This document shows, piece after piece, positions 1 to 64,000 of a DNA stretch of 64,000 nt. The translations under genes and the position numbers were made by a program. The notes under the pieces were generated by a model. That model saw only the letters and a list, made by a program, of their open reading frames with translations. It had not been told where the DNA came from and made no database searches. Positions within the stretch are counted from its first letter, which is position 1, and every line of letters starts with the position of its first letter. Source of the DNA: Breznakibacter xylanolyticus (GTDB lineage: Bacteria > Bacteroidota > Bacteroidia > Bacteroidales > Marinilabiliaceae); assembly GCF_003254275.1 (NCBI RefSeq), contig NZ_QKZK01000004.1, positions 1-64,000 of the forward strand, read 5' to 3'.

Positions 1-119
1 CTCTTTTGCTCTATTTGCTTTTGTAATACATTGATAATCAGTGTCTGAATTTTCGAAAAATCATTTGTAGTACACAAGGGGGTATTGTATATCAGCGGTT
101 TACATGTTTACTTTGGGGC

Positions 120-199
120 ATGTATTTCAAAGTATCCATGCGCACCAACCCCGAAACGGGAATCTATAGCGGTTATTACCGTGTTTAGTGGAGAGCTAG
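120..199 (+). pseudogene. Remnant of IS1634-like transposase N-terminus
   Basis: From the ATG at 120 the translation reads MYFKVSMRTNPETG then GYYR, which resembles the start of IS1634/IS4-type transposases of Bacteroidota. The frame hits TAG at 186. A +2 frame shift continues with V-E-S at 188-196 and then another TAG, as expected if the ancestral text was YYRLVES. No further transposase sequence is recognisable before 310. The motif TGTAGTACACAA occurs twice, near 67-78 and 231-242, around the remnant and could belong to element ends. This is a decayed fragment with no function expected. The family call rests on recalled sequence similarity. The rest of 1-310 shows no gene. Confidence 0.55.
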
Positions 200-310
200 C
201 GTCATTACGCTACCTTTACAAAGCGAAAATCTGTAGTACACAAATCCGAACTCGAAAATGAACAATTCATTGAAATACAGGCGCTGGCTTTAGGATAGCT
301 GCAAAATGGG

Positions 311-1300
311 TCAAATTTCGTCGATGGCCAAATAAATCTGAGTCATGTTGAGCAACTGATAAGCGATTTCGCCAAAGCCCATGCCACCCAACAAACTGAT
401 TTTTTTGCCATTCAGCTTGCCGTAAACATAATTGGACACACAATTACACGAGTACATCACCTCCCCGGTATTCACAGGGCTACGCTCGACAAACGTCTTA
501 GAATAGTTATCAATGGGAACGGCCAATTTATAAGTCTCGCCCCTCATCACAGGCGCAAAAAAAGTGACACTGCGGTTTTTTTCATCCATGGCTTGTAGGT
601 CACGATTGATAAACGCGCCCGAACAGTTGGCAATCAATGGCAGCTGAAGGCTCCAGTTGCGATCGGCCAAATAGTCGTAAATATTTGCAGGACGACCATT
701 AATAAGGCATTCGGACTGAACGTTTGAATCGGTGAGGAAATGGATTTCGTCACTCCCAGGATCTTGGTCAAAGATGTTGATAATTTCGACCCGGGCGATA
801 TAATGATCGGGCAACTCTACAAACAGCGCCACAGCGCCATCGGCACTCACCTGCCCAGTGAGGCCGTTGAACACACAAGCCTCGGCCACACCAATTTGAT
901 CCAAATCGATGCCGGCCACAAACCCCAGCAGCGGATTTTTAAAAATATCGGCATAACTCAACGAATGGAGGGTAAAGTCGAAAACGATGGGCTTGGCAAA
1001 GGGTAGAATCAAAAAGATAAATCCATTGGAAAACCCATTAGACGTCACCATTGGAAGGTTCTGTCGATTAAACGACATGATTTTGAAATTGAGCGCATAG
1101 GGCGTAAAATCGTCCACAAAAATCAGGTCATGCGAACAAGTGCCACCCTCGCGATCCATAAAGTAAGGGGTGGATCCGCCAATCCAGTTGCCCTTGGGCA
1201 GTTGGCGCAACAGGCGTTCATCGCCCGAGAGCACCATTTTTTTGCCTTGCCGGATAAACTGACAGACTTCTTCAACAGGGTAAAGTTTCTTTTTAATCAT
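311..1300 (-). CDS. Conserved protein of unknown function, possible distant FIST-like fold
   Basis: A 329-residue protein with no signal peptide or membrane segment, so probably cytoplasmic. Recognisable features are GNWIGGSTPYFMDREGG near residues 38-54 and a Cys/Gly-rich tail with YSCNCV and GGMGFGEIA near residues 285-312. I recall similar unnamed bacterial proteins (a DUF family, possibly DUF6976) but cannot confirm this. The C-terminal SCNC...GFGEI pattern resembles the C-terminal part of FIST sensory domains, which is inference only. It lies 12 bp downstream of a small gene on the same strand, so the two are probably co-transcribed. It is read divergently from the PAP2 phosphatase gene. 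Length and coding periodicity support a real gene; the function is unknown. Confidence 0.75.
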   Translation of the reverse strand: MIKKKLYPVEEVCQFIRQGKKMVLSGDERLLRQLPKGNWIGGSTPYFMDREGGTCSHDLIFVDDFTPYALNFKIMSFNRQNLPMVTSNGFSNGFIFLILPFAKPIVFDFTLHSLSYADIFKNPLLGFVAGIDLDQIGVAEACVFNGLTGQVSADGAVALFVELPDHYIARVEIINIFDQDPGSDEIHFLTDSNVQSECLINGRPANIYDYLADRNWSLQLPLIANCSGAFINRDLQAMDEKNRSVTFFAPVMRGETYKLAVPIDNYSKTFVERSPVNTGEVMYSCNCVSNYVYGKLNGKKISLLGGMGFGEIAYQLLNMTQIYLAIDEI

Positions 1301-1312
1301 AGGGTTGAGGGT

Positions 1313-1558
1313 TTACCAGGTTTTAAAAATGGCTATCAAATCATTTTTACATGCCATGGCGTATTTCTCGCACAAGGTATAAAGACCATTAATGGCAGCA
1401 GCAGGCGTTACCGTCCCTTCTTTAATCTCTTTTTGTGCCTGATGAACACGCATTTGAAGGACATAGTTTTTAAACGGATAGTCAATGTGTCCGTTGACCA
1501 TATCCAACCATTCCTTTCTGCTTTTAGGGGGAATTGATTTTCCGGGTTTCATAAACAA
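1313..1558 (-). CDS. Small conserved hypothetical protein (81 aa)
   Basis: A small, basic, soluble protein (MFMKPGKSIPPKSRKEWLDM...) of 81 residues with a predicted mostly helical sequence; it has no signal peptide and no motif I know. The start could be either of the first two Met codons. It ends 12 bp before the start of the larger unknown protein on the same strand and so probably forms a two-gene operon with it, transcribed from the 75-bp gap shared with the divergent PAP2 gene. The two may act together, but nothing in the sequence shows how. Confidence 0.6.
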   Translation of the reverse strand: MFMKPGKSIPPKSRKEWLDMVNGHIDYPFKNYVLQMRVHQAQKEIKEGTVTPAAAINGLYTLCEKYAMACKNDLIAIFKTW

Positions 1559-1633
1559 GGTTTTATGTACGATTAAGGTTAATTTGGCGTTCTGATTTCA
1601 GAAACGAACTTTAAATTAATAGTTATTTTTCAC

Positions 1634-2380
1634 TTGGCCGCACAAATTGTTAAAAAAATAAAAAAACCCTACAAGTGGTTGCTCACAATCTCTCAAGCAG
1701 GGTTGACCATTGCCCTGATAATTCTTGTACTGCCTTACCAGTTAACAGCCCAAACATCCGCTCCCGACTCCATTAAGTCAATGCCCACATGGGGTAAAGT
1801 GATTGCAGCAGGTGCGTTGTTAGGCACCGGATGGCTGCTCGACAAACCGGCATGGCAATGGAGCAAAAACCACCCATGCGAATTTGGACACCGTGCCAGC
1901 GAGTTTTCAGATGCCCTGGGGGAGAAAACCATTGTGGTACCTGCATTGCTCACCACCTTTGCCGGCAGTTATCTGCTAAAGGACGAAAAACTGAAAACCA
2001 CGTCGTGGACGGCCATCAAGTCGGTTGCCCTCACAGCCATGGCTACCGAAGGCATCAAAATCATGGCCGGCCGCCAGCGACCATTTGTAGAGGGAGACCA
2101 CAGCCGGTTCAGCCCCTTCAATACCGACGATAGATACAAATCCATGCCATCGGGTCACACATCGCTGGCCTTTGCCATCTTCACGCCCTTTGCCGAAAAA
2201 TACTCGCGTTGGATTTATCTGATGCCGGCAACGGTGGCCATCGGACGCGTGTATCAGCAAAAACACTGGCTCACCGATGTGATGGTGGGCGGCGGACTCG
2301 GGTGGATCAGCGGTTACCTGTTGACCCATTCTAACAAGAAAATTGTGATAGGCCCCGGCGGACTGGTCATCTGGTTTTAA
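1634..2380 (+). CDS. PAP2-family phosphatase, membrane-associated or exported
   Basis: A type 2 phosphatidic acid phosphatase homologue. All three catalytic motifs are visible: K142-x6-R149-P150, PSGH at 172-175 and G204-R205...H211...D215 (Gly replaces the usual Ser in motif 3). The family dephosphorylates lipid phosphates such as undecaprenyl pyrophosphate or phosphatidic acid at the outer face of the inner membrane. An N-terminal hydrophobic stretch (about 16-37) ends in LTAQ and may be a cleaved signal. The start is TTG because no ATG occurs upstream in frame; the next Met is residue 50, which would remove the signal. It stands alone between divergent unknown genes and a secreted protein. 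The substrate cannot be told from the sequence. Confidence 0.85.
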   Translation: MAAQIVKKIKKPYKWLLTISQAGLTIALIILVLPYQLTAQTSAPDSIKSMPTWGKVIAAGALLGTGWLLDKPAWQWSKNHPCEFGHRASEFSDALGEKTIVVPALLTTFAGSYLLKDEKLKTTSWTAIKSVALTAMATEGIKIMAGRQRPFVEGDHSRFSPFNTDDRYKSMPSGHTSLAFAIFTPFAEKYSRWIYLMPATVAIGRVYQQKHWLTDVMVGGGLGWISGYLLTHSNKKIVIGPGGLVIWF

Positions 2381-2467
2381 CTTTTCAAGCGATGCAAATG
2401 ACCACGCGAACCCGCCGTTTGAATAAAAATTCATAGTTTTGAACCCAACTATCAGAAAGATATCAAC

Positions 2468-3703
2468 ATGCATCTGATTCAAAAAAATATTGTTGCACTG
2501 CTGCTCGCATTCACCTTTGTGCCGGTCATGGCACAAATCAACGGCACCAATGCCTATTTGGCCGAACAAGCCGCTTACGGAAGCGATCTGCTATATTTTT
2601 ATTCCAACGCATCGCTTGCGCAGCTCGATGCCACCGCACCCGGAACCGCACCGGCCACATTTACCTGGAGCACCCACTCACAAAGCGGATGGCAATCTAT
2701 CAAAAGTGAAAGCGGGATGAATTCGTCACTGACCGGCATCAACGCCGGGTTATACCGATTGGTGATAAATGACGGTGCCACGACACAAACCCATCAGTGT
2801 TGGGTGATGGTGCCCACCATCAACAACGTGGCCATTGCCCTGGAACGCAGCAGCTGTGAGCGGGTCATTCTCTCCGGGACGTGCGACTTTGAACCGCTCA
2901 ACTATTACGACCCAGCCAATGGAACAACCTATCAGGTAGGCTATCAACCCTCGTATCAGTGGCACATGGGCGACGAAACGCTTGCCGTCACCGATGTGGC
3001 AACAGCCGAATTGCAGGCTCCTTACGACGACACCGAATATGGTTTAAAAGTATCCACACGCCTGCTCAACACGGCAGCATCCTCTGCAAGCCCGGTGGCC
3101 GTGAAGGCCATTGCCGTAAAAGCAGCCTTCACCTATACCAACACCAAGGACAAAGCCGAAAACGAATTACACACCGACACCGAAGGCTCGGCACCCATGC
3201 GTCTGCTTTTTAAGGCATCGCCCGATGGAACCACCGACCGCAGTCAGGGACACATCAATAACTACTCGTGGGAATTTGGCGAAGCCGGTAAAGATTTCAC
3301 GGCCGACCCCACCTTTGTGTTTCAGGAAGCCGGCACGTTTCCGGTAATTCTGACGGTAGAGAACTCTGAAAGTGGATGCTCAAGCACTTCAGAACCCGTA
3401 AATATCATCGTGAAAGAGGCCTTTGTAGAAGTCCCCAACGTGTTTACCCCCAACGGCGACGGGCAAAACGACGAGTTCCGCGTGGCCTACCGTTCCATCA
3501 AATCGTTCAGCATGATAATTGTGAACCGCTGGGGTCGGGTGGTGTACGAATCGACCAACCCCGACGAGGGCTGGGACGGAAAAATCGGCAAGCAGGATGC
3601 AGCGCCGGGAGTCTACTTTTACGACGTGAAAGCCACCGGGTACAACAAAGATGAATCCTTTCACCGCAAAGGATTCCTGCATTTGCTGGTAGGCAAACAG
3701 TAA
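2468..3703 (+). CDS. Secreted PKD-domain protein with CHU_C (type IX secretion, type B) C-terminus
   Basis: A 411-residue exported protein. Residues 1-23 form a Sec signal peptide (MHLIQKNIVALLLAFTFVPVMAQ-like, cut after AQ). The middle contains Ig/PKD-like beta-sandwich sequence, with a PKD-type stretch near 215-315 (NNYSWEFGEAG, FQEAGTFPVILTVENS). From residue 320 the sequence VEVPNVFTPNGDGQNDEF, NRWGRVVYES and GVYFYDVKA is the gliding-motility-associated C-terminal domain, used in Bacteroidota as the type B sorting signal for the type IX secretion system. The mature protein is therefore expected at the cell surface or in the medium. No catalytic domain is seen, so it is probably adhesive or structural. 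Confidence 0.88.
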   Translation: MHLIQKNIVALLLAFTFVPVMAQINGTNAYLAEQAAYGSDLLYFYSNASLAQLDATAPGTAPATFTWSTHSQSGWQSIKSESGMNSSLTGINAGLYRLVINDGATTQTHQCWVMVPTINNVAIALERSSCERVILSGTCDFEPLNYYDPANGTTYQVGYQPSYQWHMGDETLAVTDVATAELQAPYDDTEYGLKVSTRLLNTAASSASPVAVKAIAVKAAFTYTNTKDKAENELHTDTEGSAPMRLLFKASPDGTTDRSQGHINNYSWEFGEAGKDFTADPTFVFQEAGTFPVILTVENSESGCSSTSEPVNIIVKEAFVEVPNVFTPNGDGQNDEFRVAYRSIKSFSMIIVNRWGRVVYESTNPDEGWDGKIGKQDAAPGVYFYDVKATGYNKDESFHRKGFLHLLVGKQ

Positions 3704-3754
3704 ACTTTTCAGTTGCACGGGCTGTTATGCTCCCTCAACCAACCATTCATCAAC

Positions 3755-4105
3755 ATGAGTTACCAGACATTTACCGACCAGTGGGAAACCTTTTTGCTCA
3801 AAGCCGGCCAATACTTCAACGTGATGGCCAACTACGAGTTTCTGCTGTTCATCATCGGCATACAGGAATCGGGCAAGGGATTTGGCAACTTCTCAAAACA
3901 AGAGAAAACCGACCTCATCTCGCTGGGCATTTGCCGCATACTCGAAATAAAAGGCTACATGCGTCAATCAGGCAACGATCCCGAAGGATGGCCCCTGTTT
4001 GAAACCATCAAAAACCATCAGGTCATGCCCCCGTTGCAACACAACCGGATGATGCGCGAGGGCATTATGCAATATTTCGAAACCAACGTTTTTAACCAGT
4101 CATGA
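3755..4105 (+). CDS. Conserved hypothetical protein (116 aa) translationally coupled to a cyclophilin
   Basis: A small soluble protein beginning MSYQTFTDQWETF. A longer reading from 3713 adds 14 residues that look like noncoding sequence, so the ATG at 3755 is preferred. Motifs worth noting are LLFIIGIQESGKGF and KQEKTDLISLGICRIL; similar small proteins occur in Bacteroidota without known function. Its stop codon overlaps the start of the next gene as ATGA (4102-4105), which indicates translational coupling with the first cyclophilin. It may assist that isomerase, but this is inferred only from position. Confidence 0.75.
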   Translation: MSYQTFTDQWETFLLKAGQYFNVMANYEFLLFIIGIQESGKGFGNFSKQEKTDLISLGICRILEIKGYMRQSGNDPEGWPLFETIKNHQVMPPLQHNRMMREGIMQYFETNVFNQS

Positions 4106-4911
4106 CACGTTTTTTTGCATCGCTGCTGGCATTGGCATTGATGTGTGCCTGTGCCCATTCACAATCGAACACCCGCGTGGTGATTCACACCAACCATGGT
4201 GACATGGTGGTGGAATTATTTAACGACACCCCGGTGCACCGCGATAACTTTTTGAAACTGGTGCGCGAACATTATTACGACAGCCTGTTGTTCCATCGCG
4301 TCATTCACCAATTTATGCTGCAAGGGGGCGACCCGCAGTCTCGCGGGGCTCAAGCCGGCACGAAACTGGGCAACGGCAGCCCCGGTTACACCCTTGATGC
4401 AGAAATTGTTTATCCCGCCCACATCCACCAAAAGGGGGCTTTGTGCGCAGCCCGCCTGGGCGACCCCATGAACCCGCAACGCAAGTCGTCGGGCTCGCAG
4501 TTCTACATTGTGCACGGTCAGGTGTTTACTGCCGACATGCTCAGGCAGGTGGAAGCCCAAAAAACCCAAACGCAACAACGGGCAACCGGCCAAAAAGCCA
4601 TTGCCGCCTACACCGACAGCCTGCGCCATTACAGCACCCAGCGCGATTCGGTGCGTTTTGCACTGGTGCGCGACAAAGCCGTGGCCGCTGCCGAAATGGC
4701 CGCATCGACCGTTCCCCCCTTTGTGATGCCCGAGGCACACAAGCAGGTGTATCAAACGGTGGGGGGATCTCCCCATCTGGATGGCGAATACACCGTGTTT
4801 GGCCAGGTGGTGAGCGGCCTCGAAGTAATTGATGCCATTGCAGCCCTGCCCGTGGACGAAAACAACCGCCCCCTGCAGGATGTGAAAATGTGGATTGAAA
4901 TTGTGAAATAG
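4102..4911 (+). CDS. Exported cyclophilin-type peptidyl-prolyl isomerase (first of three)
   Basis: A cyclophilin-family peptidyl-prolyl cis-trans isomerase acting outside the cytoplasm. The first 20 residues are a signal sequence with LMCAC, so lipidation on Cys17 is possible. The core includes FHRVIHQFMLQGGDP, with the catalytic Arg and the Phe/Met/Gln pocket residues, and SSGSQFYIVHG. Unlike E. coli PpiA, a charged helical insertion of about 65 residues (roughly 150-215) separates this from the final block GGSPHLDGEYTVFGQV. Two more cyclophilin genes follow in the same direction. It is coupled to the preceding gene by an ATGA overlap and followed by a terminator. The substrates are likely to be periplasmic or outer-membrane proteins. 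Confidence 0.92.
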   Translation: MTRFFASLLALALMCACAHSQSNTRVVIHTNHGDMVVELFNDTPVHRDNFLKLVREHYYDSLLFHRVIHQFMLQGGDPQSRGAQAGTKLGNGSPGYTLDAEIVYPAHIHQKGALCAARLGDPMNPQRKSSGSQFYIVHGQVFTADMLRQVEAQKTQTQQRATGQKAIAAYTDSLRHYSTQRDSVRFALVRDKAVAAAEMAASTVPPFVMPEAHKQVYQTVGGSPHLDGEYTVFGQVVSGLEVIDAIAALPVDENNRPLQDVKMWIEIVK

Positions 4912-4919
4912 TCAACACA

Positions 4920-4954
4920 AACCCCGACGGTTTTCAAAACCTTCGGGGTTTTAT
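4920..4954 (+). terminator. Intrinsic terminator after first cyclophilin
   Basis: An inverted repeat (AACCCCGACGG / CCTTCGGGGTT) with a small loop and one mismatch is followed by TTTTATTATTT. It separates the first cyclophilin transcript from the second. Confidence 0.8.
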
Positions 4955-4979
4955 TATTTATAAAATGCAAATGACAAGT

Positions 4980-5786
4980 ATGAAAAGACTCTTCTATTTG
5001 CTGACGATGCTGTGGGGAATGTCCGTTTCAGCCCAATCACCAACCGATGACTATGTGCTGATTGCCACCAACCTGGGCAACATAAAGGTGCGATTGTACA
5101 ACGACACCCCCTTTCATCGCGACCGTTTTCTGCAATTGGTTGAGAAGAAGCATTTCGACGGCACGCTGTTTTACCGCGTGGTGAAAAACTTTGTGATACA
5201 AGGCGGCTCGTCCGACTCGCGCAACGCCGCACCGGGGCAGCACATCGGTTACGGCACCGATGCCGAAATCATCAGCTCGGAGTTTGTGAAAACCCGCTTC
5301 CACAAAAAAGGAGCCCTGTGCGCGCCGCGTCAGCCCGAGGCCATCAACCACTTCAAGATGTCGGACGTGAGCCAGTTTTACATTGTCAAAGGGCGCAAAT
5401 ACACCACCCAGGAACTCGACCTGATGGAGAAAGCCCGCAACAACCCCATCATGATTGATCTCAAGCGCAAACATTACCTGCCCTACAAAGAGGAGCTCGA
5501 TCAACTAAAGGCAAGCGACCCTGCCGAATTTAACAAACGACTGCGCGCCATCAAGCAGCAAATTGACTTCGACTACAGCGTATCGCGCAAGCTCGAGTTT
5601 ACCCCCGAGCAGCGTCATGCCTATACCACCGTGGGGGGGTGTCCCGATTTGGATGGCGACTACACCGTGTTTGGCGAAGTGGTGGAAGGACTGGATGTGG
5701 TAGACAAAATTGCCGTTTTGCAAACAGATAAAAATGATCGTCCGCTCAAGGATGTGAAAATCACCATGTCGGTTGTTGCAAAATGA
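4980..5786 (+). CDS. Exported cyclophilin-type peptidyl-prolyl isomerase (second of three)
   Basis: A 268-residue cyclophilin paralogue. The start is taken at ATG 4980 (MKRLFYLLTMLWGMSVSAQ), which gives a clean Sec signal peptide cut after SAQ; ATG at 4965 is possible. Catalytic features are FYRVVKNFVIQGG (catalytic Arg kept, Met of the pocket replaced by Val) and SQFYIVKG. The insertion between SQFYIV and GGCPDLDGDYTVFGEV is about 70 residues, very charged and helical (residues about 135-210), longer than in classical cyclophilins. It follows a terminator and so has its own promoter or depends on readthrough. The role is probably folding of exported proteins; the partner is unknown. Confidence 0.9.
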   Translation: MKRLFYLLTMLWGMSVSAQSPTDDYVLIATNLGNIKVRLYNDTPFHRDRFLQLVEKKHFDGTLFYRVVKNFVIQGGSSDSRNAAPGQHIGYGTDAEIISSEFVKTRFHKKGALCAPRQPEAINHFKMSDVSQFYIVKGRKYTTQELDLMEKARNNPIMIDLKRKHYLPYKEELDQLKASDPAEFNKRLRAIKQQIDFDYSVSRKLEFTPEQRHAYTTVGGCPDLDGDYTVFGEVVEGLDVVDKIAVLQTDKNDRPLKDVKITMSVVAK

Positions 5787-5806
5787 TGTTCTACATAACC
5801 AACTAA

Positions 5807-7099
5807 ATGTCGCTTCACATGTTTCGTCAAATCTTCCCGCTTGTATTTTTTGTTTTACTGGGCTGCTCATCCGGATCAAAAGATAAACAACAACAAGTTG
5901 CCCGTCCCGTGGCATCTCCCTACGACAACGCCCGTGCTTTGGTGCGGATAAACACCTACAATCACTACAACCAAAAAATGGCGGAGGGGTACGGCATTTA
6001 TGTCGAAAAAAACAAGGTGGTGGCCCCCCTGAGCCTGGTCAAAGGCAGTTTCAGAGTGAAAGTATCGCCCATCGGCACCGATAACTTTAGCGACGTGGAA
6101 GGTTTCACGGCTCACAGTTTTGATCACGACCTGATTGTGATGCAAGCCGTGAACCGATGCAAGGCACCCGTCAACCTGGCTAAAGCGCAGGCGCCCGGCG
6201 ACACCCTGCTGTCGCTCTTTTGGAACAATCGCCAGCTTTACTTCAACAAATCTACCCCCGGCAAGCCATTGCCGGGAGACACGCTGGGGTGGGTTGCCAT
6301 CGCAGGAAAGGCCGCAGCGGGCGAAGCACTCTTCACCCCCACGCACGCTTTCGCGGGCATGGTGCAACAGGTAACGATGGGCGACTCGGTGATGACAGCC
6401 ATATTGCCGGCCAAAGCCATCGCGCTAATGCTCTCCCGACAAAACGAACTTCGCTCGGTGTACGACCTGGCCACCAAAAGCAACAAAACCTACCCCTCGT
6501 ACACCACCATCAAGGGCTTTAACATCGTCACCGACCGGGGCAACATCGCCATTCGGCTGTACAACGACACGCCCGAGTACCGCGATAACTTCATCCGCCT
6601 GGTGAGCGACGGTTTTTACGACAGCCTGCTCATTCACCGCGTCATCAAAGGATTCCTTATTCAAGCCGGCGCGGCCGACACCAAATATGCCGGCAAGCAC
6701 GACGTGGTGGGATGGCAGGGCCCCGGATATACCCTGCCCGTGGTGGTGAAACCGCACCTGTTTCACAAACGGGGCGCCGTGGCTGCGGCCAAGCTGCCGG
6801 CCGACCGTAACCCCCGCAACCGCTGCGACGGGTCGCAGTTTTACATCGTGTCGGGGCGCGTGTGGACACACGCCGAACTCGACGACCTGGAGAAGGAACG
6901 CAAAACCAAATTCACTCCCGCGCAGCGACAAGCCTACACCACCATTGGCGGCGCCCCGCACCTCGACGGCGACTACACCGTGTTTGGCGAAGTAACCGCC
7001 GGCATGGAAGTGGCCGACAACATTGCCCGCGTGGAAACCGGCACCGGCGATCGCCCCGTCAACGACATCCGCATCCGTACCGTGAAGATGATGCGGTAA
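5807..7099 (+). CDS. Lipoprotein with degenerate trypsin-like domain fused to cyclophilin (third of three)
   Basis: A 430-residue predicted lipoprotein (lipobox LLGC, Cys20; an alternative start at 5819 keeps it). Residues about 45-215 resemble a chymotrypsin-fold protease: GYGIYVEKNKVVAPLSLV matches the strand before the catalytic His, and FDHDLIVMQA matches the catalytic Asp region. Ser76 occupies the His position and no Ser is found where the NSGGP-type nucleophile loop should be (FAGMV near 182-186), so it should be catalytically dead. Residues about 236-430 are a cyclophilin with IHRVIKGFLIQAG, GSQFYIV and GGAPHLDGDYTVFGEV. It is the only one of the three with this extra domain. The protease-like assignment is inference; the isomerase call is firm. 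Confidence 0.85.
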   Translation: MSLHMFRQIFPLVFFVLLGCSSGSKDKQQQVARPVASPYDNARALVRINTYNHYNQKMAEGYGIYVEKNKVVAPLSLVKGSFRVKVSPIGTDNFSDVEGFTAHSFDHDLIVMQAVNRCKAPVNLAKAQAPGDTLLSLFWNNRQLYFNKSTPGKPLPGDTLGWVAIAGKAAAGEALFTPTHAFAGMVQQVTMGDSVMTAILPAKAIALMLSRQNELRSVYDLATKSNKTYPSYTTIKGFNIVTDRGNIAIRLYNDTPEYRDNFIRLVSDGFYDSLLIHRVIKGFLIQAGAADTKYAGKHDVVGWQGPGYTLPVVVKPHLFHKRGAVAAAKLPADRNPRNRCDGSQFYIVSGRVWTHAELDDLEKERKTKFTPAQRQAYTTIGGAPHLDGDYTVFGEVTAGMEVADNIARVETGTGDRPVNDIRIRTVKMMR

Positions 7100-7123
7100 A
7101 ACATCATCCCACACTCATCAAAC

Positions 7124-7164
7124 ACACCCCTTCTGCGACTCGCCAACGAACGCAGAAGGGGTGT
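7124..7164 (+). terminator. Perfect 14-bp inverted repeat downstream of cyclophilins
   Basis: ACACCCCTTCTGCG (7124-7137) and its exact complement (7151-7164) enclose a 13-nt loop. A strong hairpin is expected, but no U-run follows on either strand, so it may be a non-classical terminator or an mRNA 3'-end stabiliser for the third cyclophilin. Confidence 0.5.
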
Positions 7165-7224
7165 GGTCGCATTGCGGCTGAACGTCAACGACGGACAAAG
7201 CAGTATTGTCGCCTTGCACATCAT

Positions 7225-7536
7225 CATCGTCGCAAGACATAATCATTACACAAGCCTGCACGCCTCTATCATCCCGGGACGAAGTGATGATGCAGCTATG
7301 CACACATCTTTCGTCCCGGGACGAAAGGGATATGTAAGCTTGCACACGCTTTTCGTCCCGGGACGAAAGTAGTATGTAAGGTTGCACAGCCGTTTCGTCC
7401 CGGGACGAATGTATCGTGCAAGCGTGCACAACCATTTCGTCCCGGGACGAAAGTGCTGTGCAAAGCAACTTCACCCATTCGTCCCGTGACGAAGATGGCG
7501 TGCATCAACGAGAGACCCGTTCGTCCGGAAATGACA
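7225..7536. repeat. Strand-symmetric array of 42-bp units with two alternating palindromes
   Basis: The 18-bp palindrome TTTCGTCCCGGGACGAAA is centred at 7317.5, 7359.5, 7401.5 and 7443.5. Decaying copies at the same phase are centred at 7275.5, 7485.5 and 7527.5, and a very worn one near 7233.5. The period is exactly 42 bp throughout. Each 24-bp connector carries a second palindromic core of the type TGTAAGCTTGCACA centred 21 bp from the first, so symmetric cores alternate every 21 bp. The outer copies are the most diverged. The array reads almost the same on both strands and keeps open frames only because 42 is a multiple of 3. No gene is convincing within 7100-7704. The function is unknown; a protein-binding array is more likely than RNA hairpins because the palindromes have no loop. 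Confidence 0.9.
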
Positions 7537-7613
7537 GGCTGCCGCATGCTCACGTGACATCATCAACCAACATCAACGGCATCCCCCAACAGTCGGTTTC
7601 GCCGCACACACCA

Positions 7614-7652
7614 TAAAAAAGGCTGCCACGAAGGTTTCCCTTCCCGACAGCC
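7614..7652 (-). terminator. Intrinsic terminator of the murA transcript
   Basis: Read on the minus strand, GGCTGTCGGGAAGG and CCTTCGTGGCAGCC enclose GAAA and are followed by a run of six T. It lies 50 bp beyond the murA stop codon. Confidence 0.85.
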
Positions 7653-7704
7653 TTGTGGTGTTGCCATTTTTCGGACGATGTCTCAGCGTCGCCTTACATT
7701 TGGG

Positions 7705-9009
7705 TTAAATCCGCCGAATGTTGGCGCCAATTTTATTCAGTCGTGCATCAATGTTCTGGTAACCACGGTCAATCTGCTCGATGTTATGAATCACGCTCTT
7801 GCCCTGTGCCGACATGGCTGCGATGAGCAGTGCCACGCCCGCGCGAATGTCGGGCGAGCTCATAATTTGTGCCCGCAGCGGTGTTTCGCGGTTGAGGCCG
7901 TTCACCGAGGCACGGTGCGGATCGCACAAAATGATGCGCGCACCCATGTCGATGAGTTTATCGACAAAGAAGAGGCGGCTCTCGAACATTTTTTGGTGAA
8001 TGAGCACGCTTCCCTTGGCCTGTGTGGCCACCACCAGAAACACGCTCAGCAAATCGGGCGTGAGACCCGGCCAGGGCGCATCGGCAATGGTCATCACGCT
8101 GCCGTCGATAAACGAATCAATCTCGTAATGATCCTGCGCGGGAATGTGTATGTCATCGTTGATGATGTCCATTTGAATGCCCATGCGGCTAAAGGCAAAC
8201 GGGATGATGCCCAGCTGGTCGACCCGGCAATTCTTAATGGTGATTTCAGATCCGGTCATGGCGGCCAGGCCAATGAAGCTGCCTATCTCAATCATGTCGG
8301 GCAGGATGGTGTGACGGCATCCGCCCAGTTCACTCACGCCTTCGATGGTGAGCAGGTTCGAACCAATGCCGTTGATTTTGGCGCCCATGCTCACCAGCAT
8401 TCGACACAGCTGCTGCACGTAAGGTTCGCAGGCGGCGTTGTAGATGGTGGTGGTTCCGGGGGTGAGCACTGCGGCCATCACAATGTTGGCCGTTCCGGTC
8501 ACCGAAGCCTCGTCGAGCAACATGTAAGTGCCCTTGAGGTGCTGTGCTTCGACGGTATAAAAAATCTCATCGGGGTTAAACACAAATTTGGCACCCAGTT
8601 TTTCAAATCCGATAAAGTGAGTATCGAGGCGACGACGGCCAATTTTATCCCCTCCTGGTTTTGGGAAATAAGCTTTCCCAAAGCGCGCCAACAATGGGCC
8701 CATGATCATGATGGAACCACGCAACGAAGATGCACGTTTTTTAAAATCGGCACTTTGCAGATAGGTGAGATCGATGTTTTCGGCTTTAAAAGTACACTCG
8801 TGGCGGGTGTGTCGGTCAATGTCAACCCCCAGACATCCCAACAGGTCAATCAGGCTGTTGACATCAATAATGTCGGGGATGTTGCTGATGGTGACAGATT
8901 CGTTGGTCAACAACACGGCGCAAATCACTTGCAGCGCCTCGTTTTTGGCTCCCTGCGGTTCCAGTTCCCCCTTGAGGAAACGGCCTCCTTCAATTTCAAA
9001 GCTGCTCAT
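7705..9009 (-). CDS. murA: UDP-N-acetylglucosamine 1-carboxyvinyltransferase
   Basis: MurA catalyses the first committed step of peptidoglycan synthesis, transferring enolpyruvate from phosphoenolpyruvate to UDP-GlcNAc in the cytoplasm. The 434-residue length and motifs (GAKNEALQ near 20-27, RASSLRGSIMIMGPLLARFG near 92-111, LDEASVTGTANIVMAAV) match the family. The loop that holds Cys115 in E. coli reads PGGDKIGRR here, so the residue is Asp121. Natural Cys-to-Asp MurA variants, as in Mycobacterium and Chlamydia, are active but not alkylated by fosfomycin. The gene lies downstream of a DUF4290 gene on the same strand, an arrangement common in Bacteroidota. Confidence 0.96.
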   Translation of the reverse strand: MSSFEIEGGRFLKGELEPQGAKNEALQVICAVLLTNESVTISNIPDIIDVNSLIDLLGCLGVDIDRHTRHECTFKAENIDLTYLQSADFKKRASSLRGSIMIMGPLLARFGKAYFPKPGGDKIGRRRLDTHFIGFEKLGAKFVFNPDEIFYTVEAQHLKGTYMLLDEASVTGTANIVMAAVLTPGTTTIYNAACEPYVQQLCRMLVSMGAKINGIGSNLLTIEGVSELGGCRHTILPDMIEIGSFIGLAAMTGSEITIKNCRVDQLGIIPFAFSRMGIQMDIINDDIHIPAQDHYEIDSFIDGSVMTIADAPWPGLTPDLLSVFLVVATQAKGSVLIHQKMFESRLFFVDKLIDMGARIILCDPHRASVNGLNRETPLRAQIMSSPDIRAGVALLIAAMSAQGKSVIHNIEQIDRGYQNIDARLNKIGANIRRI

Positions 9010-9132
9010 ACGTTATTTTTCTTCTTCTTTTTTAATCACGGCAATGATATCCAATTTTTTTGTTGAAAGCGCGTCAGCGGCTGCTGATATTCGCAAAAAA
9101 AGCTGCGCATCATCATGGCAGCTCTCATCAGT

Positions 9133-9768
9133 TCACTTACGGTGCTTTAACTGCGGGGTCTTTTTCCGCTTAAACCGGTTTTTCTGATTGTAATTTTTGG
9201 ATGGATACTGCTGTATGGGGCCATCGTCCTTAAACTCGGGGATTTTCATCTCGGGCTCGGCCTGCAAACGACCATGCGACAGGGTTTTTAAATCCTCAAA
9301 TACCCGCTCATCCGAAGCATTGTCGCGGTTGTAGCCCAGCAACGATTTTTTCATGTGGCCGATGATCAGCTTCACCAGTTCGCGCTTCTCGTCTTCATTT
9401 TCAAGCTCGATGGCGCGTTCAATCATATCCTGAACCAGACGTCCGTACTGCATGTAACGCACCTTGTTGTGCTGGTAGGGCACCTTCATGGGCGGCTGGT
9501 TAAAGCTCGATGCCTGTGGAATGTCGTAAGGAAAATCGATGTCGAGTTTAAAATCGGCCATAATGGCCAAATGATCCCACAGCTTGTGCTTAAAATCACT
9601 CACGTCGCGCAGGTGGGGGAACAGCGTTCCCATAATGGCGATGATGGAACGGGAGCAACGCATCCGTTCTTCGCGGTCCTCAATGGTCAGGGCATGATCC
9701 ACCATTTGCTGAATATGCCGTCCATACTCGGGAAGAACCAGTTTCTTTCGGTTCGAATTGTAATCCAT
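9133..9768 (-). CDS. DUF4290 family protein
   Basis: A 211-residue soluble protein, MDYNSNRKKLVLPEYGRHIQ at the start and a very basic C-terminus (KNRFKRKKTPQLKHRK), which could bind nucleic acid or remain disordered. The N-terminal sequence and the adjacency to murA match the DUF4290 family, found in Bacteroidota and of unknown function. It has no signal or membrane segment. It is 123 bp upstream of murA on the same strand and probably co-transcribed, suggesting a link with cell-wall synthesis or growth, which is inference from synteny only. Confidence 0.88.
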   Translation of the reverse strand: MDYNSNRKKLVLPEYGRHIQQMVDHALTIEDREERMRCSRSIIAIMGTLFPHLRDVSDFKHKLWDHLAIMADFKLDIDFPYDIPQASSFNQPPMKVPYQHNKVRYMQYGRLVQDMIERAIELENEDEKRELVKLIIGHMKKSLLGYNRDNASDERVFEDLKTLSHGRLQAEPEMKIPEFKDDGPIQQYPSKNYNQKNRFKRKKTPQLKHRK

Positions 9769-10025
9769 TAATTGTGTTTGTTGTCGTCGTTGTGCATGAA
9801 ACGATTTCTGCTCTTAGCCAACATGATCAGATGGCATACTTGCGTACGCAGTTGGCTTCTTCAGATTAAAATACTTGTTGGGTAATGCCGTCATTAATCA
9901 GTGGCAGGCGGTGTGTCAATGAATGTCTTTTGTTGGAGTTGAAAGACGAATAACCTTCATTGGCCTGACAAACAGTGTGTGCTGTTTAAAACGTGCAGTG
10001 TTACCAGCAGATTCAGGTGCCAAAA

Positions 10026-12305
10026 CTAACGCAAAATTTTTAGTTTGGCAAATTTTAATAATAATTGTTTGGTCCCTGAATGTTCGAAGGTTACGGTCAC
10101 TTTTGTATTGGGGAAGCTCCCTTCGATATTGTCGATTACCCCGCGCCCAAATCGCTCGTGCTCAACCAACATCCCGGCCTGATAGTCACCGCCCGAGGTT
10201 TGATAGTTAAACTGGATGGATGGCGTGGCCGGTCGCTGCGTGAGCGACGCCTTGGGCTTGAAGCGCGACGGAACCGCCGGCCGCTCGGGTTGACGAACGG
10301 GAATGCCCATGGGCCGTGAAGCCGGCGAGGTAAACGGACTGTTGCCCAATACTTCCAAATATTGTGAATCCACCTCACGGATGAACCGGCTGGCAGTTGA
10401 ATTTTTCAGCTCACCATATTTATAACGCGTTTTGGCATACGACATCACGGCATACTCCTCGGCACGGGTCAATGCCACGTAAAACAGGCGGCGCTCTTCT
10501 TCAACGCCCTGCTCGCTGTCGATGGTCATCTGCGAGGGAAACAACCCTTCTTCAACGCCCACAATGTACACGTTTTTAAACTCCAGCCCTTTGGCACTGT
10601 GAATGGTCATGAGCGTCACCTTGTCGTTGTCCTCAGGTTTCTCCGAGTCCTGATCGGTGAGCAATGCCACATCTTCCAAAAACACATCCAAACGCGCCGG
10701 TTCGCCCGACTCGAGCTTGTTGGTGGTAAACTCCCGAATGGCGTTCATCAATTCCTCCACGTTCTCGGCGCGCGACTGTCCTTCCACGCTCTTGTCGGCC
10801 ATCAGATCGGCCATGATGCCCGAGGCGGTGGCAATTTCGCGAGCCAAATCGGCCGCCTGACTGTCGAGCAACTTCATGCCAAAGCCCCGGATGAGCTGCA
10901 CAAAACCATGCAGTTTCTTCATGGTTCCGGCATTGATGCCCAACTGCTCGGGCGTATAGCCGTTGATGAGCTGCCAGATGGAATATCCCGTTTGTGCCGA
11001 AATGGCCTCAAGCTTGTCCATGGTGGTGCTGCCGATGCCGCGCGCCGGGTAGTTGATCACCCGCTTGAGCGACTCCTGATCGTTGGGGTTCACCGTCATC
11101 CGAAAATAGGCGATCAAATCCTTGATTTCCTTGCGCTGGTAAAACGACAAACCTCCATATATCTTGTAAGCGAACCCGCGCTTGCGAAGCGCCTCTTCAA
11201 AAATCCGCGACTGAGCGTTGGTGCGGTACAATATGGCAAAATCCTGATAGGTATAATGATGTTCGCGACGTCGTTCGGCAATGTCGTCGGCCACACGATA
11301 GCCCTCTTCCACATCGGAATACGACTCCATCACCCGAATGGGATGGCCGCTCTCTTTTTCCGAAAAGACGTTTTTCTGTATCTGACCCTTATTTTTGGCG
11401 ATGATGCTGTTGGCCGCATTCACAATGGTTTGTGTGGAACGGTAATTCTGCTCCAGCTTAAAAATTTTGTAGCCCGGGTAGTCGTTCCTGAAATTGAGAA
11501 TGTTCTCGATTTTCGCCCCCCTGAAACTATAAATACTCTGGGCATCGTCGCCCACCACGCAAATGTTTTGATGCCCTTCGGCCAGTTTTTTAATGATGCG
11601 GTACTGCGACAAGTTGGTATCCTGATACTCATCGACCAAAATGTATTGAAAACGTTGTTGATAGCGTTGCAGCACATCGGGAAAATCGCGAAACAATATA
11701 TTGGTGTTCAACAGCAAATCGTCAAAATCCATCGATTTGGCCTGATAACAATGTTTCATGTATCGGGCATAAATCTCATACACCAAGGGTTTTTTCGCAG
11801 CCTGATCGGCCGACATGCGCGCCACATCGCGAGCATAAGCAGGCGGGGTCACCAAATCGTTCTTGGCCGATGATATGCGTCCCAACACATCGCCGGGCTT
11901 GTATTCCTTATCGCTCAGTTTCATCTCTTTGAGAATCGACTTGATCAGGCTTTTTGAGTCTGCTGTATCGTAAATGGTAAACGACGATGGGTAACCCAGC
12001 TTCTCTGATTCGATGCGCAAAATACGGGCAAAAATGGAGTGAAAAGTACCCATCCACAAATTACGCGCATTCGCTTCGCCCACGATGGCGGCGATGCGAT
12101 GCTGCATTTCGCGCGCGGCTTTGTTGGTAAATGTGAGCGCCAAAACCTGTTGCGGACGCACGCCCTTTTCAAGCAAGTGAGCGATGCGATAGGTAAGCAC
12201 GCGCGTCTTACCCGACCCGGCACCGGCAATCACCAGCGTAGGACCATCGGTGTTTACCACTGCGTCGCGCTGCGGGGTATTGAGTTCATCTAAATAATGT
12301 TGCAC
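10026..12305 (-). CDS. UvrD/PcrA-type ATP-dependent DNA helicase
   Basis: A superfamily 1A 3'-5' helicase of 759 residues. The motifs in order are GAGSGKT (28-34, Walker A), ALTFTNKAAREM (Ia), VDEYQDTN (Walker B), GDDAQSIYSFRGA (III), LEQNYRST (IV), TIHSAKGLEFKNV (V) and EEERRLFYVALTRA (VI). The C-terminal tail after residue 640 is a proline- and basic-rich linker followed by a Tudor-like segment (GMLVEHERFGRGVIDNIEGSFPNTKVTVTFE), as in PcrA/UvrD that contact RNA polymerase. The family acts in nucleotide excision and mismatch repair and in clearing replication forks. It has no close operon partner. I cannot decide between UvrD and PcrA naming. Confidence 0.95.
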   Translation of the reverse strand: MQHYLDELNTPQRDAVVNTDGPTLVIAGAGSGKTRVLTYRIAHLLEKGVRPQQVLALTFTNKAAREMQHRIAAIVGEANARNLWMGTFHSIFARILRIESEKLGYPSSFTIYDTADSKSLIKSILKEMKLSDKEYKPGDVLGRISSAKNDLVTPPAYARDVARMSADQAAKKPLVYEIYARYMKHCYQAKSMDFDDLLLNTNILFRDFPDVLQRYQQRFQYILVDEYQDTNLSQYRIIKKLAEGHQNICVVGDDAQSIYSFRGAKIENILNFRNDYPGYKIFKLEQNYRSTQTIVNAANSIIAKNKGQIQKNVFSEKESGHPIRVMESYSDVEEGYRVADDIAERRREHHYTYQDFAILYRTNAQSRIFEEALRKRGFAYKIYGGLSFYQRKEIKDLIAYFRMTVNPNDQESLKRVINYPARGIGSTTMDKLEAISAQTGYSIWQLINGYTPEQLGINAGTMKKLHGFVQLIRGFGMKLLDSQAADLAREIATASGIMADLMADKSVEGQSRAENVEELMNAIREFTTNKLESGEPARLDVFLEDVALLTDQDSEKPEDNDKVTLMTIHSAKGLEFKNVYIVGVEEGLFPSQMTIDSEQGVEEERRLFYVALTRAEEYAVMSYAKTRYKYGELKNSTASRFIREVDSQYLEVLGNSPFTSPASRPMGIPVRQPERPAVPSRFKPKASLTQRPATPSIQFNYQTSGGDYQAGMLVEHERFGRGVIDNIEGSFPNTKVTVTFEHSGTKQLLLKFAKLKILR

Positions 12306-12496
12306 AGATAAGAGACTTTACGGAAAACGGATTCCCAAAATGAAAAAATCGAACTGCAAAAATAACGATATGCCGGCATCTTTGTTGATTGTTGATAGAT
12401 TGATTGAAAAAAATGGTGAGAAATCACTTGCTGTTCATCAGTCCATTACCCAAAAAGGAATCTTTGACCCCCAATCCAATAAAAGAAAAGAAAACA

Positions 12497-12527
12497 TTTG
12501 TGCTTTGATGATAAAGTTATATTTTTG
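12497..12527 (+). promoter_or_regulatory. Promoter of the ilv leader
   Basis: TTTG at 12497-12500, a 19-bp spacer and TATTTTTG at 12520-12527 match the Bacteroidota primary promoter consensus (TTTG, 19-20 bp, TAnnTTTG) exactly. Transcription is expected to start about 12533, 20-25 nt before the leader peptide. Confidence 0.75.
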
Positions 12528-12556
12528 CGATTCAATCATAGGAAAAGCTCAACGCG

Positions 12557-12625
12557 ATGAAGTTTTCTATCTCACTAATTCTCAGTCTAGTCATTATTCT
12601 CGTGGTCAAAACCTCCGGAAAGTGA
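12557..12625 (+). CDS. Branched-chain leader peptide of the ilv attenuator (22 aa)
   Basis: ATG at 12557 opens a 22-codon frame ending in TGA at 12623-12625. Eleven of the 22 residues are Ile, Leu or Val, concentrated in the run LILSLVIILVV before a hydrophilic end KTSGK. It lies between an exact consensus promoter and an intrinsic terminator upstream of ilvD. This is the layout of ilv leader peptides in Proteobacteria, where ribosome stalling at branched-chain codons reports charged tRNA levels. The peptide itself probably has no function. The frame is too short for routine gene finders; evidence is composition and context. Confidence 0.8.
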   Translation: MKFSISLILSLVIILVVKTSGK

Positions 12626-12711
12626 GATTGGTGTGTAGATTTCGATAACTGAAGAAGATAATGAACAAGCCTTTCTCACTTCTCTGAAAAGAGAAGAGGA
12701 AGGCTTTTTTT
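12620..12711 (+). promoter_or_regulatory. Transcription attenuator of ilvD operon
   Basis: The terminator is formed by 12668-12685 (AGCCTTTCTCACTTCTCT) and 12690-12705 (AGAGAAGAGGAAGGCT), loop GAAA, followed by seven T. An upstream segment AAGTGAGA (12620-12627), which covers the leader stop codon, is complementary to TCTCACTT (12675-12682) in the left arm. A ribosome stalled in the Ile/Leu/Val codons would leave this segment free to block the terminator; a ribosome reaching the stop codon would mask it. The downstream gene ilvD starts at 12748. The pairing is read by eye. Confidence 0.78.
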
Positions 12712-12747
12712 ATTGATATTTCAACGACTTTAAAAAATTACAACAAT

Positions 12748-14583
12748 ATGACAATGAAGAACAGACTCAGAAGCGCCACTTCATCCGAAGGACGCAAAAT
12801 GGCCGGAGCCCGTAGTTTGTGGCGCGCCAACGGACGTAGCGAAGAACAAATGAAGAAGCCCATTATTGCCATTGTCAACTCGTTTACCCAATTCGTACCC
12901 GGGCACGTTCACCTGCACGAAATTGGGCAGGACGTGAAACGCATCATCGAAAGCATGGGCTGTTTCGCGGCCGAATTTAACACCATCGCCATCGACGATG
13001 GCATCGCCATGGGTCACGACGGGATGCTTTATTCCCTGCCCTCGCGCGACATCATCGCCGACAGCGTGGAGTACATGGTCAACGCCCACACCGCCGATGC
13101 CATGATTTGCATCAGCAACTGCGACAAAATCACCCCGGGTATGCTCATGGCAACCATGCGCTTAAATATCCCTACCATTTTTGTTTCGGGTGGCCCCATG
13201 GAAGCCGGCAAAGTGGGCGACAAAGCCCTCGACCTGGTGGATGCCATGGTCATGGCTGCCGACGACTCGGTGTCGGACGATATGGTGAGCGCTGTGGAAC
13301 GCAATGCTTGCCCCACCTGCGGATCTTGCTCGGGCATGTTCACAGCCAACTCTATGAACTGCCTCAACGAAGCCATTGGCTTGGCGCTGCCCGGTAACGG
13401 CACCATCGTGGCCACTCACGCCAACCGCAAAAAACTGTTTGAAAAAGCGGCTCGACTCATTGTCGAAAACACTTATAAATATTATCAGGACGGCGACGAC
13501 AGCGTGTTGCCCCGTTCCATCGCCACCAAAACCGCGTTCATGAACGCCATGACGCTCGACATTGCCATGGGTGGATCCACCAACACCGTGCTTCACCTGT
13601 TGGCCATTGCTCAGGAAGCCGGCGTTGACTTCACCATGAAGGACATTGACCAGCTTTCACGCAAAACCCGCGTGTTGAGTAAAGTGGCTCCCAACTCGTC
13701 GTACCACATTCAGGACGTGAACCGTGCCGGTGGCATCATTGGCATTTTGGGTGAACTCGAGCGTCAAAAAATGATTGACACATCTGTGAAACGTGTGGAT
13801 TTCGCTTCGCTGAAAGATGCCATCGAAGCTTACGACATCATGCGCCCCACTGCCATTGCCGAAGCCTTTGACGTGTATGGCAGCGCTCCCGCTGGAGTGG
13901 TGAACCTCACCATGGGCTCACAACGAACACAATATAAAGAACTGGATACCGACCGCGCCAAAGGTTGCATCCGTTCGTGGGAAAACGCTTACACCAAAGA
14001 TGGTGGCTTGGCCGTGCTTTACGGTAACATTGCCAAAAATGGTTGTATTGTGAAAACCGCCGGGGTGGACGAATCCATTTTCCATTTCGTAGGCAAAGCC
14101 AAAGTATTTGAATCGCAAGACGATGCTTGTGCCGGAATCCTCAGCGGAGAGGTCGAAGCCGGTGACGTGGTGGTGATTCGTTACGAAGGCCCCAAAGGCG
14201 GCCCGGGCATGCAGGAGATGCTTTACCCCACCTCTTACATCAAGTCGCGTCACTTGGGAACCCAATGCGCTCTCATTACCGATGGCCGTTTCTCGGGGGG
14301 TACATCGGGGCTGAGCATCGGTCACGTCTCGCCCGAAGCGGCTGCCGGTGGCGACATTGCGCTGGTACGTAACGGCGACGAAATTGAAATTGACATCCCA
14401 AACCGTATAATACAGGTAAACATTTCATCAACGGAGATGGAATCTCGTCGCAAGCAGGAATTGGGACGTGGTGACAACGCCTTTACACCGGTGAACCGGA
14501 TGCGTTACGTCTCTAAAGCTCTCAAAGCCTACGCACATTTCGTGAGCTCAGCCGATTTGGGTGCTGTGCGGATGATTCAATAA
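12748..14583 (+). CDS. ilvD: Dihydroxy-acid dehydratase
   Basis: IlvD removes water from 2,3-dihydroxy-isovalerate and -methylvalerate to give the 2-oxoacid precursors of valine/leucine and isoleucine. The 611-residue protein contains the iron-sulfur ligands in [12 protein letters not shown] and [19 protein letters not shown], and the conserved ends [20 protein letters not shown]. Its length and motifs fit the IlvD family rather than sugar acid dehydratases. It is the first structural gene after the leader-peptide attenuator and is followed 125 bp later by ilvB, so ilvD-ilvB-ilvN form one transcription unit. Start ATG at 12748; Met3 is an alternative. Confidence 0.97.
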
Positions 14584-14708
14584 AATAGCAGCCATATTAT
14601 TTAAAACCTATTGGCCTGCTTGATTGTTAATAGTAATCCGGTGGTTTATCGAAATAACTACCCAATGGTTTAATATGCTGCCTCCGGGCAGCTTTGCAAC
14701 AACCAATC

Positions 14709-16442
14709 ATGGAGACAAAAACAGAATTGATCGTGGAAAAGGATGAAGCTAAAAAAATACAGATGTCCGGCTCTCATGCCGTGATACAATCGCTATTAAA
14801 AGAAGGCGTTAACTTGGTGTTTGGATACCCGGGAGGTGCCATCATGCCGGTGTACGATGCCCTTTACGATTATCACGACAGGTTGCACCACGTTCTGGTT
14901 CGTCACGAACAGGGAGCTGTACACGCCGCACAAGGTTTCGCTCGTGTGACCGGGAAAGTAGGGGTAGCCATTGTCACGTCGGGACCTGGCGCCACCAATA
15001 CCATCACCGGAATTGCTGATGCCATGATTGATTCGACCCCCATGGTGGTAATTTCGGGACAGGTTGGCTCTCCATTATTGGGTACCGATGCTTTTCAGGA
15101 AACCGATGTCATTGGCATTTCACAACCCGTCACCAAGTGGAGCTGTCAGGTAAAAAAGGCCGAAGAGATTCCGGCTGCAATTGCCAAAGCTTTTTACATT
15201 GCCAGATCCGGTCGTCCCGGACCTGTACTGGTCGACATTACCAAAGATGCACAGGCCAACATGATGGAGTTTGACTACGTCCCTGTGACACAAGTGCGCA
15301 GCTATCAACCCGTTCCCACCCCCGACAGTGACAAAATTGCTGAAGCGGCTCGATTAATCAACCTCTCCAAGAAACCACTTGCATTGGTAGGTCAAGGCGT
15401 GATGCTGGGCGGGGCAGAAAAAGAACTGCTCAAATTTCTCGAAAAATCTGGTGTCCCTGCTGCATGGACTTTATTAGGCATGTCGGTAATGCCATCGGAT
15501 CACCCATTGAACGTAGGCATGTTGGGCATGCATGGCAACGTGGGACCAAACGTTAAAACCAACGAAGCCGACCTCATCATCAGTTTCGGAATGCGCTTTG
15601 ACGACCGCGTCACAGGCAACACCAAGGCCTATGCCGTGAACGCCAAAGTGATTCACTTCGATATCGACCCGGCCGAAATCAACAAAATCATTTATGCCGA
15701 TGTGCCGGTACTGGGCGACATTAAAGAAACCCTGCCTATGTTGACACACATGGTGTCGAATAACACGCACGAGACGTGGGTGAAGGAATTTCGGGCGTGT
15801 GATAAAATCGAAACTCAAAAAATCATCCAACCCGAGCTTTACCCCACCAAAGAGGGCATCACCATGGGCGAAGTGATCAGACGGGTGAGCGAAGCCATGA
15901 ACCACGATGCCATTTTAGTCACCGATGTGGGTCAGCATCAAATGATGGCCTCACGGTATTTCAAGTTTCGCCAGTCGCGCAGCGTGGTAACATCAGGAGG
16001 TTTGGGAACCATGGGCTTTGGACTCCCCGCAGCCATCGGCGCTAAAATGGGACGTCCCGACCGTCAGGTGGTTTTGTTTGTGGGCGATGGCGGTTTCCAG
16101 ATGACTATTCAGGAGCTGGGAACCATTTTCCAAACCAAAATTCCGGTTAAAATTGTGTTGCTGAACAACAACTTCCTGGGAATGGTACGTCAGTGGCAGG
16201 AGTTGTTCTTCGACAAACGTTATGCTTCAACTGAATTGATTAACCCTGATTTTCAGTTGATTTCCAAAGGATATGGCATCATGTCAGAAAAAGTTACATC
16301 ACGTGATCAACTTGATGAAGCCATCTTAAAGTTAGTGAACAGTGAAGATGCTTTCTTGTTGGAGGTTGTGGTCGAAAAAGAAGGTAACGTGTTCCCGATG
16401 GTTCCGGCCGGAGCCTCGGTATCGGATATCAGGCTTGAATAG
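14709..16442 (+). CDS. ilvB: Acetolactate synthase, large (catalytic) subunit
   Basis: A thiamine diphosphate enzyme that condenses two pyruvates, or pyruvate with 2-oxobutyrate, as the first common step of Val/Leu/Ile synthesis. The 577 residues include the catalytic Glu region VRHEQGAVHAAQGFAR, the FAD/regulatory middle domain and the ThDP-binding motif GDGGFQMTIQELGT ending in NNNFLGMVRQWQ. Start ATG at 14709 (METKTELIVEKDE) is chosen; a TTG five codons upstream would add QQPI and is unlikely. The small subunit gene follows 90 bp later and valine feedback would act through it. Confidence 0.96.
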   Translation: METKTELIVEKDEAKKIQMSGSHAVIQSLLKEGVNLVFGYPGGAIMPVYDALYDYHDRLHHVLVRHEQGAVHAAQGFARVTGKVGVAIVTSGPGATNTITGIADAMIDSTPMVVISGQVGSPLLGTDAFQETDVIGISQPVTKWSCQVKKAEEIPAAIAKAFYIARSGRPGPVLVDITKDAQANMMEFDYVPVTQVRSYQPVPTPDSDKIAEAARLINLSKKPLALVGQGVMLGGAEKELLKFLEKSGVPAAWTLLGMSVMPSDHPLNVGMLGMHGNVGPNVKTNEADLIISFGMRFDDRVTGNTKAYAVNAKVIHFDIDPAEINKIIYADVPVLGDIKETLPMLTHMVSNNTHETWVKEFRACDKIETQKIIQPELYPTKEGITMGEVIRRVSEAMNHDAILVTDVGQHQMMASRYFKFRQSRSVVTSGGLGTMGFGLPAAIGAKMGRPDRQVVLFVGDGGFQMTIQELGTIFQTKIPVKIVLLNNNFLGMVRQWQELFFDKRYASTELINPDFQLISKGYGIMSEKVTSRDQLDEAILKLVNSEDAFLLEVVVEKEGNVFPMVPAGASVSDIRLE

Positions 16443-16450
16443 ATTAAAAG

Positions 16451-16527
16451 ACACAAGTATCAAGACGCAAGACTTTTTAAATTAACAGTATAAATCTTGA
16501 TACCTGATACTAACATCTTGATACTAA
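16451..16527. repeat. Dispersed intergenic repeat, TTGATACT family
   Basis: The ilvB-ilvN gap consists largely of CAAGTATCAAGACGCAAGAC followed by ATCTTGATACCTGATACT and ATCTTGATACT, giving inverted and direct copies. The same words recur before leuB (25577-25678) and, degenerate, before the DUF3999 gene (43860-43896). Confidence 0.7.
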
Positions 16528-16531
16528 AAAA

Positions 16532-17074
16532 ATGAAACAAGAATTTACCATCATCATATTTTCGGAGAACCATGTGGGCTTGCTCAATCAGGTCACCACT
16601 GTTTTCACACGCCGAAACATCAACATCGAGAGCCTCAATACCTCTGAGTCGGCCATTACAGGCATTCACAAGTTTACGGTGGTGGTTGTAACCACTCGCG
16701 AACAGGTGGACAAGCTTATTGGACAAATTGAAAAGCGAATCGATGTACTTAAAGCCTTCGTGTTTACCTCCGACGAGATTGTACACCAGGAGATTGCCTT
16801 ATACAAAGTGCACACAGAAGCATTGATGAACGGCAACGAAGTGGAGAATTTGGTGCGTCAATACGGGGCTCAGATTCTGGAGGTTCATCGCGACTACACG
16901 GTCATTCAAAAAACCGGTCACAAGCACGAAACTCAGGAATTGTTTGAGAAACTCGACAAATTTGAAGTGCTTCAGTTTGTACGCAGTGGACGGGTGGCCG
17001 TTACCAAAACCAACTGGGAGCAGCTGGCCACTTATTTACGTTCATTAGAAGGTCGAAACAAAGTGACTGAATAA
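16532..17074 (+). CDS. ilvN: Acetolactate synthase, small (regulatory) subunit
   Basis: The regulatory partner of IlvB. Residues about 4-75 form an ACT domain (FTIIIFSENHVGLLNQVTTV, NIESLNTSESAITGIHKFTV), the site where valine binds for feedback inhibition in the family. The C-terminal half (about 80-175) resembles the ALS small-subunit C domain that contacts the catalytic subunit. Length of 180 residues suits the long IlvH-type form. It follows ilvB in the same direction and is separated from it by a repeat-rich 90-bp gap. Confidence 0.94.
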   Translation: MKQEFTIIIFSENHVGLLNQVTTVFTRRNINIESLNTSESAITGIHKFTVVVVTTREQVDKLIGQIEKRIDVLKAFVFTSDEIVHQEIALYKVHTEALMNGNEVENLVRQYGAQILEVHRDYTVIQKTGHKHETQELFEKLDKFEVLQFVRSGRVAVTKTNWEQLATYLRSLEGRNKVTE

Positions 17075-17151
17075 TTATGTGAAAAGCGCCAAGCGTGGGT
17101 GAGGCATGACCTACTGCTGAACCTTCGCTCATTTAATGCAATGATCCTGTG

Positions 17152-18042
17152 ATGAAGTCAATCAACGAGCACATACCGGTTTACAGCCTTGACAACTTCA
17201 TTTCGCAGGAGCTTAAAAGCCAACAATTTCAGGTTGAGGTTTTTGATGCCCGACGGCACTTTAGCGTGAAGTACCCTCACCGGCACGATTTTTTCGAAGT
17301 CCTATACCTCATGAGAGGGTCTGGTTTTCACGTGATTGATGGAAATCGCTATGAGATAAAGCCCCCTTGTGTGTTTTTTATGTCACCGGGGCAAGCACAT
17401 AAAATTGAATTTTCGCACGACATCGACGGCTATTTATTCATTTTCACAGCCGACTTTTATTTGGCCAACCGAAGCAACCAAAACAGCTTGATTGAGTTTC
17501 CGTTCTTTTACAATCTTAAGCAGGAAAACCCGCCGCTTTTGCTTGAAAACGAAAGCGACATCCGTTTTTTAGAAGAACTCTTCAAACGAAGCATTTCGGA
17601 ACGAGACCACAACGGAGATCACAAGCTCGACCTGTTGCGATCGCTGCTAGACATCATCCTGATGACCTGCAGTAGCCGATATAAAACCGTTGAGAACATC
17701 GACAAAAAGGGGAGGGGGCACATTTTGGTGAAGCAATTTTATCATTTGGTCGAAGAAAACAACCTAAAAAATCTTTCCCTCAAAGAATACGCCGATCGAT
17801 TGGCAGTAACGCCAAACCATCTCACCCAAACGGTCAAATTATTGACCGGTAAAACATCGAGTCAAATTATTAAGGCCAAGCAAATATTAGAAATAAAGCG
17901 GTTGTTGGTACATACCAATCTGAGTGTCGCAGAAATTGCCCATCAACTCAATTTCGATGACCAATCGTACTTCACCAAATTTTTTAAGCGCGAAAGCGGA
18001 TATTTACCGCTTCAGTACCGCAACCGCACAACAAATACTTAA
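17152..18042 (+). CDS. AraC-family transcriptional regulator within the ilv cluster
   Basis: A 296-residue regulator. The N-terminal half is a cupin sensor domain (YPHRHDFFEVLYLMRGSGFHVIDG, HKIEFS) and the C-terminal 100 residues are a double helix-turn-helix AraC/XylS DNA-binding domain (LKEYADRLAVTPNHLTQTVK; LSVAEIAHQLNFDDQSYFTKFFKRESG). It lies 77 bp after ilvN and 237 bp before ilvC, all on the same strand, which makes ilvC or the whole cluster a plausible target, but the ligand and target are unknown. ATG at 17152 is preferred over the GTG directly before it. Confidence 0.92.
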   Translation: MKSINEHIPVYSLDNFISQELKSQQFQVEVFDARRHFSVKYPHRHDFFEVLYLMRGSGFHVIDGNRYEIKPPCVFFMSPGQAHKIEFSHDIDGYLFIFTADFYLANRSNQNSLIEFPFFYNLKQENPPLLLENESDIRFLEELFKRSISERDHNGDHKLDLLRSLLDIILMTCSSRYKTVENIDKKGRGHILVKQFYHLVEENNLKNLSLKEYADRLAVTPNHLTQTVKLLTGKTSSQIIKAKQILEIKRLLVHTNLSVAEIAHQLNFDDQSYFTKFFKRESGYLPLQYRNRTTNT

Positions 18043-18279
18043 AAATTACCATTTGCAGAAAATCCAACTTCCTTTTTATATGACAGATTTTCTGTATGTT
18101 TTACAACTCAAAAATTTCAACCCCCCAAACAATCCATGATAATTACCAAAAATGCCATGGTTTTTACGCATGGCGTTATCAAAACATTCGCTTGATTTGC
18201 AATGTTGGATTGAAACCACTAATTTATGTCACATTTTACTGAAATACAGATATAAACAAATACTTATACAAATAAAAAA

Positions 18280-19755
18280 ATGGCAAATTATTTTAACACA
18301 CTTCCCTTGCGCCTTCAGTTGGCTCAGCTTGGTACCTGCGAATTCATGGACAAATCAGAATTTGCTGACGGTGTAAAAAAGTTGATCGGTAAAAAAATCG
18401 TCATCGTAGGTTGCGGTGCTCAAGGTTTAAACCAAGGTTTAAATATGCGCGACAGTGGTCTGGACATTTCTTATGCACTCCGCAAAGAGGCCATCACCGA
18501 AAAACGCCAATCATACAAAAACGCTTCTGAAAACGGCTTTAAAGTTGGCACATACGAAGAGTTGATTCCTACTGCTGATTTAGTAATCAACCTCACCCCC
18601 GACAAACAACACACCAGCGTGATCAACGCTGTGATGCCTTTGATGAAACAAGGTTCTGCTCTTTCTTACTCACACGGATTCAACATCGTTGAAGAAGGCA
18701 TGCAAATCCGTAAAGATATCACTGTGGTAATGGTGGCTCCAAAGTCTCCGGGTTCTGAAGTTCGCGAAGAGTACAAACGCGGTTTTGGCGTTCCCACCCT
18801 CATTGCGGTTCACCCTGAAAACGATCCCAATGGCGATGGCTTAGAAATTGCAAAAGCATATTGCGTGGGTACAGGTGGCGACCGTGCCGGTGTGTTACAT
18901 TCATCATTTGTTGCCGAAGTAAAATCGGATTTGATGGGTGAACAAACCATTCTTTGCGGTTTGTTGCAAACTGGTTCTATCCTTTCGTTCAACAAAATGA
19001 TTGAAAAAGGCATCGACCCGGGTTATGCTTCAAAATTGATTCAATATGGTTGGGAAGTGATTACCGAAGCGTTAAAACATGGTGGTATCACCAATATGAT
19101 GGATCGCTTGTCGAACCCTGCCAAAATTAAGGCATTTGAACTTTCTGAAGAATTGAAGCACATCATGCGTCCTTTGTTTCAAAAACACATGGACGACATC
19201 ATGAGCGGCGAATTCTCAAAAACCATGATGGAAGACTGGGCCAACGACGACAAAAACCTGTTGACCTGGCGTGCTGCCACTGGTGAAACCGCATTCGAAA
19301 AAACACCTGCCGGCAACATGGAAATCAGCGAGCAGGAGTACTTCGACAACGGTGTGTTGATGGTAGCCTTTGTTAAGTCGGGCGTTGAATTGGCCTTCGA
19401 AACCATGACCGAAGCCGGCATCAAAGAAGAATCGGCATATTACGAGTCGTTGCACGAAACCCCTTTGATCGCCAACACCATTGCTCGCAAAAAACTGTTC
19501 GAAATGAATCGTGTGATTTCCGACACTGCTGAATACGGTTGTTACTTGTTCGACCATGCTTGCAAACCTCTGTTGGCCGATTTCATGAAATCCATTGATG
19601 TGGATGTGATTGGAACCACTTACGGTAAAGGAAAAGACAATGGCGTTGACAACAAAAACCTGATTGCAGTAAACGAAATCATTCGTTTCCACCCTGTTGA
19701 ATTGATTGGTGCTGAATTGCGCGAATCAATGACTGCAATGAAAAAAATTGTTTAA
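18280..19755 (+). CDS. ilvC: Ketol-acid reductoisomerase (NADP+), class II long form
   Basis: IlvC converts acetolactate or acetohydroxybutyrate to the dihydroxy acids used by IlvD, by Mg-dependent alkyl migration and NADPH reduction. At 491 residues it is the long class II type of E. coli rather than the 330-residue class I type. The Rossmann motif is [20 protein letters not shown] and the start [18 protein letters not shown] is typical of the class. It has its own upstream gap of 237 bp after the AraC gene and a strong terminator after it, so it may be a separate transcript. Codon usage is slightly more AT-rich than ilvD and resembles that of a highly expressed gene. Confidence 0.97.
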
Positions 19756-19766
19756 GCTATTTGATC

Positions 19767-19810
19767 ACTAATCCTAAATAAGCGCGACTGTTTATTTGGG
19801 ATTAGTTTTT
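19767..19810 (+). terminator. Intrinsic terminator after ilvC
   Basis: ACTAATCCTAAATA pairs with TATTTGGGATTAGT (one G-T pair) across a short loop, followed by a T run. Confidence 0.85.
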
Positions 19811-20140
19811 AACCAAAAGACAAAAAGGTTCCATTCATAAAAACCTTGGTTGTCATATAGATGCAAGTCCTTTTAGAACTAAAATTTCGACAATTACACC
19901 ATCTGAAAATAAGACCAATTCAATATCGACATCAACTTACAAAACCAAACTTAAACAACGCTTCAGAATAACACTAAAGACAATTAAATTTTTAATTTTC
20001 CTATTAGGTAAACCTTTTGAAGGTGTGAATTGTTGTTATTGGGTAAGTAATCGAAAATGAAACAGATAAGCAAACAAAATCTTATCCTCAAGGTGATGAA
20101 ATTATCGGATGAATTGTTTTCATTTTAAAAATTTAATTGT
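19811..20140. other. AT-rich intergenic stretch with no gene seen
   Basis: About 330 bp between the ilvC terminator and the leu leader. It has stop codons in all frames and no clear repeat. A near-consensus promoter -7 box (GATATTTG, 20141-20148) lies at its right edge, but a matching -33 TTTG is imperfect. Confidence 0.5.
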
Positions 20141-20166
20141 GATATTTGCAGCATACCTTCATAAAG

Positions 20167-20235
20167 ATGACAAAAGTCAACTCTCTTTATATTCTCAGTA
20201 TTCTTCTCTGTATTCTACTTTGGGTGCGGGACTGA
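20167..20235 (+). CDS. Leucine-rich leader peptide of the leu attenuator (22 aa)
   Basis: ATG at 20167 opens a 22-codon frame ending in TGA at 20233-20235. The central part reads LYILSILLCILLW, with six Leu and three Ile, before a polar end VRD. Length is identical to the ilv leader at 12557. It is placed about 110 bp upstream of leuA, directly before complementary segments that can form an antiterminator or a terminator. Such Leu-rich leaders are the sensing part of leu attenuators in Proteobacteria. Found by inspection; no homology search was possible. Confidence 0.8.
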   Translation: MTKVNSLYILSILLCILLWVRD

Positions 20236-20303
20236 GAATGGTATGTGTATATGATAACAAATAAACAACATAGAGCCATTCTCAGCTGAGAGTGGCTTTT
20301 TTG
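20232..20303 (+). promoter_or_regulatory. Transcription attenuator of the leu operon
   Basis: The terminator is AGCCATTCTCAG (20274-20285) with CTGAGAGTGGCT (20286-20297) followed by T6. The segment CTGAGAATGG at 20232-20241, which spans the leader stop codon, is the exact 10-nt complement of CCATTCTCAG at 20276-20285, forming the competing antiterminator. A ribosome at the stop codon would cover it and allow termination; one stalled at the Leu codons would leave it free. leuA starts at 20344. Confidence 0.85.
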
Positions 20304-20343
20304 ATGTCTTAAAAAGAAATAGCAATCATAAATTCATTGCATC

Positions 20344-21852
20344 ATGAGTGATAAATTGTACATTTTTGATACGACGCTTAGAGACGGCGAACAGGTTCCC
20401 GGCTGTCAGTTGAATACCATCGAGAAAATCGAGGTTGCCCGGCAACTCGAGAAGTTGGGAGTGGACATCATCGAAGCGGGTTTCCCGGTTTCAAGTCCTG
20501 GCGATTTCAACTCAGTGGTTGCCATTTCCAAAGCGGTTTCCAATCCAACCATTTGTGCGTTAACACGTGCTGTTTCAAAAGATATTGAAGTCGCCGCCGA
20601 TGCGCTGAAATTTGCTAAGAATGGCCGGATTCACACCGGTATCGGCACATCGCCTTATCACATTTACCAAAAGTTAAACTCCAATCCCGATGCAATTATT
20701 GAGCGCGCCATCACTGCGGTGAAGTTTGCACGCAATTTAGTGGCTGAAGTGGAGTTTTATGCCGAAGACGCCGGGCGCTCCGATAATGAGTATTTGGCGC
20801 GCGTGGTAGAGGCCGTCATCAATGCGGGTGCGACTGTTGTCAACATTCCCGACACAACCGGATACTGCCTTCCCCATGAATATGGCGAAAAAATTGCCTA
20901 CCTGATGAACAATGTGCCCAACATTGACAAAGCGATATTGTCAACTCACTGTCACAACGATTTAGGCATGGCAACAGCCAATACCCTGTCGGGTGTTATC
21001 AATGGAGCTCGTCAGGTTGAAGTGACCATCAATGGAATTGGTGAACGCGCAGGAAACACCTCGCTCGAAGAAGTGGTGATGGCCATTCAGTGCCATAAAA
21101 ATATGCCTTACAAGACCGGTATCGACACTAAGCAAATCATGAAAACCAGCAAGCTGGTATCGACCTTAATGCGCATGCCGGTACAAGCCAACAAAGCCAT
21201 TGTGGGACGCAACGCGTTTGCGCACTCATCGGGCATCCACCAGGATGGTGTGTTGAAAGACCGCGAAACATACGAAATCATCGACCCGGCCGAAGTAGGC
21301 GTGAAAGAATCGAGCATTGTCCTCACAGCCCGCAGTGGCCGTGCAGCCCTGAAACACCGCCTGGAAGTGAACGGTTACAAATTGGACGGTACCGAACTGG
21401 ACGACATCTACCAGAAATTCCTGGAGTTGGCCGACCGCAAAAAAGATGTGTCGGACGAAGATGTAATTGCATTGGTTGGGTTAGATAAGGAACGTGGCGA
21501 ATCGTCCATGAAACTGACCGCCCTTCAGGTGTTGTGCGGAAAATCAACCATCCCCACGGCAACGGTTCAACTCAGCTTCAATGGCGATTTGTTTACAGAA
21601 ACCGCCACCGGTAACGGCCCCATTGATGCGGCTTTCACCGCCGTGAAACGCTTGGTGAAACGTAAAGTGCATCTCGAAGAATTTTTGGTGCAAGCCATTA
21701 CACGCGGCAGCGATGATTTGGGAAAAGTGCATGTTGAATTGGAGCACAAAGAACAAACCTACTATGGTTTTGGTGCTAATACCGACATTGTCACCGCATC
21801 GGTGGAAGCGTTCCTCGATGCCATTTCGAAAATTGGAAAAACAATAGAGTAA
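20344..21852 (+). CDS. leuA: 2-isopropylmalate synthase
   Basis: LeuA condenses acetyl-CoA with 2-oxoisovalerate, the first step specific to leucine. The 502-residue protein starts with the HMGL-like barrel ([14 protein letters not shown] at 8-21, metal-binding [12 protein letters not shown] near 203-214, [11 protein letters not shown]) and ends with a LeuA allosteric dimer domain (about 370-500), through which leucine usually inhibits. It is the first gene of leuA-leuC-leuD and follows the Leu leader-peptide attenuator. A paralogue at 24025 is more distant and more likely handles another substrate. Confidence 0.95.
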
Positions 21853-21874
21853 TAACCTTTTAAAACGTTGAAAA

Positions 21875-23275
21875 TTGGCTGGAAAAACGCTTTTCGACAA
21901 GATTTGGGACGCACACGTGGTGAAGTCCGTTGAAGACGGACCCTCTGTCGTGTATATCGACCGTCACTTTGTTCACGAAGTGACCAGTCCCCAGGCTTTT
22001 GCAGGTGTAAGAGCCCGTGGCATCAAGGTGTTCCGTCCGAACCAAACCTTTGCCACACCCGACCACAACATTCCAACGCTGGAGCAGCATTTGCCAATCC
22101 GCGAAGAATTGTCTCGCCACCAGGTGCAAACGTTGGCCAAAAACTGCGAAGAATTTGGCGTTACACAATTTGGCTTGGGGCATCCTTATAACGGCATCGT
22201 TCACGTGGTAGGCCCCGAATTGGGCATCACACAACCCGGGATGACCATTGTATGCGGCGACAGCCACACATCGACCCATGGTGCTTTTGGTGCCATCGCT
22301 TTCGGTATTGGAACCAGCGAGGTTGAAATGGTGCTTTCTACCCAATGCATCATGCAGCCCAAACCCAAAAAGATGCGCATCAACGTAGAAGGTCAGCTGG
22401 GCAAAGGGGTGACTTCAAAAGACATCGCTCTTTACATCATCGCGCAATTGACCACCGGTGGTGGCACCGGATATTTCGTTGAGTTTGCAGGTTCGGCCAT
22501 TCGCAGCCTTTCGATGGAAGCCCGGATGACCCTGTGTAACATGAGCATCGAGTTAGGCGCGCGCGGCGGCATGATTGCGGCTGATGAAGTGACCATTGAG
22601 TATGTGAAAGGTCGTGAATACGCCCCCAAAGGTGCCGATTGGGACAAAGCAGTGGCCTACTGGCGCACGCTGCATTCAGATGCAGATGCCGTATTCGACA
22701 AAGAATACACCTACAAGGCCGAAGACATTGAGCCCATGATTACCTATGGAACGAACCCGGGTATGGGTGCTGGCATCACAGCCAATATCCCAACCTTGGA
22801 TTCAATCGAACCAGCTTCACACATCACCTTCAACAAGTCGATGGATTACATGGGTTTTGCTCCCGGCGATCAATTGATTGGTAAAAAAGTGGACTACGTG
22901 TTCGTGGGCAGCTGTACCAATGGTCGTATTGAAGATTTGCGCATGTTTGCCGAAGCCGTGAAAGGGAAGAAAAAAGCAGCTAACGTAGTTGCCTGGATTG
23001 TTCCCGGTAGCCGGCAGGTTGAAAAACAGGCCAAAGAAGAAGGTATTGAGAAAATTCTGAACGAAGCCGGTTTTGAATTCCGCCAGCCGGGTTGCTCGGC
23101 ATGTTTGGCCATGAACGACGATAAAGTGCCAGCCGGAATGGTTGCAGTATCTACATCTAACCGCAACTTCGAAGGCCGTCAGGGTCCCGGATCTCGCACC
23201 ATGCTGGCCAGCCCGCTCACCGCTGCTGCTGCCGCCATCACCGGTGTGATTACCGATCCGCGAACGATTATTTAA
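21875..23275 (+). CDS. leuC: 3-isopropylmalate dehydratase, large subunit
   Basis: LeuC with LeuD isomerises 2- to 3-isopropylmalate. The 466 residues match E. coli LeuC along the whole length ([45 protein letters not shown]). Ligands of the 4Fe-4S cluster are in [11 protein letters not shown] and [10 protein letters not shown]. The start must be TTG at 21875: an in-frame TGA lies two codons upstream and the next Met would remove conserved sequence. It begins 22 bp after leuA and is followed 30 bp later by leuD, so the three are one operon. Confidence 0.96.
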
Positions 23276-23305
23276 TGGTATCACTTTAAAAACGAAGGAA
23301 GCATC

Positions 23306-23902
23306 ATGCCTATAGAAAAATTTACGACCCTCGAGTCGACATTTGTACCCCTTCCGATTGAGAATGTGGATACTGACCAGATTATTCCTGCCCGCTTTTT
23401 GAAAGCCACCACCAAAGAAGGTTTTGGAAACAACCTGTTTTGCGACTGGCGCTACGAAAAGGATGGCTCACCCAAAAAGGACTTCGTCCTCAATAACCCC
23501 ATTTACTCGGGAAGCGTACTGGTAGCCGGCAAAAACTTCGGTTCGGGATCGAGCCGCGAGCATGCCGCCTGGGCCATCGCCGGATATGGTTTTAAGGTGG
23601 TCGTGTCAAGCTTTTTCGCCGACATTTTCCGCGGTAACGCCCTCAACAATGGTGTGTTGCCCGTGGTGGTGAGCGAAGGTTTTTTGGCATCGTTGTTCGA
23701 CTGCGTCAACAAAGATCCCAAGGCCAAAGTAAAAGTTGATTTGGAAGCCAAAACCATCACCAACATGACAACAGGGGTGGTTGAGAGTTTTGAAATCAAC
23801 AGCTACAAACGCAATTGCCTGTTGAACGGATACGATGATATCGACTTTTTGCTGAGCATTAAAGGCGATATTGAAGCGTTTGAAAAAAACCGTCAAAACT
23901 AA
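23306..23902 (+). CDS. leuD: 3-isopropylmalate dehydratase, small subunit
   Basis: The 198-residue swivelling subunit that completes the isopropylmalate isomerase with LeuC. It shows the substrate-specificity and active-site sequence [17 protein letters not shown] and the start [13 protein letters not shown]. It is 30 bp downstream of leuC. Two terminator-like hairpins follow within 110 bp, so the leuACD transcript probably ends here. Confidence 0.96.
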
Positions 23903-23915
23903 TGATGTCAAGAAT

Positions 23916-23957
23916 GGGAGTGCATCGTCTGTAACGATGATGAGCTCCCTTTTTTTT
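23916..23957 (+). terminator. Intrinsic terminator after leuD
   Basis: GGGAG...CATCGT pairs imperfectly with ACGATG...CTCCC and is followed by eight T. It lies 14 bp beyond leuD. Confidence 0.75.
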
Positions 23958-23973
23958 CGAAATCAAACATGGC

Positions 23974-24015
23974 CGGCATCACCGGTTTTCATGCCGGTGA
24001 TGCCGACCTTTTTTT
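23974..24015 (+). terminator. Second terminator hairpin immediately before the citramalate synthase-like gene
   Basis: A perfect 12-bp stem, CGGCATCACCGG (23974-23985) with its complement (23994-24005), is followed after three bases by T7. The T run ends only 10 bp before the ATG at 24025. It could end leuD readthrough or act as a regulated terminator for the next gene. Confidence 0.8.
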
Positions 24016-24024
24016 AGGTAACAG

Positions 24025-25575
24025 ATGCGAGTAGAAATCATGGACACCACACTTCGCGATGGTGAGCAAACCACCGGAGTGTCGTTTAACGAAGCAGAAA
24101 AGCTGGCCATCGCCCGTCTTCTCCTCGAGGAAGTAGGGGTTGACCGGATTGAAGTCGCCTCGGCACGCGTGTCGGAAGGCGAATTTCACGGCGTGCAGCG
24201 CATCGCCGAGTGGGCACGACGCAACCAATGCATCAATAAGGTTGAAGTGCTGGGTTTTGTTGACAACGGTGTTTCGCTCAAATGGATTAAAGACTCTGGT
24301 GCCCGTGTCATCAACCTGCTCACCAAAGGGTCGCTCAAGCATGTGACCAGTCAGCTGCGCAAATCCCCCCAGGAGCATGTGGCCGACATCAAGGCCAATT
24401 TGGCATTGGCTGCGCAGATGGACATTGATGTGAACATCTACCTCGAAGATTGGTCCAATGGCATGATGAAGTCGCCCGACTACGTCTATTTTCTCATCGA
24501 CGAGTTGCGTGACACCAACATCCGCCGATTTATGCTGCCCGATACCCTGGGCATCCTCAACCCCGACCAAACACGCGATTTCATCACCGACATGGTGACC
24601 CGTTACCCCGAACTGCACTTTGATTTTCATGCTCACAATGACTACGACTTTGCCGTGGCCAACGTGTACGAAGCCCTTAAATGCGGTGCACGCGGAGCCC
24701 ACACCACCGTAAACGGTTTGGGAGAACGCGCCGGCAACACGCCACTTGCTTCGGTGATTGGTGTGATTAACGACCACCTGAAATTTGAATCGAACCTGGT
24801 GGAAAGTAAACTCACCAAAGTGAGTCATGTGGTGGAAACATTTAGCGGGATTCGCATTCCCAGCAACAAGCCCATCACGGGTGAATATGTGTTTACCCAA
24901 TGCGCAGGCATCCACGCCGACGGCGACAACAAGGACAACTTGTATTACAACAACCTGTTGCCCGAGCGTTTTGGGCGCATCCGCAAGTATGCCCTGGGCA
25001 AAACGTCGGGACGTGCCAACATTCTTAAGAATTTACAGGAACTCGGCATCGACTTGTCGACCGAGGAGATGAAACTGGTCACCCAACGCGTTATTGAACT
25101 GGGCGACCGCAAGGAAACGGTCACCACCGAAGATTTGCCCTACATCATCTCCGACGTGCTGCAAACCAGTGCCATTCATCAAAAAATAAAGGTCGAAAAT
25201 TACAGCCTGTCGGTGGCTCGCGGTCTCAAGCCGGTCGCCTCGGTGAGCCTCACCATCGACAATGAGACCTATCAGGAGTACTCGCCCGGCGATGGTCAAT
25301 ATGATGCCTTTATGAAGTGCATCTGGAAAATTTACGACCGACTGGGCAAAGCCTATCCAACCCTCACCGATTACTGGGTCAGCATCCCCCCGGGAGGAAA
25401 AACCGATGCCCTGGTTGAAAACATCATTACCTGGAACTACAAGGGCACCGAATTTAAAACACGGGGTCTGGATGCCGACCAGATAGAGGCCGCCATCAAA
25501 GCCACCGTCAAAATGCTCAACATGGTGGAGAGCGGAACCCTTAAGTTAAAAAAGAGTTGGAGGGATGAGCTGTAG
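24025..25575 (+). CDS. 2-isopropylmalate synthase paralogue, probable (R)-citramalate synthase
   Basis: A 516-residue HMGL-like acyltransferase of the LeuA superfamily: [34 protein letters not shown] (metal His pair), GLGERAGNTPLASVIG, and a C-terminal LeuA allosteric domain (about 385-510). It is clearly distinct from LeuA at 20344. Such second copies in Bacteroidota leu operons are often annotated only as alpha-isopropylmalate synthase regulatory-domain proteins. A citramalate synthase (pyruvate plus acetyl-CoA, giving 2-oxobutyrate for isoleucine) would use LeuC, LeuD and LeuB next to it, and no threonine deaminase is seen in the window. Another option is a second LeuA. The start is 10 bp after a terminator. 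Confidence 0.7.
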   Translation: MRVEIMDTTLRDGEQTTGVSFNEAEKLAIARLLLEEVGVDRIEVASARVSEGEFHGVQRIAEWARRNQCINKVEVLGFVDNGVSLKWIKDSGARVINLLTKGSLKHVTSQLRKSPQEHVADIKANLALAAQMDIDVNIYLEDWSNGMMKSPDYVYFLIDELRDTNIRRFMLPDTLGILNPDQTRDFITDMVTRYPELHFDFHAHNDYDFAVANVYEALKCGARGAHTTVNGLGERAGNTPLASVIGVINDHLKFESNLVESKLTKVSHVVETFSGIRIPSNKPITGEYVFTQCAGIHADGDNKDNLYYNNLLPERFGRIRKYALGKTSGRANILKNLQELGIDLSTEEMKLVTQRVIELGDRKETVTTEDLPYIISDVLQTSAIHQKIKVENYSLSVARGLKPVASVSLTIDNETYQEYSPGDGQYDAFMKCIWKIYDRLGKAYPTLTDYWVSIPPGGKTDALVENIITWNYKGTEFKTRGLDADQIEAAIKATVKMLNMVESGTLKLKKSWRDEL

Positions 25576-25576
25576 A

Positions 25577-25678
25577 TATCGTCGCAAGACGAAAGTGTCA
25601 AGAAACAAAACTCCTAATGTTCACATCTTGATACTTGATACTCACATCTTGATACTCATGTCTTGATACTTGATACTA
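25577..25678. repeat. Dispersed intergenic repeat, TTGATACT family
   Basis: After ATCGTCGCAAGACGAAAGTG the gap contains four copies of the word (A/G)TCTTGATACT, some extended to CTTGATACTTGATACT. Same family as 16451-16527. The first 13 bases, ATCGTCGCAAGAC, also occur at the worn left end of the 42-bp array (7226-7238). Confidence 0.75.
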
Positions 25679-25691
25679 AAAAGATAAATAA

Positions 25692-26762
25692 ATGAAACTA
25701 AACATTGCAGTCCTTCCCGGCGACGGTATTGGCCCGGAAATCATGGAGCAGGCTTTGAACGTGGTGAAAGCCGTTTGTCAAAAAAAAGGTCACGAACTGA
25801 CTTATAAATATGGTATTGTCGGTGCTTGCGCCATCGATCAGGTGGGCAACCCTTATCCCGACGACACCCACGAGCTTTGCATGCAAAGTGATGCCGTGCT
25901 TTTTGGTGCCATTGGCGACCCCAAATTCGATAACGATCCCAAGGCCAAAGTACGTCCCGAGCAAGGTCTTTTGGCCATGCGCAAAAAACTGGGACTGTAT
26001 GCCAACATCCGTCCGGTAGAAACATTTGCGTCGTTGCTGCACAAGTCGCCCCTGCGCCGCGAGTTGGTTGAAGGAGCCGATTTTGTGGCCATCCGCGAGC
26101 TCACCGGTGGCATTTATTTTGGCGAAAAAGGACGTACCGACAATGGCAATACCGCTTTCGATACTTGTACATACACCCGTGCCGAGGTGGAACGCATCCT
26201 CAAATTAGGTTACGAATTTGCCATGAAACGCCGCAAAAAACTCACCGTGGTCGACAAAGCCAACGTGTTGGAAAGTTCACGCCTGTGGCGCGAAGTGGCT
26301 CAGGAAATGGCTCCCCAATACCCCGAAGTGACCACCGAATATATGTTTGTGGACAACGCGGCCATGCAAATCATTCAATGGCCCACCAACTTCGACGTGA
26401 TGGTGACCGAAAACATGTTTGGCGACATCCTCACCGACGAGGCAAGCGTTATTACCGGCTCTATGGGTCTGTTGCCCTCGGCATCGGTGGGTATTCACAC
26501 GTCGGTGTTCGAGCCCATTCACGGATCGTACCCGCAGGCGGCCGGCAAAAACATTGCCAACCCATTGGCTACCATTCTTTCGGCTGCCATGATGCTCGAA
26601 TCGGCCTTTAACCTGATGGACGAAGGTGCCCTGATTCGCGAAGCCGTTGCTGCATCGATGACTGCGCAGGCCGTGACCATCGACATTGCCGACAACAAAG
26701 ACAAAGCCCTGAGCACATCGGCCGTGGGCGAGTGGATTGTGAACTATATCAATAAGAAATAA
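25692..26762 (+). CDS. leuB: 3-isopropylmalate dehydrogenase
   Basis: LeuB oxidises and decarboxylates 3-isopropylmalate to 2-oxoisocaproate with NAD+, the last step before transamination to leucine. The 356 residues show [11 protein letters not shown] at the start, substrate Arg region ([21 protein letters not shown]), [15 protein letters not shown] and [14 protein letters not shown], which chelates the metal. It closes the leu cluster, 116 bp after the citramalate synthase-like gene, and is convergent with valS. If the upstream enzyme is citramalate synthase, LeuB would also act on 3-methylmalate. Confidence 0.97.
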
Positions 26763-26774
26763 AGCCTCCCCCAA

Positions 26775-26791
26775 CCCCTCCAAAGGAGGGG
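26775..26791. repeat. Short GC-rich hairpin, dispersed repeat type
   Basis: CCCCTCC-AAA-GGAGGGG, in the context CCCCCAACCCCTCCAAAGG. Such cytosine-rich palindromic words are common intergenic repeats in Bacteroidota. A related copy lies at 43762-43795. Confidence 0.6.
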
Positions 26792-26812
26792 AGACAGGAG
26801 AAATAGTAATTG

Positions 26813-26850
26813 AAAAGACTGTTACCCCAATTGGGGTGACAGCCTTTTGT
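26813..26850 (+). terminator. Hairpin with T-rich tail after leuB
   Basis: CTGTTACCCC (26819-26828) pairs with GGGGTGACAG (26833-26842) around AATT, extended by AAAAG/CTTTT, and is followed by TTTTGTTT. Confidence 0.7.
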
Positions 26851-26906
26851 TTCCTCATCATCAAATGCACGAACAAAATTCAACCATCCTGCAATAATAA
26901 AATGTG

Positions 26907-26944
26907 AAAAGCCCCCATCGAAACCTGTGTCGATGGGGGCTTTT
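26907..26944. terminator. Bidirectional terminator between leuB and valS
   Basis: AAAAGCCCCCATCG and its exact complement CGATGGGGGCTTTT enclose a 10-nt loop. A and T tracts on the two sides allow function for both convergent transcripts. Confidence 0.88.
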
Positions 26945-26975
26945 ATTTGGATGAAACCCTGAGGATTGATACTCC

Positions 26976-29600
26976 TTACGAGAGGCGTTCGATGCCCTCC
27001 TTCAGAGCCTTGATTTTGGCTTCGGCATCGGCCTGTTTCTGTTGCTCTTTTGCCAACACATCTTTGGGCGCGCCGGCCACAAAGCGTTCGTTGCTCAGTT
27101 TCTTCATCACCGAAACGAGGAAACCCTCCTGGTAAGCCAGTTCCTCGCGCATGCGCTTGAGTTCGGCTTCCACATCGATGAGACCCTCCATGGGGATGAA
27201 GAACTCGTTGGTCTTGACCAGGAACGACATGGCATCGGCCGGTTTGTCGGTCACCATGTCGATGGTGCTGAGGTTGTTCAGCTTAAGAAGGATGGCGTTG
27301 TAGTAGGCATCAAAAGCATCGCCATTAGCCAACACCTGCAGTTTGAGGGCATCTTTTTGAGGGATGTTTTTCTCGAGACGGATGGTGCGGATGGCGCCGG
27401 TCACCTCTTTGAATTGCTCAAAGCGGTCGAGCAGTGCCTTGTCGTAGCTGCCGCCCGCTGGCCACTGCGCCACCATCACCGACTGACCATCGGCACGATG
27501 CCCCATTTGCTGCCACAAATCTTCGCTGATGAAAGGCATAAAGGGATGCAACAGTTTGAGCAGTTGCTCAAAATAGTTCATGGTCGCCTCATAGGTTTTG
27601 GCATCGATGGGTTGCTGATAACCAGGCTTGATCATCTCGAGGTACCAGCTCGAAAACTCTTGCCAAAACACGGTGTAGATGGTCATAAGGGCATCGGAGA
27701 TGCGGTATTTGTCGAAGTGATCGTTCATCACCTCAATGGTTTCGTTGAGTTTGTGACCAAACCATTCAACGGCCAGGGCAGCACTTTGGGGCTGGGCAAT
27801 GGAAGTTTCGATGGTTTGATTGTTGACCAGACGGAAAGCGTTCCAGATTTTGTTGGCGAAGTTGCGCCCCTGTTCGGGCAAACTCTCGTCGAAACGGAGG
27901 TCGCCGCCGGCAGGAGAGCAGAGCAACATGCCCACGCGCACGCCATCGGCACCAAACTTCTCAATCAGGTCGAGGGGGTCGGGGCTGTTGCCGAGCGATT
28001 TGCTCATCTTGCGGCCAATTTTGTCGCGCACCATGCCGGTGAAGTACACGTTTTTGAAGGGATATTTGCCTTTAAAGGCATATCCGGCCATGATCATGCG
28101 GGCTACCCAGAAGAAGATGATGTCGTGACCCGTCACCAGGTCGTTGGTGGGGTAGTAGTAGTCGATTTCTTTTTGATCGTCGCCAAAGCCGTCGAACACG
28201 GTGATGGGCCACAGCCACGACGAGGCCCAGGTGTCGAGCACGTCTTCGTCCTGACGGAGGTCGGCCAAGGTGAGGGCGTTGTTGCCGGTTTTGGCTTTGG
28301 CAGCCGCCAGGGCTTCGGCCTCGGTTTCGGCCACCACAAAGCCGCCATCAGCCAGGTAGTAAACGGGGATGCGATGCCCCCACCACAGCTGACGGGAGAT
28401 GCACCAATCCTTGACGTTTTCCATCCAGTGGCGGTACAGGTTTTTGAATTTTTTGGGATGGAACTCAATGTCGTCGTTCATCACCGCGTCGAGGGCCGGT
28501 TTGGCCAGTTCGCTCATTTTGAGGAACCACTGGGTGCTGAGTTTGGGTTCGATCACGGCATCGGTGCGTTCCGAAAAGCCCACCTTGTTGGTGTAGTCTT
28601 CGGTTTTGAGCAGGTTGCCGGCCTTGTCGAGGTCTTTGGCAATTTGGGTGCGCACATCAAAACGATCCATGCCCACATACATGCCGGCTTTGTCGCTCAA
28701 AGTACCGTCATCGTTGAGGATGTCGATGCTTTCGAGGTTGAAGCGCATGCCAATTTCGTAGTCGTTGATGTCGTGTGCCGGGGTGATTTTGAGGCAGCCG
28801 GTTCCAAACTCCATGTCCACGTAATCGTCGGCCAGCACGGGGATGGAGCGGTTGATGAGAGGCACCAGCACGCGTTTGCCAACGAGGTGTTTAAAGCGGT
28901 CGTCGTTGGGGTTGACACACACGGCCGTATCGCCCAAAATGGTTTCGGGACGGGTGGTGGCCACGGTCACAAACTCCGAGGTGCCTTCGATTTGATATTT
29001 GAGGTAGTAAAGTTTCGACTGAACTTCTTTGTAGATGACCTCCTCGTCGCTGAGGGCGGTTTTGGCTTTGGGATCCCAGTTGACCATGCGGATGCCGCGG
29101 TAAACGAGCCCTTTGTTGTAAAGGTCGACAAACACTTTGATGACGCCCCGGCTGCGCACTTCGTCCATGGTGAAGGAGGTGCGATCCCAGTCGCACGAGG
29201 CGCCCAGTTTTTTGAGCTGCTCGAGGATGATGCCACCGTGCTTATCGGTCCAATCCCAGGCGTGCCCCAAAAAGGCGTCGCGGGTGAGACTGGTTTTTTC
29301 GATGCCCTGATCGCGCAGCTTGTTCACCACCTTGGCTTCGGTGGCAATGGAAGCATGGTCGGTACCCGGCACCCAACAGGCATTTTTGCCCAACATGCGC
29401 GCACGACGAATCAAGATGTCCTGAATGGTGTTGTTGAGCATGTGACCCATGTGCAGCACCCCGGTGACGTTGGGCGGCGGAATCACAATGGTGTAGGGTT
29501 CACGATGGTCGGGGGTGGAGCGGAAAAATCCTTTCTCCATCCAATACTGATACCATTTTTGTTCCGATGCCGAGGGGTTGTACTTGCCTGCTGGTTCCAT
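26976..29600 (-). CDS. valS: Valine--tRNA ligase
   Basis: A class I aminoacyl-tRNA synthetase of 874 residues that charges tRNA-Val and edits misactivated threonine. The HIGH motif is GVLHMGHM near residue 45 in [17 protein letters not shown]; the KMSKS motif is in [14 protein letters not shown]. The C-terminus (about 800-874) is the charged coiled coil usual in ValRS ([18 protein letters not shown]). The start at 29600 ([14 protein letters not shown]) is supported by homology; an open frame continues 61 codons upstream without conserved sequence. A promoter-like -7 box (TATTTTTG, minus strand 29654-29647) lies upstream. It is convergent with leuB. Confidence 0.97.
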
Positions 29601-29722
29601 GTTTGATCGTTTATTTAGCTTCGCTTCAATGAATTTATTGAAGGGGCAAAAATATAAAAAAGATGCGTGTGGGCGTGCAGGATTGTCAATTAAGGTGGGG
29701 GTTGTGCAACGGGATAATTCGT

Positions 29723-29746
29723 AGGCACAGGGCATGTCCTGTGCCT
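29723..29746. repeat. Inverted repeat AGGCACAGG-N6-CCTGTGCCT
   Basis: A short near-perfect palindromic element upstream of valS with no T run. It resembles the GC-rich intergenic palindromes scattered in many bacterial genomes. No second copy was noticed in the window. Confidence 0.5.
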
Positions 29747-29763
29747 GCCAAAATAAAACGTCA

Positions 29764-29800
29764 CAAAAAAGGCGTCGGAGCATGTTCCGACGCTTTTTTT
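29764..29800. terminator. Bidirectional terminator hairpin
   Basis: GCGTCGGA and TCCGACGC enclose a short loop, with A6 on the left and T9 on the right. Read leftward it would terminate the pseudogene at 29910-30078; nothing reads rightward into it. Confidence 0.75.
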
Positions 29801-29909
29801 TTATTTGACAAATGTCTGTTAATTAACCAACGCCTTGAACGTTTGACTCCAAGGGAGTCGTGGAATGAACATCACACAATGTAGATGCGAGAAAGTGGAA
29901 GTTAAGGAA

Positions 29910-30078
29910 TTATGATTTCTCATTCTTCAACACATAAGTAAAAGCCATCACCAACAGAATGGCCACCCAAATGAAGGTTTCACGGGTGGCCTCACCTCAT
30001 CGGGCAGCAATACGGGAGGCTGCGCCATGACCACCGGCAAGAGGGCATCGTTCTGAGCATTGAAGTGTTGTATGTCGT
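29910..30078 (-). pseudogene. C-terminal fragment of a second DUF3999 gene
   Basis: Read on the minus strand, PDYDIQHFN, NDALLPVVMAQPP and PPVKPSF match the last 65 or so residues of the intact DUF3999 gene at 43908-45122. Compared with that gene, 22 bp are missing exactly between two TTCATTT repeats (one copy left), which shifts the frame into a stop after PFCW. Past the shift the remaining DNA still matches the parent's final membrane helix (with 12 bp missing) and stop codon at 29910. The 5' part is absent and the fragment abuts the rpoN promoter. It is a clear gene relic, not functional. Confidence 0.85.
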
Positions 30079-30141
30079 AATCAGGAGAACGGGGTGCTTT
30101 CAAACCCATTTGTGCCCCTTGGCCTTTTGGTGAATTAAGCC

Positions 30142-30149
30142 TAATTTTG
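30142..30149 (+). promoter_or_regulatory. Putative -7 promoter box of rpoN
   Basis: TAATTTTG at 30142-30149 fits TAnnTTTG. The -33 position is only TTGG-like. It implies a start of transcription near 30156 and supports rpoN translation from 30185 rather than from the GTG at 30149. Confidence 0.45.
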
Positions 30150-30184
30150 TGACATCGCACCTGATTCAACCAAAACTACCGGGT

Positions 30185-31636
30185 ATGTTAAAACAAAGCC
30201 TTCAACAAAAATTACTTCAAAAGCTTTCGCCCCTGCAAATACAGGTGATTAAACTTTTGGAAATTCCGGCCATGCAGCTCGAACAGCGCATCAAGCAAGA
30301 GCTGGAAGAAAATCCTGTGTTGGAGCTCGAGCGTCCCGCCGATGACCCCGACAGCGATGAACCGGCCGATCGTAACGAACCCGACCAGGATAAGAACGAA
30401 ACCACCATTGACGATTATCTGCAAAACGATGACATCCCCGCCTATCGCCTTCAGGAGCGCAACTACTCAAAAGACGATAAGCACGAGGACATCCCCTTTT
30501 CGGTGGGCTCGTCGTTTCACGAAAACCTGATTTCGCAGCTCGGCCTGCAAATTCTTACCGAAAAGCAGCAGGTCATTGCCGAATACATCATCGGCAACAT
30601 CGACGAAGACGGCTATTTGCGCCGCCAAATCGAGGAGATTGTTGACGACATGGCTTTTGCTCAAAACATTGAGGTGACCGAAGAAGAGGCTTTTGAGGTG
30701 CTGCGTGTGGTGCAAAACTTCGACCCTCCCGGCGTGGCTGCCCGCGACCTGCAGGAGTGCCTGCTGTTGCAAATGGTGCGCAAGGACATGAGCGACCCCG
30801 TGATTGAAACGGCATACAACATTCTCAAGCATCATTTTGAGGAGTTCACCCGCAAGCATTACGATAAAATATTGAAACGCCTCCACCTCGAGGACGAGGA
30901 TTTGAAGGAGGCCATGGACGAAATTCTGCATCTCAACCCCAAGCCGGGCAGCTCGTACAGCAACCCGCTCACCAAAACCGTGGCGCACATCATCCCCGAC
31001 TTTATCCTCGACATGGATGGCGATGAGTTTAACCTGGAGCTCAATCAGCGCAACATTCCCGAGTTGCGCATCAGCGCCACTTACGCCGAGATGTTACAGG
31101 AATACAGCAGCAACAAAAAGAACCAAAGCAAGGATCAAAAAGAGGCCGTGATGTTTGTGAAGCAAAAGCTCGACTCGGCCAAATGGTTTATCGATGCCAT
31201 CAGGCAACGTCAAAACACCCTGTTGCTGGTGATGAATGCCATCCTCAAATATCAAAACGAGTACTTCAAGGAGGGCGACGAGATGCGTCTTCGCCCCATG
31301 ATTCTCAAGGACATTGCCGAAATGACGGGGCTCGACATTTCGACCATTTCGCGCGTGTCGAACAGCAAGTACATCCAGACGCATTTTGGCATTTTCCCGC
31401 TCAAGTATTTCTTTTCGGAGGGGATGCAAACCGATTCGGGCGAAGAGGTGAGCACCCGCGAAATCAAGAAAATTTTGGAGGAGTGCATTGCCGGGGAAAA
31501 CAAACGCAAGCCCCTCACCGACGATCAGCTGGCCGATATCCTTAAGGAAAAATCGTACAACATTGCCCGACGCACGGTGGCCAAGTATCGCGAGCAGCTC
31601 AACATTCCCGTGGCTCGCCTGCGCAAAGAATTGTAA
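30185..31636 (+). CDS. rpoN: RNA polymerase sigma-54 factor
   Basis: The alternative sigma factor that directs RNA polymerase to -24/-12 promoters activated by enhancer-binding ATPases. The 483-residue protein has the glutamine-rich activator-interacting region I (SLQQKLLQKLSPLQIQVIKLLEIP), an acidic region II (about 48-95), the core-binding domain, a helix-turn-helix (LKDIAEMTGLDISTISRVSNSKY) and the RpoN box ARRTVAKYRE near the C-terminus. The start MLKQSLQQ at 30185 is typical of Bacteroidota; a GTG at 30149 would add 12 residues overlapping the promoter box. The membrane protein gene follows 19 bp later. Confidence 0.96.
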   Translation: MLKQSLQQKLLQKLSPLQIQVIKLLEIPAMQLEQRIKQELEENPVLELERPADDPDSDEPADRNEPDQDKNETTIDDYLQNDDIPAYRLQERNYSKDDKHEDIPFSVGSSFHENLISQLGLQILTEKQQVIAEYIIGNIDEDGYLRRQIEEIVDDMAFAQNIEVTEEEAFEVLRVVQNFDPPGVAARDLQECLLLQMVRKDMSDPVIETAYNILKHHFEEFTRKHYDKILKRLHLEDEDLKEAMDEILHLNPKPGSSYSNPLTKTVAHIIPDFILDMDGDEFNLELNQRNIPELRISATYAEMLQEYSSNKKNQSKDQKEAVMFVKQKLDSAKWFIDAIRQRQNTLLLVMNAILKYQNEYFKEGDEMRLRPMILKDIAEMTGLDISTISRVSNSKYIQTHFGIFPLKYFFSEGMQTDSGEEVSTREIKKILEECIAGENKRKPLTDDQLADILKEKSYNIARRTVAKYREQLNIPVARLRKEL

Positions 31637-31655
31637 TCAGCTAAATCACCATCCT

Positions 31656-32273
31656 TTGAAATCAGATATCCGTAAGTATTTGGCCGTGGGAGCCTCGGTT
31701 GTGTTTCATCCCATGCTGATGCCGTTGTTAGGCATTTTCATGATTTTTCAGTCGGGCACACATCTGGCCTTTTTGCCTTTCGAGTACCGCCGCATGGTTT
31801 ATCTGGTGGTGTTTGCATCGGGATGTTTGTTACCCCTGAGCACCTTGCCTTTGCTGTTGCAGTTTAAGCTCATCAAGAGTTTTAAAATGGAGACCGCCCG
31901 CGAGCGGGTGATTCCCGTATTGCTGACGGGCGTGTTTTATTACCTGGGTTTTGTGGTGCTCAAACGGCTGCATCTGCCCGTGTTTATGCTCAAGTTCATC
32001 ATTGGTTCCATGGTGGCCTTGATGGTGACATTGGTGGTGAGCCATTGGTGGAAAATTAGCCTTCACCTCACCGGCATTGGGGGTGTTACGGGCATGATGG
32101 TGGCCTTGTCGTTTCGCCTGGGGCTGGGAATCCACCCTTTCTTTCTGTTGCTCATTGTGGCCAGCGCATTGGTGGCAATGGCTCGTCTTTACCTCAACGC
32201 TCACACCCCGGCTCAAACGCTGGCGGGATTCGTAACGGGATTTTTGGCGGTGGGGGTGGTGTCGCTATTCTAA
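31656..32273 (+). CDS. PAP2-like integral membrane protein without catalytic motifs
   Basis: A 205-residue protein of six or so hydrophobic segments. The start is TTG at 31656, 19 bp after rpoN; the open frame extends upstream into rpoN but that part is not plausible. The end, RLYLNAHTPAQTLAGFVTG, resembles the third motif region of PAP2 phosphatases (R...H...G), but the K-x6-RP and PSGH motifs are not present, so it should not be an active phosphatase of that type. Similar proteins occur behind rpoN in Bacteroidota. Its 3' end overlaps the convergent patatin gene by 9 bp. Confidence 0.7.
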   Translation: MKSDIRKYLAVGASVVFHPMLMPLLGIFMIFQSGTHLAFLPFEYRRMVYLVVFASGCLLPLSTLPLLLQFKLIKSFKMETARERVIPVLLTGVFYYLGFVVLKRLHLPVFMLKFIIGSMVALMVTLVVSHWWKISLHLTGIGGVTGMMVALSFRLGLGIHPFFLLLIVASALVAMARLYLNAHTPAQTLAGFVTGFLAVGVVSLF

Positions 32274-33161
32274 TTCTAGAATGTCGATTGTTTTGTGTTC
32301 GGTCGAATGAAGCCATTTCTGCAATGATGAGAGAGTATGTTTCATTTGAATGATGGCTTCGTGATGTGCTTTATGAAGGTTTTCGGGGTTATTCTCTAAC
32401 CTCGACACCGGAATGGGGTTTTCGGGACGAATAACAAATATTTTTCCTTCTCGCTCCAGTTGGTCAATTAAATCGAGTGATTGATTGTATTGATGTACCC
32501 GGTTGAGCATCATTTCAACCAGTTTAGGGTATTTATGGTACATAAACCGAAGCACAAAAGCCAGTTTCATAGATTTCTTCCGATATCCTTTTTCTCTCGT
32601 CAAAATAACCACCGCCCTTTGGTTGCCGTCTTCGAGTGCGTGACGGATGGGAATGGAGTCGGTCAGTCCGCCATCCATGTAAAGATATTTGTTGATTTGG
32701 CAGGGTTTCGAAATAATGGGAAGCGATGACGTGGCTGTGAGTAACTCTTTAATTATTTGAGGCGATTGAAGGGAAATTTCTATGTACTCGGGCTGCCCCG
32801 TGATAATGTTCGACACAACGACTTTCATGCGTGACTGTTGATTGTTCATCATGCCATAATCCAGCGGAACCAGTTGCGTGGGGATGGTGTGAAAAATGAA
32901 ATCCCAATTAAAGTAACTTCCGTGTTTCACCAAATGTGTCAGGCTGCAATAGCGTTTGTCTCGAATGTATTTATTTTGTTCGAGTGACCGTCCGGCTTGT
33001 TTAGTTACATAAGAAATTCCACAGGCGGCACCTGCCGAAACGGCAATGATATAATTAAAGAAGATGTTTTCATGAATTAAAACATCTAAGATGCCTGCTG
33101 TAAACATGCCTCTAAAGCCACCACCCTCTAGCACAAGGGCGATGCTGTTGGTTTGTATCAT
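32265..33161 (-). CDS. Patatin-like phospholipase family protein
   Basis: A 298-residue cytoplasmic patatin-family acyl hydrolase (similar to bacterial YjjU/RssA relatives). It has the oxyanion loop GGGFRG (13-18), the nucleophile elbow A-V-S42-A-G where the first Gly of G-x-S-x-G is Ala, and the catalytic Asp in YMDGGLTDS. These keep the Ser-Asp dyad, so activity is possible. The probable role is phospholipid or lysophospholipid hydrolysis. It is convergent with the membrane protein gene (9-bp overlap) and is followed upstream by a terminator that separates it from purE. Confidence 0.88.
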   Translation of the reverse strand: MIQTNSIALVLEGGGFRGMFTAGILDVLIHENIFFNYIIAVSAGAACGISYVTKQAGRSLEQNKYIRDKRYCSLTHLVKHGSYFNWDFIFHTIPTQLVPLDYGMMNNQQSRMKVVVSNIITGQPEYIEISLQSPQIIKELLTATSSLPIISKPCQINKYLYMDGGLTDSIPIRHALEDGNQRAVVILTREKGYRKKSMKLAFVLRFMYHKYPKLVEMMLNRVHQYNQSLDLIDQLEREGKIFVIRPENPIPVSRLENNPENLHKAHHEAIIQMKHTLSSLQKWLHSTEHKTIDILELE

Positions 33162-33249
33162 TTCAAAGGATTTTGGTTGATGGTTTGTTTCTCAGATTTT
33201 AAAATTAATAATTTGTATCATTCATAAAACAGGGAATGTGATATTTAAT

Positions 33250-33286
33250 AAAAAAGGGAGGTGCGTGATGTGCACCTCCCTTTTTT
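33250..33286 (-). terminator. Bidirectional-looking terminator downstream of purE
   Basis: GGGAGGTGC (33256-33264) pairs with GCACCTCCC (33272-33280), flanked by A and T runs. It lies 19 bp past the purE stop on the minus strand. Confidence 0.85.
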
Positions 33287-33304
33287 AAGGAATGTTATCG
33301 AAAA

Positions 33305-33814
33305 TCAATTTGTTTTGAACTCGTAGCTGATGGCTTTGAGTTCGTCGTTGGCTTTCACAATTTTTTCCTTAAGACCTTCTTTGAAGGCATCCAGACGAGT
33401 AGCCAAATCTTTGTCGGCCAGCGAAAGCATTTGCACAGCCAGGATGCCGGCGTTTTGGGCGCCATCAATGCCTACGGTGGCCACGGGGATGCCGGGAGGC
33501 ATTTGCACAATGGCCAGCAGGGCATCCAGGCCGTCGAGCGAGGCTTTGATGGGCACCCCAATGACGGGGAGCTTGGTCATCGAGGCGATCACACCCGGTA
33601 AATGGGCAGCCATGCCGGCGGCGGCAATGATCACTTTGATGCCGCGTGCTTCGGCGCCTTTGGCAAACGATTCAACGGCTTCGGGGGTTCGGTGCGCTGA
33701 CAGGGCGTTAATCTCAAACGGTACCTTCAGGTCGTTGAGCAATTGAGCAGCTTTTTCCATCACCTTGAGGTCGGAAGTGCTGCCCATGATGATACTCACT
33801 TGGGGTTGCATCAT
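33305..33814 (-). CDS. purE: N5-carboxyaminoimidazole ribonucleotide mutase
   Basis: PurE moves the carboxylate of N5-CAIR to C4 in purine synthesis. The 169 residues include IMGSTSDLKVMEKA, SAHRTPEAVESFAKGAEARG, AAAGMAAHLPGVIASMT, IGVPIKASLDGLDALLAIVQMPPGIPVATV-type sequence and the C-terminal helix. The active-site Ser, Asp and His (SAHRTP) are present as in class I mutases. A -7-like box (TATTTTTG on the minus strand, 33847-33840) lies upstream. It is a single-gene unit; purK is not in the window. Confidence 0.95.
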   Translation of the reverse strand: MMQPQVSIIMGSTSDLKVMEKAAQLLNDLKVPFEINALSAHRTPEAVESFAKGAEARGIKVIIAAAGMAAHLPGVIASMTKLPVIGVPIKASLDGLDALLAIVQMPPGIPVATVGIDGAQNAGILAVQMLSLADKDLATRLDAFKEGLKEKIVKANDELKAISYEFKTN

Positions 33815-33908
33815 AACGAGTTCATTAATTGGTTTGATGCAAAAATAAGGGCTCAGCCTTCCAAAAAAAAGAGTTACGCATCAATTATGCGAAAATATTT
33901 TTGCCCAC

Positions 33909-33946
33909 AAAAAAAAGGGCCATCGCTGGAAATCCAGCGACAGCCC
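33909..33946 (-). terminator. Terminator of the first TonB receptor gene
   Basis: GGGCTGTCGCTGGA and TCCAGCGATGGCCC on the minus strand form a stem with loop TT and are followed by T8. It is 24 bp beyond the receptor stop. Confidence 0.85.
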
Positions 33947-33968
33947 TCTTCAGAATACACACTTATAT

Positions 33969-36272
33969 TTAAAAGTTCAGTTGCACACCGGCAAAAAACT
34001 TGGTCCCGATTTGATCGGCAAATGCGAACTCATTGCTGTCGTCGTTCAGCAGGTTGCGTACGTTCACAAACACTTTGTTTTCCTTGGCAAAGTTGTACGA
34101 TACCTTGGCATTTACCAGCGTTTTGGCCGGAATCTCGGTATCCATAAAGGTCATTGCAAAGGTCTGTTTGCCGTAATAGTAAAAGCTGGTGTTGATGTTC
34201 CACTTTTCTTTAAAGATGTAGTTGACGCTGCCACCACCATAATAGCTGGGGGTTGATTTGTGGGTTTGATCAACGAAATCGGCATCTTTTACTTCATTAT
34301 TAACAGGTTGATCGGGAGTTTGCAATTTACCTACCATTTCCTCTAATATTTCAGAAGCCTTTCTTGCATAAAAATGATCGAGTTCAGTTTTTTGGATATT
34401 ACCAAACACATTCATAGTTAAATTTTTATTAACGGCAATTTGGATATTACCTGAAAACCCTATTTGTGTTGTCGTCATGTCAAAATTGTCATAACCAATA
34501 ATACCTTCCATCATTGGTTTACCTGACTCTGATAATTTAATAGCTATGCTTTGGGGCATAAACCAACTGTAGTCTTTAGTTTTTGTTTGGAACACTTCAA
34601 AATCGGCCTGGATGTATTTGACAGGTTTCACGCGGTACCCAAATTCAATCATGTCCATCACAGGAAGTTTGAGGTTTTCATTACCAAGGTAAAGAATATT
34701 AAATGCACCGGGAATCCGTTGCCATGTAAAATCCGAGTAGGTATCGGTCATAAACGGACCGCGGTTGGCTCGTGAATACACCCCGCGCACCAGATGATTA
34801 TCGTTAATTTTGTATGAGGTGATAAATTGATAGGTCATGTGGGTGACATCGGGTTTGTTGTATTTATCCCAACGCACGGCACCAACGAGACGTAGTTTAT
34901 CAAAAGCAGTATAATCGGCACGCATAAAGGCGGCCACGGTGCTCAGTACGCACTTGCCGTTGAGATAGCCCTCTTTGATGGCGGTGTTGACGTATTTGCT
35001 GTCGTCGTACGAAGCCTGTTGATAGCTCACGCCCGGACGGAGGCTGAGGTTTTGAATCTTGTAATCGTACTCCAGGTTGGCATTAAACGATTGCAGGTCG
35101 ATGTGGAAACCTTTCACCATTTTTTCGTATTCCTGGTCACCAGCCATGTAGTTAACCTGAGCCTGCAAACCGCCTGCATTTGCTTTAAAATCGATGTATT
35201 GGGTTTGCGATTCACGAATACTGAAGGGAACCATGCGGTTTCCAAGCATGGAGGTGAGCACGGCTGATTTTTGTGCGCCGGCTGCCAGTTCAAAATTCAC
35301 CTTATCATTTACAGGATAGTAAAGTGCAACATTGCCACCAAATTTTTCGCCAGCACGACGTGGGTTGGGTTCAATGTCTGAGGCATTTTCTTTCAAATAC
35401 ATGCCATCTTTATCCTTGGTGATCTCCAAAAAATCCTGAGTGTGATAACGGGAATCGTAAAAAGTAAAAAAGTCGTTCTGAAAACGCCCGTTCCACTGGT
35501 AGTTCCCCGACACACGTGCCAACAATTTGTTGCCAATGCCAAAAGTGGAGGCAATGTTGGCAATGTTGGTGTTGTTGTTGCCCAGCGCGTTGTCAAAGCT
35601 AACCGCCACTGATTTAGAAGTGGCTTTTTTGGTGATGATGTTGATGGCACCCGACACAGCATTGGGGCCATAAAGGGCACTGGAAGGTCCGCGAATGATT
35701 TCGATGCGTTCCACATCGCTCACCTCAATGGGCAGTGTTTCCCAAAATGTTCCGCCAAAGGCGTAGCTGTACACGGGACGATTGTCGATCATCAGTAGGG
35801 TGAGCATGTTCTCGGAATAGGTGAGAATGTTGTTCGACGGAATGTTGTCGTACCCACGCACATGCACATCGTAGTTGCCCGGCGTTTTTTCGCGCACAAT
35901 CACGCCCGGCGCTAATCGCAGTGCCTCGGGGATGTTGGTTACACCCGACCGTTCAATCTGTTCTTTTGAAATAACGGTCGATGAAAGGGGCGATTCCATA
36001 GACTTTTCAGCCTTTTTTGAGGCGGCCACAATGTCTTTGTTGAGGAAGTACTCGAGCATTTCGTCGGCCGACATGCCAAACTTGTTGGCCACGGTAATGA
36101 GATCTTCCAGTGAGAGTTGCAACAAATCGTTGTAAGAGAGTTGTTGTATTTGTTCCGAAGTCATCTCCGAAACCGTTGAGGTGGCTTCTTGAGCATTTAC
36201 TGCCACAAGGCACGATGCTGAGAACGCCAATGCTGTCAGCCAACGACGGCTGAGGAAGGAGTTAATTGTCAT
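33969..36272 (-). CDS. TonB-dependent outer-membrane receptor (module copy 2)
   Basis: A 767-residue outer-membrane receptor. A signal peptide (about 1-27, ending VNAQ) precedes an extension of about 85 residues with SYNDLLQLSLEDLITVANKFGMSADE, then a plug domain (ISKEQIERSGVTNIPEALRLAPGV, VRGYDN, IEIIRGPSSALYGPNAVSGAINIITK) and a beta barrel ending FFAGVQLNF, whose final aromatic residue is the Omp sorting signal. The family imports siderophores, cobalamin or other large ligands with TonB energy. It lies 31 bp after a YfiR-like gene and is a close paralogue of 37015-39333. The ligand is unknown. The stretch coding residues about 560-665 is more AT-rich than the rest. Confidence 0.93.
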   Translation of the reverse strand: MTINSFLSRRWLTALAFSASCLVAVNAQEATSTVSEMTSEQIQQLSYNDLLQLSLEDLITVANKFGMSADEMLEYFLNKDIVAASKKAEKSMESPLSSTVISKEQIERSGVTNIPEALRLAPGVIVREKTPGNYDVHVRGYDNIPSNNILTYSENMLTLLMIDNRPVYSYAFGGTFWETLPIEVSDVERIEIIRGPSSALYGPNAVSGAINIITKKATSKSVAVSFDNALGNNNTNIANIASTFGIGNKLLARVSGNYQWNGRFQNDFFTFYDSRYHTQDFLEITKDKDGMYLKENASDIEPNPRRAGEKFGGNVALYYPVNDKVNFELAAGAQKSAVLTSMLGNRMVPFSIRESQTQYIDFKANAGGLQAQVNYMAGDQEYEKMVKGFHIDLQSFNANLEYDYKIQNLSLRPGVSYQQASYDDSKYVNTAIKEGYLNGKCVLSTVAAFMRADYTAFDKLRLVGAVRWDKYNKPDVTHMTYQFITSYKINDNHLVRGVYSRANRGPFMTDTYSDFTWQRIPGAFNILYLGNENLKLPVMDMIEFGYRVKPVKYIQADFEVFQTKTKDYSWFMPQSIAIKLSESGKPMMEGIIGYDNFDMTTTQIGFSGNIQIAVNKNLTMNVFGNIQKTELDHFYARKASEILEEMVGKLQTPDQPVNNEVKDADFVDQTHKSTPSYYGGGSVNYIFKEKWNINTSFYYYGKQTFAMTFMDTEIPAKTLVNAKVSYNFAKENKVFVNVRNLLNDDSNEFAFADQIGTKFFAGVQLNF

Positions 36273-36303
36273 ATTTTTTTACGGGTTACAATGGGTTATC
36301 ATT

Positions 36304-36816
36304 TTAATCAACCAAGATGCCGAGATTTGCCAGTGCTGAGCTGCTTTTTAATCCTTGTTTCTCAATGTTGCGGCGACTGATTTCGAATTTGAGTTTATCA
36401 CCATCCTGAATAAAACTGATGGCCGATCCTTTGGTAGCCAAATTTTTACCGTCGGTAATTACCAAGGTTTGCTTACCGCTCAGTTTGCCAAGCAAATTGG
36501 GCAATTGCGCAGTTTTGCTGGACGAGAGGAACACCAGATGGCAAAATTCCAGCTCGTCGGGCGAGGCGCTGTTGACCACTTTAATAGGCAGGTTGCCCAC
36601 TTTTTGGGTCAGTGCAATGGTTTGCAACTCGGCAGCCATTTGTGAATTGCCAATCACTCCAATTACAAATTGGTTATTCTTGAGTTGCGCAGGCCAGTCC
36701 ACATTTTTGGTAAAGTTGTAGATAAACAAGGCCTTAAACTTCTCTTTCTGTGCACTTGCTCCCACACTAATGGTCACAAGTACCATGACTAACATCATTA
36801 ATCTCTTCATAAACAC
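36304..36816 (-). CDS. YfiR-like periplasmic protein (DUF4154), module copy 2
   Basis: A 170-residue exported protein. The signal peptide is MFMKRLMMLVMVLVTISVGASAQ-like, and the mature part starts KEKFKALFIYNFTKNVDWP and contains FVIGVIGNSQMAAELQ, CHLVFLSSSKT and LGKLSGKQTLVITDG, the pattern of the YfiR/DUF4154 family. In Pseudomonas YfiR restrains the diguanylate cyclase YfiN in the periplasm; in Bacteroidota these proteins often precede a TonB-dependent receptor without such a partner. It is 31 bp upstream of the receptor on the same strand and duplicates the protein at 39360-39884. Confidence 0.88.
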   Translation of the reverse strand: MFMKRLMMLVMVLVTISVGASAQKEKFKALFIYNFTKNVDWPAQLKNNQFVIGVIGNSQMAAELQTIALTQKVGNLPIKVVNSASPDELEFCHLVFLSSSKTAQLPNLLGKLSGKQTLVITDGKNLATKGSAISFIQDGDKLKFEISRRNIEKQGLKSSSALANLGILVD

Positions 36817-36954
36817 AGAATTTTTTATAAATAGGCTTCAAAACTGATGATTTTTGTTGAATAATTGAATGTTATGGGTTAAATATTCAAAGGATGCCAT
36901 TGGTTTTTTTGATGAATTGATAGGAGTCAACGATAAACGGAGAAATTAGGGCAA

Positions 36955-36988
36955 TAAAAAAGCTGCCTCGAAATGCATCGAAGCAGCC
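36955..36988 (-). terminator. Terminator of the second TonB receptor gene
   Basis: GCTGCTTCGA pairs with TCGAGGCAGC (one mismatch) on the minus strand and is followed by a T run. The remaining gap 36817-36950 is AT-rich with no gene. Confidence 0.8.
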
Positions 36989-37014
36989 TTGAATGAATAT
37001 CATGAACTGTTTTG

Positions 37015-39333
37015 TTAGAATTGCAGCTGCACGCCTGCAAAAAACTTGGTTCCTATTTTATCGGCAAAAGCAAACTCATTGCTGTCGTCGCCCAGCAGAT
37101 TACGGATGTTGATAAACACCTTGTTTTGCTTGGCAAAATTGTACGATACCTTTAAATTCACCAGCGTTTTTGCATCAATCACCGTCGATTCGCGGTTCAT
37201 GGCAAAGGTCTGTTTGCCATAGTGATAAATACTGGTGTTGAGGTTCCACTTGTCGCGCAAGACGTAGTTGATACTGGCACCACCATAAAACGAAGGGGTG
37301 GCCTCATGGCTTTGGTCAACAAATGTAGAAGGGTCAATGGTATACGCCGCTTTTTTATAGGGGCTGACCATGGCATCGGCTTGCAACTGCTGTATCATGG
37401 CAAAAGTGGTGACGGGGAAAAAATCCTTCAGCTCCGTCTGTTGGATGCTCCCGTGCAAATCCATTGTCAAGTTTTTGTTGATGGCAACCTGTATGTTGGC
37501 CGAAAATCCCGATTGTATCACCTTAAGGTCAAAATTGTGGTAATTGATCCAAGCCAGCATGGCCGGGTCGGGGAACGTTTTCCCGGTATATTGAAGGCTG
37601 TCGTCTGTGAACCAACTGAAATCATTCATCTCGGTTCGGTACAGCTCAAAATCGGCCTGGATGTACTTAACGGGCTTCACGCGGTAACCCACTTCCATCA
37701 TATCCATCACGGGCAGTTTCAGGTTTTTGTTACCCATATAGTAAATGTGAAACACGTTGGGAATTTTATACCAGGTGTAATTCGAATAAGTATCGGTGAT
37801 GAAAGGGCCGCGGTTGGCTCGCGAATAGCTTGCGCGGAGCAGGTGATTGTCGTTGATTTTAAACGACGTCATAAACTGGTATGTGAAGTGATTGACATCA
37901 GGGATGTTGTACTGATCCCAGCGCAGCGCACCAATGAGACGCCATTTGCCAAATGCCGTATAATCGGCACGTAACGAAGCGGCTTTGGTGCTCATTTCGC
38001 AATCAGCATTCATGTATCCGTCGTGCAAGTCCACATTTACATAGGGCATGTCGTTGTAATTGGCTTTTTGAAAACTCACCCCCGGACGTAGTGTCAAATT
38101 GTGGATGGTATAATCATATTCAAGTGAGGCATTGATCACATCGATGTCGCACTTGAAGCCATGTACCAATTTTTCATATTCGTTCACTCCGGTGTTATAG
38201 TTGATTTGCGCCTGAAAACCATGAATATCAGCATGCAAATCGATGTACTGAGTTTGCGACTCACGGGTGCTTAATGGTGCCCAACGATTCCCGAGCATCG
38301 ACGTGAGCACAGCCGATTTTTGCGCACCGGCCATCAGGGTGAAGTTGATTTTATCTGATGCCGGATAAGTTAGAGCCACATTTGCTCCATACTTTTCACC
38401 GGCGCGACGCACGTTTGGTTCGCGTGCCGAAGCATTTTCCTTCAAAACGGTTCTTTTTGTGATATCCTCAGGGTCAAGCGTCGTTTCGAGAAACTCTTGT
38501 GTGTGGTATTGCGAATCGTAAAAAGTGTAAAAGTCGTTGTTGAAACGGCCATTCCATTGGTAGTTACCCGACACGCGTGCCAGCAGTTTGTTGCCCACGC
38601 CAAACGAAGTAGCAATGTTGGCCAGGTGGCTGTTATTGTTCCCAAGGGCATTGTCGAAGTTGACGGCCACTTTTTTGTCGGTGGCTCGTTTAGTGATGAT
38701 GTTGATGGCGCCTGTCACGGCATTTGGGCCATAGAGAGCGCTTGATGGGCCGCGCACAATTTCGATGCGCTCCACGTCACTCACCTCCACGGGCAGCATC
38801 TCCCAAAAAGTACCTCCAAACGTGTGGCTGTACACGGGGCGATTATCAATCATCAATAATGTGAGCTGATTTTCGGAGTAGGTCATGATGTTATTCGACG
38901 GCACATTGTCGTAGCCGCGAAGGTGCACATCGTAGTTACCCGGAGTTTTTTCCCGCACAATCACGCCGGGAGCCAGACGTAACGCCTCGGGAATGTTGGT
39001 GGCGCCCGAATGCTCAATTTGTTCCTTCGAGATAACGGTCGATGACATGGGAGCTTCCATGGTTTTTTCCGATTTTTTGGATGCTGCCACGATGTCTTTG
39101 TTCAAAAAATACTCCAGAATTTCGTCGGCCGACATGCCAAATCGGTTGGCCACAGTAAGCAAATCCTCCAGTGAGAGTTGGAGCAAGTCGTTGTACGAGA
39201 GTTGGTGAATTTGCTCTTCATTCATTTGCGACACGCTAGGCGCCGAGTCTTGGGCATAGGCGGAAAATGCGACGCATGCCGTCATGAGCATGCCGGCAAG
39301 CCATCGTCGGCTTGCGTTACGATAATCAATCAT
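37015..39333 (-). CDS. TonB-dependent outer-membrane receptor (module copy 1)
   Basis: A 772-residue receptor, paralogous over the whole length to the one at 33969. The start ATG at 39333 (MIDYRNASRRWLAGMLMTACVA) gives a signal peptide ending SAYAQ; the frame open further upstream runs into the preceding gene. It shares the pre-plug segment SYNDLLQLSLEDLLTVANRFGMSADE, the plug (ISKEQIEHSGATNIPEALRLAPGV, GPSSALYGPNAVTGAINIITKRA) and the barrel end FFAGVQLQF. The two copies differ most in extracellular-loop parts of the barrel (about 560-680), as expected for ligand specialisation. It is 26 bp downstream of its YfiR-like gene. Confidence 0.93.
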   Translation of the reverse strand: MIDYRNASRRWLAGMLMTACVAFSAYAQDSAPSVSQMNEEQIHQLSYNDLLQLSLEDLLTVANRFGMSADEILEYFLNKDIVAASKKSEKTMEAPMSSTVISKEQIEHSGATNIPEALRLAPGVIVREKTPGNYDVHLRGYDNVPSNNIMTYSENQLTLLMIDNRPVYSHTFGGTFWEMLPVEVSDVERIEIVRGPSSALYGPNAVTGAINIITKRATDKKVAVNFDNALGNNNSHLANIATSFGVGNKLLARVSGNYQWNGRFNNDFYTFYDSQYHTQEFLETTLDPEDITKRTVLKENASAREPNVRRAGEKYGANVALTYPASDKINFTLMAGAQKSAVLTSMLGNRWAPLSTRESQTQYIDLHADIHGFQAQINYNTGVNEYEKLVHGFKCDIDVINASLEYDYTIHNLTLRPGVSFQKANYNDMPYVNVDLHDGYMNADCEMSTKAASLRADYTAFGKWRLIGALRWDQYNIPDVNHFTYQFMTSFKINDNHLLRASYSRANRGPFITDTYSNYTWYKIPNVFHIYYMGNKNLKLPVMDMMEVGYRVKPVKYIQADFELYRTEMNDFSWFTDDSLQYTGKTFPDPAMLAWINYHNFDLKVIQSGFSANIQVAINKNLTMDLHGSIQQTELKDFFPVTTFAMIQQLQADAMVSPYKKAAYTIDPSTFVDQSHEATPSFYGGASINYVLRDKWNLNTSIYHYGKQTFAMNRESTVIDAKTLVNLKVSYNFAKQNKVFINIRNLLGDDSNEFAFADKIGTKFFAGVQLQF

Positions 39334-39359
39334 GATAAATTGGGTTATGGGTTGGTGAA

Positions 39360-39884
39360 TCAATCGACAACAATGCCCAGGTTGGCCAGTGCCGAACTGC
39401 TTTTGAGTCCTTGCTTTTCGATGTTGCGGCGACAAATTTCAAACTTGAGCTTGTCGCCATCCTGCACGAAGCTGATGCCTGAACCTTTGGCAGCCAAATT
39501 TTTGCCATCGGTGATGATGAGCGTTTGTTTGCCCGAAAGTTTGGTCAGTAAATGAGGCAATTGTGCTGTTTTGTTGCCGGAGAGGAATACCAGATGGCAG
39601 AATTCCAGTTCATCGGTTGAGTTGCCGTTGATGACTTTGATAGTTTGGTTGCCCACTTTTTGGGTTTGGGCAATGGTTTGTAATTCGGCTGCGATGTCCG
39701 AATTTCCAACCACTCCAATGATGAAGTGGTTGCTTTTAACCTGTGGAGGCCACTCAATGTTTTTGGTGAAATTGTAAATAAAGAGCGCTTTAAATCTCTC
39801 TTTTTGGGCGTTTGCTCCTGTCATGATGCCTGCAAACAGCACGAGCATCAATAATTTGTTCATGTTTAAAGTTAGGGTTATCAA
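39360..39884 (-). CDS. YfiR-like periplasmic protein (DUF4154), module copy 1
   Basis: A 174-residue exported protein nearly identical in layout to 36304-36816: signal peptide ending GANAQ, then KERFKALFIYNFTKNIEWPPQ, IIGVVGNSDIAAELQTIAQ, CHLVFLSGNKTAQLPHL and a very similar C-terminal end (RRNIEKQGLKSSSALANLGI is shared word for word). Start could be Met1 or Met7 (MNKLLMLVLFAG), the latter giving a more usual signal. It opens the duplicated YfiR-receptor tandem. No GGDEF protein is nearby. Confidence 0.88.
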   Translation of the reverse strand: MITLTLNMNKLLMLVLFAGIMTGANAQKERFKALFIYNFTKNIEWPPQVKSNHFIIGVVGNSDIAAELQTIAQTQKVGNQTIKVINGNSTDELEFCHLVFLSGNKTAQLPHLLTKLSGKQTLIITDGKNLAAKGSGISFVQDGDKLKFEICRRNIEKQGLKSSSALANLGIVVD

Positions 39885-40105
39885 AATATTGATGCAAATC
39901 TGAAAAAAATATTTCTACCCTTGATGACCCATTAACTAAATGTTGCGCAGAATTTGATGTAGGCCTACAAATGATTGACGAATGGTATAATTTAAGCCAT
40001 GAACGAAAGAAGTAAGGATATTCAACGATTCGACTGAATGCTTTAATTATTTGAGGAGTGTTTTACTTATGTGTATTGATTGAGCGAATTGGTTGAATGT
40101 TTGCT

Positions 40106-40780
40106 CTATGATTCTATTAGATATTCATGCAATGAGCCCCAATCGGTAGGTTGTTGGTGCAAATCAATAAATGTTTGCATATCAGCAAAAAGGGTCATGA
40201 TGCTGTCTTTGTCAATTAATGTTTTGTGTTTACCCATCATAAGGGGGTATGAACTGTGTGGGTAGTTTGTGAAGTTATCAGTGACATTATGAAATTGACT
40301 GTTTTGATGGATGTAAACAATCATTTGACGTGCAATGTCATCATTGGGGATAAAGATGCGTGAAAAGTTGTTGTCGAGCAGTGGATCGGCAATCCCTTCC
40401 TGCTTGGTGAGATTGGCTGAATAGACGGCAAATAATTTTCGGAGCCCTTCGCCTATAAAATGGCCAATTTCAACGGGATGATCCACATATTCTTCTTTGA
40501 TGGTGATGACTTCCCGTGCCCTGAAAAAAAGGTGAAAATGATTGGGTAGCAAACAAAATGCCATCAAATCAACCATGTCGCCAATGATCAAATCCATCTT
40601 TCGCAAAAAAAACGCGTAGTTCCCAGGCGTGAAAAATATGTGGTCGCCAATACTGGCCGATTTATAGATGTGGTAAAACTTGCCGCCTTCAATGGGCAGT
40701 TTCAGATGTTGTGTGGCCATTTTTTTTGTCAATTTATGAACTTTTTCCCGGAAGGAAAAGGGATAATTTATCTTTGACAT
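40106..40780 (-). CDS. REP-associated Y1-type transposase (RAYT-like)
   Basis: A 224-residue Y1/HUH transposase-like protein. It has the HUH metal-binding motif in AFCLLPNHFHLFFRA, and the block VYIHQNSQFHNVTDNFTNYPHSSYPLM matching the family signature YIHxNP...HG...Y.WSSY. This subfamily is the single-copy domesticated REP-associated transposase, linked to small palindromic repeats. Met21 (MATQHLKLPIEGG) at 40720 is an alternative start. It stands alone between unrelated genes, with no inverted repeats of an IS seen around it. The expected nucleophile Tyr lies in or close to the YIH block but cannot be fixed by eye. Confidence 0.85.
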   Translation of the reverse strand: MSKINYPFSFREKVHKLTKKMATQHLKLPIEGGKFYHIYKSASIGDHIFFTPGNYAFFLRKMDLIIGDMVDLMAFCLLPNHFHLFFRAREVITIKEEYVDHPVEIGHFIGEGLRKLFAVYSANLTKQEGIADPLLDNNFSRIFIPNDDIARQMIVYIHQNSQFHNVTDNFTNYPHSSYPLMMGKHKTLIDKDSIMTLFADMQTFIDLHQQPTDWGSLHEYLIES

Positions 40781-40845
40781 AGATATTTCGGTTAGTTTGA
40801 TAACATTGTATATCTTTATTTCTCAATTCATTTACTTAAACGACC

Positions 40846-41244
40846 ATGAAAATCGAACATTTTGCCATCAATGTGGCCAACCCGCTTGCCATGGCGCAGT
40901 GGTACACTTTACATCTTGGAATGTCGGTGGTGAGTGCACTTCCTGCTGCGCCTTTCACTCACTTTTTGGCCGATGAAAGTGGCAACGTCATGATTGAGAT
41001 TTATAACACTCCGCCCGATTTGGTTCCCGATTATGCGAACATGAACCCGCTAATATGCCATTTGGCCTTTGCATCGACCGATGTTGATGGTGATGCCATT
41101 CGCCTGGTAGATGCTGGTGCCACCTTGATTGATCACACGCATTTGGCCGATGGTACCCATCTGGCCATGTTGCGTGACCCGTGGGGACTGGCCATTCAGT
41201 TGTGTCGTCGTGCCAAGCCGATGCTGGTGTGTCAGCAACATTAA
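40846..41244 (+). CDS. VOC-family (glyoxalase/bleomycin-resistance-like) protein
   Basis: A 132-residue single vicinal-oxygen-chelate module: IEHFAINVANPLAMAQWYTLHLGMSVVS, VMIEIYN, CHLAFASTDVDGDAIRLVDAGATL and LRDPWGLAIQLCRR. His and Glu metal ligands of the family (H5 region, E59, H76 region, Q) are visible. Such proteins are metal-dependent isomerases, dioxygenases or drug-binding proteins; the substrate is not predictable. It lies 27 bp before the DUF2339 gene on the same strand, though functional linkage is doubtful. Confidence 0.85.
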   Translation: MKIEHFAINVANPLAMAQWYTLHLGMSVVSALPAAPFTHFLADESGNVMIEIYNTPPDLVPDYANMNPLICHLAFASTDVDGDAIRLVDAGATLIDHTHLADGTHLAMLRDPWGLAIQLCRRAKPMLVCQQH

Positions 41245-41270
41245 TTGTTTAACCCTTATTCTACATTTAT

Positions 41271-43688
41271 ATGATATTTGGTTTTATTGTACTGGGCATC
41301 ATCATGTTGGTGATGGGCAGTAGTATTCTTTCGAGGATTAAGAACCTTGAGGTGTTGATTTCATATATGGCTGTTGATTTGAAGGAAATCCGCCGTAAAC
41401 ACAATTCAATGTCATCCATGTCAGATGACCTTCAAAAAGCGGGTGAAGCATCATTTGATGAGTCCGAGGCTTCTCTCGAAGGCGTGGTTGAGGAACCGGA
41501 TTCTGAACCCTCGTTTGAATCAGAACCTCCATTTGAGCCCGATTATGTTGAGACATTTGAAGCTTCACAGCCCGAATCAACAGAAGAGGATGAACCTGAA
41601 ATGATATCCCCTGTCATGGCTCACATGTCGCAATCAGAATGGGTATTTTCGCGCGAAGGAGCTATTATTGACAAACCCACCTCCACGTTCGCTGAGAGAT
41701 ATCCCGATTTTGAAAAATTTGTGGGCGAAAATCTCATCAACAAAATAGGCATTGGCATTCTGGTATTGGGCATCGGTTTTTTTGTGAAGTATGCCATCGA
41801 TCAGGATTGGATCAACGAAATTGGTCGTGTGTTCATTGGCATTTTGTGTGGGGGCGGGCTGATTGGACTGGCACATAAAATGAGAAAAAATTTTCCGGGC
41901 TTTAGTACAGTGCTCATCGGGGGTGGCCTATCGGTGTTATATTTTACCATTGGCATTGCTTTTTCGATGTATCATTTGCTGTCGCAGCCGGCCGCCTTTG
42001 GCATCATGGTGGTGATTACGTCGTTTGCGGTGGTGTTGTCGTTGTTATACAATCGCATCGAACTGGCTGTGTTGGCGCTCATTGGTGGTTTTGGCACGCC
42101 TTTTTTTGTCAGCACGGGCGAAGGAAATTACGTGGTGTTGTTTACATATCTGATAATTCTTAACACGGGCATGCTGGTGTTGGCGTGGTTCAAAAAGTGG
42201 GGACTGGTCAACATCTTCTCCTACGCCTTTACAGTGATGCTTTACGGCGGATGGCTCATCAAGGATCTGACATCCGACGCGCCCCACCTGATGGGTGATT
42301 TTGTGTTCGGAACCATTTTTTACGCCATGTTTTGGATGATGAATCTGGCCAATAACATCCGCAACAAGGAGAAGTTTGAAGCGCCGGAATTCATGATTCT
42401 CATCAGCAACACCTTTTTATATTATTTGGCAGGGATGCTCATTCTTCGTCAGTGGAACGAAGGGCTTTACCAGGGTCTATTCACGGTGGTGATGGGCGTG
42501 GTCAACTATCTCATTGCATTGGTGCTGCACCGGCGACGGTCGGTCGATCGCAATTTGTTTTACCTCATGATCGGGCTGGTGCTGACCTTCATCAGTTTGG
42601 CAGCACCCATTCAGTTGAAGGGGAACCACATCACGCTGTTTTGGGCGGCCGAGGCCGTATTATTGCTTTGGTTGTCGCAAAAGTCGGGCATCACCATCAT
42701 CAGGGCGGCATCGTTGGTCATCGCGTCGTTGATGCTCATCAGTTTGATGATGGATTGGGGCGGGTATCATCAAAACGAAATTCAACCCATCATTTTCAAT
42801 CGGATTTTCATGACCGGATTTATTGGCGTGGCTTCTCTGGTGGGTTATTATTTGCTTTTGAAACGCGATGAGGGAACCGATGTGTTGTTCGCGAGCATTT
42901 CGTTACCCCTGCAGCGCACCATTTTTTCAGTGGCAAGTGTTGTGTTGTTGTATTGGGTGGGGCTTTTTGAACTCAATCAGCAGGTTACTGACCGCATCAT
43001 GATATTTGCCGCAGCACCGATGTTGTTGTGGAGTTACAATTTTCTGTTTGTGGCGGTGTTGGCCTATTTCATGCGTCATCGAGTTCAACAATATGTCACC
43101 ATCTCCTTTACCGTTGCCATTGGGGTGTTATGGTTGATGTACCTGTTTGTATTTAATAGGGCAGTCATCACCCTTCGTCACGAATGGCTTGATGGCTCGG
43201 GCATTGCAGCCATTCTTTTTACGCTTCATTTTATTTTTTCGGCTGTTTTGGTGGGTTTGCTTTTTGAGTTAAGGCGCAGGTTGTCGCTATGGATGGCCAG
43301 TCATCAGCCCGAAAACGCCTGGTGGTACATGATTCCCATGTTGGTGATCGTGCTCAGTGCCGAGCTCGACCATGTGATGCTGGGGTTGATACGACCTGCC
43401 GCAGATAATGCTGGCACCTTGTTGACACAGGTTCATCGCATTGGTTATCCCATTTTATGGGGATGCCTGTCATTTGGGCTGGTGGTGTGCGGCATGCGCC
43501 ACAAAGTCCGAACCCTACGCCTGGTGGGGTTAACGCTTTTCACCTTCATCGTCATCAAATTGTTTTTGTACGATGTATGGGGCATGAACGAGGGTGGCAA
43601 AATATTGTCGTTCGTGTTGCTGGGCGTGCTGCTGCTGGTGGTTTCGTTTATGTACCAAAAGCTGAAAAAGATGTTGAGTGATGAATGA
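41271..43688 (+). CDS. DUF2339 multi-pass membrane protein
   Basis: An 805-residue inner-membrane protein. Residues 1-15 are a membrane helix, 15-45 look coiled coil, about 50-130 are an acidic Glu/Pro/Ser linker, and from about 150 to the end there are some 20 or more hydrophobic helices. The signature FVGENLINKIGIGILVLGIGFFVKYAI is typical of DUF2339 (predicted membrane protein). The function of the family is unknown; in many Bacteroidota and Proteobacteria it is paired with a DUF3999 gene, as here (43908). The pair might form an envelope complex, which is inference from synteny. Confidence 0.9.
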   Translation: MIFGFIVLGIIMLVMGSSILSRIKNLEVLISYMAVDLKEIRRKHNSMSSMSDDLQKAGEASFDESEASLEGVVEEPDSEPSFESEPPFEPDYVETFEASQPESTEEDEPEMISPVMAHMSQSEWVFSREGAIIDKPTSTFAERYPDFEKFVGENLINKIGIGILVLGIGFFVKYAIDQDWINEIGRVFIGILCGGGLIGLAHKMRKNFPGFSTVLIGGGLSVLYFTIGIAFSMYHLLSQPAAFGIMVVITSFAVVLSLLYNRIELAVLALIGGFGTPFFVSTGEGNYVVLFTYLIILNTGMLVLAWFKKWGLVNIFSYAFTVMLYGGWLIKDLTSDAPHLMGDFVFGTIFYAMFWMMNLANNIRNKEKFEAPEFMILISNTFLYYLAGMLILRQWNEGLYQGLFTVVMGVVNYLIALVLHRRRSVDRNLFYLMIGLVLTFISLAAPIQLKGNHITLFWAAEAVLLLWLSQKSGITIIRAASLVIASLMLISLMMDWGGYHQNEIQPIIFNRIFMTGFIGVASLVGYYLLLKRDEGTDVLFASISLPLQRTIFSVASVVLLYWVGLFELNQQVTDRIMIFAAAPMLLWSYNFLFVAVLAYFMRHRVQQYVTISFTVAIGVLWLMYLFVFNRAVITLRHEWLDGSGIAAILFTLHFIFSAVLVGLLFELRRRLSLWMASHQPENAWWYMIPMLVIVLSAELDHVMLGLIRPAADNAGTLLTQVHRIGYPILWGCLSFGLVVCGMRHKVRTLRLVGLTLFTFIVIKLFLYDVWGMNEGGKILSFVLLGVLLLVVSFMYQKLKKMLSDE

Positions 43689-43761
43689 GAAGAGAAGTGG
43701 CAAAGTGCAAGAGTGCAGGAGTGCGGAAGTGCTACGCCAGAGTATCTAAAGAAATAATGCC

Positions 43762-43795
43762 AAAGTCCCCCTTTGGGGGATTTAGGGGGGGCTTT
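43762..43795. repeat. GC-rich dispersed hairpin TCCCCC-TTT-GGGGGA
   Basis: AAAGTCCCCCTTTGGGGGAT is followed by TTAGGGGGGGCTTT. It is a common type of intergenic repeat in Bacteroidota and could also stop transcription of the DUF2339 gene. A related but shorter element lies at 26775-26791. Confidence 0.65.
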
Positions 43796-43859
43796 AATAT
43801 GAGACACATGAATATATTAGACGATAACATGCGATAAAGTGGAGTATGAATGTTTACAC

Positions 43860-43896
43860 ACATCGTCTTGTGTCTTGAAACTCACATCTTAATACT
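43860..43896. repeat. Degenerate copy of the TTGATACT repeat family
   Basis: GTCTTGTGTCTTGAAACTCACATCTTAATACTTT keeps the order of words seen before leuB, with substitutions. It lies in the 219-bp gap before the DUF3999 gene, which otherwise shows nothing. Confidence 0.5.
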
Positions 43897-43907
43897 TTAT
43901 TAAATAC

Positions 43908-45122
43908 ATGAAACCATTTCTTTGGATGATGGCAGGATGTCTCCTGTCGATGGGGGCTTGGGCTCAAAACCGGGTGTCACATTTTTCGACTGTTGACTCA
44001 TCGGGTTTTTACAAAATTGAGTTGCCGCGCGATGGCGTGGGTTTGATGGCGCCCGATTATTGCAATATGCGGATTTTGAACCAGCAGGGGCGCGAGGTGC
44101 CATACAAGCCGCTGTCGGAACGTGCGCCCTACCAAACGGCCGACTTCATGACCCTGCCCCTAGTGGAACAGCAGATGTTGCCCGACTCGGTCACCATTTT
44201 GGTTTTTCACAATGCCGATCAGCGGCGCATCGACCATTTGGCATTGCAAATTGGCAATGCGGGGGTCGAAAAACAGATGCGGCTCACGGGCAGTAACGAC
44301 CGCGTGACGTGGTTTTCGGTGCGCGAAAATGCCATGTTCAGCACCGTGAGCAACCCCGACGATGTGAGCCAGATGAAGCTCATCGACTGTCCGTTGGTTA
44401 ATTACGCCTGGTTGCGGCTCGAAATTGATGACCGACGCACCAGCCCAGTCAATGTGATGAGGGGCGGCATTTATCTCACCCGATCCGAAATGCCGGTGGT
44501 GCCTTGCGATACCCTGCCGCTGCGCATGAGCTGTACCGAAGATGCATCTGCCAAAACCACCCGCGTGCAGGTATTATTCGACGGGACGCATTGGTTGGAT
44601 CGTGTGGAAGTGCAAGTGCAGGCGCCCCCTTTTTTCAGGCGTGAAGTCGATTTTTACGTGATCGAACGCGACACGGCGGCCATCCTTCGTGAGCGTTACC
44701 ACATGGGCGCCGTGTTTGCTTCGGGCGAGCCCATTGTGATGTACCCTGCTTCGGTCAGGGGCGACGGATTTGCGTTGGTGATTGCCAACAAAGACAACCC
44801 CCCTCTGGAGGTGACCCACATCAGTGTTTTCCAAAAAAAACGTTACCTGCTGGCCTGGCTCGAACAGGACGACAGTTGCAGTCTGGTTTTTGGCAACCAA
44901 TACACCCGCGCTCCCGACTACGACATACAACACTTCAATGCTCGCAACGATGCCCTCTTGCCAGTGGTTATGGCGCAGCCTCCCATGCTTTTGCCCAATG
45001 AGGTGAAGCCTCCCGTGAAACCTTCATTTTTTAAAGATGAACGCTTCATTTGGGCGGCCATCGTGTTGGTAATGGCCTTGCTGGGGTATTTTACTTATGT
45101 GTTGATGAAAGAGAAATCATAA
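43908..45122 (+). CDS. DUF3999 family exported protein with C-terminal membrane anchor
   Basis: A 404-residue protein with an N-terminal signal peptide (MKPFLWMMAGCLLSMGAWAQ, cut after WAQ), a beta-rich periplasmic part with two discoidin-like or jelly-roll-like regions, PDYDIQHF near 344-351, and one C-terminal transmembrane helix (about 378-398, FIWAAIVLVMALLGYF) ending KEKS. This layout fits DUF3999. It follows the DUF2339 gene, the usual partner. A broken copy of its C-terminal part sits at 29910-30078. The function is unknown; an envelope role is likely. Confidence 0.85.
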   Translation: MKPFLWMMAGCLLSMGAWAQNRVSHFSTVDSSGFYKIELPRDGVGLMAPDYCNMRILNQQGREVPYKPLSERAPYQTADFMTLPLVEQQMLPDSVTILVFHNADQRRIDHLALQIGNAGVEKQMRLTGSNDRVTWFSVRENAMFSTVSNPDDVSQMKLIDCPLVNYAWLRLEIDDRRTSPVNVMRGGIYLTRSEMPVVPCDTLPLRMSCTEDASAKTTRVQVLFDGTHWLDRVEVQVQAPPFFRREVDFYVIERDTAAILRERYHMGAVFASGEPIVMYPASVRGDGFALVIANKDNPPLEVTHISVFQKKRYLLAWLEQDDSCSLVFGNQYTRAPDYDIQHFNARNDALLPVVMAQPPMLLPNEVKPPVKPSFFKDERFIWAAIVLVMALLGYFTYVLMKEKS

Positions 45123-45278
45123 TTGAGTCATCCATGTTGTTACGTTATGAGAAGAAAACGTCAAACGATAAAATGACGCAAGATCTTTTTATTCTCTCTG
45201 TCTGATGTCTAAACATCTTCTTCTCCCTTTTTGTCTGAATTTTCTGTTTTTACTTTGACTTAATCATCCCAATATCTT

Positions 45279-45743
45279 ATGAAGCCAACGATCCGTCTAC
45301 TGCTACTCGCTACCCTGCCCATCGTTTTATTGACCCAATGCCATCGCGTAAAGGAATGTCCCGAGTGCATGACTCCGCCCCCGGACATCGCATTACAACT
45401 GCTCAGCACTGCCGATGCCTCCGATTTAATCGGGTCGGGCGTTTACCAACCGGCCGACATTCGCCTTTATTACAAAGCGAATAACGTTGACAGTACCATC
45501 GTTGATTGTGAAGTTGTGAATGCCGATGCCAAACATTACATCGTAGCCACAGCCATGGCCTGGCAAAGTGCCAACGGCATAAAAACCTGGTATTTGAAAC
45601 TCAGCAATGCCGATGTGGATACTCTTTATGTGGATGTGACCCGGGGCAGCAATGAGTGCTGTTCCTTTTATACTATGACGGCTCTGGAGTACAACGGGGT
45701 GGATTTGACAACGGGGGGAGGTATTTATCAGATTGGGAAGTAA
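45279..45743 (+). CDS. Small lipoprotein of unknown function
   Basis: A 154-residue predicted lipoprotein: a hydrophobic start KPTIRLLLLATLPIVLL followed by TQC at 21 (an unusual Gln at -1 of the lipobox). The mature part has several Cys residues (C27, C30, and a CC pair near 132) and a beta-rich sequence. No family is recognised. It has a 156-bp upstream gap and a hairpin after its stop. Real because of length, signal and codon usage, but function unknown. Confidence 0.7.
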   Translation: MKPTIRLLLLATLPIVLLTQCHRVKECPECMTPPPDIALQLLSTADASDLIGSGVYQPADIRLYYKANNVDSTIVDCEVVNADAKHYIVATAMAWQSANGIKTWYLKLSNADVDTLYVDVTRGSNECCSFYTMTALEYNGVDLTTGGGIYQIGK

Positions 45744-45744
45744 T

Positions 45745-45782
45745 AACGACATTCCGGGTGCAGGTATGCATGCAATGTCGTT
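45745..45782 (+). terminator. Hairpin after the lipoprotein gene
   Basis: AACGACATT and AATGTCGTT form a perfect 9-bp stem with a 20-nt loop; the T tract is weak. The rest of the 372-bp gap up to 46115 shows no gene, only AT-rich sequence with short open frames. Confidence 0.55.
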
Positions 45783-46115
45783 TATCAAAAATAATTACCT
45801 CTCGTTGGTTTGTCGTTTCGCAAATTATTAAAAGTTTGTTGACCATTAACCATATAATTCAGCTATATGTCATTTTTGTAAGACTGGCCATGTCCAGCAT
45901 TGCATTTCGTGGCCAATATTTCAATCATTCACATAGTCATTTCAATCAATCCCATCTTTATGGCAAGTTTTCTTGCCCCCCTGAAAGCCATTACAACATG
46001 CACAAACATTTTTTGCCCCGTCAACACCCCTAAATGTCCACCCAAAACCACCGTTTTGACCCATTTCGCCTCCCTACAAAGCATTGTACCTTAGGGCAAC
46101 TAAAAACAACCAACG

Positions 46116-47468
46116 ATGAACAAACGATTTGCTCCGTTAATGTTGGCCATGATGATGAATCTGAGCGCCTGCCACCAAGCCCCAAAAACCGCCGATGCCC
46201 AAACCATAGCTCAAAGCATTGTTGAACCCGTTATTCCCGCCCTCACGCTGCTGGTGACCGACTACGGCGCTGTGGGCGACTCGCTCACCGACTGCAAACC
46301 GGCCATTGATGCCGCCATTGCCCATCTGTCCCAAAAGGGTGGGGGAACACTCCGTTTTACGCCCGGTACATACACCGTCAACGGCCCTATTCACATGGTG
46401 AGCCGCATGGCGCTGCACCTCGACAGCGGCGCGGTGGTGCGCTTCGGATCGAACCCCGCCGATTATCTGCCCGTGGTGAAAACCAGCTGGGAAGGCACGT
46501 TCCTGTACAACTACAGCCCCATGATTTACGCCCTCGACTGTCACGATGTGGCCATCACCGGGCAAGGCACTCTCGATGGCGAGGCCGCGCAAACCTGGGC
46601 CACCTGGCACGCCCGTCAAAAGGACGATCAGCAACTGAGCCGCCACATGAACCACAACCGGGTGCCATTAGACGAACGCATTTTTGGGCAGGGACACTAC
46701 CTTCGACCCCAAATGATTCAGTTTTACGGTTGTCAAAACGTGAAGGTCGAAGGGGTGATGATTGAAGATTCACCCTTTTGGTGCCTTCACCTGCTTATGT
46801 GCGACAATGTGGTGGTGCGCAACGTGCGCTACAACGCCCACAACAAAAACAACGACGGCATCGACCCCGAATATTCGCGCAACGTGCTCATTGAAGGCGT
46901 GCAATTTAACAATGCCGACGACAACGTGGCCATCAAAGCCGGACGCGACCACGAGGGACGCGACCATGCCTCCCACGCCTCACACAACATTGTGGTGCGC
47001 AACTGCCACTTCAAGGGGCTTCACGCCCTGGTGATTGGCAGCGAAATGTCGGCCGGCGTGCACAACGTGTACGTGAGCAACTGTACCTACGCCGGCTACC
47101 TCAAACGTGGCATCTACCTCAAGTCGAACCCAGACCGTGGCGGCTATATTCGCGACATTTATGTCGATCAAGTGACCTTCGACAACGTTGAGGATTGCAT
47201 CTACATCACCTCTTATTACCACAACGAAGGGAGCGGCCACGCCACCCACATTGGGAACATCAACTTTAGCAACATACGCTGCCAAAGGGCACACGGAACG
47301 GGCATTGTACTGCAGGGCTTCGCCGACAAGCCCCTGAGCGATGTCCACCTGAGCAACATCACCATCGACACAGCCGCCAACGCCATCAGCATGGAATATA
47401 CCCGCGACATTGTGCTGAGCAACGTCACGCTGGGAAAACCCGCTACCGCCCCATCGCATGTACAATAA
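46116..47468 (+). CDS. Glycoside hydrolase family 28 (polygalacturonase-like) lipoprotein
   Basis: A 450-residue right-handed beta-helix glycosidase. Signal peptide with lipobox NLSAC (Cys19), so probably surface- or periplasm-anchored. The GH28 motifs are all visible: NNDGIDPE (NxD), DDNVAIKAG (DD, catalytic acids), G-L-H-ALVIGSE (GHG-like with Leu) and RGIYLKS (RxK). The family cleaves galacturonan or related polymers such as rhamnogalacturonan or xylogalacturonan. No Sus genes or other pectin enzymes are adjacent, so it is an isolated enzyme. The replacement in the GHG motif may affect specificity. Confidence 0.9.
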   Translation: MNKRFAPLMLAMMMNLSACHQAPKTADAQTIAQSIVEPVIPALTLLVTDYGAVGDSLTDCKPAIDAAIAHLSQKGGGTLRFTPGTYTVNGPIHMVSRMALHLDSGAVVRFGSNPADYLPVVKTSWEGTFLYNYSPMIYALDCHDVAITGQGTLDGEAAQTWATWHARQKDDQQLSRHMNHNRVPLDERIFGQGHYLRPQMIQFYGCQNVKVEGVMIEDSPFWCLHLLMCDNVVVRNVRYNAHNKNNDGIDPEYSRNVLIEGVQFNNADDNVAIKAGRDHEGRDHASHASHNIVVRNCHFKGLHALVIGSEMSAGVHNVYVSNCTYAGYLKRGIYLKSNPDRGGYIRDIYVDQVTFDNVEDCIYITSYYHNEGSGHATHIGNINFSNIRCQRAHGTGIVLQGFADKPLSDVHLSNITIDTAANAISMEYTRDIVLSNVTLGKPATAPSHVQ

Positions 47469-47506
47469 GCCATCAGAATCACAGATGGTCAAGATTTTGC
47501 TACTTC

Positions 47507-47538
47507 TTTGACGATTGAAAAAAATACCAATATATTTG
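47507..47538 (+). promoter_or_regulatory. Promoter before lpxH
   Basis: TTTG at 47507-47510, a 20-bp spacer and TATATTTG at 47531-47538 match the Bacteroidota consensus. It lies about 125 bp upstream of the lpxH start, leaving a moderately long 5' leader. Confidence 0.65.
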
Positions 47539-47661
47539 CCGTCGAACTATGACAGGTCAGACAGAGGCTCGCGATCATCATAAATAACTGTTTTACAAAC
47601 GATAATGCCGTTTGTTTTTCCCCTTGAATGACGATAAACGGACATCGGGTCAAACGGATTG

Positions 47662-48453
47662 ATGGACATCCTCAAGCAGATAAGCACCAAGAATTTGGAT
47701 CAGGATAAAAAAATATATTTCGCATCAGATGTCCATTTGGGGGCACCCACCATTCGCAACCCGCGTGAGCATGAAAAAAGGTTTGTGGCATGGCTCGATG
47801 CCGTTAAAAGCACCGCTTCCGAAATTTATTTGCTGGGCGATGTATTCGACTTTTGGTTTGAATACAAAAGGGTGGTTCCGCGCGGTTACACCCGCCTGAT
47901 GGGCAAACTGGCCGAGATCACCGACTGTGGCATTCCCGTACACTTTTTCACGGGCAACCACGACATTTGGGTGTTCGATTACCTGCCCTCCGAAACAGGC
48001 GTGATCGTTCATCGCGAACCCCTGATGCAACAATGGGGCAACAAAACTTTTTACCTGGCTCACGGCGACGGTTTGGGAGGATACGATAAGAAGTTTAACT
48101 TTTTAAAGGCCATATTCACCAACCCCTTTGCCCAATGGATGTTTGGTCACATTCACCCAAATTGGGGCATTGGCTTTGCCACCATGTGGTCGAAACAAAG
48201 CCGCGAAAAAAACCTGGTGAAATACGGTTCACAATACCTGGGTGACGACAAAGAATGGTTGGTACTATATGCCAATGAGACTCTGAAAACCACCCCGGTG
48301 GACTATTTTGTGTTTGGACATCGTCACATTGCCCTCGACAAAGATTTGGGACAAGGCAGCCGCCTTATTTACCTTGGCGACTGGATCAACCAATGCACCT
48401 ATGCCATGTGGGACGGCCATGAATTACGACTCGAAAAATTTAAATACCAATAG
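47662..48453 (+). CDS. lpxH: UDP-2,3-diacylglucosamine diphosphatase (LpxH-type)
   Basis: A calcineurin-like metallophosphoesterase of 263 residues with the five family blocks: FASDVHLGAP, LGDVFDFWFEY, FTGNHDIW, AHGDGLG and FGHRHI, with metal ligands Asp, His, Asn. In lipid A synthesis LpxH hydrolyses UDP-2,3-diacylglucosamine to lipid X and UMP at the inner membrane. The DVHLG and DFWFEY wording is that of Bacteroidota LpxH rather than general phosphoesterases. ATG at 47662 preferred over the TTG immediately before it. The FabH-like gene follows 14 bp downstream and is probably in the same operon. Confidence 0.9.
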   Translation: MDILKQISTKNLDQDKKIYFASDVHLGAPTIRNPREHEKRFVAWLDAVKSTASEIYLLGDVFDFWFEYKRVVPRGYTRLMGKLAEITDCGIPVHFFTGNHDIWVFDYLPSETGVIVHREPLMQQWGNKTFYLAHGDGLGGYDKKFNFLKAIFTNPFAQWMFGHIHPNWGIGFATMWSKQSREKNLVKYGSQYLGDDKEWLVLYANETLKTTPVDYFVFGHRHIALDKDLGQGSRLIYLGDWINQCTYAMWDGHELRLEKFKYQ

Positions 48454-48467
48454 ATTTTAATAAACCA

Positions 48468-49556
48468 ATGAAATCGAAGACACATATTTACGCCGTGGCA
48501 ACCGGCACCGGATGCTGCATCCCGTCAGTGGTTGTTAAAAACGATCATTTTGTGAACTACCCCTTCATGAACGAAGATGGGACCCGCATTGAAACTCCGG
48601 GCGAAGAAATTGTTGAAAAATTCCAGCAAATCACCGACATCCGCGAGCGCCGCTATGCCGAGCCGGGTCAAACCACCTCCGACATGGCCGTGATTGCTGC
48701 CCGTCAGGCGCTGGAAGCCGCCAATTTCGACCCCGAGCGTCTCGATTACATCATCATGGCTCACAACCTGGGCGACATTCACGAAGGTTCCAACTATCCC
48801 GACATTTTGCCCACGCTGGCCTCGCGCATCAAACAAAAACTGGGCATCAAAAACCACAAAACGGTGTGTTACGACATCACCTTTGGTTGTCCCGGATGGA
48901 TTCAGGCCGCCATTCAGGCCAATTATTACATCAAATCGGGCGATGCCAAAGCCGTGCTGGTGGTGGGTGGCGACACCCTGAGCCGCTCGGTTGACATACA
49001 CGACCGCGACACCATGATTTTTGCCGACGGTGCCGGTGCTGCCATCTTTGAAGCTCGCGAAAGCGACGAGCCCGTGGGCATGCTCAAGCACGTGACCCGC
49101 ACCGATGCATTGGAACAACTCGACATGCTGGCCATGGGTGCCAGCAACAACCCCGAGGACAAAAACCCCTGCTCGTACCTCAAAATGAAGGGTCGACTGG
49201 TGTACAACTATGCACTGAGCAACGTGCCCCTGCTGGCCAAAGAGTGCTTGGACATCAACGGCTTGCACCTGCACGACGTGAAAAAAGTGCTCATCCACCA
49301 AGCAAATGCCAAAATGGATGAGGCCATCCTCAAACGCCTGTTTAAACTTTACGGCGAAAAAGATATGGACATGAACGTAATGCCCATGACCATCGACACG
49401 CTGGGTAACAGCAGTGTGGCCACCGTGCCCACGCTTTTCGACCTCATTGTGCGTGGCAAAATTGACGGTCACTCGCTGCAATCGGGCGACTACGTGATGA
49501 TGACTTCGGTAGGAGCGGGGATGAACATCAACGCTTTCATGTATAAAATGCCGTAA
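48468..49556 (+). CDS. 3-oxoacyl-ACP synthase III-like ketoacyl synthase
   Basis: A 362-residue thiolase-fold condensing enzyme of the FabH/KAS III type. The catalytic triad is in FGCPGWIQA (Cys), LIHQANAKM (His) and GNSSVATVP (Asn). It differs from housekeeping FabH by insertions and by the sequence around residues 30-60. FabH condenses acetyl-CoA with malonyl-ACP, but such paralogues can load other acyl groups. It is 14 bp after lpxH, so a role in making lipid A or envelope acyl chains is possible. A strong terminator follows. Confidence 0.88.
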   Translation: MKSKTHIYAVATGTGCCIPSVVVKNDHFVNYPFMNEDGTRIETPGEEIVEKFQQITDIRERRYAEPGQTTSDMAVIAARQALEAANFDPERLDYIIMAHNLGDIHEGSNYPDILPTLASRIKQKLGIKNHKTVCYDITFGCPGWIQAAIQANYYIKSGDAKAVLVVGGDTLSRSVDIHDRDTMIFADGAGAAIFEARESDEPVGMLKHVTRTDALEQLDMLAMGASNNPEDKNPCSYLKMKGRLVYNYALSNVPLLAKECLDINGLHLHDVKKVLIHQANAKMDEAILKRLFKLYGEKDMDMNVMPMTIDTLGNSSVATVPTLFDLIVRGKIDGHSLQSGDYVMMTSVGAGMNINAFMYKMP

Positions 49557-49582
49557 TCAGACATTCAACGCATTTCAAAAAA

Positions 49583-49612
49583 AAGGGAACCTTGTTTTGG
49601 GTTCCCTTTTTC
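49583..49612. terminator. Terminator after the ketoacyl synthase
   Basis: AAGGGAACC and GGGTTCCCTT enclose a T-rich loop with A8 before and T5 after; it may serve both this gene and the convergent one at 49702. Confidence 0.85.
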
Positions 49613-49701
49613 TTTGTTTTAAAAGCCTATGCATAAAAAAACCGGTCATCACCAAGGGCAACGACCGGACAGAAATTATCTACACAAAAACACTCTCTAA
49701 A

Positions 49702-50532
49702 TCACTTTTTTGACTTGCTAATTTTTACCGACTCTACAGCACCGTTGGCATAAGTTGATTTTTGTATGTAAACACCTGCAGGCAAAGCCTCGTAGTTACT
49801 GCCCGAAGCGACGCCGGTGAGGGTGAAGTACTCGACTGAAACAATATCTAAATTTGAAATTTTCTCTTTCACTGCAGTAGGATTAGTTCCTTCGCCAGGA
49901 GCATAACCGGTTTCAACTTCCCAAGCCATCCAATCAATATATCCTTCAGTTAAAGTAGAACCAAAATCACCAAATCTTAAAAATTGGGTTTGATTTGAAG
50001 TAGAAGCATTTCCAGTTAAAACTGGAGTAACATTTTCATCAACATACAAACTGAATTCCTTACCATTCTTAATGGTAATTCTATAAATATGCCAATCAGT
50101 TACTGAAAAATCTTTTGCAGATGGAAAAGTAGCATCAGCCAAATCAGTATAATTCAAACCAATATACTTAGAAGCACCGTCATTATATAATTTTAAATTT
50201 ATACGATACACAGTTCCGGATGCGTCTTTTGTATTAATTTCAAATTCAGGACTATTTTTCTTCTCACCAGCCTTCAATTTGAACATCCATGTAGCATTCA
50301 CAGGCTGAGTGATTTTGAGTTTATAAGACAATTTATCATCATCGCCTGTGGATGTTTCCATTAAAACACCATCAGTTACAGAATATTGAGCATAGACAGT
50401 GCCTTTATCACCGAGTCCCCATACAGGAAATGCATTTTCTGGTAATACAGAACAATCATATAATGTCCAATTTTGGGCATTCACTGCCCCCATCATAGCC
50501 ACAGCGGCCACTAAAGCGTACAATTTTTTCAT
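49702..50532 (-). CDS. Exported protein with jelly-roll-like body and T9SS type A-like C-terminus
   Basis: A 276-residue secreted protein. Signal peptide MKKLYALVAAVAMMGAVNAQ; the middle (about 25-220) has the strand pattern of a concanavalin/LamG-like sandwich (KLSYKLKITQPV, FSLYVDENVTPVLTG, GYIDWMAWEVET). The end has YFTLTGVASGSNYEALPAGVYI and YANGAVESVKISK, resembling Bacteroidota type A C-terminal sorting domains used by type IX secretion. The DNA is AT-richer than the flanking genes. Function is unknown; surface carbohydrate binding is a guess. It faces the ketoacyl synthase convergently. Confidence 0.8.
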   Translation of the reverse strand: MKKLYALVAAVAMMGAVNAQNWTLYDCSVLPENAFPVWGLGDKGTVYAQYSVTDGVLMETSTGDDDKLSYKLKITQPVNATWMFKLKAGEKKNSPEFEINTKDASGTVYRINLKLYNDGASKYIGLNYTDLADATFPSAKDFSVTDWHIYRITIKNGKEFSLYVDENVTPVLTGNASTSNQTQFLRFGDFGSTLTEGYIDWMAWEVETGYAPGEGTNPTAVKEKISNLDIVSVEYFTLTGVASGSNYEALPAGVYIQKSTYANGAVESVKISKSKK

Positions 50533-51011
50533 AGTTATAAAATTTAAATGATTAAAAAAGAACTATGGTAAAAGTAGGGAAGGGTTGTTTTAACAAGGGT
50601 TAACAAAATGGCTGTAAAAGGGGGTGAAATTATCGGGATAAAACCAATGAAAAATCACTTAAGCTCTGATTTAATGATAATTAATACAAATAATAGTTCG
50701 TCAAGCGAAAAAATAACAAGAAACAAAAACGAACATCTTTAAACCAATTCATCAACATTGATGAGGCTTCCAACCTAAAAAAAAAGACGAATGATAAGGC
50801 AGCTATTTCAATGACAACGGAAAAAAGAGATACACACAAAACTCAAAAAATATCAATTAACAACAGTCAGTACTAAACCAACCGTAAAAAAAGCTCAACC
50901 ATAGACGTCATCACACCGATTACAATTCTGAATAATAGTTAATTACACATCCACACAGTGCAACGTAACGCTAAAAATCATACTTTTAAAATCGCTTAAA
51001 ACAAAGATTAT
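50533..51011. other. AT-rich 479-bp intergenic region
   Basis: Lies between divergently transcribed genes, so it should hold both promoters. No tRNA, hairpin terminator or clear repeat was seen. The word AAGGGTTGTT occurs near 50580 and is like the 12-bp iteron of the region at 57.4 kb. Confidence 0.5.
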
Positions 51012-51788
51012 ATGAACCGCATATTCATCGCAGGCGCCACACTGATGGCAACACTATTGGCAGCATCATTTACAAATGAGTGTAAGGCTCAGTACCAGCT
51101 GATAAAAGGGAAAGTGGTAGCGAACGAATCACCGGTGGAATTTGCCTACATCATCAACAAAAGGACGCAAACAGCTACAGAGACCCAAGAGGAGGGGCTG
51201 TTTAAAATGGAAACCAACCTGGGCGACACGCTGCATTTTCGTTGTCTGGGATACAAGGACACCACCTTTGTGGTGGATGCCCAAACAGCGGCTATGATGG
51301 TTCCCATTTTTGACGTACAACAACAAAGCTATGTACTGGGCGAGGTAGAGGTACGATGGTTTTATTCATACGCTGCCTTTAAACATGCGTTTAAAAATCT
51401 CAAATTGGACGACAAAAACAAATCGTTTAAGTACGACATTCCCATCAATAAAAGCGAGCTGATGGCAGCTTCAAAATTGAATTCGGGCACGTCGGGCATT
51501 ACCTTTACGCCGGGCGGAAAATACCTCACGCAGGAACAAAAGAAAGCCAACGCCATTAAGGATTATGAGAATAAGATGGAACGATACAACCGGTTGGTTT
51601 CGCACGACAACATACAATCGTTTACAGGGCTGACCGGAAAATCTCTCGACAGCTTTATCGTGTACCTACGCTCACGAAAAAAAATCAACCCCGATTGGGA
51701 CGATTACAACATCATGCTTTGCGTGAAGGCTGCTTACGAAAACTATTTGGCCATGAACGAGAGCGACATCAAAGACACCATTCAATAA
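51012..51788 (+). CDS. Exported carboxypeptidase-regulatory-like domain protein
   Basis: A 258-residue exported protein. Signal peptide of about 27 residues ending CKAQ. Residues about 30-115 form a CarboxypepD-regulatory-like beta sandwich (LIKGKVVANESPVEFAYI, GLFKMETNLGDTLHFRCLGYKDTTF), as found at the N-terminus of many outer-membrane proteins of Bacteroidota. The rest (about 115-258) is helical and charged with no known domain. No TonB plug follows. It is convergent with the PagL-like gene, 8 bp apart. Function unknown. Confidence 0.8.
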   Translation: MNRIFIAGATLMATLLAASFTNECKAQYQLIKGKVVANESPVEFAYIINKRTQTATETQEEGLFKMETNLGDTLHFRCLGYKDTTFVVDAQTAAMMVPIFDVQQQSYVLGEVEVRWFYSYAAFKHAFKNLKLDDKNKSFKYDIPINKSELMAASKLNSGTSGITFTPGGKYLTQEQKKANAIKDYENKMERYNRLVSHDNIQSFTGLTGKSLDSFIVYLRSRKKINPDWDDYNIMLCVKAAYENYLAMNESDIKDTIQ

Positions 51789-51796
51789 CATCAGCA

Positions 51797-52861
51797 TTAC
51801 CACGAATAACCAAAACGCAGTCCCACATAATCGGCCACGTTGGCTTGCGCTTTTAAATTAAAGCCCACAACCCAACGTTGAAAAAAATGATATTGAAGAG
51901 CATAAAGCTGCATCATCCGATGATAGGCATCACCGGCCATCACAAATGAATAACCAATTTCTTGGCTAAAGATAAAATCGCCCAACATAAAAACATGCCC
52001 CAAAAGCGGGGAGAAGAGAAATCCCTGAGGCGTCGCAACAGGGTTTTCAAATTCAAAGAGTCCACCGGCCGACCATCCATTTATACGCGTCCACTGATGA
52101 ATGTATCGGGAATGAAAATAGAGGATAAATTGAGTATTTTCGATACCGGTACCCGACACATCCTTAGACCCTATGCCTGCCACCGTTTCAATCCAATGCC
52201 GCCGCATGCCGGGATCGACACGTAACATTTGTGAATGCTCTCGTGGTGGCACCCGATACCGATCCAGTGCATATTCAACCCCAAAAGATAAAACCGGGTA
52301 ATTGACTCCATAATTAGGTTGTTTGATTCCCCCATTCGAAAAATGACTCAAATAACCACTCCCTTTCAACGACCACTTGTACGACAATGGAACATACACA
52401 TTGAGTCCAACAGACAAAGGAAATGAAACAGGGAGACTATAAGCCAGATTTTGCGGATGATCTTCAGCATCGTAAGGATCGGTTAAAAGGATTATTCCAA
52501 TACCCCCTTTTAAAGAACACATAAAACGATTGGACGCGAACAAAAAGGGTTCAAAATAAAACATTCCGGATAATCCATATCCCAACACATCGCTGTTAAA
52601 ATCCCAAACCGTAAAAGAGAAGCCACTACGCGGATAACAACCGTAAGTTTGCTTCGCAGAGGAATGAAAATAATGGCGTCCAAAATCGATTTCTAAACCG
52701 AGGGGATAAGCTCCCAATAAATTATTGACATGGCGTGAATGGATTTGAACTTTACCATAAGCGGGCATCACTGACACATAGCGGTTATAATCAGCCACAC
52801 GCTGCTGTGCTACAATGGGTACCAACACAAATAAAAGAATATGAAGCAATGATTTTTTCAT
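51797..52861 (-). CDS. Lipid A 3-O-deacylase (PagL)-like acyloxyacyl hydrolase
   Basis: A 354-residue outer-membrane beta-barrel protein with signal peptide (about 1-19). The signature LSHFSNGGIKQPNYGVN at 171-187 matches the PagL active-site segment, with His173 and Ser175; the position of the catalytic Glu (12 residues after Ser) is Asn187 here. PagL removes the 3-linked acyl chain of lipid A, which weakens immune recognition. The N-terminal 150 and C-terminal 130 residues extend beyond the 150-residue barrel of the Pseudomonas enzyme. The assignment to the superfamily is good; activity is uncertain. Confidence 0.82.
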   Translation of the reverse strand: MKKSLLHILLFVLVPIVAQQRVADYNRYVSVMPAYGKVQIHSRHVNNLLGAYPLGLEIDFGRHYFHSSAKQTYGCYPRSGFSFTVWDFNSDVLGYGLSGMFYFEPFLFASNRFMCSLKGGIGIILLTDPYDAEDHPQNLAYSLPVSFPLSVGLNVYVPLSYKWSLKGSGYLSHFSNGGIKQPNYGVNYPVLSFGVEYALDRYRVPPREHSQMLRVDPGMRRHWIETVAGIGSKDVSGTGIENTQFILYFHSRYIHQWTRINGWSAGGLFEFENPVATPQGFLFSPLLGHVFMLGDFIFSQEIGYSFVMAGDAYHRMMQLYALQYHFFQRWVVGFNLKAQANVADYVGLRFGYSW

Positions 52862-52973
52862 CTCCCTACAGATAGAAACACTATCAAATTACTATCAAAA
52901 GGGGGAGAGGGGGTAATTTTTCGACCCTACAAAGTGGGCATTTTAAACATGACCACCATTCTTTCATCAAAAT

Positions 52974-54101
52974 TCACTCGACAAAAAACAAATCTTCAAT
53001 CACCTTATCGGTAATAAAACGGTGTTCAGATGAAATTCGACACCAACCATTATCAAGAATCAACACACCGGTATCGAAGTATTTTTTAGATTGAAGAATA
53101 AAATAATCAGAAAAATACACAGACATAGCCAGGATATCTTGCATCAAAAAACCTTTAACGGTTCGCAAACCAAGCATGATCCTTTCATTATAACAATCAC
53201 GATCAGTCAATTTTTCTTCAGCATAAAAAGATTCACTGCCATTCAAACACTGAATATACGCATCAACATCCGACACATTCCAAAACCGGCTCCCTTGATA
53301 AAATGAATGAGCCGAGGGTCCGAATCCAATATAATCGCCACCTTCCCAGTAAAGCGTATTGTGACGAGAATAAAAACCGCGTTTTGCAAAAGCCGAAACT
53401 TCGTATTGTTCAAAACCGTATTGTTGCAAAATATCAACCATTAACCGATATTGCTGCAAACTCTCATCTTCATCAATCTCTTTTAAATCGCCACACTGAA
53501 GGCGACGATAAAATTCGGTTCCACTTTCATAAGTTAAATGATATGCAGACAAATGAACAATGGGCAATTGAACCACACAAAGTAATGTCGATTTCCACAT
53601 ATCAAGCGACAAACTGGGTAAACCATATATCAAATCAACACTAATATTGTGATATCCATTTTCAACAGCGCGATTCACAGCATCCACCGACTGTTGAAAC
53701 AAATGACGTCGATTCATCAGCTTCAACAAATCATCAGATTGTGTTTGCAAACCAAAACTAATACGGTTTACAGGAGTCTGTTTTAACGACAAAACAAAAT
53801 CATCCGTAAAATCATCAGGATTAATTTCAATCGTCACTTCAACAGATCGATTAAAATCAACACATCCTCGAAATAAATCAAACAACAAAATCAACTCATC
53901 ACCCGACAAAACACTTGGTGTACCACCCCCCACATAAAAAGTATCAAACACACGCGACTGAAACAACTCCTGTTTCAATGCAATTTCTTTCTTTAAGGCA
54001 TTTAGAAAATCATTTTTAAGACGCAAATTTGTACTCTTATAAAAATCGCAGTAAAAACACTTGCGTTTACAAAAAGGAACATGAACATAAACACCCGCCA
54101 T
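52974..54101 (-). CDS. hemW: Radical SAM heme chaperone HemW-like protein
   Basis: A 375-residue radical SAM protein of the HemN/HemW family. The cluster motif is CKRKCFYCDFY near residues 11-21, preceded by GVYVHVPFC, and followed by GGGTPSVLSGDELILLF. It matches HemW, the heme chaperone, rather than coproporphyrinogen dehydrogenase HemN, since it lacks the N-terminal extension of HemN and ends with the HemW C-terminal domain. Start ATG at 54101 is likely (MAGVYVHVPF); 54116 adds five residues. The parS site lies 18 bp upstream. The gene is strongly AT-rich. Confidence 0.9.
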   Translation of the reverse strand: MAGVYVHVPFCKRKCFYCDFYKSTNLRLKNDFLNALKKEIALKQELFQSRVFDTFYVGGGTPSVLSGDELILLFDLFRGCVDFNRSVEVTIEINPDDFTDDFVLSLKQTPVNRISFGLQTQSDDLLKLMNRRHLFQQSVDAVNRAVENGYHNISVDLIYGLPSLSLDMWKSTLLCVVQLPIVHLSAYHLTYESGTEFYRRLQCGDLKEIDEDESLQQYRLMVDILQQYGFEQYEVSAFAKRGFYSRHNTLYWEGGDYIGFGPSAHSFYQGSRFWNVSDVDAYIQCLNGSESFYAEEKLTDRDCYNERIMLGLRTVKGFLMQDILAMSVYFSDYFILQSKKYFDTGVLILDNGWCRISSEHRFITDKVIEDLFFVE

Positions 54102-54118
54102 ACCCAGTAAAATCAAAG

Positions 54119-54134
54119 TGTTTCACGTGAAACA
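54119..54134. promoter_or_regulatory. parS: parS centromere site, perfect consensus
   Basis: TGTTTCACGTGAAACA at 54119-54134 is exactly the 16-bp parS consensus bound by ParB (Spo0J), and is extended to the 18-bp palindrome GTGTTTCACGTGAAACAC (54118-54135). It lies in the 106-bp gap between divergent hemW and the vanZ-like gene. parS sites normally cluster close to the chromosomal origin. Confidence 0.92.
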
Positions 54135-54162
54135 CTACTTTAAAAAACTCAATTAAATAGGT

Positions 54163-54204
54163 TTATCAACAAGTTATAAACAAATACACACTCTTTTATC
54201 AACA
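54163..54204 (+). promoter_or_regulatory. Two DnaA-box-like sites beside parS
   Basis: TTATCAACA at 54163-54171 and again at 54196-54204, same orientation, 33 bp apart. Each differs from TTATCCACA at one base. They lie just before the vanZ-like start and might bind DnaA or be coincidental in AT-rich DNA. Confidence 0.45.
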
Positions 54205-54207
54205 GAT

Positions 54208-54615
54208 ATGATGAAATTTTTTAGTTTTTATAAAAAAACCATCATTTTAATCATCCTGATTACCATGGTGAGCTTAATGAATTTTAAAAATATCGAACCC
54301 GACAAAATTCCAAATATTCCACACCTCGATAAGGTCGTTCATTTTGGCATGTACCTTACCCTTACTTTCACATTTATGTGGGAAAACTACTGCCGACATC
54401 AATATCATTTTATCTTATCACGATTCATCATCATCATCATCGCGGTGGTGGCTATGGGAGTAATGATTGAATGGCTACAAGCCAACTTTACCGTTTCGCG
54501 CAGTGGGAGTGTGGGTGATGCCATGGCCAATTCGGCAGGATTAATGATGGGTATGATTTTATTCAGAATCACCAAAACCAATCATTACATCAAATCAAAA
54601 ATTTTCAAAGCTTAA
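54208..54615 (+). CDS. VanZ family membrane protein
   Basis: A 135-residue integral membrane protein with four hydrophobic segments. The motif PHLDKVVHFGMYLTLTF (39-55) and the end EWLQANFTVSRSGSVGDAMANSAG are characteristic of the VanZ family (H-x-x-x-Y, D-x-x-x-N-x-x-G). VanZ proteins of enterococci affect teicoplanin resistance, but most members are of unknown role. It is the only rightward gene left of the putative origin, and its 3' end overlaps the convergent rrf2 gene by 11 bp. Starts MMKF; the second Met is possible. Confidence 0.85.
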   Translation: MMKFFSFYKKTIILIILITMVSLMNFKNIEPDKIPNIPHLDKVVHFGMYLTLTFTFMWENYCRHQYHFILSRFIIIIIAVVAMGVMIEWLQANFTVSRSGSVGDAMANSAGLMMGMILFRITKTNHYIKSKIFKA

Positions 54616-55048
54616 AAAAGTCCAACTTGCCATCCATTTTGGACACAATGTTTCCAATAGTCTCATTTTTAAATAAATCCAATAATTTGGCACGTATTTC
54701 ACTAAACTGATCATGAACCGGGCAACGCAACGAATCCTCTTCGTTAGATTTGCAGGGCTGCATCCCAATTAAACAGTTTTCAAATAAATCGCGACCATCA
54801 ATAATTGTAACAATATCGTACAACGAAATATCATTTACAGGTCGTGCAAATCCAAAACCACCATGGGGTCCTTTGGTCGAAGTCAATAATTTATGCTTAG
54901 CAAGCGATTGCAATATTTTACCTAAAAATGGGGTGGGGATGTCCAACTCTTTAGAGATTTCCTTAATCCCAATTTTCTTCTCATCTCCTTTATTTATAGC
55001 TAAATAAATAATGGCTCGAATGGCATATTTGCAGGTATTTGAAAGCAT
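54605..55048 (-). CDS. Rrf2-family iron-sulfur transcriptional regulator
   Basis: A 147-residue winged-helix regulator. The start MLSNTCKYAIRAIIYLA and GIKEISKELDIPTPFLGKILQSL (helix-turn-helix) are typical of Rrf2. Three Cys residues at 92, 99 and 109 sit where IscR and NsrR bind their cluster, but the spacing C-x6-C-x9-C differs from IscR (C-x5-C-x5-C). It may sense iron-sulfur status, oxygen or nitric oxide. It lies 39 bp downstream of the lutB-like gene on the same strand and so may control it. Confidence 0.88.
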   Translation of the reverse strand: MLSNTCKYAIRAIIYLAINKGDEKKIGIKEISKELDIPTPFLGKILQSLAKHKLLTSTKGPHGGFGFARPVNDISLYDIVTIIDGRDLFENCLIGMQPCKSNEEDSLRCPVHDQFSEIRAKLLDLFKNETIGNIVSKMDGKLDFFKL

Positions 55049-55087
55049 AAAATAATGATTTGATAAAACAAAAATAGTAATTAAAAA

Positions 55088-56458
55088 TTACCTCTTATTA
55101 TTCCACTGCACACTAAAAGATTTGGCAGCAAACTTTGGAAACTTCTTCTGATTGCCAAGCATCTTACTCATGGTTAATCCACTTACCATTGTTTTAAGAT
55201 TTCCATTCATATTGAATAAAGCCCTTCTTTTCATAACCAAAGTAGCCATATTAAACATGATAGTTTCGCCAACAGGTGCACACCCTGACTCAACGCTCTT
55301 ACGACGATTTTCGAGCAACAAATCGGGTATAGGAATCTGAACCGGACATACTTCAGCACATTTACCACACAATGAACTGGCAAAACTCAAATGCTTAAAT
55401 GCCTGCATTCCTTTAAAATGTGGGGTAATTAAACTCCCTATAGGTCCGCTGTATGTAGCACCATAAGTGTAACCGCCAACATTTTTGTAAACGGGACAAG
55501 CATTTAAACAAGCTCCACAACGAATGCACGATAAAGCTTCGTACAAATGATGATCAGCATATAAATTCGTACGCCCGTTATCCATCAAAATGACAATCAT
55601 TTTTTCAGGACCATCAGATTCGCACGGTTTACGCGGTGACGAAAAAATGGAATTATACACTGTCATTTGTTGCCCGGTACCCAGAGCCGATAACAGTGGC
55701 CACATTAACCCCAAATATTTAGCCGATGGGATCACCTTTTCGATAGCGGCAATCACAACATGAATGCGGGGCAAAGAAGCCGTTAAAAGGGCATTTCCTT
55801 CGTTTTCGGTGAGGCAGACAGAGCCAGTATCGGCCACTAAAAAATTAGCGCCTGTAACGCCCATTTCTGACGTCACAAACTTTTGACGCAAAAAATTTCT
55901 CACCCAAGCTGTTAACTCTTGAGGTGTACTTCCCGATGGGGTTTTAAATTTTTGATGAAACAATGCATCAATGTCTTCCTTAGACTTGTGCATGGCCGGC
56001 GTCACAATATGATAGGGTTTTTCGCCGGCAACTTGCACAATAAATTCTCCCAAGTCAGTTTCGAGTGGTTCAACGTTCATCGACTCAAAAAAATGGTTCA
56101 ACTCCACTTCTTCGGTGGTCATCGATTTACTTTTTACCACACACTTAACCTGTTCACGACGAGCGACTTCTCCAATTATCTTTAGAACATCAGCATCGGT
56201 TTGAGCCCAATGAACTTCAGCTCCGTTTCTAACCAGATTGTTTTCAAGTTCTTCGAGCAATTCAGGTAAGCGATTCAACACACGACGCTTCAAAAAAGCA
56301 GCTCTTTGCTTAGCCAAAGGTTGATGCGAGTATCTTTCACGACCCTTTTCAACGGCCAAATCATACTTGCCAATATTGAATTTAATTTTCCTACGATGCT
56401 CTAAATCAAAAGCTACTCGCTGTGCATCGTTAAGAAACTGATGTGATTGTTTACTCAT
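55088..56458 (-). CDS. LutB/LldF-type L-lactate utilisation iron-sulfur protein
   Basis: A 456-residue protein of the LutB family: an N-terminal LUD domain (about 60-300) and a C-terminal part with two 4Fe-4S motifs, CIRCGACLNACPVY and CGKCAEVCPVQIP. LutB works with LutA and LutC in oxidation of L-lactate to pyruvate. Neither lutA nor lutC is nearby here, so it is an orphan in this window. It is flanked by rpiB upstream (32 bp) and the Rrf2 regulator downstream. The gene is AT-rich like its neighbours. Confidence 0.9.
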   Translation of the reverse strand: MSKQSHQFLNDAQRVAFDLEHRRKIKFNIGKYDLAVEKGRERYSHQPLAKQRAAFLKRRVLNRLPELLEELENNLVRNGAEVHWAQTDADVLKIIGEVARREQVKCVVKSKSMTTEEVELNHFFESMNVEPLETDLGEFIVQVAGEKPYHIVTPAMHKSKEDIDALFHQKFKTPSGSTPQELTAWVRNFLRQKFVTSEMGVTGANFLVADTGSVCLTENEGNALLTASLPRIHVVIAAIEKVIPSAKYLGLMWPLLSALGTGQQMTVYNSIFSSPRKPCESDGPEKMIVILMDNGRTNLYADHHLYEALSCIRCGACLNACPVYKNVGGYTYGATYSGPIGSLITPHFKGMQAFKHLSFASSLCGKCAEVCPVQIPIPDLLLENRRKSVESGCAPVGETIMFNMATLVMKRRALFNMNGNLKTMVSGLTMSKMLGNQKKFPKFAAKSFSVQWNNKR

Positions 56459-56490
56459 CTACCTGATTGATTAGTGTGATAACCTAATGA

Positions 56491-56928
56491 TTACTTTTTA
56501 ACAGGTATTTTATCAATACGCGTTTGATGGCGACCCCCTTCAAAACCGGTATTCATAAAAGCATCAACAATATCAAAAGCTTCCTGTTCAGAAATGAAAC
56601 GAGCTGGTAAACTGCAAATGTTAGCATTGTTATGCGAACGTGCTAACGAAGAAATCTCACTATTCCAGCATAAAGCAGCACGAATACCCTGATGTTTATT
56701 GACAGTCATGTTAATGCCATTTCCGCTGCCACATACAGATATACCAAAATCGCAATCCCCCTTTTCAACCGAATCGGCCATGGGATGTGCATAATCTGCA
56801 TAATCGCAACTCTCTGCAGAATTGGTTCCAAAATCAATAAAAGTATAGCCTTTCGCTGTTAACAGCACTTTAATTTTTTCTTTTAAGTCAAATCCTGCAT
56901 GATCACTCGCAAGAGCTATTGTTTTCAT
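56491..56928 (-). CDS. rpiB: Ribose-5-phosphate isomerase B
   Basis: A 145-residue RpiB (LacAB family), interconverting ribose 5-phosphate and ribulose 5-phosphate. Active-site sequences: ASDHAGFDLKEKIK (5-18), CGSGNGINMTVNKHQGIRAALCW with the catalytic Cys, and ARSHNNANICSLPAR. It begins directly at the left edge of the putative origin region and reads leftward, followed 32 bp later by lutB. Length and motifs are standard. Confidence 0.95.
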   Translation of the reverse strand: MKTIALASDHAGFDLKEKIKVLLTAKGYTFIDFGTNSAESCDYADYAHPMADSVEKGDCDFGISVCGSGNGINMTVNKHQGIRAALCWNSEISSLARSHNNANICSLPARFISEQEAFDIVDAFMNTGFEGGRHQTRIDKIPVKK

Positions 56929-57610
56929 ATTCTGATGTTTATAAATTGTAAAATGCTTTTATCACCAATTTTAACACATTGGGCAAAGATACGCTCTAAA
57001 TCAGATATCAATGTATCTTTAAGTACTTTTTTCCGTTGAACAATCAACTGTTTCCTTAGTTATTCACAATTGTAATATGAAAAGAGCCCTGTGATTATAA
57101 AAGTGAAAAAATACTTCTTGCCCCATTCATACGAATATCCCTTGATTAAATATATTAAAGTAATGATATTTTGATGTTTACAACGTTATCAACACCCAAA
57201 TCGATTGTTGAGAAAATTGTGAATATCAGTGTTAATAATTGGTTCATTGAAAATGAAAAATCATGAAAACTTTATTTGGGCAATTAAAAAAGTTGAATAC
57301 ACCATTTGAGTTATCAAACCACCAAAAGGATTAGCCCTTTTTTCGTAGCATTCTTTCAACACCCCAAAAGGGTTGTTTCAACAAGCTTGCTTCATTTATT
57401 TATTAAATTTGTGCGCTATTAACCGATTGTGAATAGCAAACCTAAATACTATAATATCAGTACCATTACATAGAAAAGGGTTGTTGATAACCCCCTAAAA
57501 GGGTTGTTACTTTAATGGATTATTGAGATGACAACATGCTTTGTCATTTTTTTACCAACAGTTTCAACACCCTTTATTCTTATTCTTTTATATTTTTTAA
57601 ATATCTTAAT
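56929..57610. other. oriC: Candidate chromosomal replication origin (oriC) in gene-free AT-rich gap
   Basis: Divergent genes rpiB and nadA border 680 bp of AT-rich DNA without a plausible gene. DnaA-box-like 9-mers are TTATTCACA (57060-57068), TTATCAACA (57186-57194), its reverse form TGTTGATAA (57482-57490), and one-mismatch forms TGTGAATAT (57218-57226) and TGTGAATAG (57428-57436). The 12-mer AAAAGGGTTGTT is repeated at 57366-57377, 57474-57485 and 57497-57508. Genes on the left mostly read leftward and on the right all rightward, and plus-strand composition passes from A/C-rich to T/G-rich. A perfect parS is 3 kb away. dnaA itself is not in the window. Confidence 0.6.
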
Positions 57611-58603
57611 ATGAATAATAATAGTTGGTTAAAAGCCGGATATGTAAATGAACCTGTTTCTAAGGATCTGAATCTGGTTGATGAAATCGCACGCTTAAAA
57701 AGAGAAAAGAATGCCGTAATCATGGCTCATTATTATCAAACCAACGAAATACAAGATATTGCTGATTTTATAGGTGACAGTTTGGCTTTGGCGCAACAGG
57801 CTGCCAAAACATCTGCTGATATCATTTTGCTTGCAGGTGTTCATTTTATGGGCGAAACAGCTAAAATCATATCTCCGTCAAAGAAGGTGCTCGTTCCCGA
57901 CTTAAATGCCGGTTGTAGCCTTGCTGACAGCTGTCCTCGCGATATGTTTGAAACATTTTTAAAGAAGCACCCCGATCACATCGTTGTAACCTATGTCAAT
58001 ACTTCTGCTGAAATTAAAGCATTGTCTGACGTTGTTGTTACTTCAACAAATGCCAAAGCCATTGTTGATAGTTTGCCAAAAGATGCAAAAATCATTTTCG
58101 GACCCGATCGTAACCTGGGCAATTATATTAATAGTGTAACAGGACGCGACATGTTGTTATGGGATGGAGCTTGTCATGTGCATGAGAAATTTTCGTTAGA
58201 AGGCATATTGCAATTAAAGAAAGAATTTCCTCAAGCTCAAATTATTGCTCATCCCGAATGTAAAAAACCTTTGTTACTTGTGTCTGATTTTGTGGGTAGT
58301 ACAGCTGCATTGTTGAAATATGTGTCTCAATCAGATGTACAAACTTTTATTGTCGCTACCGAATCCGGTATTTTGCATCAAATGCAATTAGCTCAGCCTC
58401 ATAAAACTTTTATTCCAGCACCACCTGTCGATTCTACTTGTGGATGCAATGATTGTGAATTTATGAAATTAAATACCTTATCAAAGATTTACAATACCTT
58501 AAAATTTGAATGGCCTACGATTGAGCTTGAGGAGTCTTTGCGTTTAAAAGCTTTGGGTTCAATTGAAAAAATGTTGGCTATTTCAAACAAACTTGGTTTA
58601 TAA
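57611..58603 (+). CDS. nadA: Quinolinate synthase
   Basis: NadA condenses iminoaspartate with dihydroxyacetone phosphate to quinolinate in NAD synthesis, using a 4Fe-4S cluster. The 330 residues show AHYYQTNEIQDIADFIGDSL near 38-57, AGCSLADSCPRD, HPEC and STCGCNDCEFMKLNTL, containing the three cluster Cys. The start MNNNSWLKAGY at 57611 is preferred over the upstream ATG at 57536, whose extra residues are unlike the family. NadB and NadC are not in the window. The plus strand here is T-rich. Confidence 0.96.
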   Translation: MNNNSWLKAGYVNEPVSKDLNLVDEIARLKREKNAVIMAHYYQTNEIQDIADFIGDSLALAQQAAKTSADIILLAGVHFMGETAKIISPSKKVLVPDLNAGCSLADSCPRDMFETFLKKHPDHIVVTYVNTSAEIKALSDVVVTSTNAKAIVDSLPKDAKIIFGPDRNLGNYINSVTGRDMLLWDGACHVHEKFSLEGILQLKKEFPQAQIIAHPECKKPLLLVSDFVGSTAALLKYVSQSDVQTFIVATESGILHQMQLAQPHKTFIPAPPVDSTCGCNDCEFMKLNTLSKIYNTLKFEWPTIELEESLRLKALGSIEKMLAISNKLGL

Positions 58604-58654
58604 ATATTTCTTCAGTATTTTCACAGACATTTATTTTTGAAACCTCTATTTTTA

Positions 58655-59044
58655 ATGATCAATTTAGCATCAAAGCTTCATATTTTGTTGGTTGAGGATA
58701 ATATTCTTAATCAAAAATTGATTTTCTTATACCTTGCAAAGGTAGGTTTTGAAATTGATGTGGCTAATAATGGCTTAGAGGCTTTCGAGAAAATTCAATC
58801 ACGAACTTATGATTTAGTGCTGATGGATTTAATGATGCCTGTGATGGATGGTCTTGATGCTACTCTTAAAATTAGTGAGTATGAAAAGACTGTTTTCAAA
58901 TATACTAAGATCATTGGCTTAACAGCAAATACTTTTGATGCTGACCGTGAAAAATGCCTGATGCACGGGATGGATGAGTATATGGCAAAACCTTTTGATA
59001 TGGAAGAGTTTAACCGTATTTTAACGAAACTCCAAATTATTTGA
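58655..59044 (+). CDS. Single-domain response regulator
   Basis: A 129-residue stand-alone receiver domain: HILLVEDN with the acidic pair Glu14-Asp15, phosphoacceptor Asp58 in VLMDLMMPVMDG, the Thr/Ala switch region GLTANTF and Lys in MAKPFDMEEF. With no output domain it probably works in phosphotransfer or by binding a partner, like CheY or Spo0F. No kinase is adjacent. ATG at 58655 (MINLASKL) is preferred; a TTG six codons upstream is possible. It lies 51 bp after nadA and 18 bp before ruvB. Confidence 0.9.
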   Translation: MINLASKLHILLVEDNILNQKLIFLYLAKVGFEIDVANNGLEAFEKIQSRTYDLVLMDLMMPVMDGLDATLKISEYEKTVFKYTKIIGLTANTFDADREKCLMHGMDEYMAKPFDMEEFNRILTKLQII

Positions 59045-59062
59045 TTTACTTATAATTCCATC

Positions 59063-60082
59063 ATGGATTTCGACATACGGAAAAACAATTCTACTGATGC
59101 TGAATTTGAACGCAGTTTGAGACCTTTATCTTTTGATGATTTTAAGGGTCAACCCAAAGTTGTTCAAAATCTTGAAGTTTTCGTTAAAGCTGCTTCTCTC
59201 CGGGGTGATTCTCTTGATCATGTGCTTTTACATGGACCTCCCGGATTAGGAAAAACAACTTTAAGTCAAATTATTGCTAATGAATTAGGCGTAGGCCTCA
59301 AAATCACCAGTGGTCCTGTATTGGATAAACCTGGTGATTTGGCAGGTATTTTAACAAGCCTTGAGGAAAAGGATGTTCTTTTCATAGATGAAATTCATCG
59401 TTTGTCCCCTGTTGTTGAAGAGTATCTTTATTCGGCGATGGAAGATTATCGAATTGATATTGTTATTGATAAAGGACCTGGTGCGAGAAGTATTCAATTG
59501 AATTTGAGTCCCTTTACATTAATAGGTGCAACTACTCGTAGTGGTTTATTAACAAGTCCATTGCGTGCACGTTTTGGTATTAATTGTCATTTAGAATATT
59601 ACGATTGTTCTATTATCGAATCTATTATCAATAGATCTGCTAATTTGTTAAAAGTGGGCATTGATGCCAATGCTTCACATGAAATTGCCAGGAGAAGTCG
59701 CGGCACACCAAGGATTGCCAATGCCTTGCTGCGTCGGGTACGCGACTTTGCCCAAGTTAAAGGGACTGGCCATATTGATGTAGAAATTGCTCTTTATTCA
59801 TTAGATGCTTTATCTATAGATAGATATGGATTAGATGAAATGGATCACAAAATATTGTTAACTCTCATTGATAAGTTTCAAGGAGGCCCTGTTGGTGTCT
59901 CTACCATTGCAACTGCAATTGGTGAAGATGCCGGTACCATTGAAGAAGTATATGAACCTTTTTTGATTAAAGAAGGTTTTATTAAGCGTACCTCACGTGG
60001 TAGGGTTTCAACTTTGTTAGCATATCAGCATTTTGGTAAACAAGCCAGCTATTCTCAAGCTGATTTATTTTCAAATAGTTAG
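59063..60082 (+). CDS. ruvB: Holliday junction branch migration DNA helicase RuvB
   Basis: RuvB is the AAA+ motor that drives branch migration with RuvA in recombinational repair. The 339 residues contain [19 protein letters not shown], Walker [11 protein letters not shown], Walker [11 protein letters not shown], sensor 1 [18 protein letters not shown] with the arginine finger, and the C-terminal winged helix ([28 protein letters not shown]). Standard length. It lies between the response regulator and dut, 9 bp before dut, as in many Bacteroidota. ruvA is elsewhere. Confidence 0.97.
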
Positions 60083-60091
60083 TTCTTTATT

Positions 60092-60526
60092 ATGACTATT
60101 CAAATTATTAATAAAAGTCATCATTCTTTACCTTCGTATAGTACCTTTCATTCTGCAGGTATGGATATAAGGGCTTTTTTAAATGCTCCTGTGGTTTTAA
60201 AACCTTTACAAAGAGTTTTGATTCCTACAGGTTTATATATGCAATTGCCCGAAGGATTCGAAGCTCAAATTCGTCCACGTAGTGGTTTAGCCTTTAAGCA
60301 TGGTATCACTGTTTTGAATTCTCCTGGCACAATTGATGCTGATTATCGTGGTGAAATTGGAATTATTTTGATTAATTTGTCAAATGAGGATTTTACCATT
60401 CATGATGGCGAAAGAATCTGTCAAATGATTGTTGCGCCCTATACACGTGTTGACTGGACAAATGTTGAGGTTTTATCTGATACAGAGCGTGGTATAGGTG
60501 GGTTTGGTCATACAGGCAAACATTAA
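60092..60526 (+). CDS. dut: Deoxyuridine 5'-triphosphate nucleotidohydrolase
   Basis: The trimeric dUTPase cleaves dUTP to dUMP and pyrophosphate, keeping uracil out of DNA and supplying thymidylate synthesis. The five motifs are present: SAGMDIRAF (1), [12 protein letters not shown] (2), [15 protein letters not shown] (3), GERICQMIV (4) and [11 protein letters not shown] (5). The 144 residues are standard. It starts 9 bp after ruvB and is followed 11 bp later by the TPR lipoprotein gene, a usual order in Bacteroidota. Confidence 0.97.
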
Positions 60527-60537
60527 TTTTTATCCCT

Positions 60538-62310
60538 ATGCGTTTATTCTTTCTTGGCTTTACTTTATTACTTATTCTTTTTGGATGTAAATCTAATCGC
60601 AGTTTTTCTATTCATTCTTATCCCCCAGTTCCTAAGGTAGATTTAACTGAAGAGAATGCACGAAAATTCGATTATTTCTTTTATGAAGCCAATAAAGAAA
60701 AATTTCTTGGTAATTATGAAAAGTCGGTTACTTATTATGCAGAATGTTTGAGAATTGATTCTACTTCAAGTGTTTGCTTGTATGAATTAGCCAATATTTA
60801 TTCGGGTATAAACCAATATGGAAAAGCTGCTGAATTGATGCAAAAGGCTGTTCACTTTAATCCTTTGAACGAATGGTATCAGTTGGCTTTGGCAGATTTG
60901 TTCCATCGAACAGAAAAGATATCTGAAGCGATTAAAATTTATGAACATCTTGTAAAAATTAAGCCGCAAAGTGAAGAATATCTTTACACTTTGTCACAGT
61001 TGTACGCTCAGTCTAACCAATTTACTTTGGCTTTAAAAACTTTAGATCGTTTAGAGTCTGAAATTGGCTTTAACGAGACCATTATCATGGAAAAGATGAA
61101 AATTTATATTCATCTAAATAATGAAAAATTGTCTTATGCTGAAGTTGAAAAACTCATCAAAAAATATCCTGGTCAGGTTATATATTTGGGTTATTTAGCT
61201 GATTTGTATTCTTATTTTAAGAAATATGATAAAGCAATAACCACTTATACTAAGATGCTTTCCATGGATCCCACTTATGAATCAGTCTATTTTTCTATGG
61301 CAAGTATTTATTATCAACGTAATGATACTTTGCTTTTTAAAACTAATTACTCTAAGGCTATTAATTCAAAACATGTAGCATTGGAGCAAAAAATTCAAAA
61401 ACTGATTCCTTTTTTAATCTCTGATAATCCTGAATCTTCTTCATTTAATGATAATGAATTAGAACAGTTTTTTCAGCAACTTCTTATTTTGCATCCCTTT
61501 GATTCTCAAGGATACATACTTTATGGTAATTTTTTGCGAAATAGAGGAAAATCAGATTTAGCGTTAGTAAAATTTCAAACCGCAATAGAGTTAGAACCTA
61601 CTAATGAACAGTTGTGGCAGGATATTTTGTTTTTACAGGCTGAATTGCGTTTATTCACTGATATGCTCCTTACCGGAAATAATGCTTTGTCGTATTTTCC
61701 TTCCAATGGGGTGATTACTTTGCTTTATAGTTCCGCGTTAATGCAATGTAATAAGGCAAATGAGGCTGTTTCTGTCATAAATGCGATAATTGATACAATC
61801 ACTAATAATCCCCCTCTTAAAGGGCAGTTATATGCATTATTAGGAGACGCTGCCTATAAAGCTGGGCTTTCTGATACTGCCTTTGTAGCTTACGATGAAG
61901 CTTTAAAAATTAACGATCGAAATTTGGGTGTGCTAAACAATTATAGCTATTATTTATCGCTCGATAATCGTGATCTCGATAAAGCTGAAAAAATGAGCAG
62001 TCGTACCATTGAACTAGAACCAGGTAATAGCACATTTTTAGATACTTATGCATGGATTCTATTCAAAAAAGGTCGTTACTTAGAAGCTAAATTTATAATT
62101 GAACGAGCTATTGATAATGGGGGAGATACTAATTTTGAAATTGTTGAACATTATGGTGATATTTTATATTTTAATGGAGATGTTCAAAATGCAATTATTC
62201 AATGGGAAAAGGCTCATATCCTTATGCAAAGTCACACAGATGAATCCATAGATTCCAAAAGACTTCATACCATTCAGCAAAAGATTCTCAATAGGCGCTT
62301 TATTGATTAA
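60538..62310 (+). CDS. Tetratricopeptide-repeat lipoprotein
   Basis: A 590-residue predicted lipoprotein (MRLFFLGFTLLLILFGC, Cys17) built of about 12 TPR units spread from residue 40 to the end, e.g. NYEKSVTYYAECLRIDST, QYGKAAELMQKAVHFNP and KYDKAITTYTKMLSMDPTY. Such repeats bind partner proteins. The position dut-TPR-DUF4292-EnvC-like peptidase is conserved in Bacteroidota, which suggests work at the envelope, for example in outer-membrane assembly or cell separation. The genes are closely spaced (20 bp to the next). No precise function is known. Confidence 0.9.
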   Translation: MRLFFLGFTLLLILFGCKSNRSFSIHSYPPVPKVDLTEENARKFDYFFYEANKEKFLGNYEKSVTYYAECLRIDSTSSVCLYELANIYSGINQYGKAAELMQKAVHFNPLNEWYQLALADLFHRTEKISEAIKIYEHLVKIKPQSEEYLYTLSQLYAQSNQFTLALKTLDRLESEIGFNETIIMEKMKIYIHLNNEKLSYAEVEKLIKKYPGQVIYLGYLADLYSYFKKYDKAITTYTKMLSMDPTYESVYFSMASIYYQRNDTLLFKTNYSKAINSKHVALEQKIQKLIPFLISDNPESSSFNDNELEQFFQQLLILHPFDSQGYILYGNFLRNRGKSDLALVKFQTAIELEPTNEQLWQDILFLQAELRLFTDMLLTGNNALSYFPSNGVITLLYSSALMQCNKANEAVSVINAIIDTITNNPPLKGQLYALLGDAAYKAGLSDTAFVAYDEALKINDRNLGVLNNYSYYLSLDNRDLDKAEKMSSRTIELEPGNSTFLDTYAWILFKKGRYLEAKFIIERAIDNGGDTNFEIVEHYGDILYFNGDVQNAIIQWEKAHILMQSHTDESIDSKRLHTIQQKILNRRFID

Positions 62311-62330
62311 TTTTTATTCAACGATTTTCA

Positions 62331-63152
62331 ATGAAATTTTATTATATTTTTTTTTTAATTATTTTAACTTCTTGTGCTTCTAAGAAGAAAATAGCTGGAG
62401 TTATTGATGTTAAACCGATATCAGCGAGTAAATTATTGGATGGTATATCTGAGAATCAATTCGTTTTCGACAATCTTTACATCAAAAAGTTTGATATCGA
62501 TTTGGATGTACCTGGAATAAATATGACGTTGAGGGGATCAATGTTTATACAAACAGATTCTCAAATTGTAGTATCTGTTACCCCTTTATTGGGTATTGAG
62601 GTTGCTCGTGCTTTGATTTCTCCATCACAGTTGGTCTTGATAGATAGAACTAAAAAGAAAATTTACTATTCTGATTATGCTTTACTTTCAAAAAAGTTGG
62701 GTATGCCTCTTAATTTTAGTATGATTCAATCATTGTTTATCAATCAAGTTTATTGTGACAAATCAATTGATTATGAATGCTTTAAAGATTTTGATCATGG
62801 TATTCAGGATGGTATGTATTTTTTAAAAAATTATAAGCAGAAACAAAATAGTAGACGTATAAAATCAAGAGTTGTAAATGATCTGTTTATTCAGTATTTA
62901 TTTGATCCATTGAATTTTACTGTTAAATCTTTTCATATAGAACAAACCAAATCTGGTGATTTAATGAATGTTCATTACAATGATTTCAAAGAATTTAATG
63001 GAAATATTTTTCCCACAAAAATTGATGTTGATGGTAGTTCCAAAGGCACTATTGCAAAAGTTGGTGTTACTTATTTACAAATAGAGTTCAATTCATCTAA
63101 TTCAATCGGTTTTAAAGTACCTGAAAAGTATGAAGTTATTTATATCCAATAA
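62331..63152 (+). CDS. DUF4292 family lipoprotein
   Basis: A 273-residue predicted lipoprotein with lipobox LTSC (Cys15). It has mixed beta sequence and a length typical of DUF4292, a Bacteroidota family whose fold resembles LolA/LolB-like lipoprotein carriers, an inference from its beta-rich pattern (FVFDNLYIKKFDIDLDVPG, MTLRGSMFIQTDSQIVVSV). It is between the TPR lipoprotein and an EnvC-like peptidase whose ATG at 63130 lies inside its last codons, so the pair is translationally coupled. Confidence 0.88.
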   Translation: MKFYYIFFLIILTSCASKKKIAGVIDVKPISASKLLDGISENQFVFDNLYIKKFDIDLDVPGINMTLRGSMFIQTDSQIVVSVTPLLGIEVARALISPSQLVLIDRTKKKIYYSDYALLSKKLGMPLNFSMIQSLFINQVYCDKSIDYECFKDFDHGIQDGMYFLKNYKQKQNSRRIKSRVVNDLFIQYLFDPLNFTVKSFHIEQTKSGDLMNVHYNDFKEFNGNIFPTKIDVDGSSKGTIAKVGVTYLQIEFNSSNSIGFKVPEKYEVIYIQ

Positions 63153-64000
63153 GGTATTATTCATTAGTCTGATATTTTTCTTTTCATTTTCTTTGTTTTC
63201 ACAGGATTTATCAAAATATAATCGTGAGAAAGAACGCTTAACGAGAGAAATTGAATTAACAGGAAAGCTTATTGATGAAAATAAAATTCAGCAAAATAAT
63301 GCAGCTCAATCTGTTGTTTTATTAAATACTCAAATACAATCGCGCCAGCAATTGATTGCGGCTTATCATCAGCAAATTATTCATTATAATGGGCTTATTC
63401 AAAAAATTGATTCTACTATATCAGCATTAAATCAGCATATCATTCTTTCTAAACGTGAATATGAGCGTTTAATTCAAGATACATATCTTCGTCGTCATTC
63501 TTTTGATTTTGCTGTTTATTTGTTCAGTTCTGAATCTTTTAATCAAGCATATCAACGTTATCGAATGATTAATGAAATCAATTCATACCGCAAAGGGCAG
63601 GTAAAAATGATGAGCGAATCGACAACGATAATTAGTAAAGAACGTGATAAATTAGTTCTTTTAAAGGCTCAAGTGAATGATTTATTAAATGGCGTTTCCC
63701 ATCAAACAAGATCTTTAGAAACTGAAAAAAAGGTTTTACAGAAGTCATTGCAGGATTTAAAAGGACGTGAAAAGCGACTTTTATCAGATTTAGAAGTTAA
63801 AAAGAAGCAACAAGAAGTGTTAGAGCAGCGTATTGTTGAGTTAATTCGTGAGTTGGCTTCAAAATCTTCATCAAAGGGTAAATCTTCTGATTTTGAAAAG
63901 AATAAGGGTAAATTGATATGGCCTGTCATTAATGGTGTAGTGGTCAATCAATATGGTGAACATGAACATCCTGTTTTAAAAGGGGTAATGGTTAAAAATA
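63130..64000 (+). CDS. EnvC-like murein hydrolase activator (M23 domain), partial
   Basis: Starts at ATG 63130 (MKLFISNKVLFISLIFFF), overlapping the preceding gene by 23 bp, and runs off the window end; 290 codons are visible. After a signal peptide ending FSQ come long coiled coils (about 26-250: EKERLTREIEL, REYERLIQDTYLRRHSFDF) and the start of an M23 peptidase domain (GKLIWPVINGVVVNQYGEHEHP). This is the architecture of EnvC/NlpD-type activators of amidases in cell division. Whether the M23 domain keeps its metal ligands cannot be seen because the gene is cut. Confidence 0.9.
   Translation, partial: MKLFISNKVLFISLIFFFSFSLFSQDLSKYNREKERLTREIELTGKLIDENKIQQNNAAQSVVLLNTQIQSRQQLIAAYHQQIIHYNGLIQKIDSTISALNQHIILSKREYERLIQDTYLRRHSFDFAVYLFSSESFNQAYQRYRMINEINSYRKGQVKMMSESTTIISKERDKLVLLKAQVNDLLNGVSHQTRSLETEKKVLQKSLQDLKGREKRLLSDLEVKKKQQEVLEQRIVELIRELASKSSSKGKSSDFEKNKGKLIWPVINGVVVNQYGEHEHPVLKGVMVKN

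Follow-up and report, generated by a model that had tools for sequence, protein, structure and literature searches.

A probable replication origin between rpiB and nadA

We have assigned, with high confidence, the chromosomal replication origin (oriC) of Breznakibacter xylanolyticus to the intergenic gap between rpiB and nadA. The assignment is made because independent lines of evidence converge on this gap: the placement of parS sites, skew minima both local and in relatives, recurring DnaA boxes and a conserved unwinding-like element. The local turning point in strand composition, the parS clustering, the box cluster and the conserved element were all established by computation. A first-pass annotation of the window (the whole 64,000-nt stretch analysed, positions 1–64000 of the 214,371-bp contig C4) had put the gap forward as a candidate chromosomal origin, and these results support it. 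The host genome (Marinilabiliaceae, Bacteroidota; placed in Marinilabiliales by NCBI) is available as 4.38 Mb in 92 contigs.

As initially described, the gap is AT-rich and lies between divergent genes: it is 682 bp long with 29% GC, and the genes at its borders match Pfam families PF02502 and PF02445 (Table 1). The nadA start at 57611 was picked with the help of relatives' alignments, the reading frame being already open from 57536. Judged by its 29% GC and by a T-run common to relatives, the gap has the predicted AT-rich unwinding region of an origin. No Rfam family matched at its gathering score over 56400–58700. Single-strand folding of the gap gave a z of −2.9 (20 shuffles), to which no weight was given in the origin call.

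Table 1. Coordinates of the predicted origin, its borders and the sequence features in and near it (window positions)
Feature	Position	Strand	Evidence
parS TGTTTCACGTGAAACA	54119..54134	.	exact; 2.8 kb left of gap
rpiB, left border	56491..56928	-	PF02502, E 5e-57
Predicted oriC, rpiB–nadA intergenic gap	56929..57610	.	skew, boxes, unwinding-like element, relatives
TATCTTTG, probable rpiB −7 promoter element	56984..56991	-	CAAAGATA in 26/36 gaps vs 1.5 expected
DnaA box TTATTCACA	57060..57068	+	9-mer in 12/36 gaps vs 0.64 expected
Second, inverted unwinding-like element, faces rpiB	57149..57192	-	score 14.8, best in 1.94 Mb
DnaA box TTATCAACA	57186..57194	+	9-mer in 14/36 gaps vs 0.7 expected
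DnaA box TTATTAACA	57230..57238	-	9-mer in 21/36 gaps vs 2.0 expected
Iteron AAAAGGGTTGTT, copy 1	57366..57377	+	exact repeat
DnaA box CTATTCACA	57428..57436	-	same-strand box at similar nadA distance in several relatives
Iteron AAAAGGGTTGTT, copy 2	57474..57485	+	exact repeat
DnaA box TTATCAACA, overlaps second iteron	57482..57490	-	YTATYMACA match
Iteron AAAAGGGTTGTT, copy 3	57497..57508	+	exact repeat
Basal-unwinding-like element: abutting weak boxes TTACCAACA + GTTTCAACA, CCC, triplet-like T-rich run	57552..57595	+	score 11.2, second best in 1.94 Mb
AT-rich stretch beyond unwinding-like element, candidate unwound region	57588..57610	.	sequence; T-run common to relatives
nadA, right border	57611..58603	+	PF02445, E 6e-118

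Strand composition in B. xylanolyticus

The shift in strand composition reported at the gap was borne out: over 44–214 kb of C4 the minimum of cumulative GC skew is at 57605 and that of the combined (G+T) skew at 57500, both within the gap. Along the entire contig the cumulative GC skew falls over 0–28 kb, rises over 28–44 kb, falls over 44–57 kb and rises over 57–214 kb. Because the segment from 28 to 44 kb runs the wrong way, the contig-wide minima are found to the left of the gap, at 18687 for GC (−344, as against −330 at 57605) and at 31651 for TA. The GC-skew minimum that was to be looked for at about 57 kb is thus present locally, but it has a near-equal at 18687, and a larger reversal exists on contig C3.

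In the reversed segment (window 28000–44000) both GC and TA skew run against their neighbours, giving the left arm a W shape, and leftward genes for TonB-dependent receptors are located there. The reversal may be due to an inversion or to strong coding bias.

The first-pass annotation had genes pointing mostly leftward to the left of the gap and all rightward to its right. The right-hand part of this description largely stands, with 15 of 17 ORFs of at least 150 aa rightward at 57.5–80 kb, but the left side is not mostly leftward: five ORFs of this length are rightward and four leftward at 44–56.9 kb, and 16 of 19 are rightward at 1–28 kb. The rightward vanZ-like gene (PF04892) on the left, said to be itself C-rich on a side rich in A and C, does have more C than G (GC skew −0.075; −0.238 at third positions) but not more A than T.

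Seven of the nine other long contigs, including contig C2 with dnaA, keep one skew sign in nearly all 20-kb blocks. Two of eight blocks are reversed on contig C7 (reversal size 825) and four of eleven on C3. The C3 reversal (∼130–178 kb) is the largest local one among the ten contigs (2566 in cumulative GC versus 630 at the gap), has its bottom at 173986 and lies mostly in a lower-GC stretch; it is perhaps an imported or inverted segment. The box and skew scans covered 1.94 of the 4.38 Mb. On the skew of the draft assembly alone the gap does not stand out; it is the relatives that tip the balance.

Strand composition in relatives

In the complete genome G041 (6.27 Mb) the GC minimum, determined from 80 kb read around nadA, is at 1364581, inside the rpiB–nadA gap. 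Sampled 20-kb stretches of this genome have mostly negative skew before the gap and positive skew after it, with a second sign change at 4.2–4.7 Mb, on the opposite side of the chromosome. The complete genome G036 (3.10 Mb; 60 kb read) has its combined minimum at 102025, also inside the gap, and an opposite sign change at 1.6–1.8 Mb; its GC-only minimum, at 128051, is outside the gap.

Of 14 named family loci, 12 had flanks of at least the required 6 kb on each side (L133 and L138 were dropped for shorter flanks). In all 12 the GC minimum is located 2–520 bp before nadA, inside the gap in 11 cases and ∼50 bp beyond it in L140; the combined minimum falls between −800 and +50 of nadA in only six. 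Among 41 other loci GC skew is higher on the right side in 35 and changes sign in 27, and the GC minimum is in the 800 bp before nadA in 19. As a mark of oriC, the skew minimum accordingly points to this site in G041 and in all 12 usable family loci, in G036 by combined skew only and in our own draft locally only.

parS sites and the position of dnaA

A perfect parS noted 3 kb from the gap was confirmed as an exact site 2.8 kb to its left. Allowing up to one mismatch, only three parS-like sites exist in the whole genome, at 54119, 67179 and 67448 of C4; two of them are exact and the third has one mismatch. The search for parS at other loci, proposed as a possible refutation, found none. The latter two sites are beyond the window, ∼10 kb to the right of the gap, so that parS is found close to the gap on both sides. 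When the same pattern is reversed, the genome has one match to it on each strand.

Exact parS sites are present in 48 of 60 family genomes and absent from 12. Among the 38 family genomes listed, 35 have parS on the contig of nadA, with 69 sites that all lie within 12.7 kb of the nadA match; one of these 35 has two additional sites on another contig. Two of the remaining three have no nadA match and one has parS on another contig. Outside the family, 35 genomes have both parS and nadA: the two share a contig in 18 (within 30 kb in 14, at 44–101 kb in four) and are on different contigs in 17, an observation of little weight in fragmented genomes. In locus L191 (Marinilabiliaceae bacterium Th196P3bin71) nine parS sites are packed into 1.2 kb (12074–13227), 6–7 kb to the right of nadA.

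Adjacency to dnaA, common at the origins of other phyla and not required of an origin, is absent here. The sole whole-model DnaA match, full-length, is on C2 at 234 kb, and the single ParB match in the genome is on contig C5. The earlier remark that no dnaA neighbours the gap is therefore correct, and, as far as the accessible part of the source goes, oriC in Bacteroidetes is commonly far from dnaA according to DoriC (PMC4755523), so the distance is to be expected. By the shorter way, gap and dnaA are separated by 2.5 Mb in G041 and by 1.2 Mb in G036; in both genomes dnaA has ∼75–79% of the distance between the origin and its opposite point behind it. The nearly complete family genome G007, in which nadA has the coordinates of the Alkaliflexus imshenetskii DSM 15055 record, gave no DnaA match above the cut-off, only weak AAA-type matches; its DnaA may be divergent, or the gene may fall in an assembly gap.

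An origin elsewhere, at ∼18–31 kb of C4 or at the C3 reversal near 174 kb, would agree with the contig-wide GC and TA minima of C4 and with the size of the C3 reversal. We consider it very unlikely. The genome has no parS other than the sites on either side of the gap, the minima of the relatives fall at their own rpiB–nadA gap, and neither of the two regions contains a cluster of boxes; C3 has at 169–179 kb no parS, no box of the YTATYMACA type described below and no unwinding-like element (best score −0.6). The left part of C4 also carries housekeeping genes, for example those for a class I tRNA synthetase and sigma-54. The parS placement, the relatives' minima and the missing box clusters led us to reject both regions as the origin.

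DnaA boxes

The five DnaA-box-like 9-mers noted in the gap are all present and fit the pattern YTATYMACA (Table 1). In 1.94 Mb of this genome, no 682-bp stretch listed outside the gap and starting at such a box holds more than two; hence a rival cluster at another locus, comparable to that of the gap, was not found in this part of the 4.38 Mb. With YTATYMACA the gap is the place of highest box density, but it is not the densest when the E. coli consensus TTATCCACA is used, one mismatch being allowed: by this measure the gap holds only three boxes and one stretch of C5 holds five.

For comparison we used 36 distinct rpiB–nadA gaps, 10 of 46 having been removed as near-duplicates. Without a prior motif, the words enriched in these gaps included TTATCAACA, TTATTAACA, CTATTAACA (in 17 gaps versus 0.6 expected), TTATTCACA and CAAAGATA. 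YTATYMACA occurs 87 times in the 19.4 kb of the 36 gaps (mean 5.0 and maximum 12 in 200 shuffles), at least once in 34 gaps and at least three times in 13; these counts are partly circular, the pattern having been chosen only after inspection of the gap and its relatives, and the k-mer, box and regular-expression motifs all derive from the data in which they are counted. Boxes recur at distances of around −410 or −370, −200, −190 and −133 from nadA, and those of the window found at −381, −183 and −129 agree with this family layout.

An unwinding-like element upstream of nadA

The aligned gaps (L116 and L126, 700 bp or longer, were left out) have a common block 40–80 bp before nadA. It corresponds to a 44-bp element in which two abutting DnaA boxes are followed by a G/C step, a triplet run and a T-run. 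The consensus of 54 sequences reads TT[AT]TYAACM-NTATTAACA-GGC-TATTATCATCAT-nAT-T-run; as it was drawn only from sequences that pass a regular expression, its fixed positions are partly imposed. The regular expression matches 26 of the 36 gaps, where shuffles gave a mean of 0.9 and a maximum of 4 and the reversed sequence gave 2. Among 63 other tails it matches 28 (shuffle mean 1.5, maximum 6; reversed sequence 7). Because the 1.94 Mb scanned in this genome also contain 165 matches, it was replaced with a weight matrix, trained on 50 of the 54 sequences and built without the window's gap, which had failed the regular expression.

When both strands of the 1.94 Mb were scanned, the matrix score exceeded 8 at four positions, two of them within the gap (Table 1); the third-best score was 8.7. 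Plus-strand elements were detected in every one of the 36 distinct gaps, and of 64 other Bacteroidales-type loci 43 have one; up to 50 of these 79 hits are training sequences and at least 29 are not. The other loci include records named Bacteroides, Phocaeicola, Barnesiella and Paraprevotella, and the element is mostly 45–105 bp upstream of nadA. It is missing from 21 of the 64, some of which have little upstream DNA or probably a shifted nadA start. Three Parabacteroides-labelled loci, L143, L149 and L198, have none within 1.5 kb of nadA despite full upstream DNA, which suggests that the origin or nadA has moved there. In four others, L147, L148, L155 and L162, the element is more distant from nadA, at −180 to −446.

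The right-hand element of B. xylanolyticus is degenerate, scoring 11.2 against 19.8–48.9 in the other 35 gaps. A minus-strand element like the inverted one that faces rpiB was found in none of these 35 gaps, and as a weak match in L205 among the other loci; of 36 shuffled gaps, an average of 0.02 had a hit on the minus strand. The triplet run of the window is TTA TTC TTA TTC TTT, after CCCT, and reads 3′-AAT AAG AAT AAG AAA-5′ on the opposite strand. Read by eye, it contains at least three 3′-NAN-5′ triplets with a DnaA box within 16 bp, a pattern that is very permissive in AT-rich DNA. Compared with the consensus 3′-[G/A]A[T/A]-5′ the run of the window (AAT, AAG, AAT, AAG, AAA) is a loose fit and the relatives' consensus a partial one.

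The gap could also be a mere AT-rich divergent promoter region for rpiB and nadA, in which box-like words arise from base composition. Its GC content is low, and the relatives share a promoter-like word on the rpiB side, CAAAGATA, whose reading on the rpiB strand, TATCTTTG, we take to be the Bacteroidetes −7 promoter consensus; a sigma-70 scan found promoter-like sites no more common than in shuffles (4 versus 5.2). Composition does not account for the boxes, which in the 36 gaps are 17-fold above composition-preserving shuffles, and a promoter would explain neither the element nor the relatives' skew minima nor the clustering of parS. On these four counts a plain promoter region was rejected, and there is very little chance that it is all the gap represents.

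Iterons

Three exact copies of the 12-bp AAAAGGGTTGTT in the gap confirm the iterons originally reported, and the repeat is only moderately improbable: when the gap was shuffled 2000 times with a first-order Markov model, some 12-mer came up three times in 14 of the shuffles. Since, in addition, the 1.94 Mb contain two further copies outside the gap, the iterons on their own are weak evidence for an origin. Neither AAAAGGGTTGTT nor its 9-base core was found in the other 35 distinct gaps, so that the iterons are private to B. xylanolyticus among the gaps compared. Iterons together with parS might indicate the origin of an integrated plasmid or second replicon, a reading that we rejected as the least probable of all: across the family rpiB and nadA repeatedly enclose such a gap (36 distinct ones), in two one-contig relatives the skew turns at it, the iterons are private, and a scan of ten neighbouring proteins gave no match to a plasmid initiator.

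Proposed mechanism and relation to known origins

If the rpiB–nadA gap is oriC, the arrangement of its features suggests how it may work. DnaA, encoded elsewhere on the chromosome, would bind the box cluster at ∼57060–57490. From the abutting boxes of the right-hand element (57552–57569) it would load onto the adjacent triplet run and open the AT-rich stretch before nadA. Helicase would then presumably be loaded at the opened stretch and two forks depart in opposite directions; ParB would bind the flanking parS sites, leading to segregation of the new origins.

Origins distant from dnaA are already known for the phylum. The predicted oriC of Prevotella intermedia OMA14 chromosome 1 is likewise rich in boxes, at a skew transition and far from dnaA (PMC4755523); relative to the accessible part of that report, the rpiB–nadA address, the parS flanks and the conserved unwinding-like element are added here. 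In mouse-gut Bacteroidetes, origins were located by parS, GC skew and coverage, and there too, by the accessible text, a parS cluster marks the origin and dnaA is an unreliable marker (PMC10197239); those origins are from other families, and the nadA address and the unwinding element are features of the present set. We found no use of nadA or rpiB as an origin landmark in the literature searched, a search with most subscription journals outside its coverage, and nothing relevant on DnaA-trios in Bacteroidota.

The closest parallel to the element is the basal unwinding system (BUS) of the Bacillus subtilis oriC, in which, according to the accessible portions of two reports, boxes anchor DnaA and are followed by a spacer and then by triplets, the DnaA-trios, where DnaA grips one strand (PMC6669920, PMC8287927). 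The two are alike in their tandem boxes, short G/C spacer, period-three run and AT-rich DNA beyond it. They differ, as far as those portions describe the BUS, in that the boxes here are weak and abut directly, and in the run itself: TATTATCATCAT on the box strand gives on the opposite strand 3′-TAR-5′, with the middle A kept, or, in shifted register, 3′-RRT-5′, and no clean 3′-GAT-5′ repeat. The relatives' 3′-TAR-5′ run with its 4-bp spacer does fit the permissive trio pattern in the published text consulted.

A more far-reaching reading, which we put forward tentatively and regard as rather doubtful, is that Bacteroidales-type bacteria share one ancient origin address directly upstream of nadA, with an unwinding element of its own class in which abutting weak boxes are combined with a 3′-TAR/RRT-5′ run in place of GAT trios. 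In B. xylanolyticus the right-hand element would have decayed and the inverted left-hand one arisen, giving two opposed opening sites, one for each replisome.

Bacteroidota origins cannot be located via dnaA, and read-depth estimates of growth rate depend on origin calls. The nadA address and the 44-bp signature would allow such calls in fragmented gut and marine genomes. The element also offers a compact piece of DNA for asking if the DnaA of Bacteroidota uses the B. subtilis mechanism, but another triplet, to open origins.

The region around the gap is also low in GC: from window position 52000 to 64000, and on to 72000 of the contig, GC content in 4-kb blocks is 0.31–0.39, compared with 0.42–0.55 on most of C4. 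A GC dip at the origin is seen in G041 as well and is less clear in G036.
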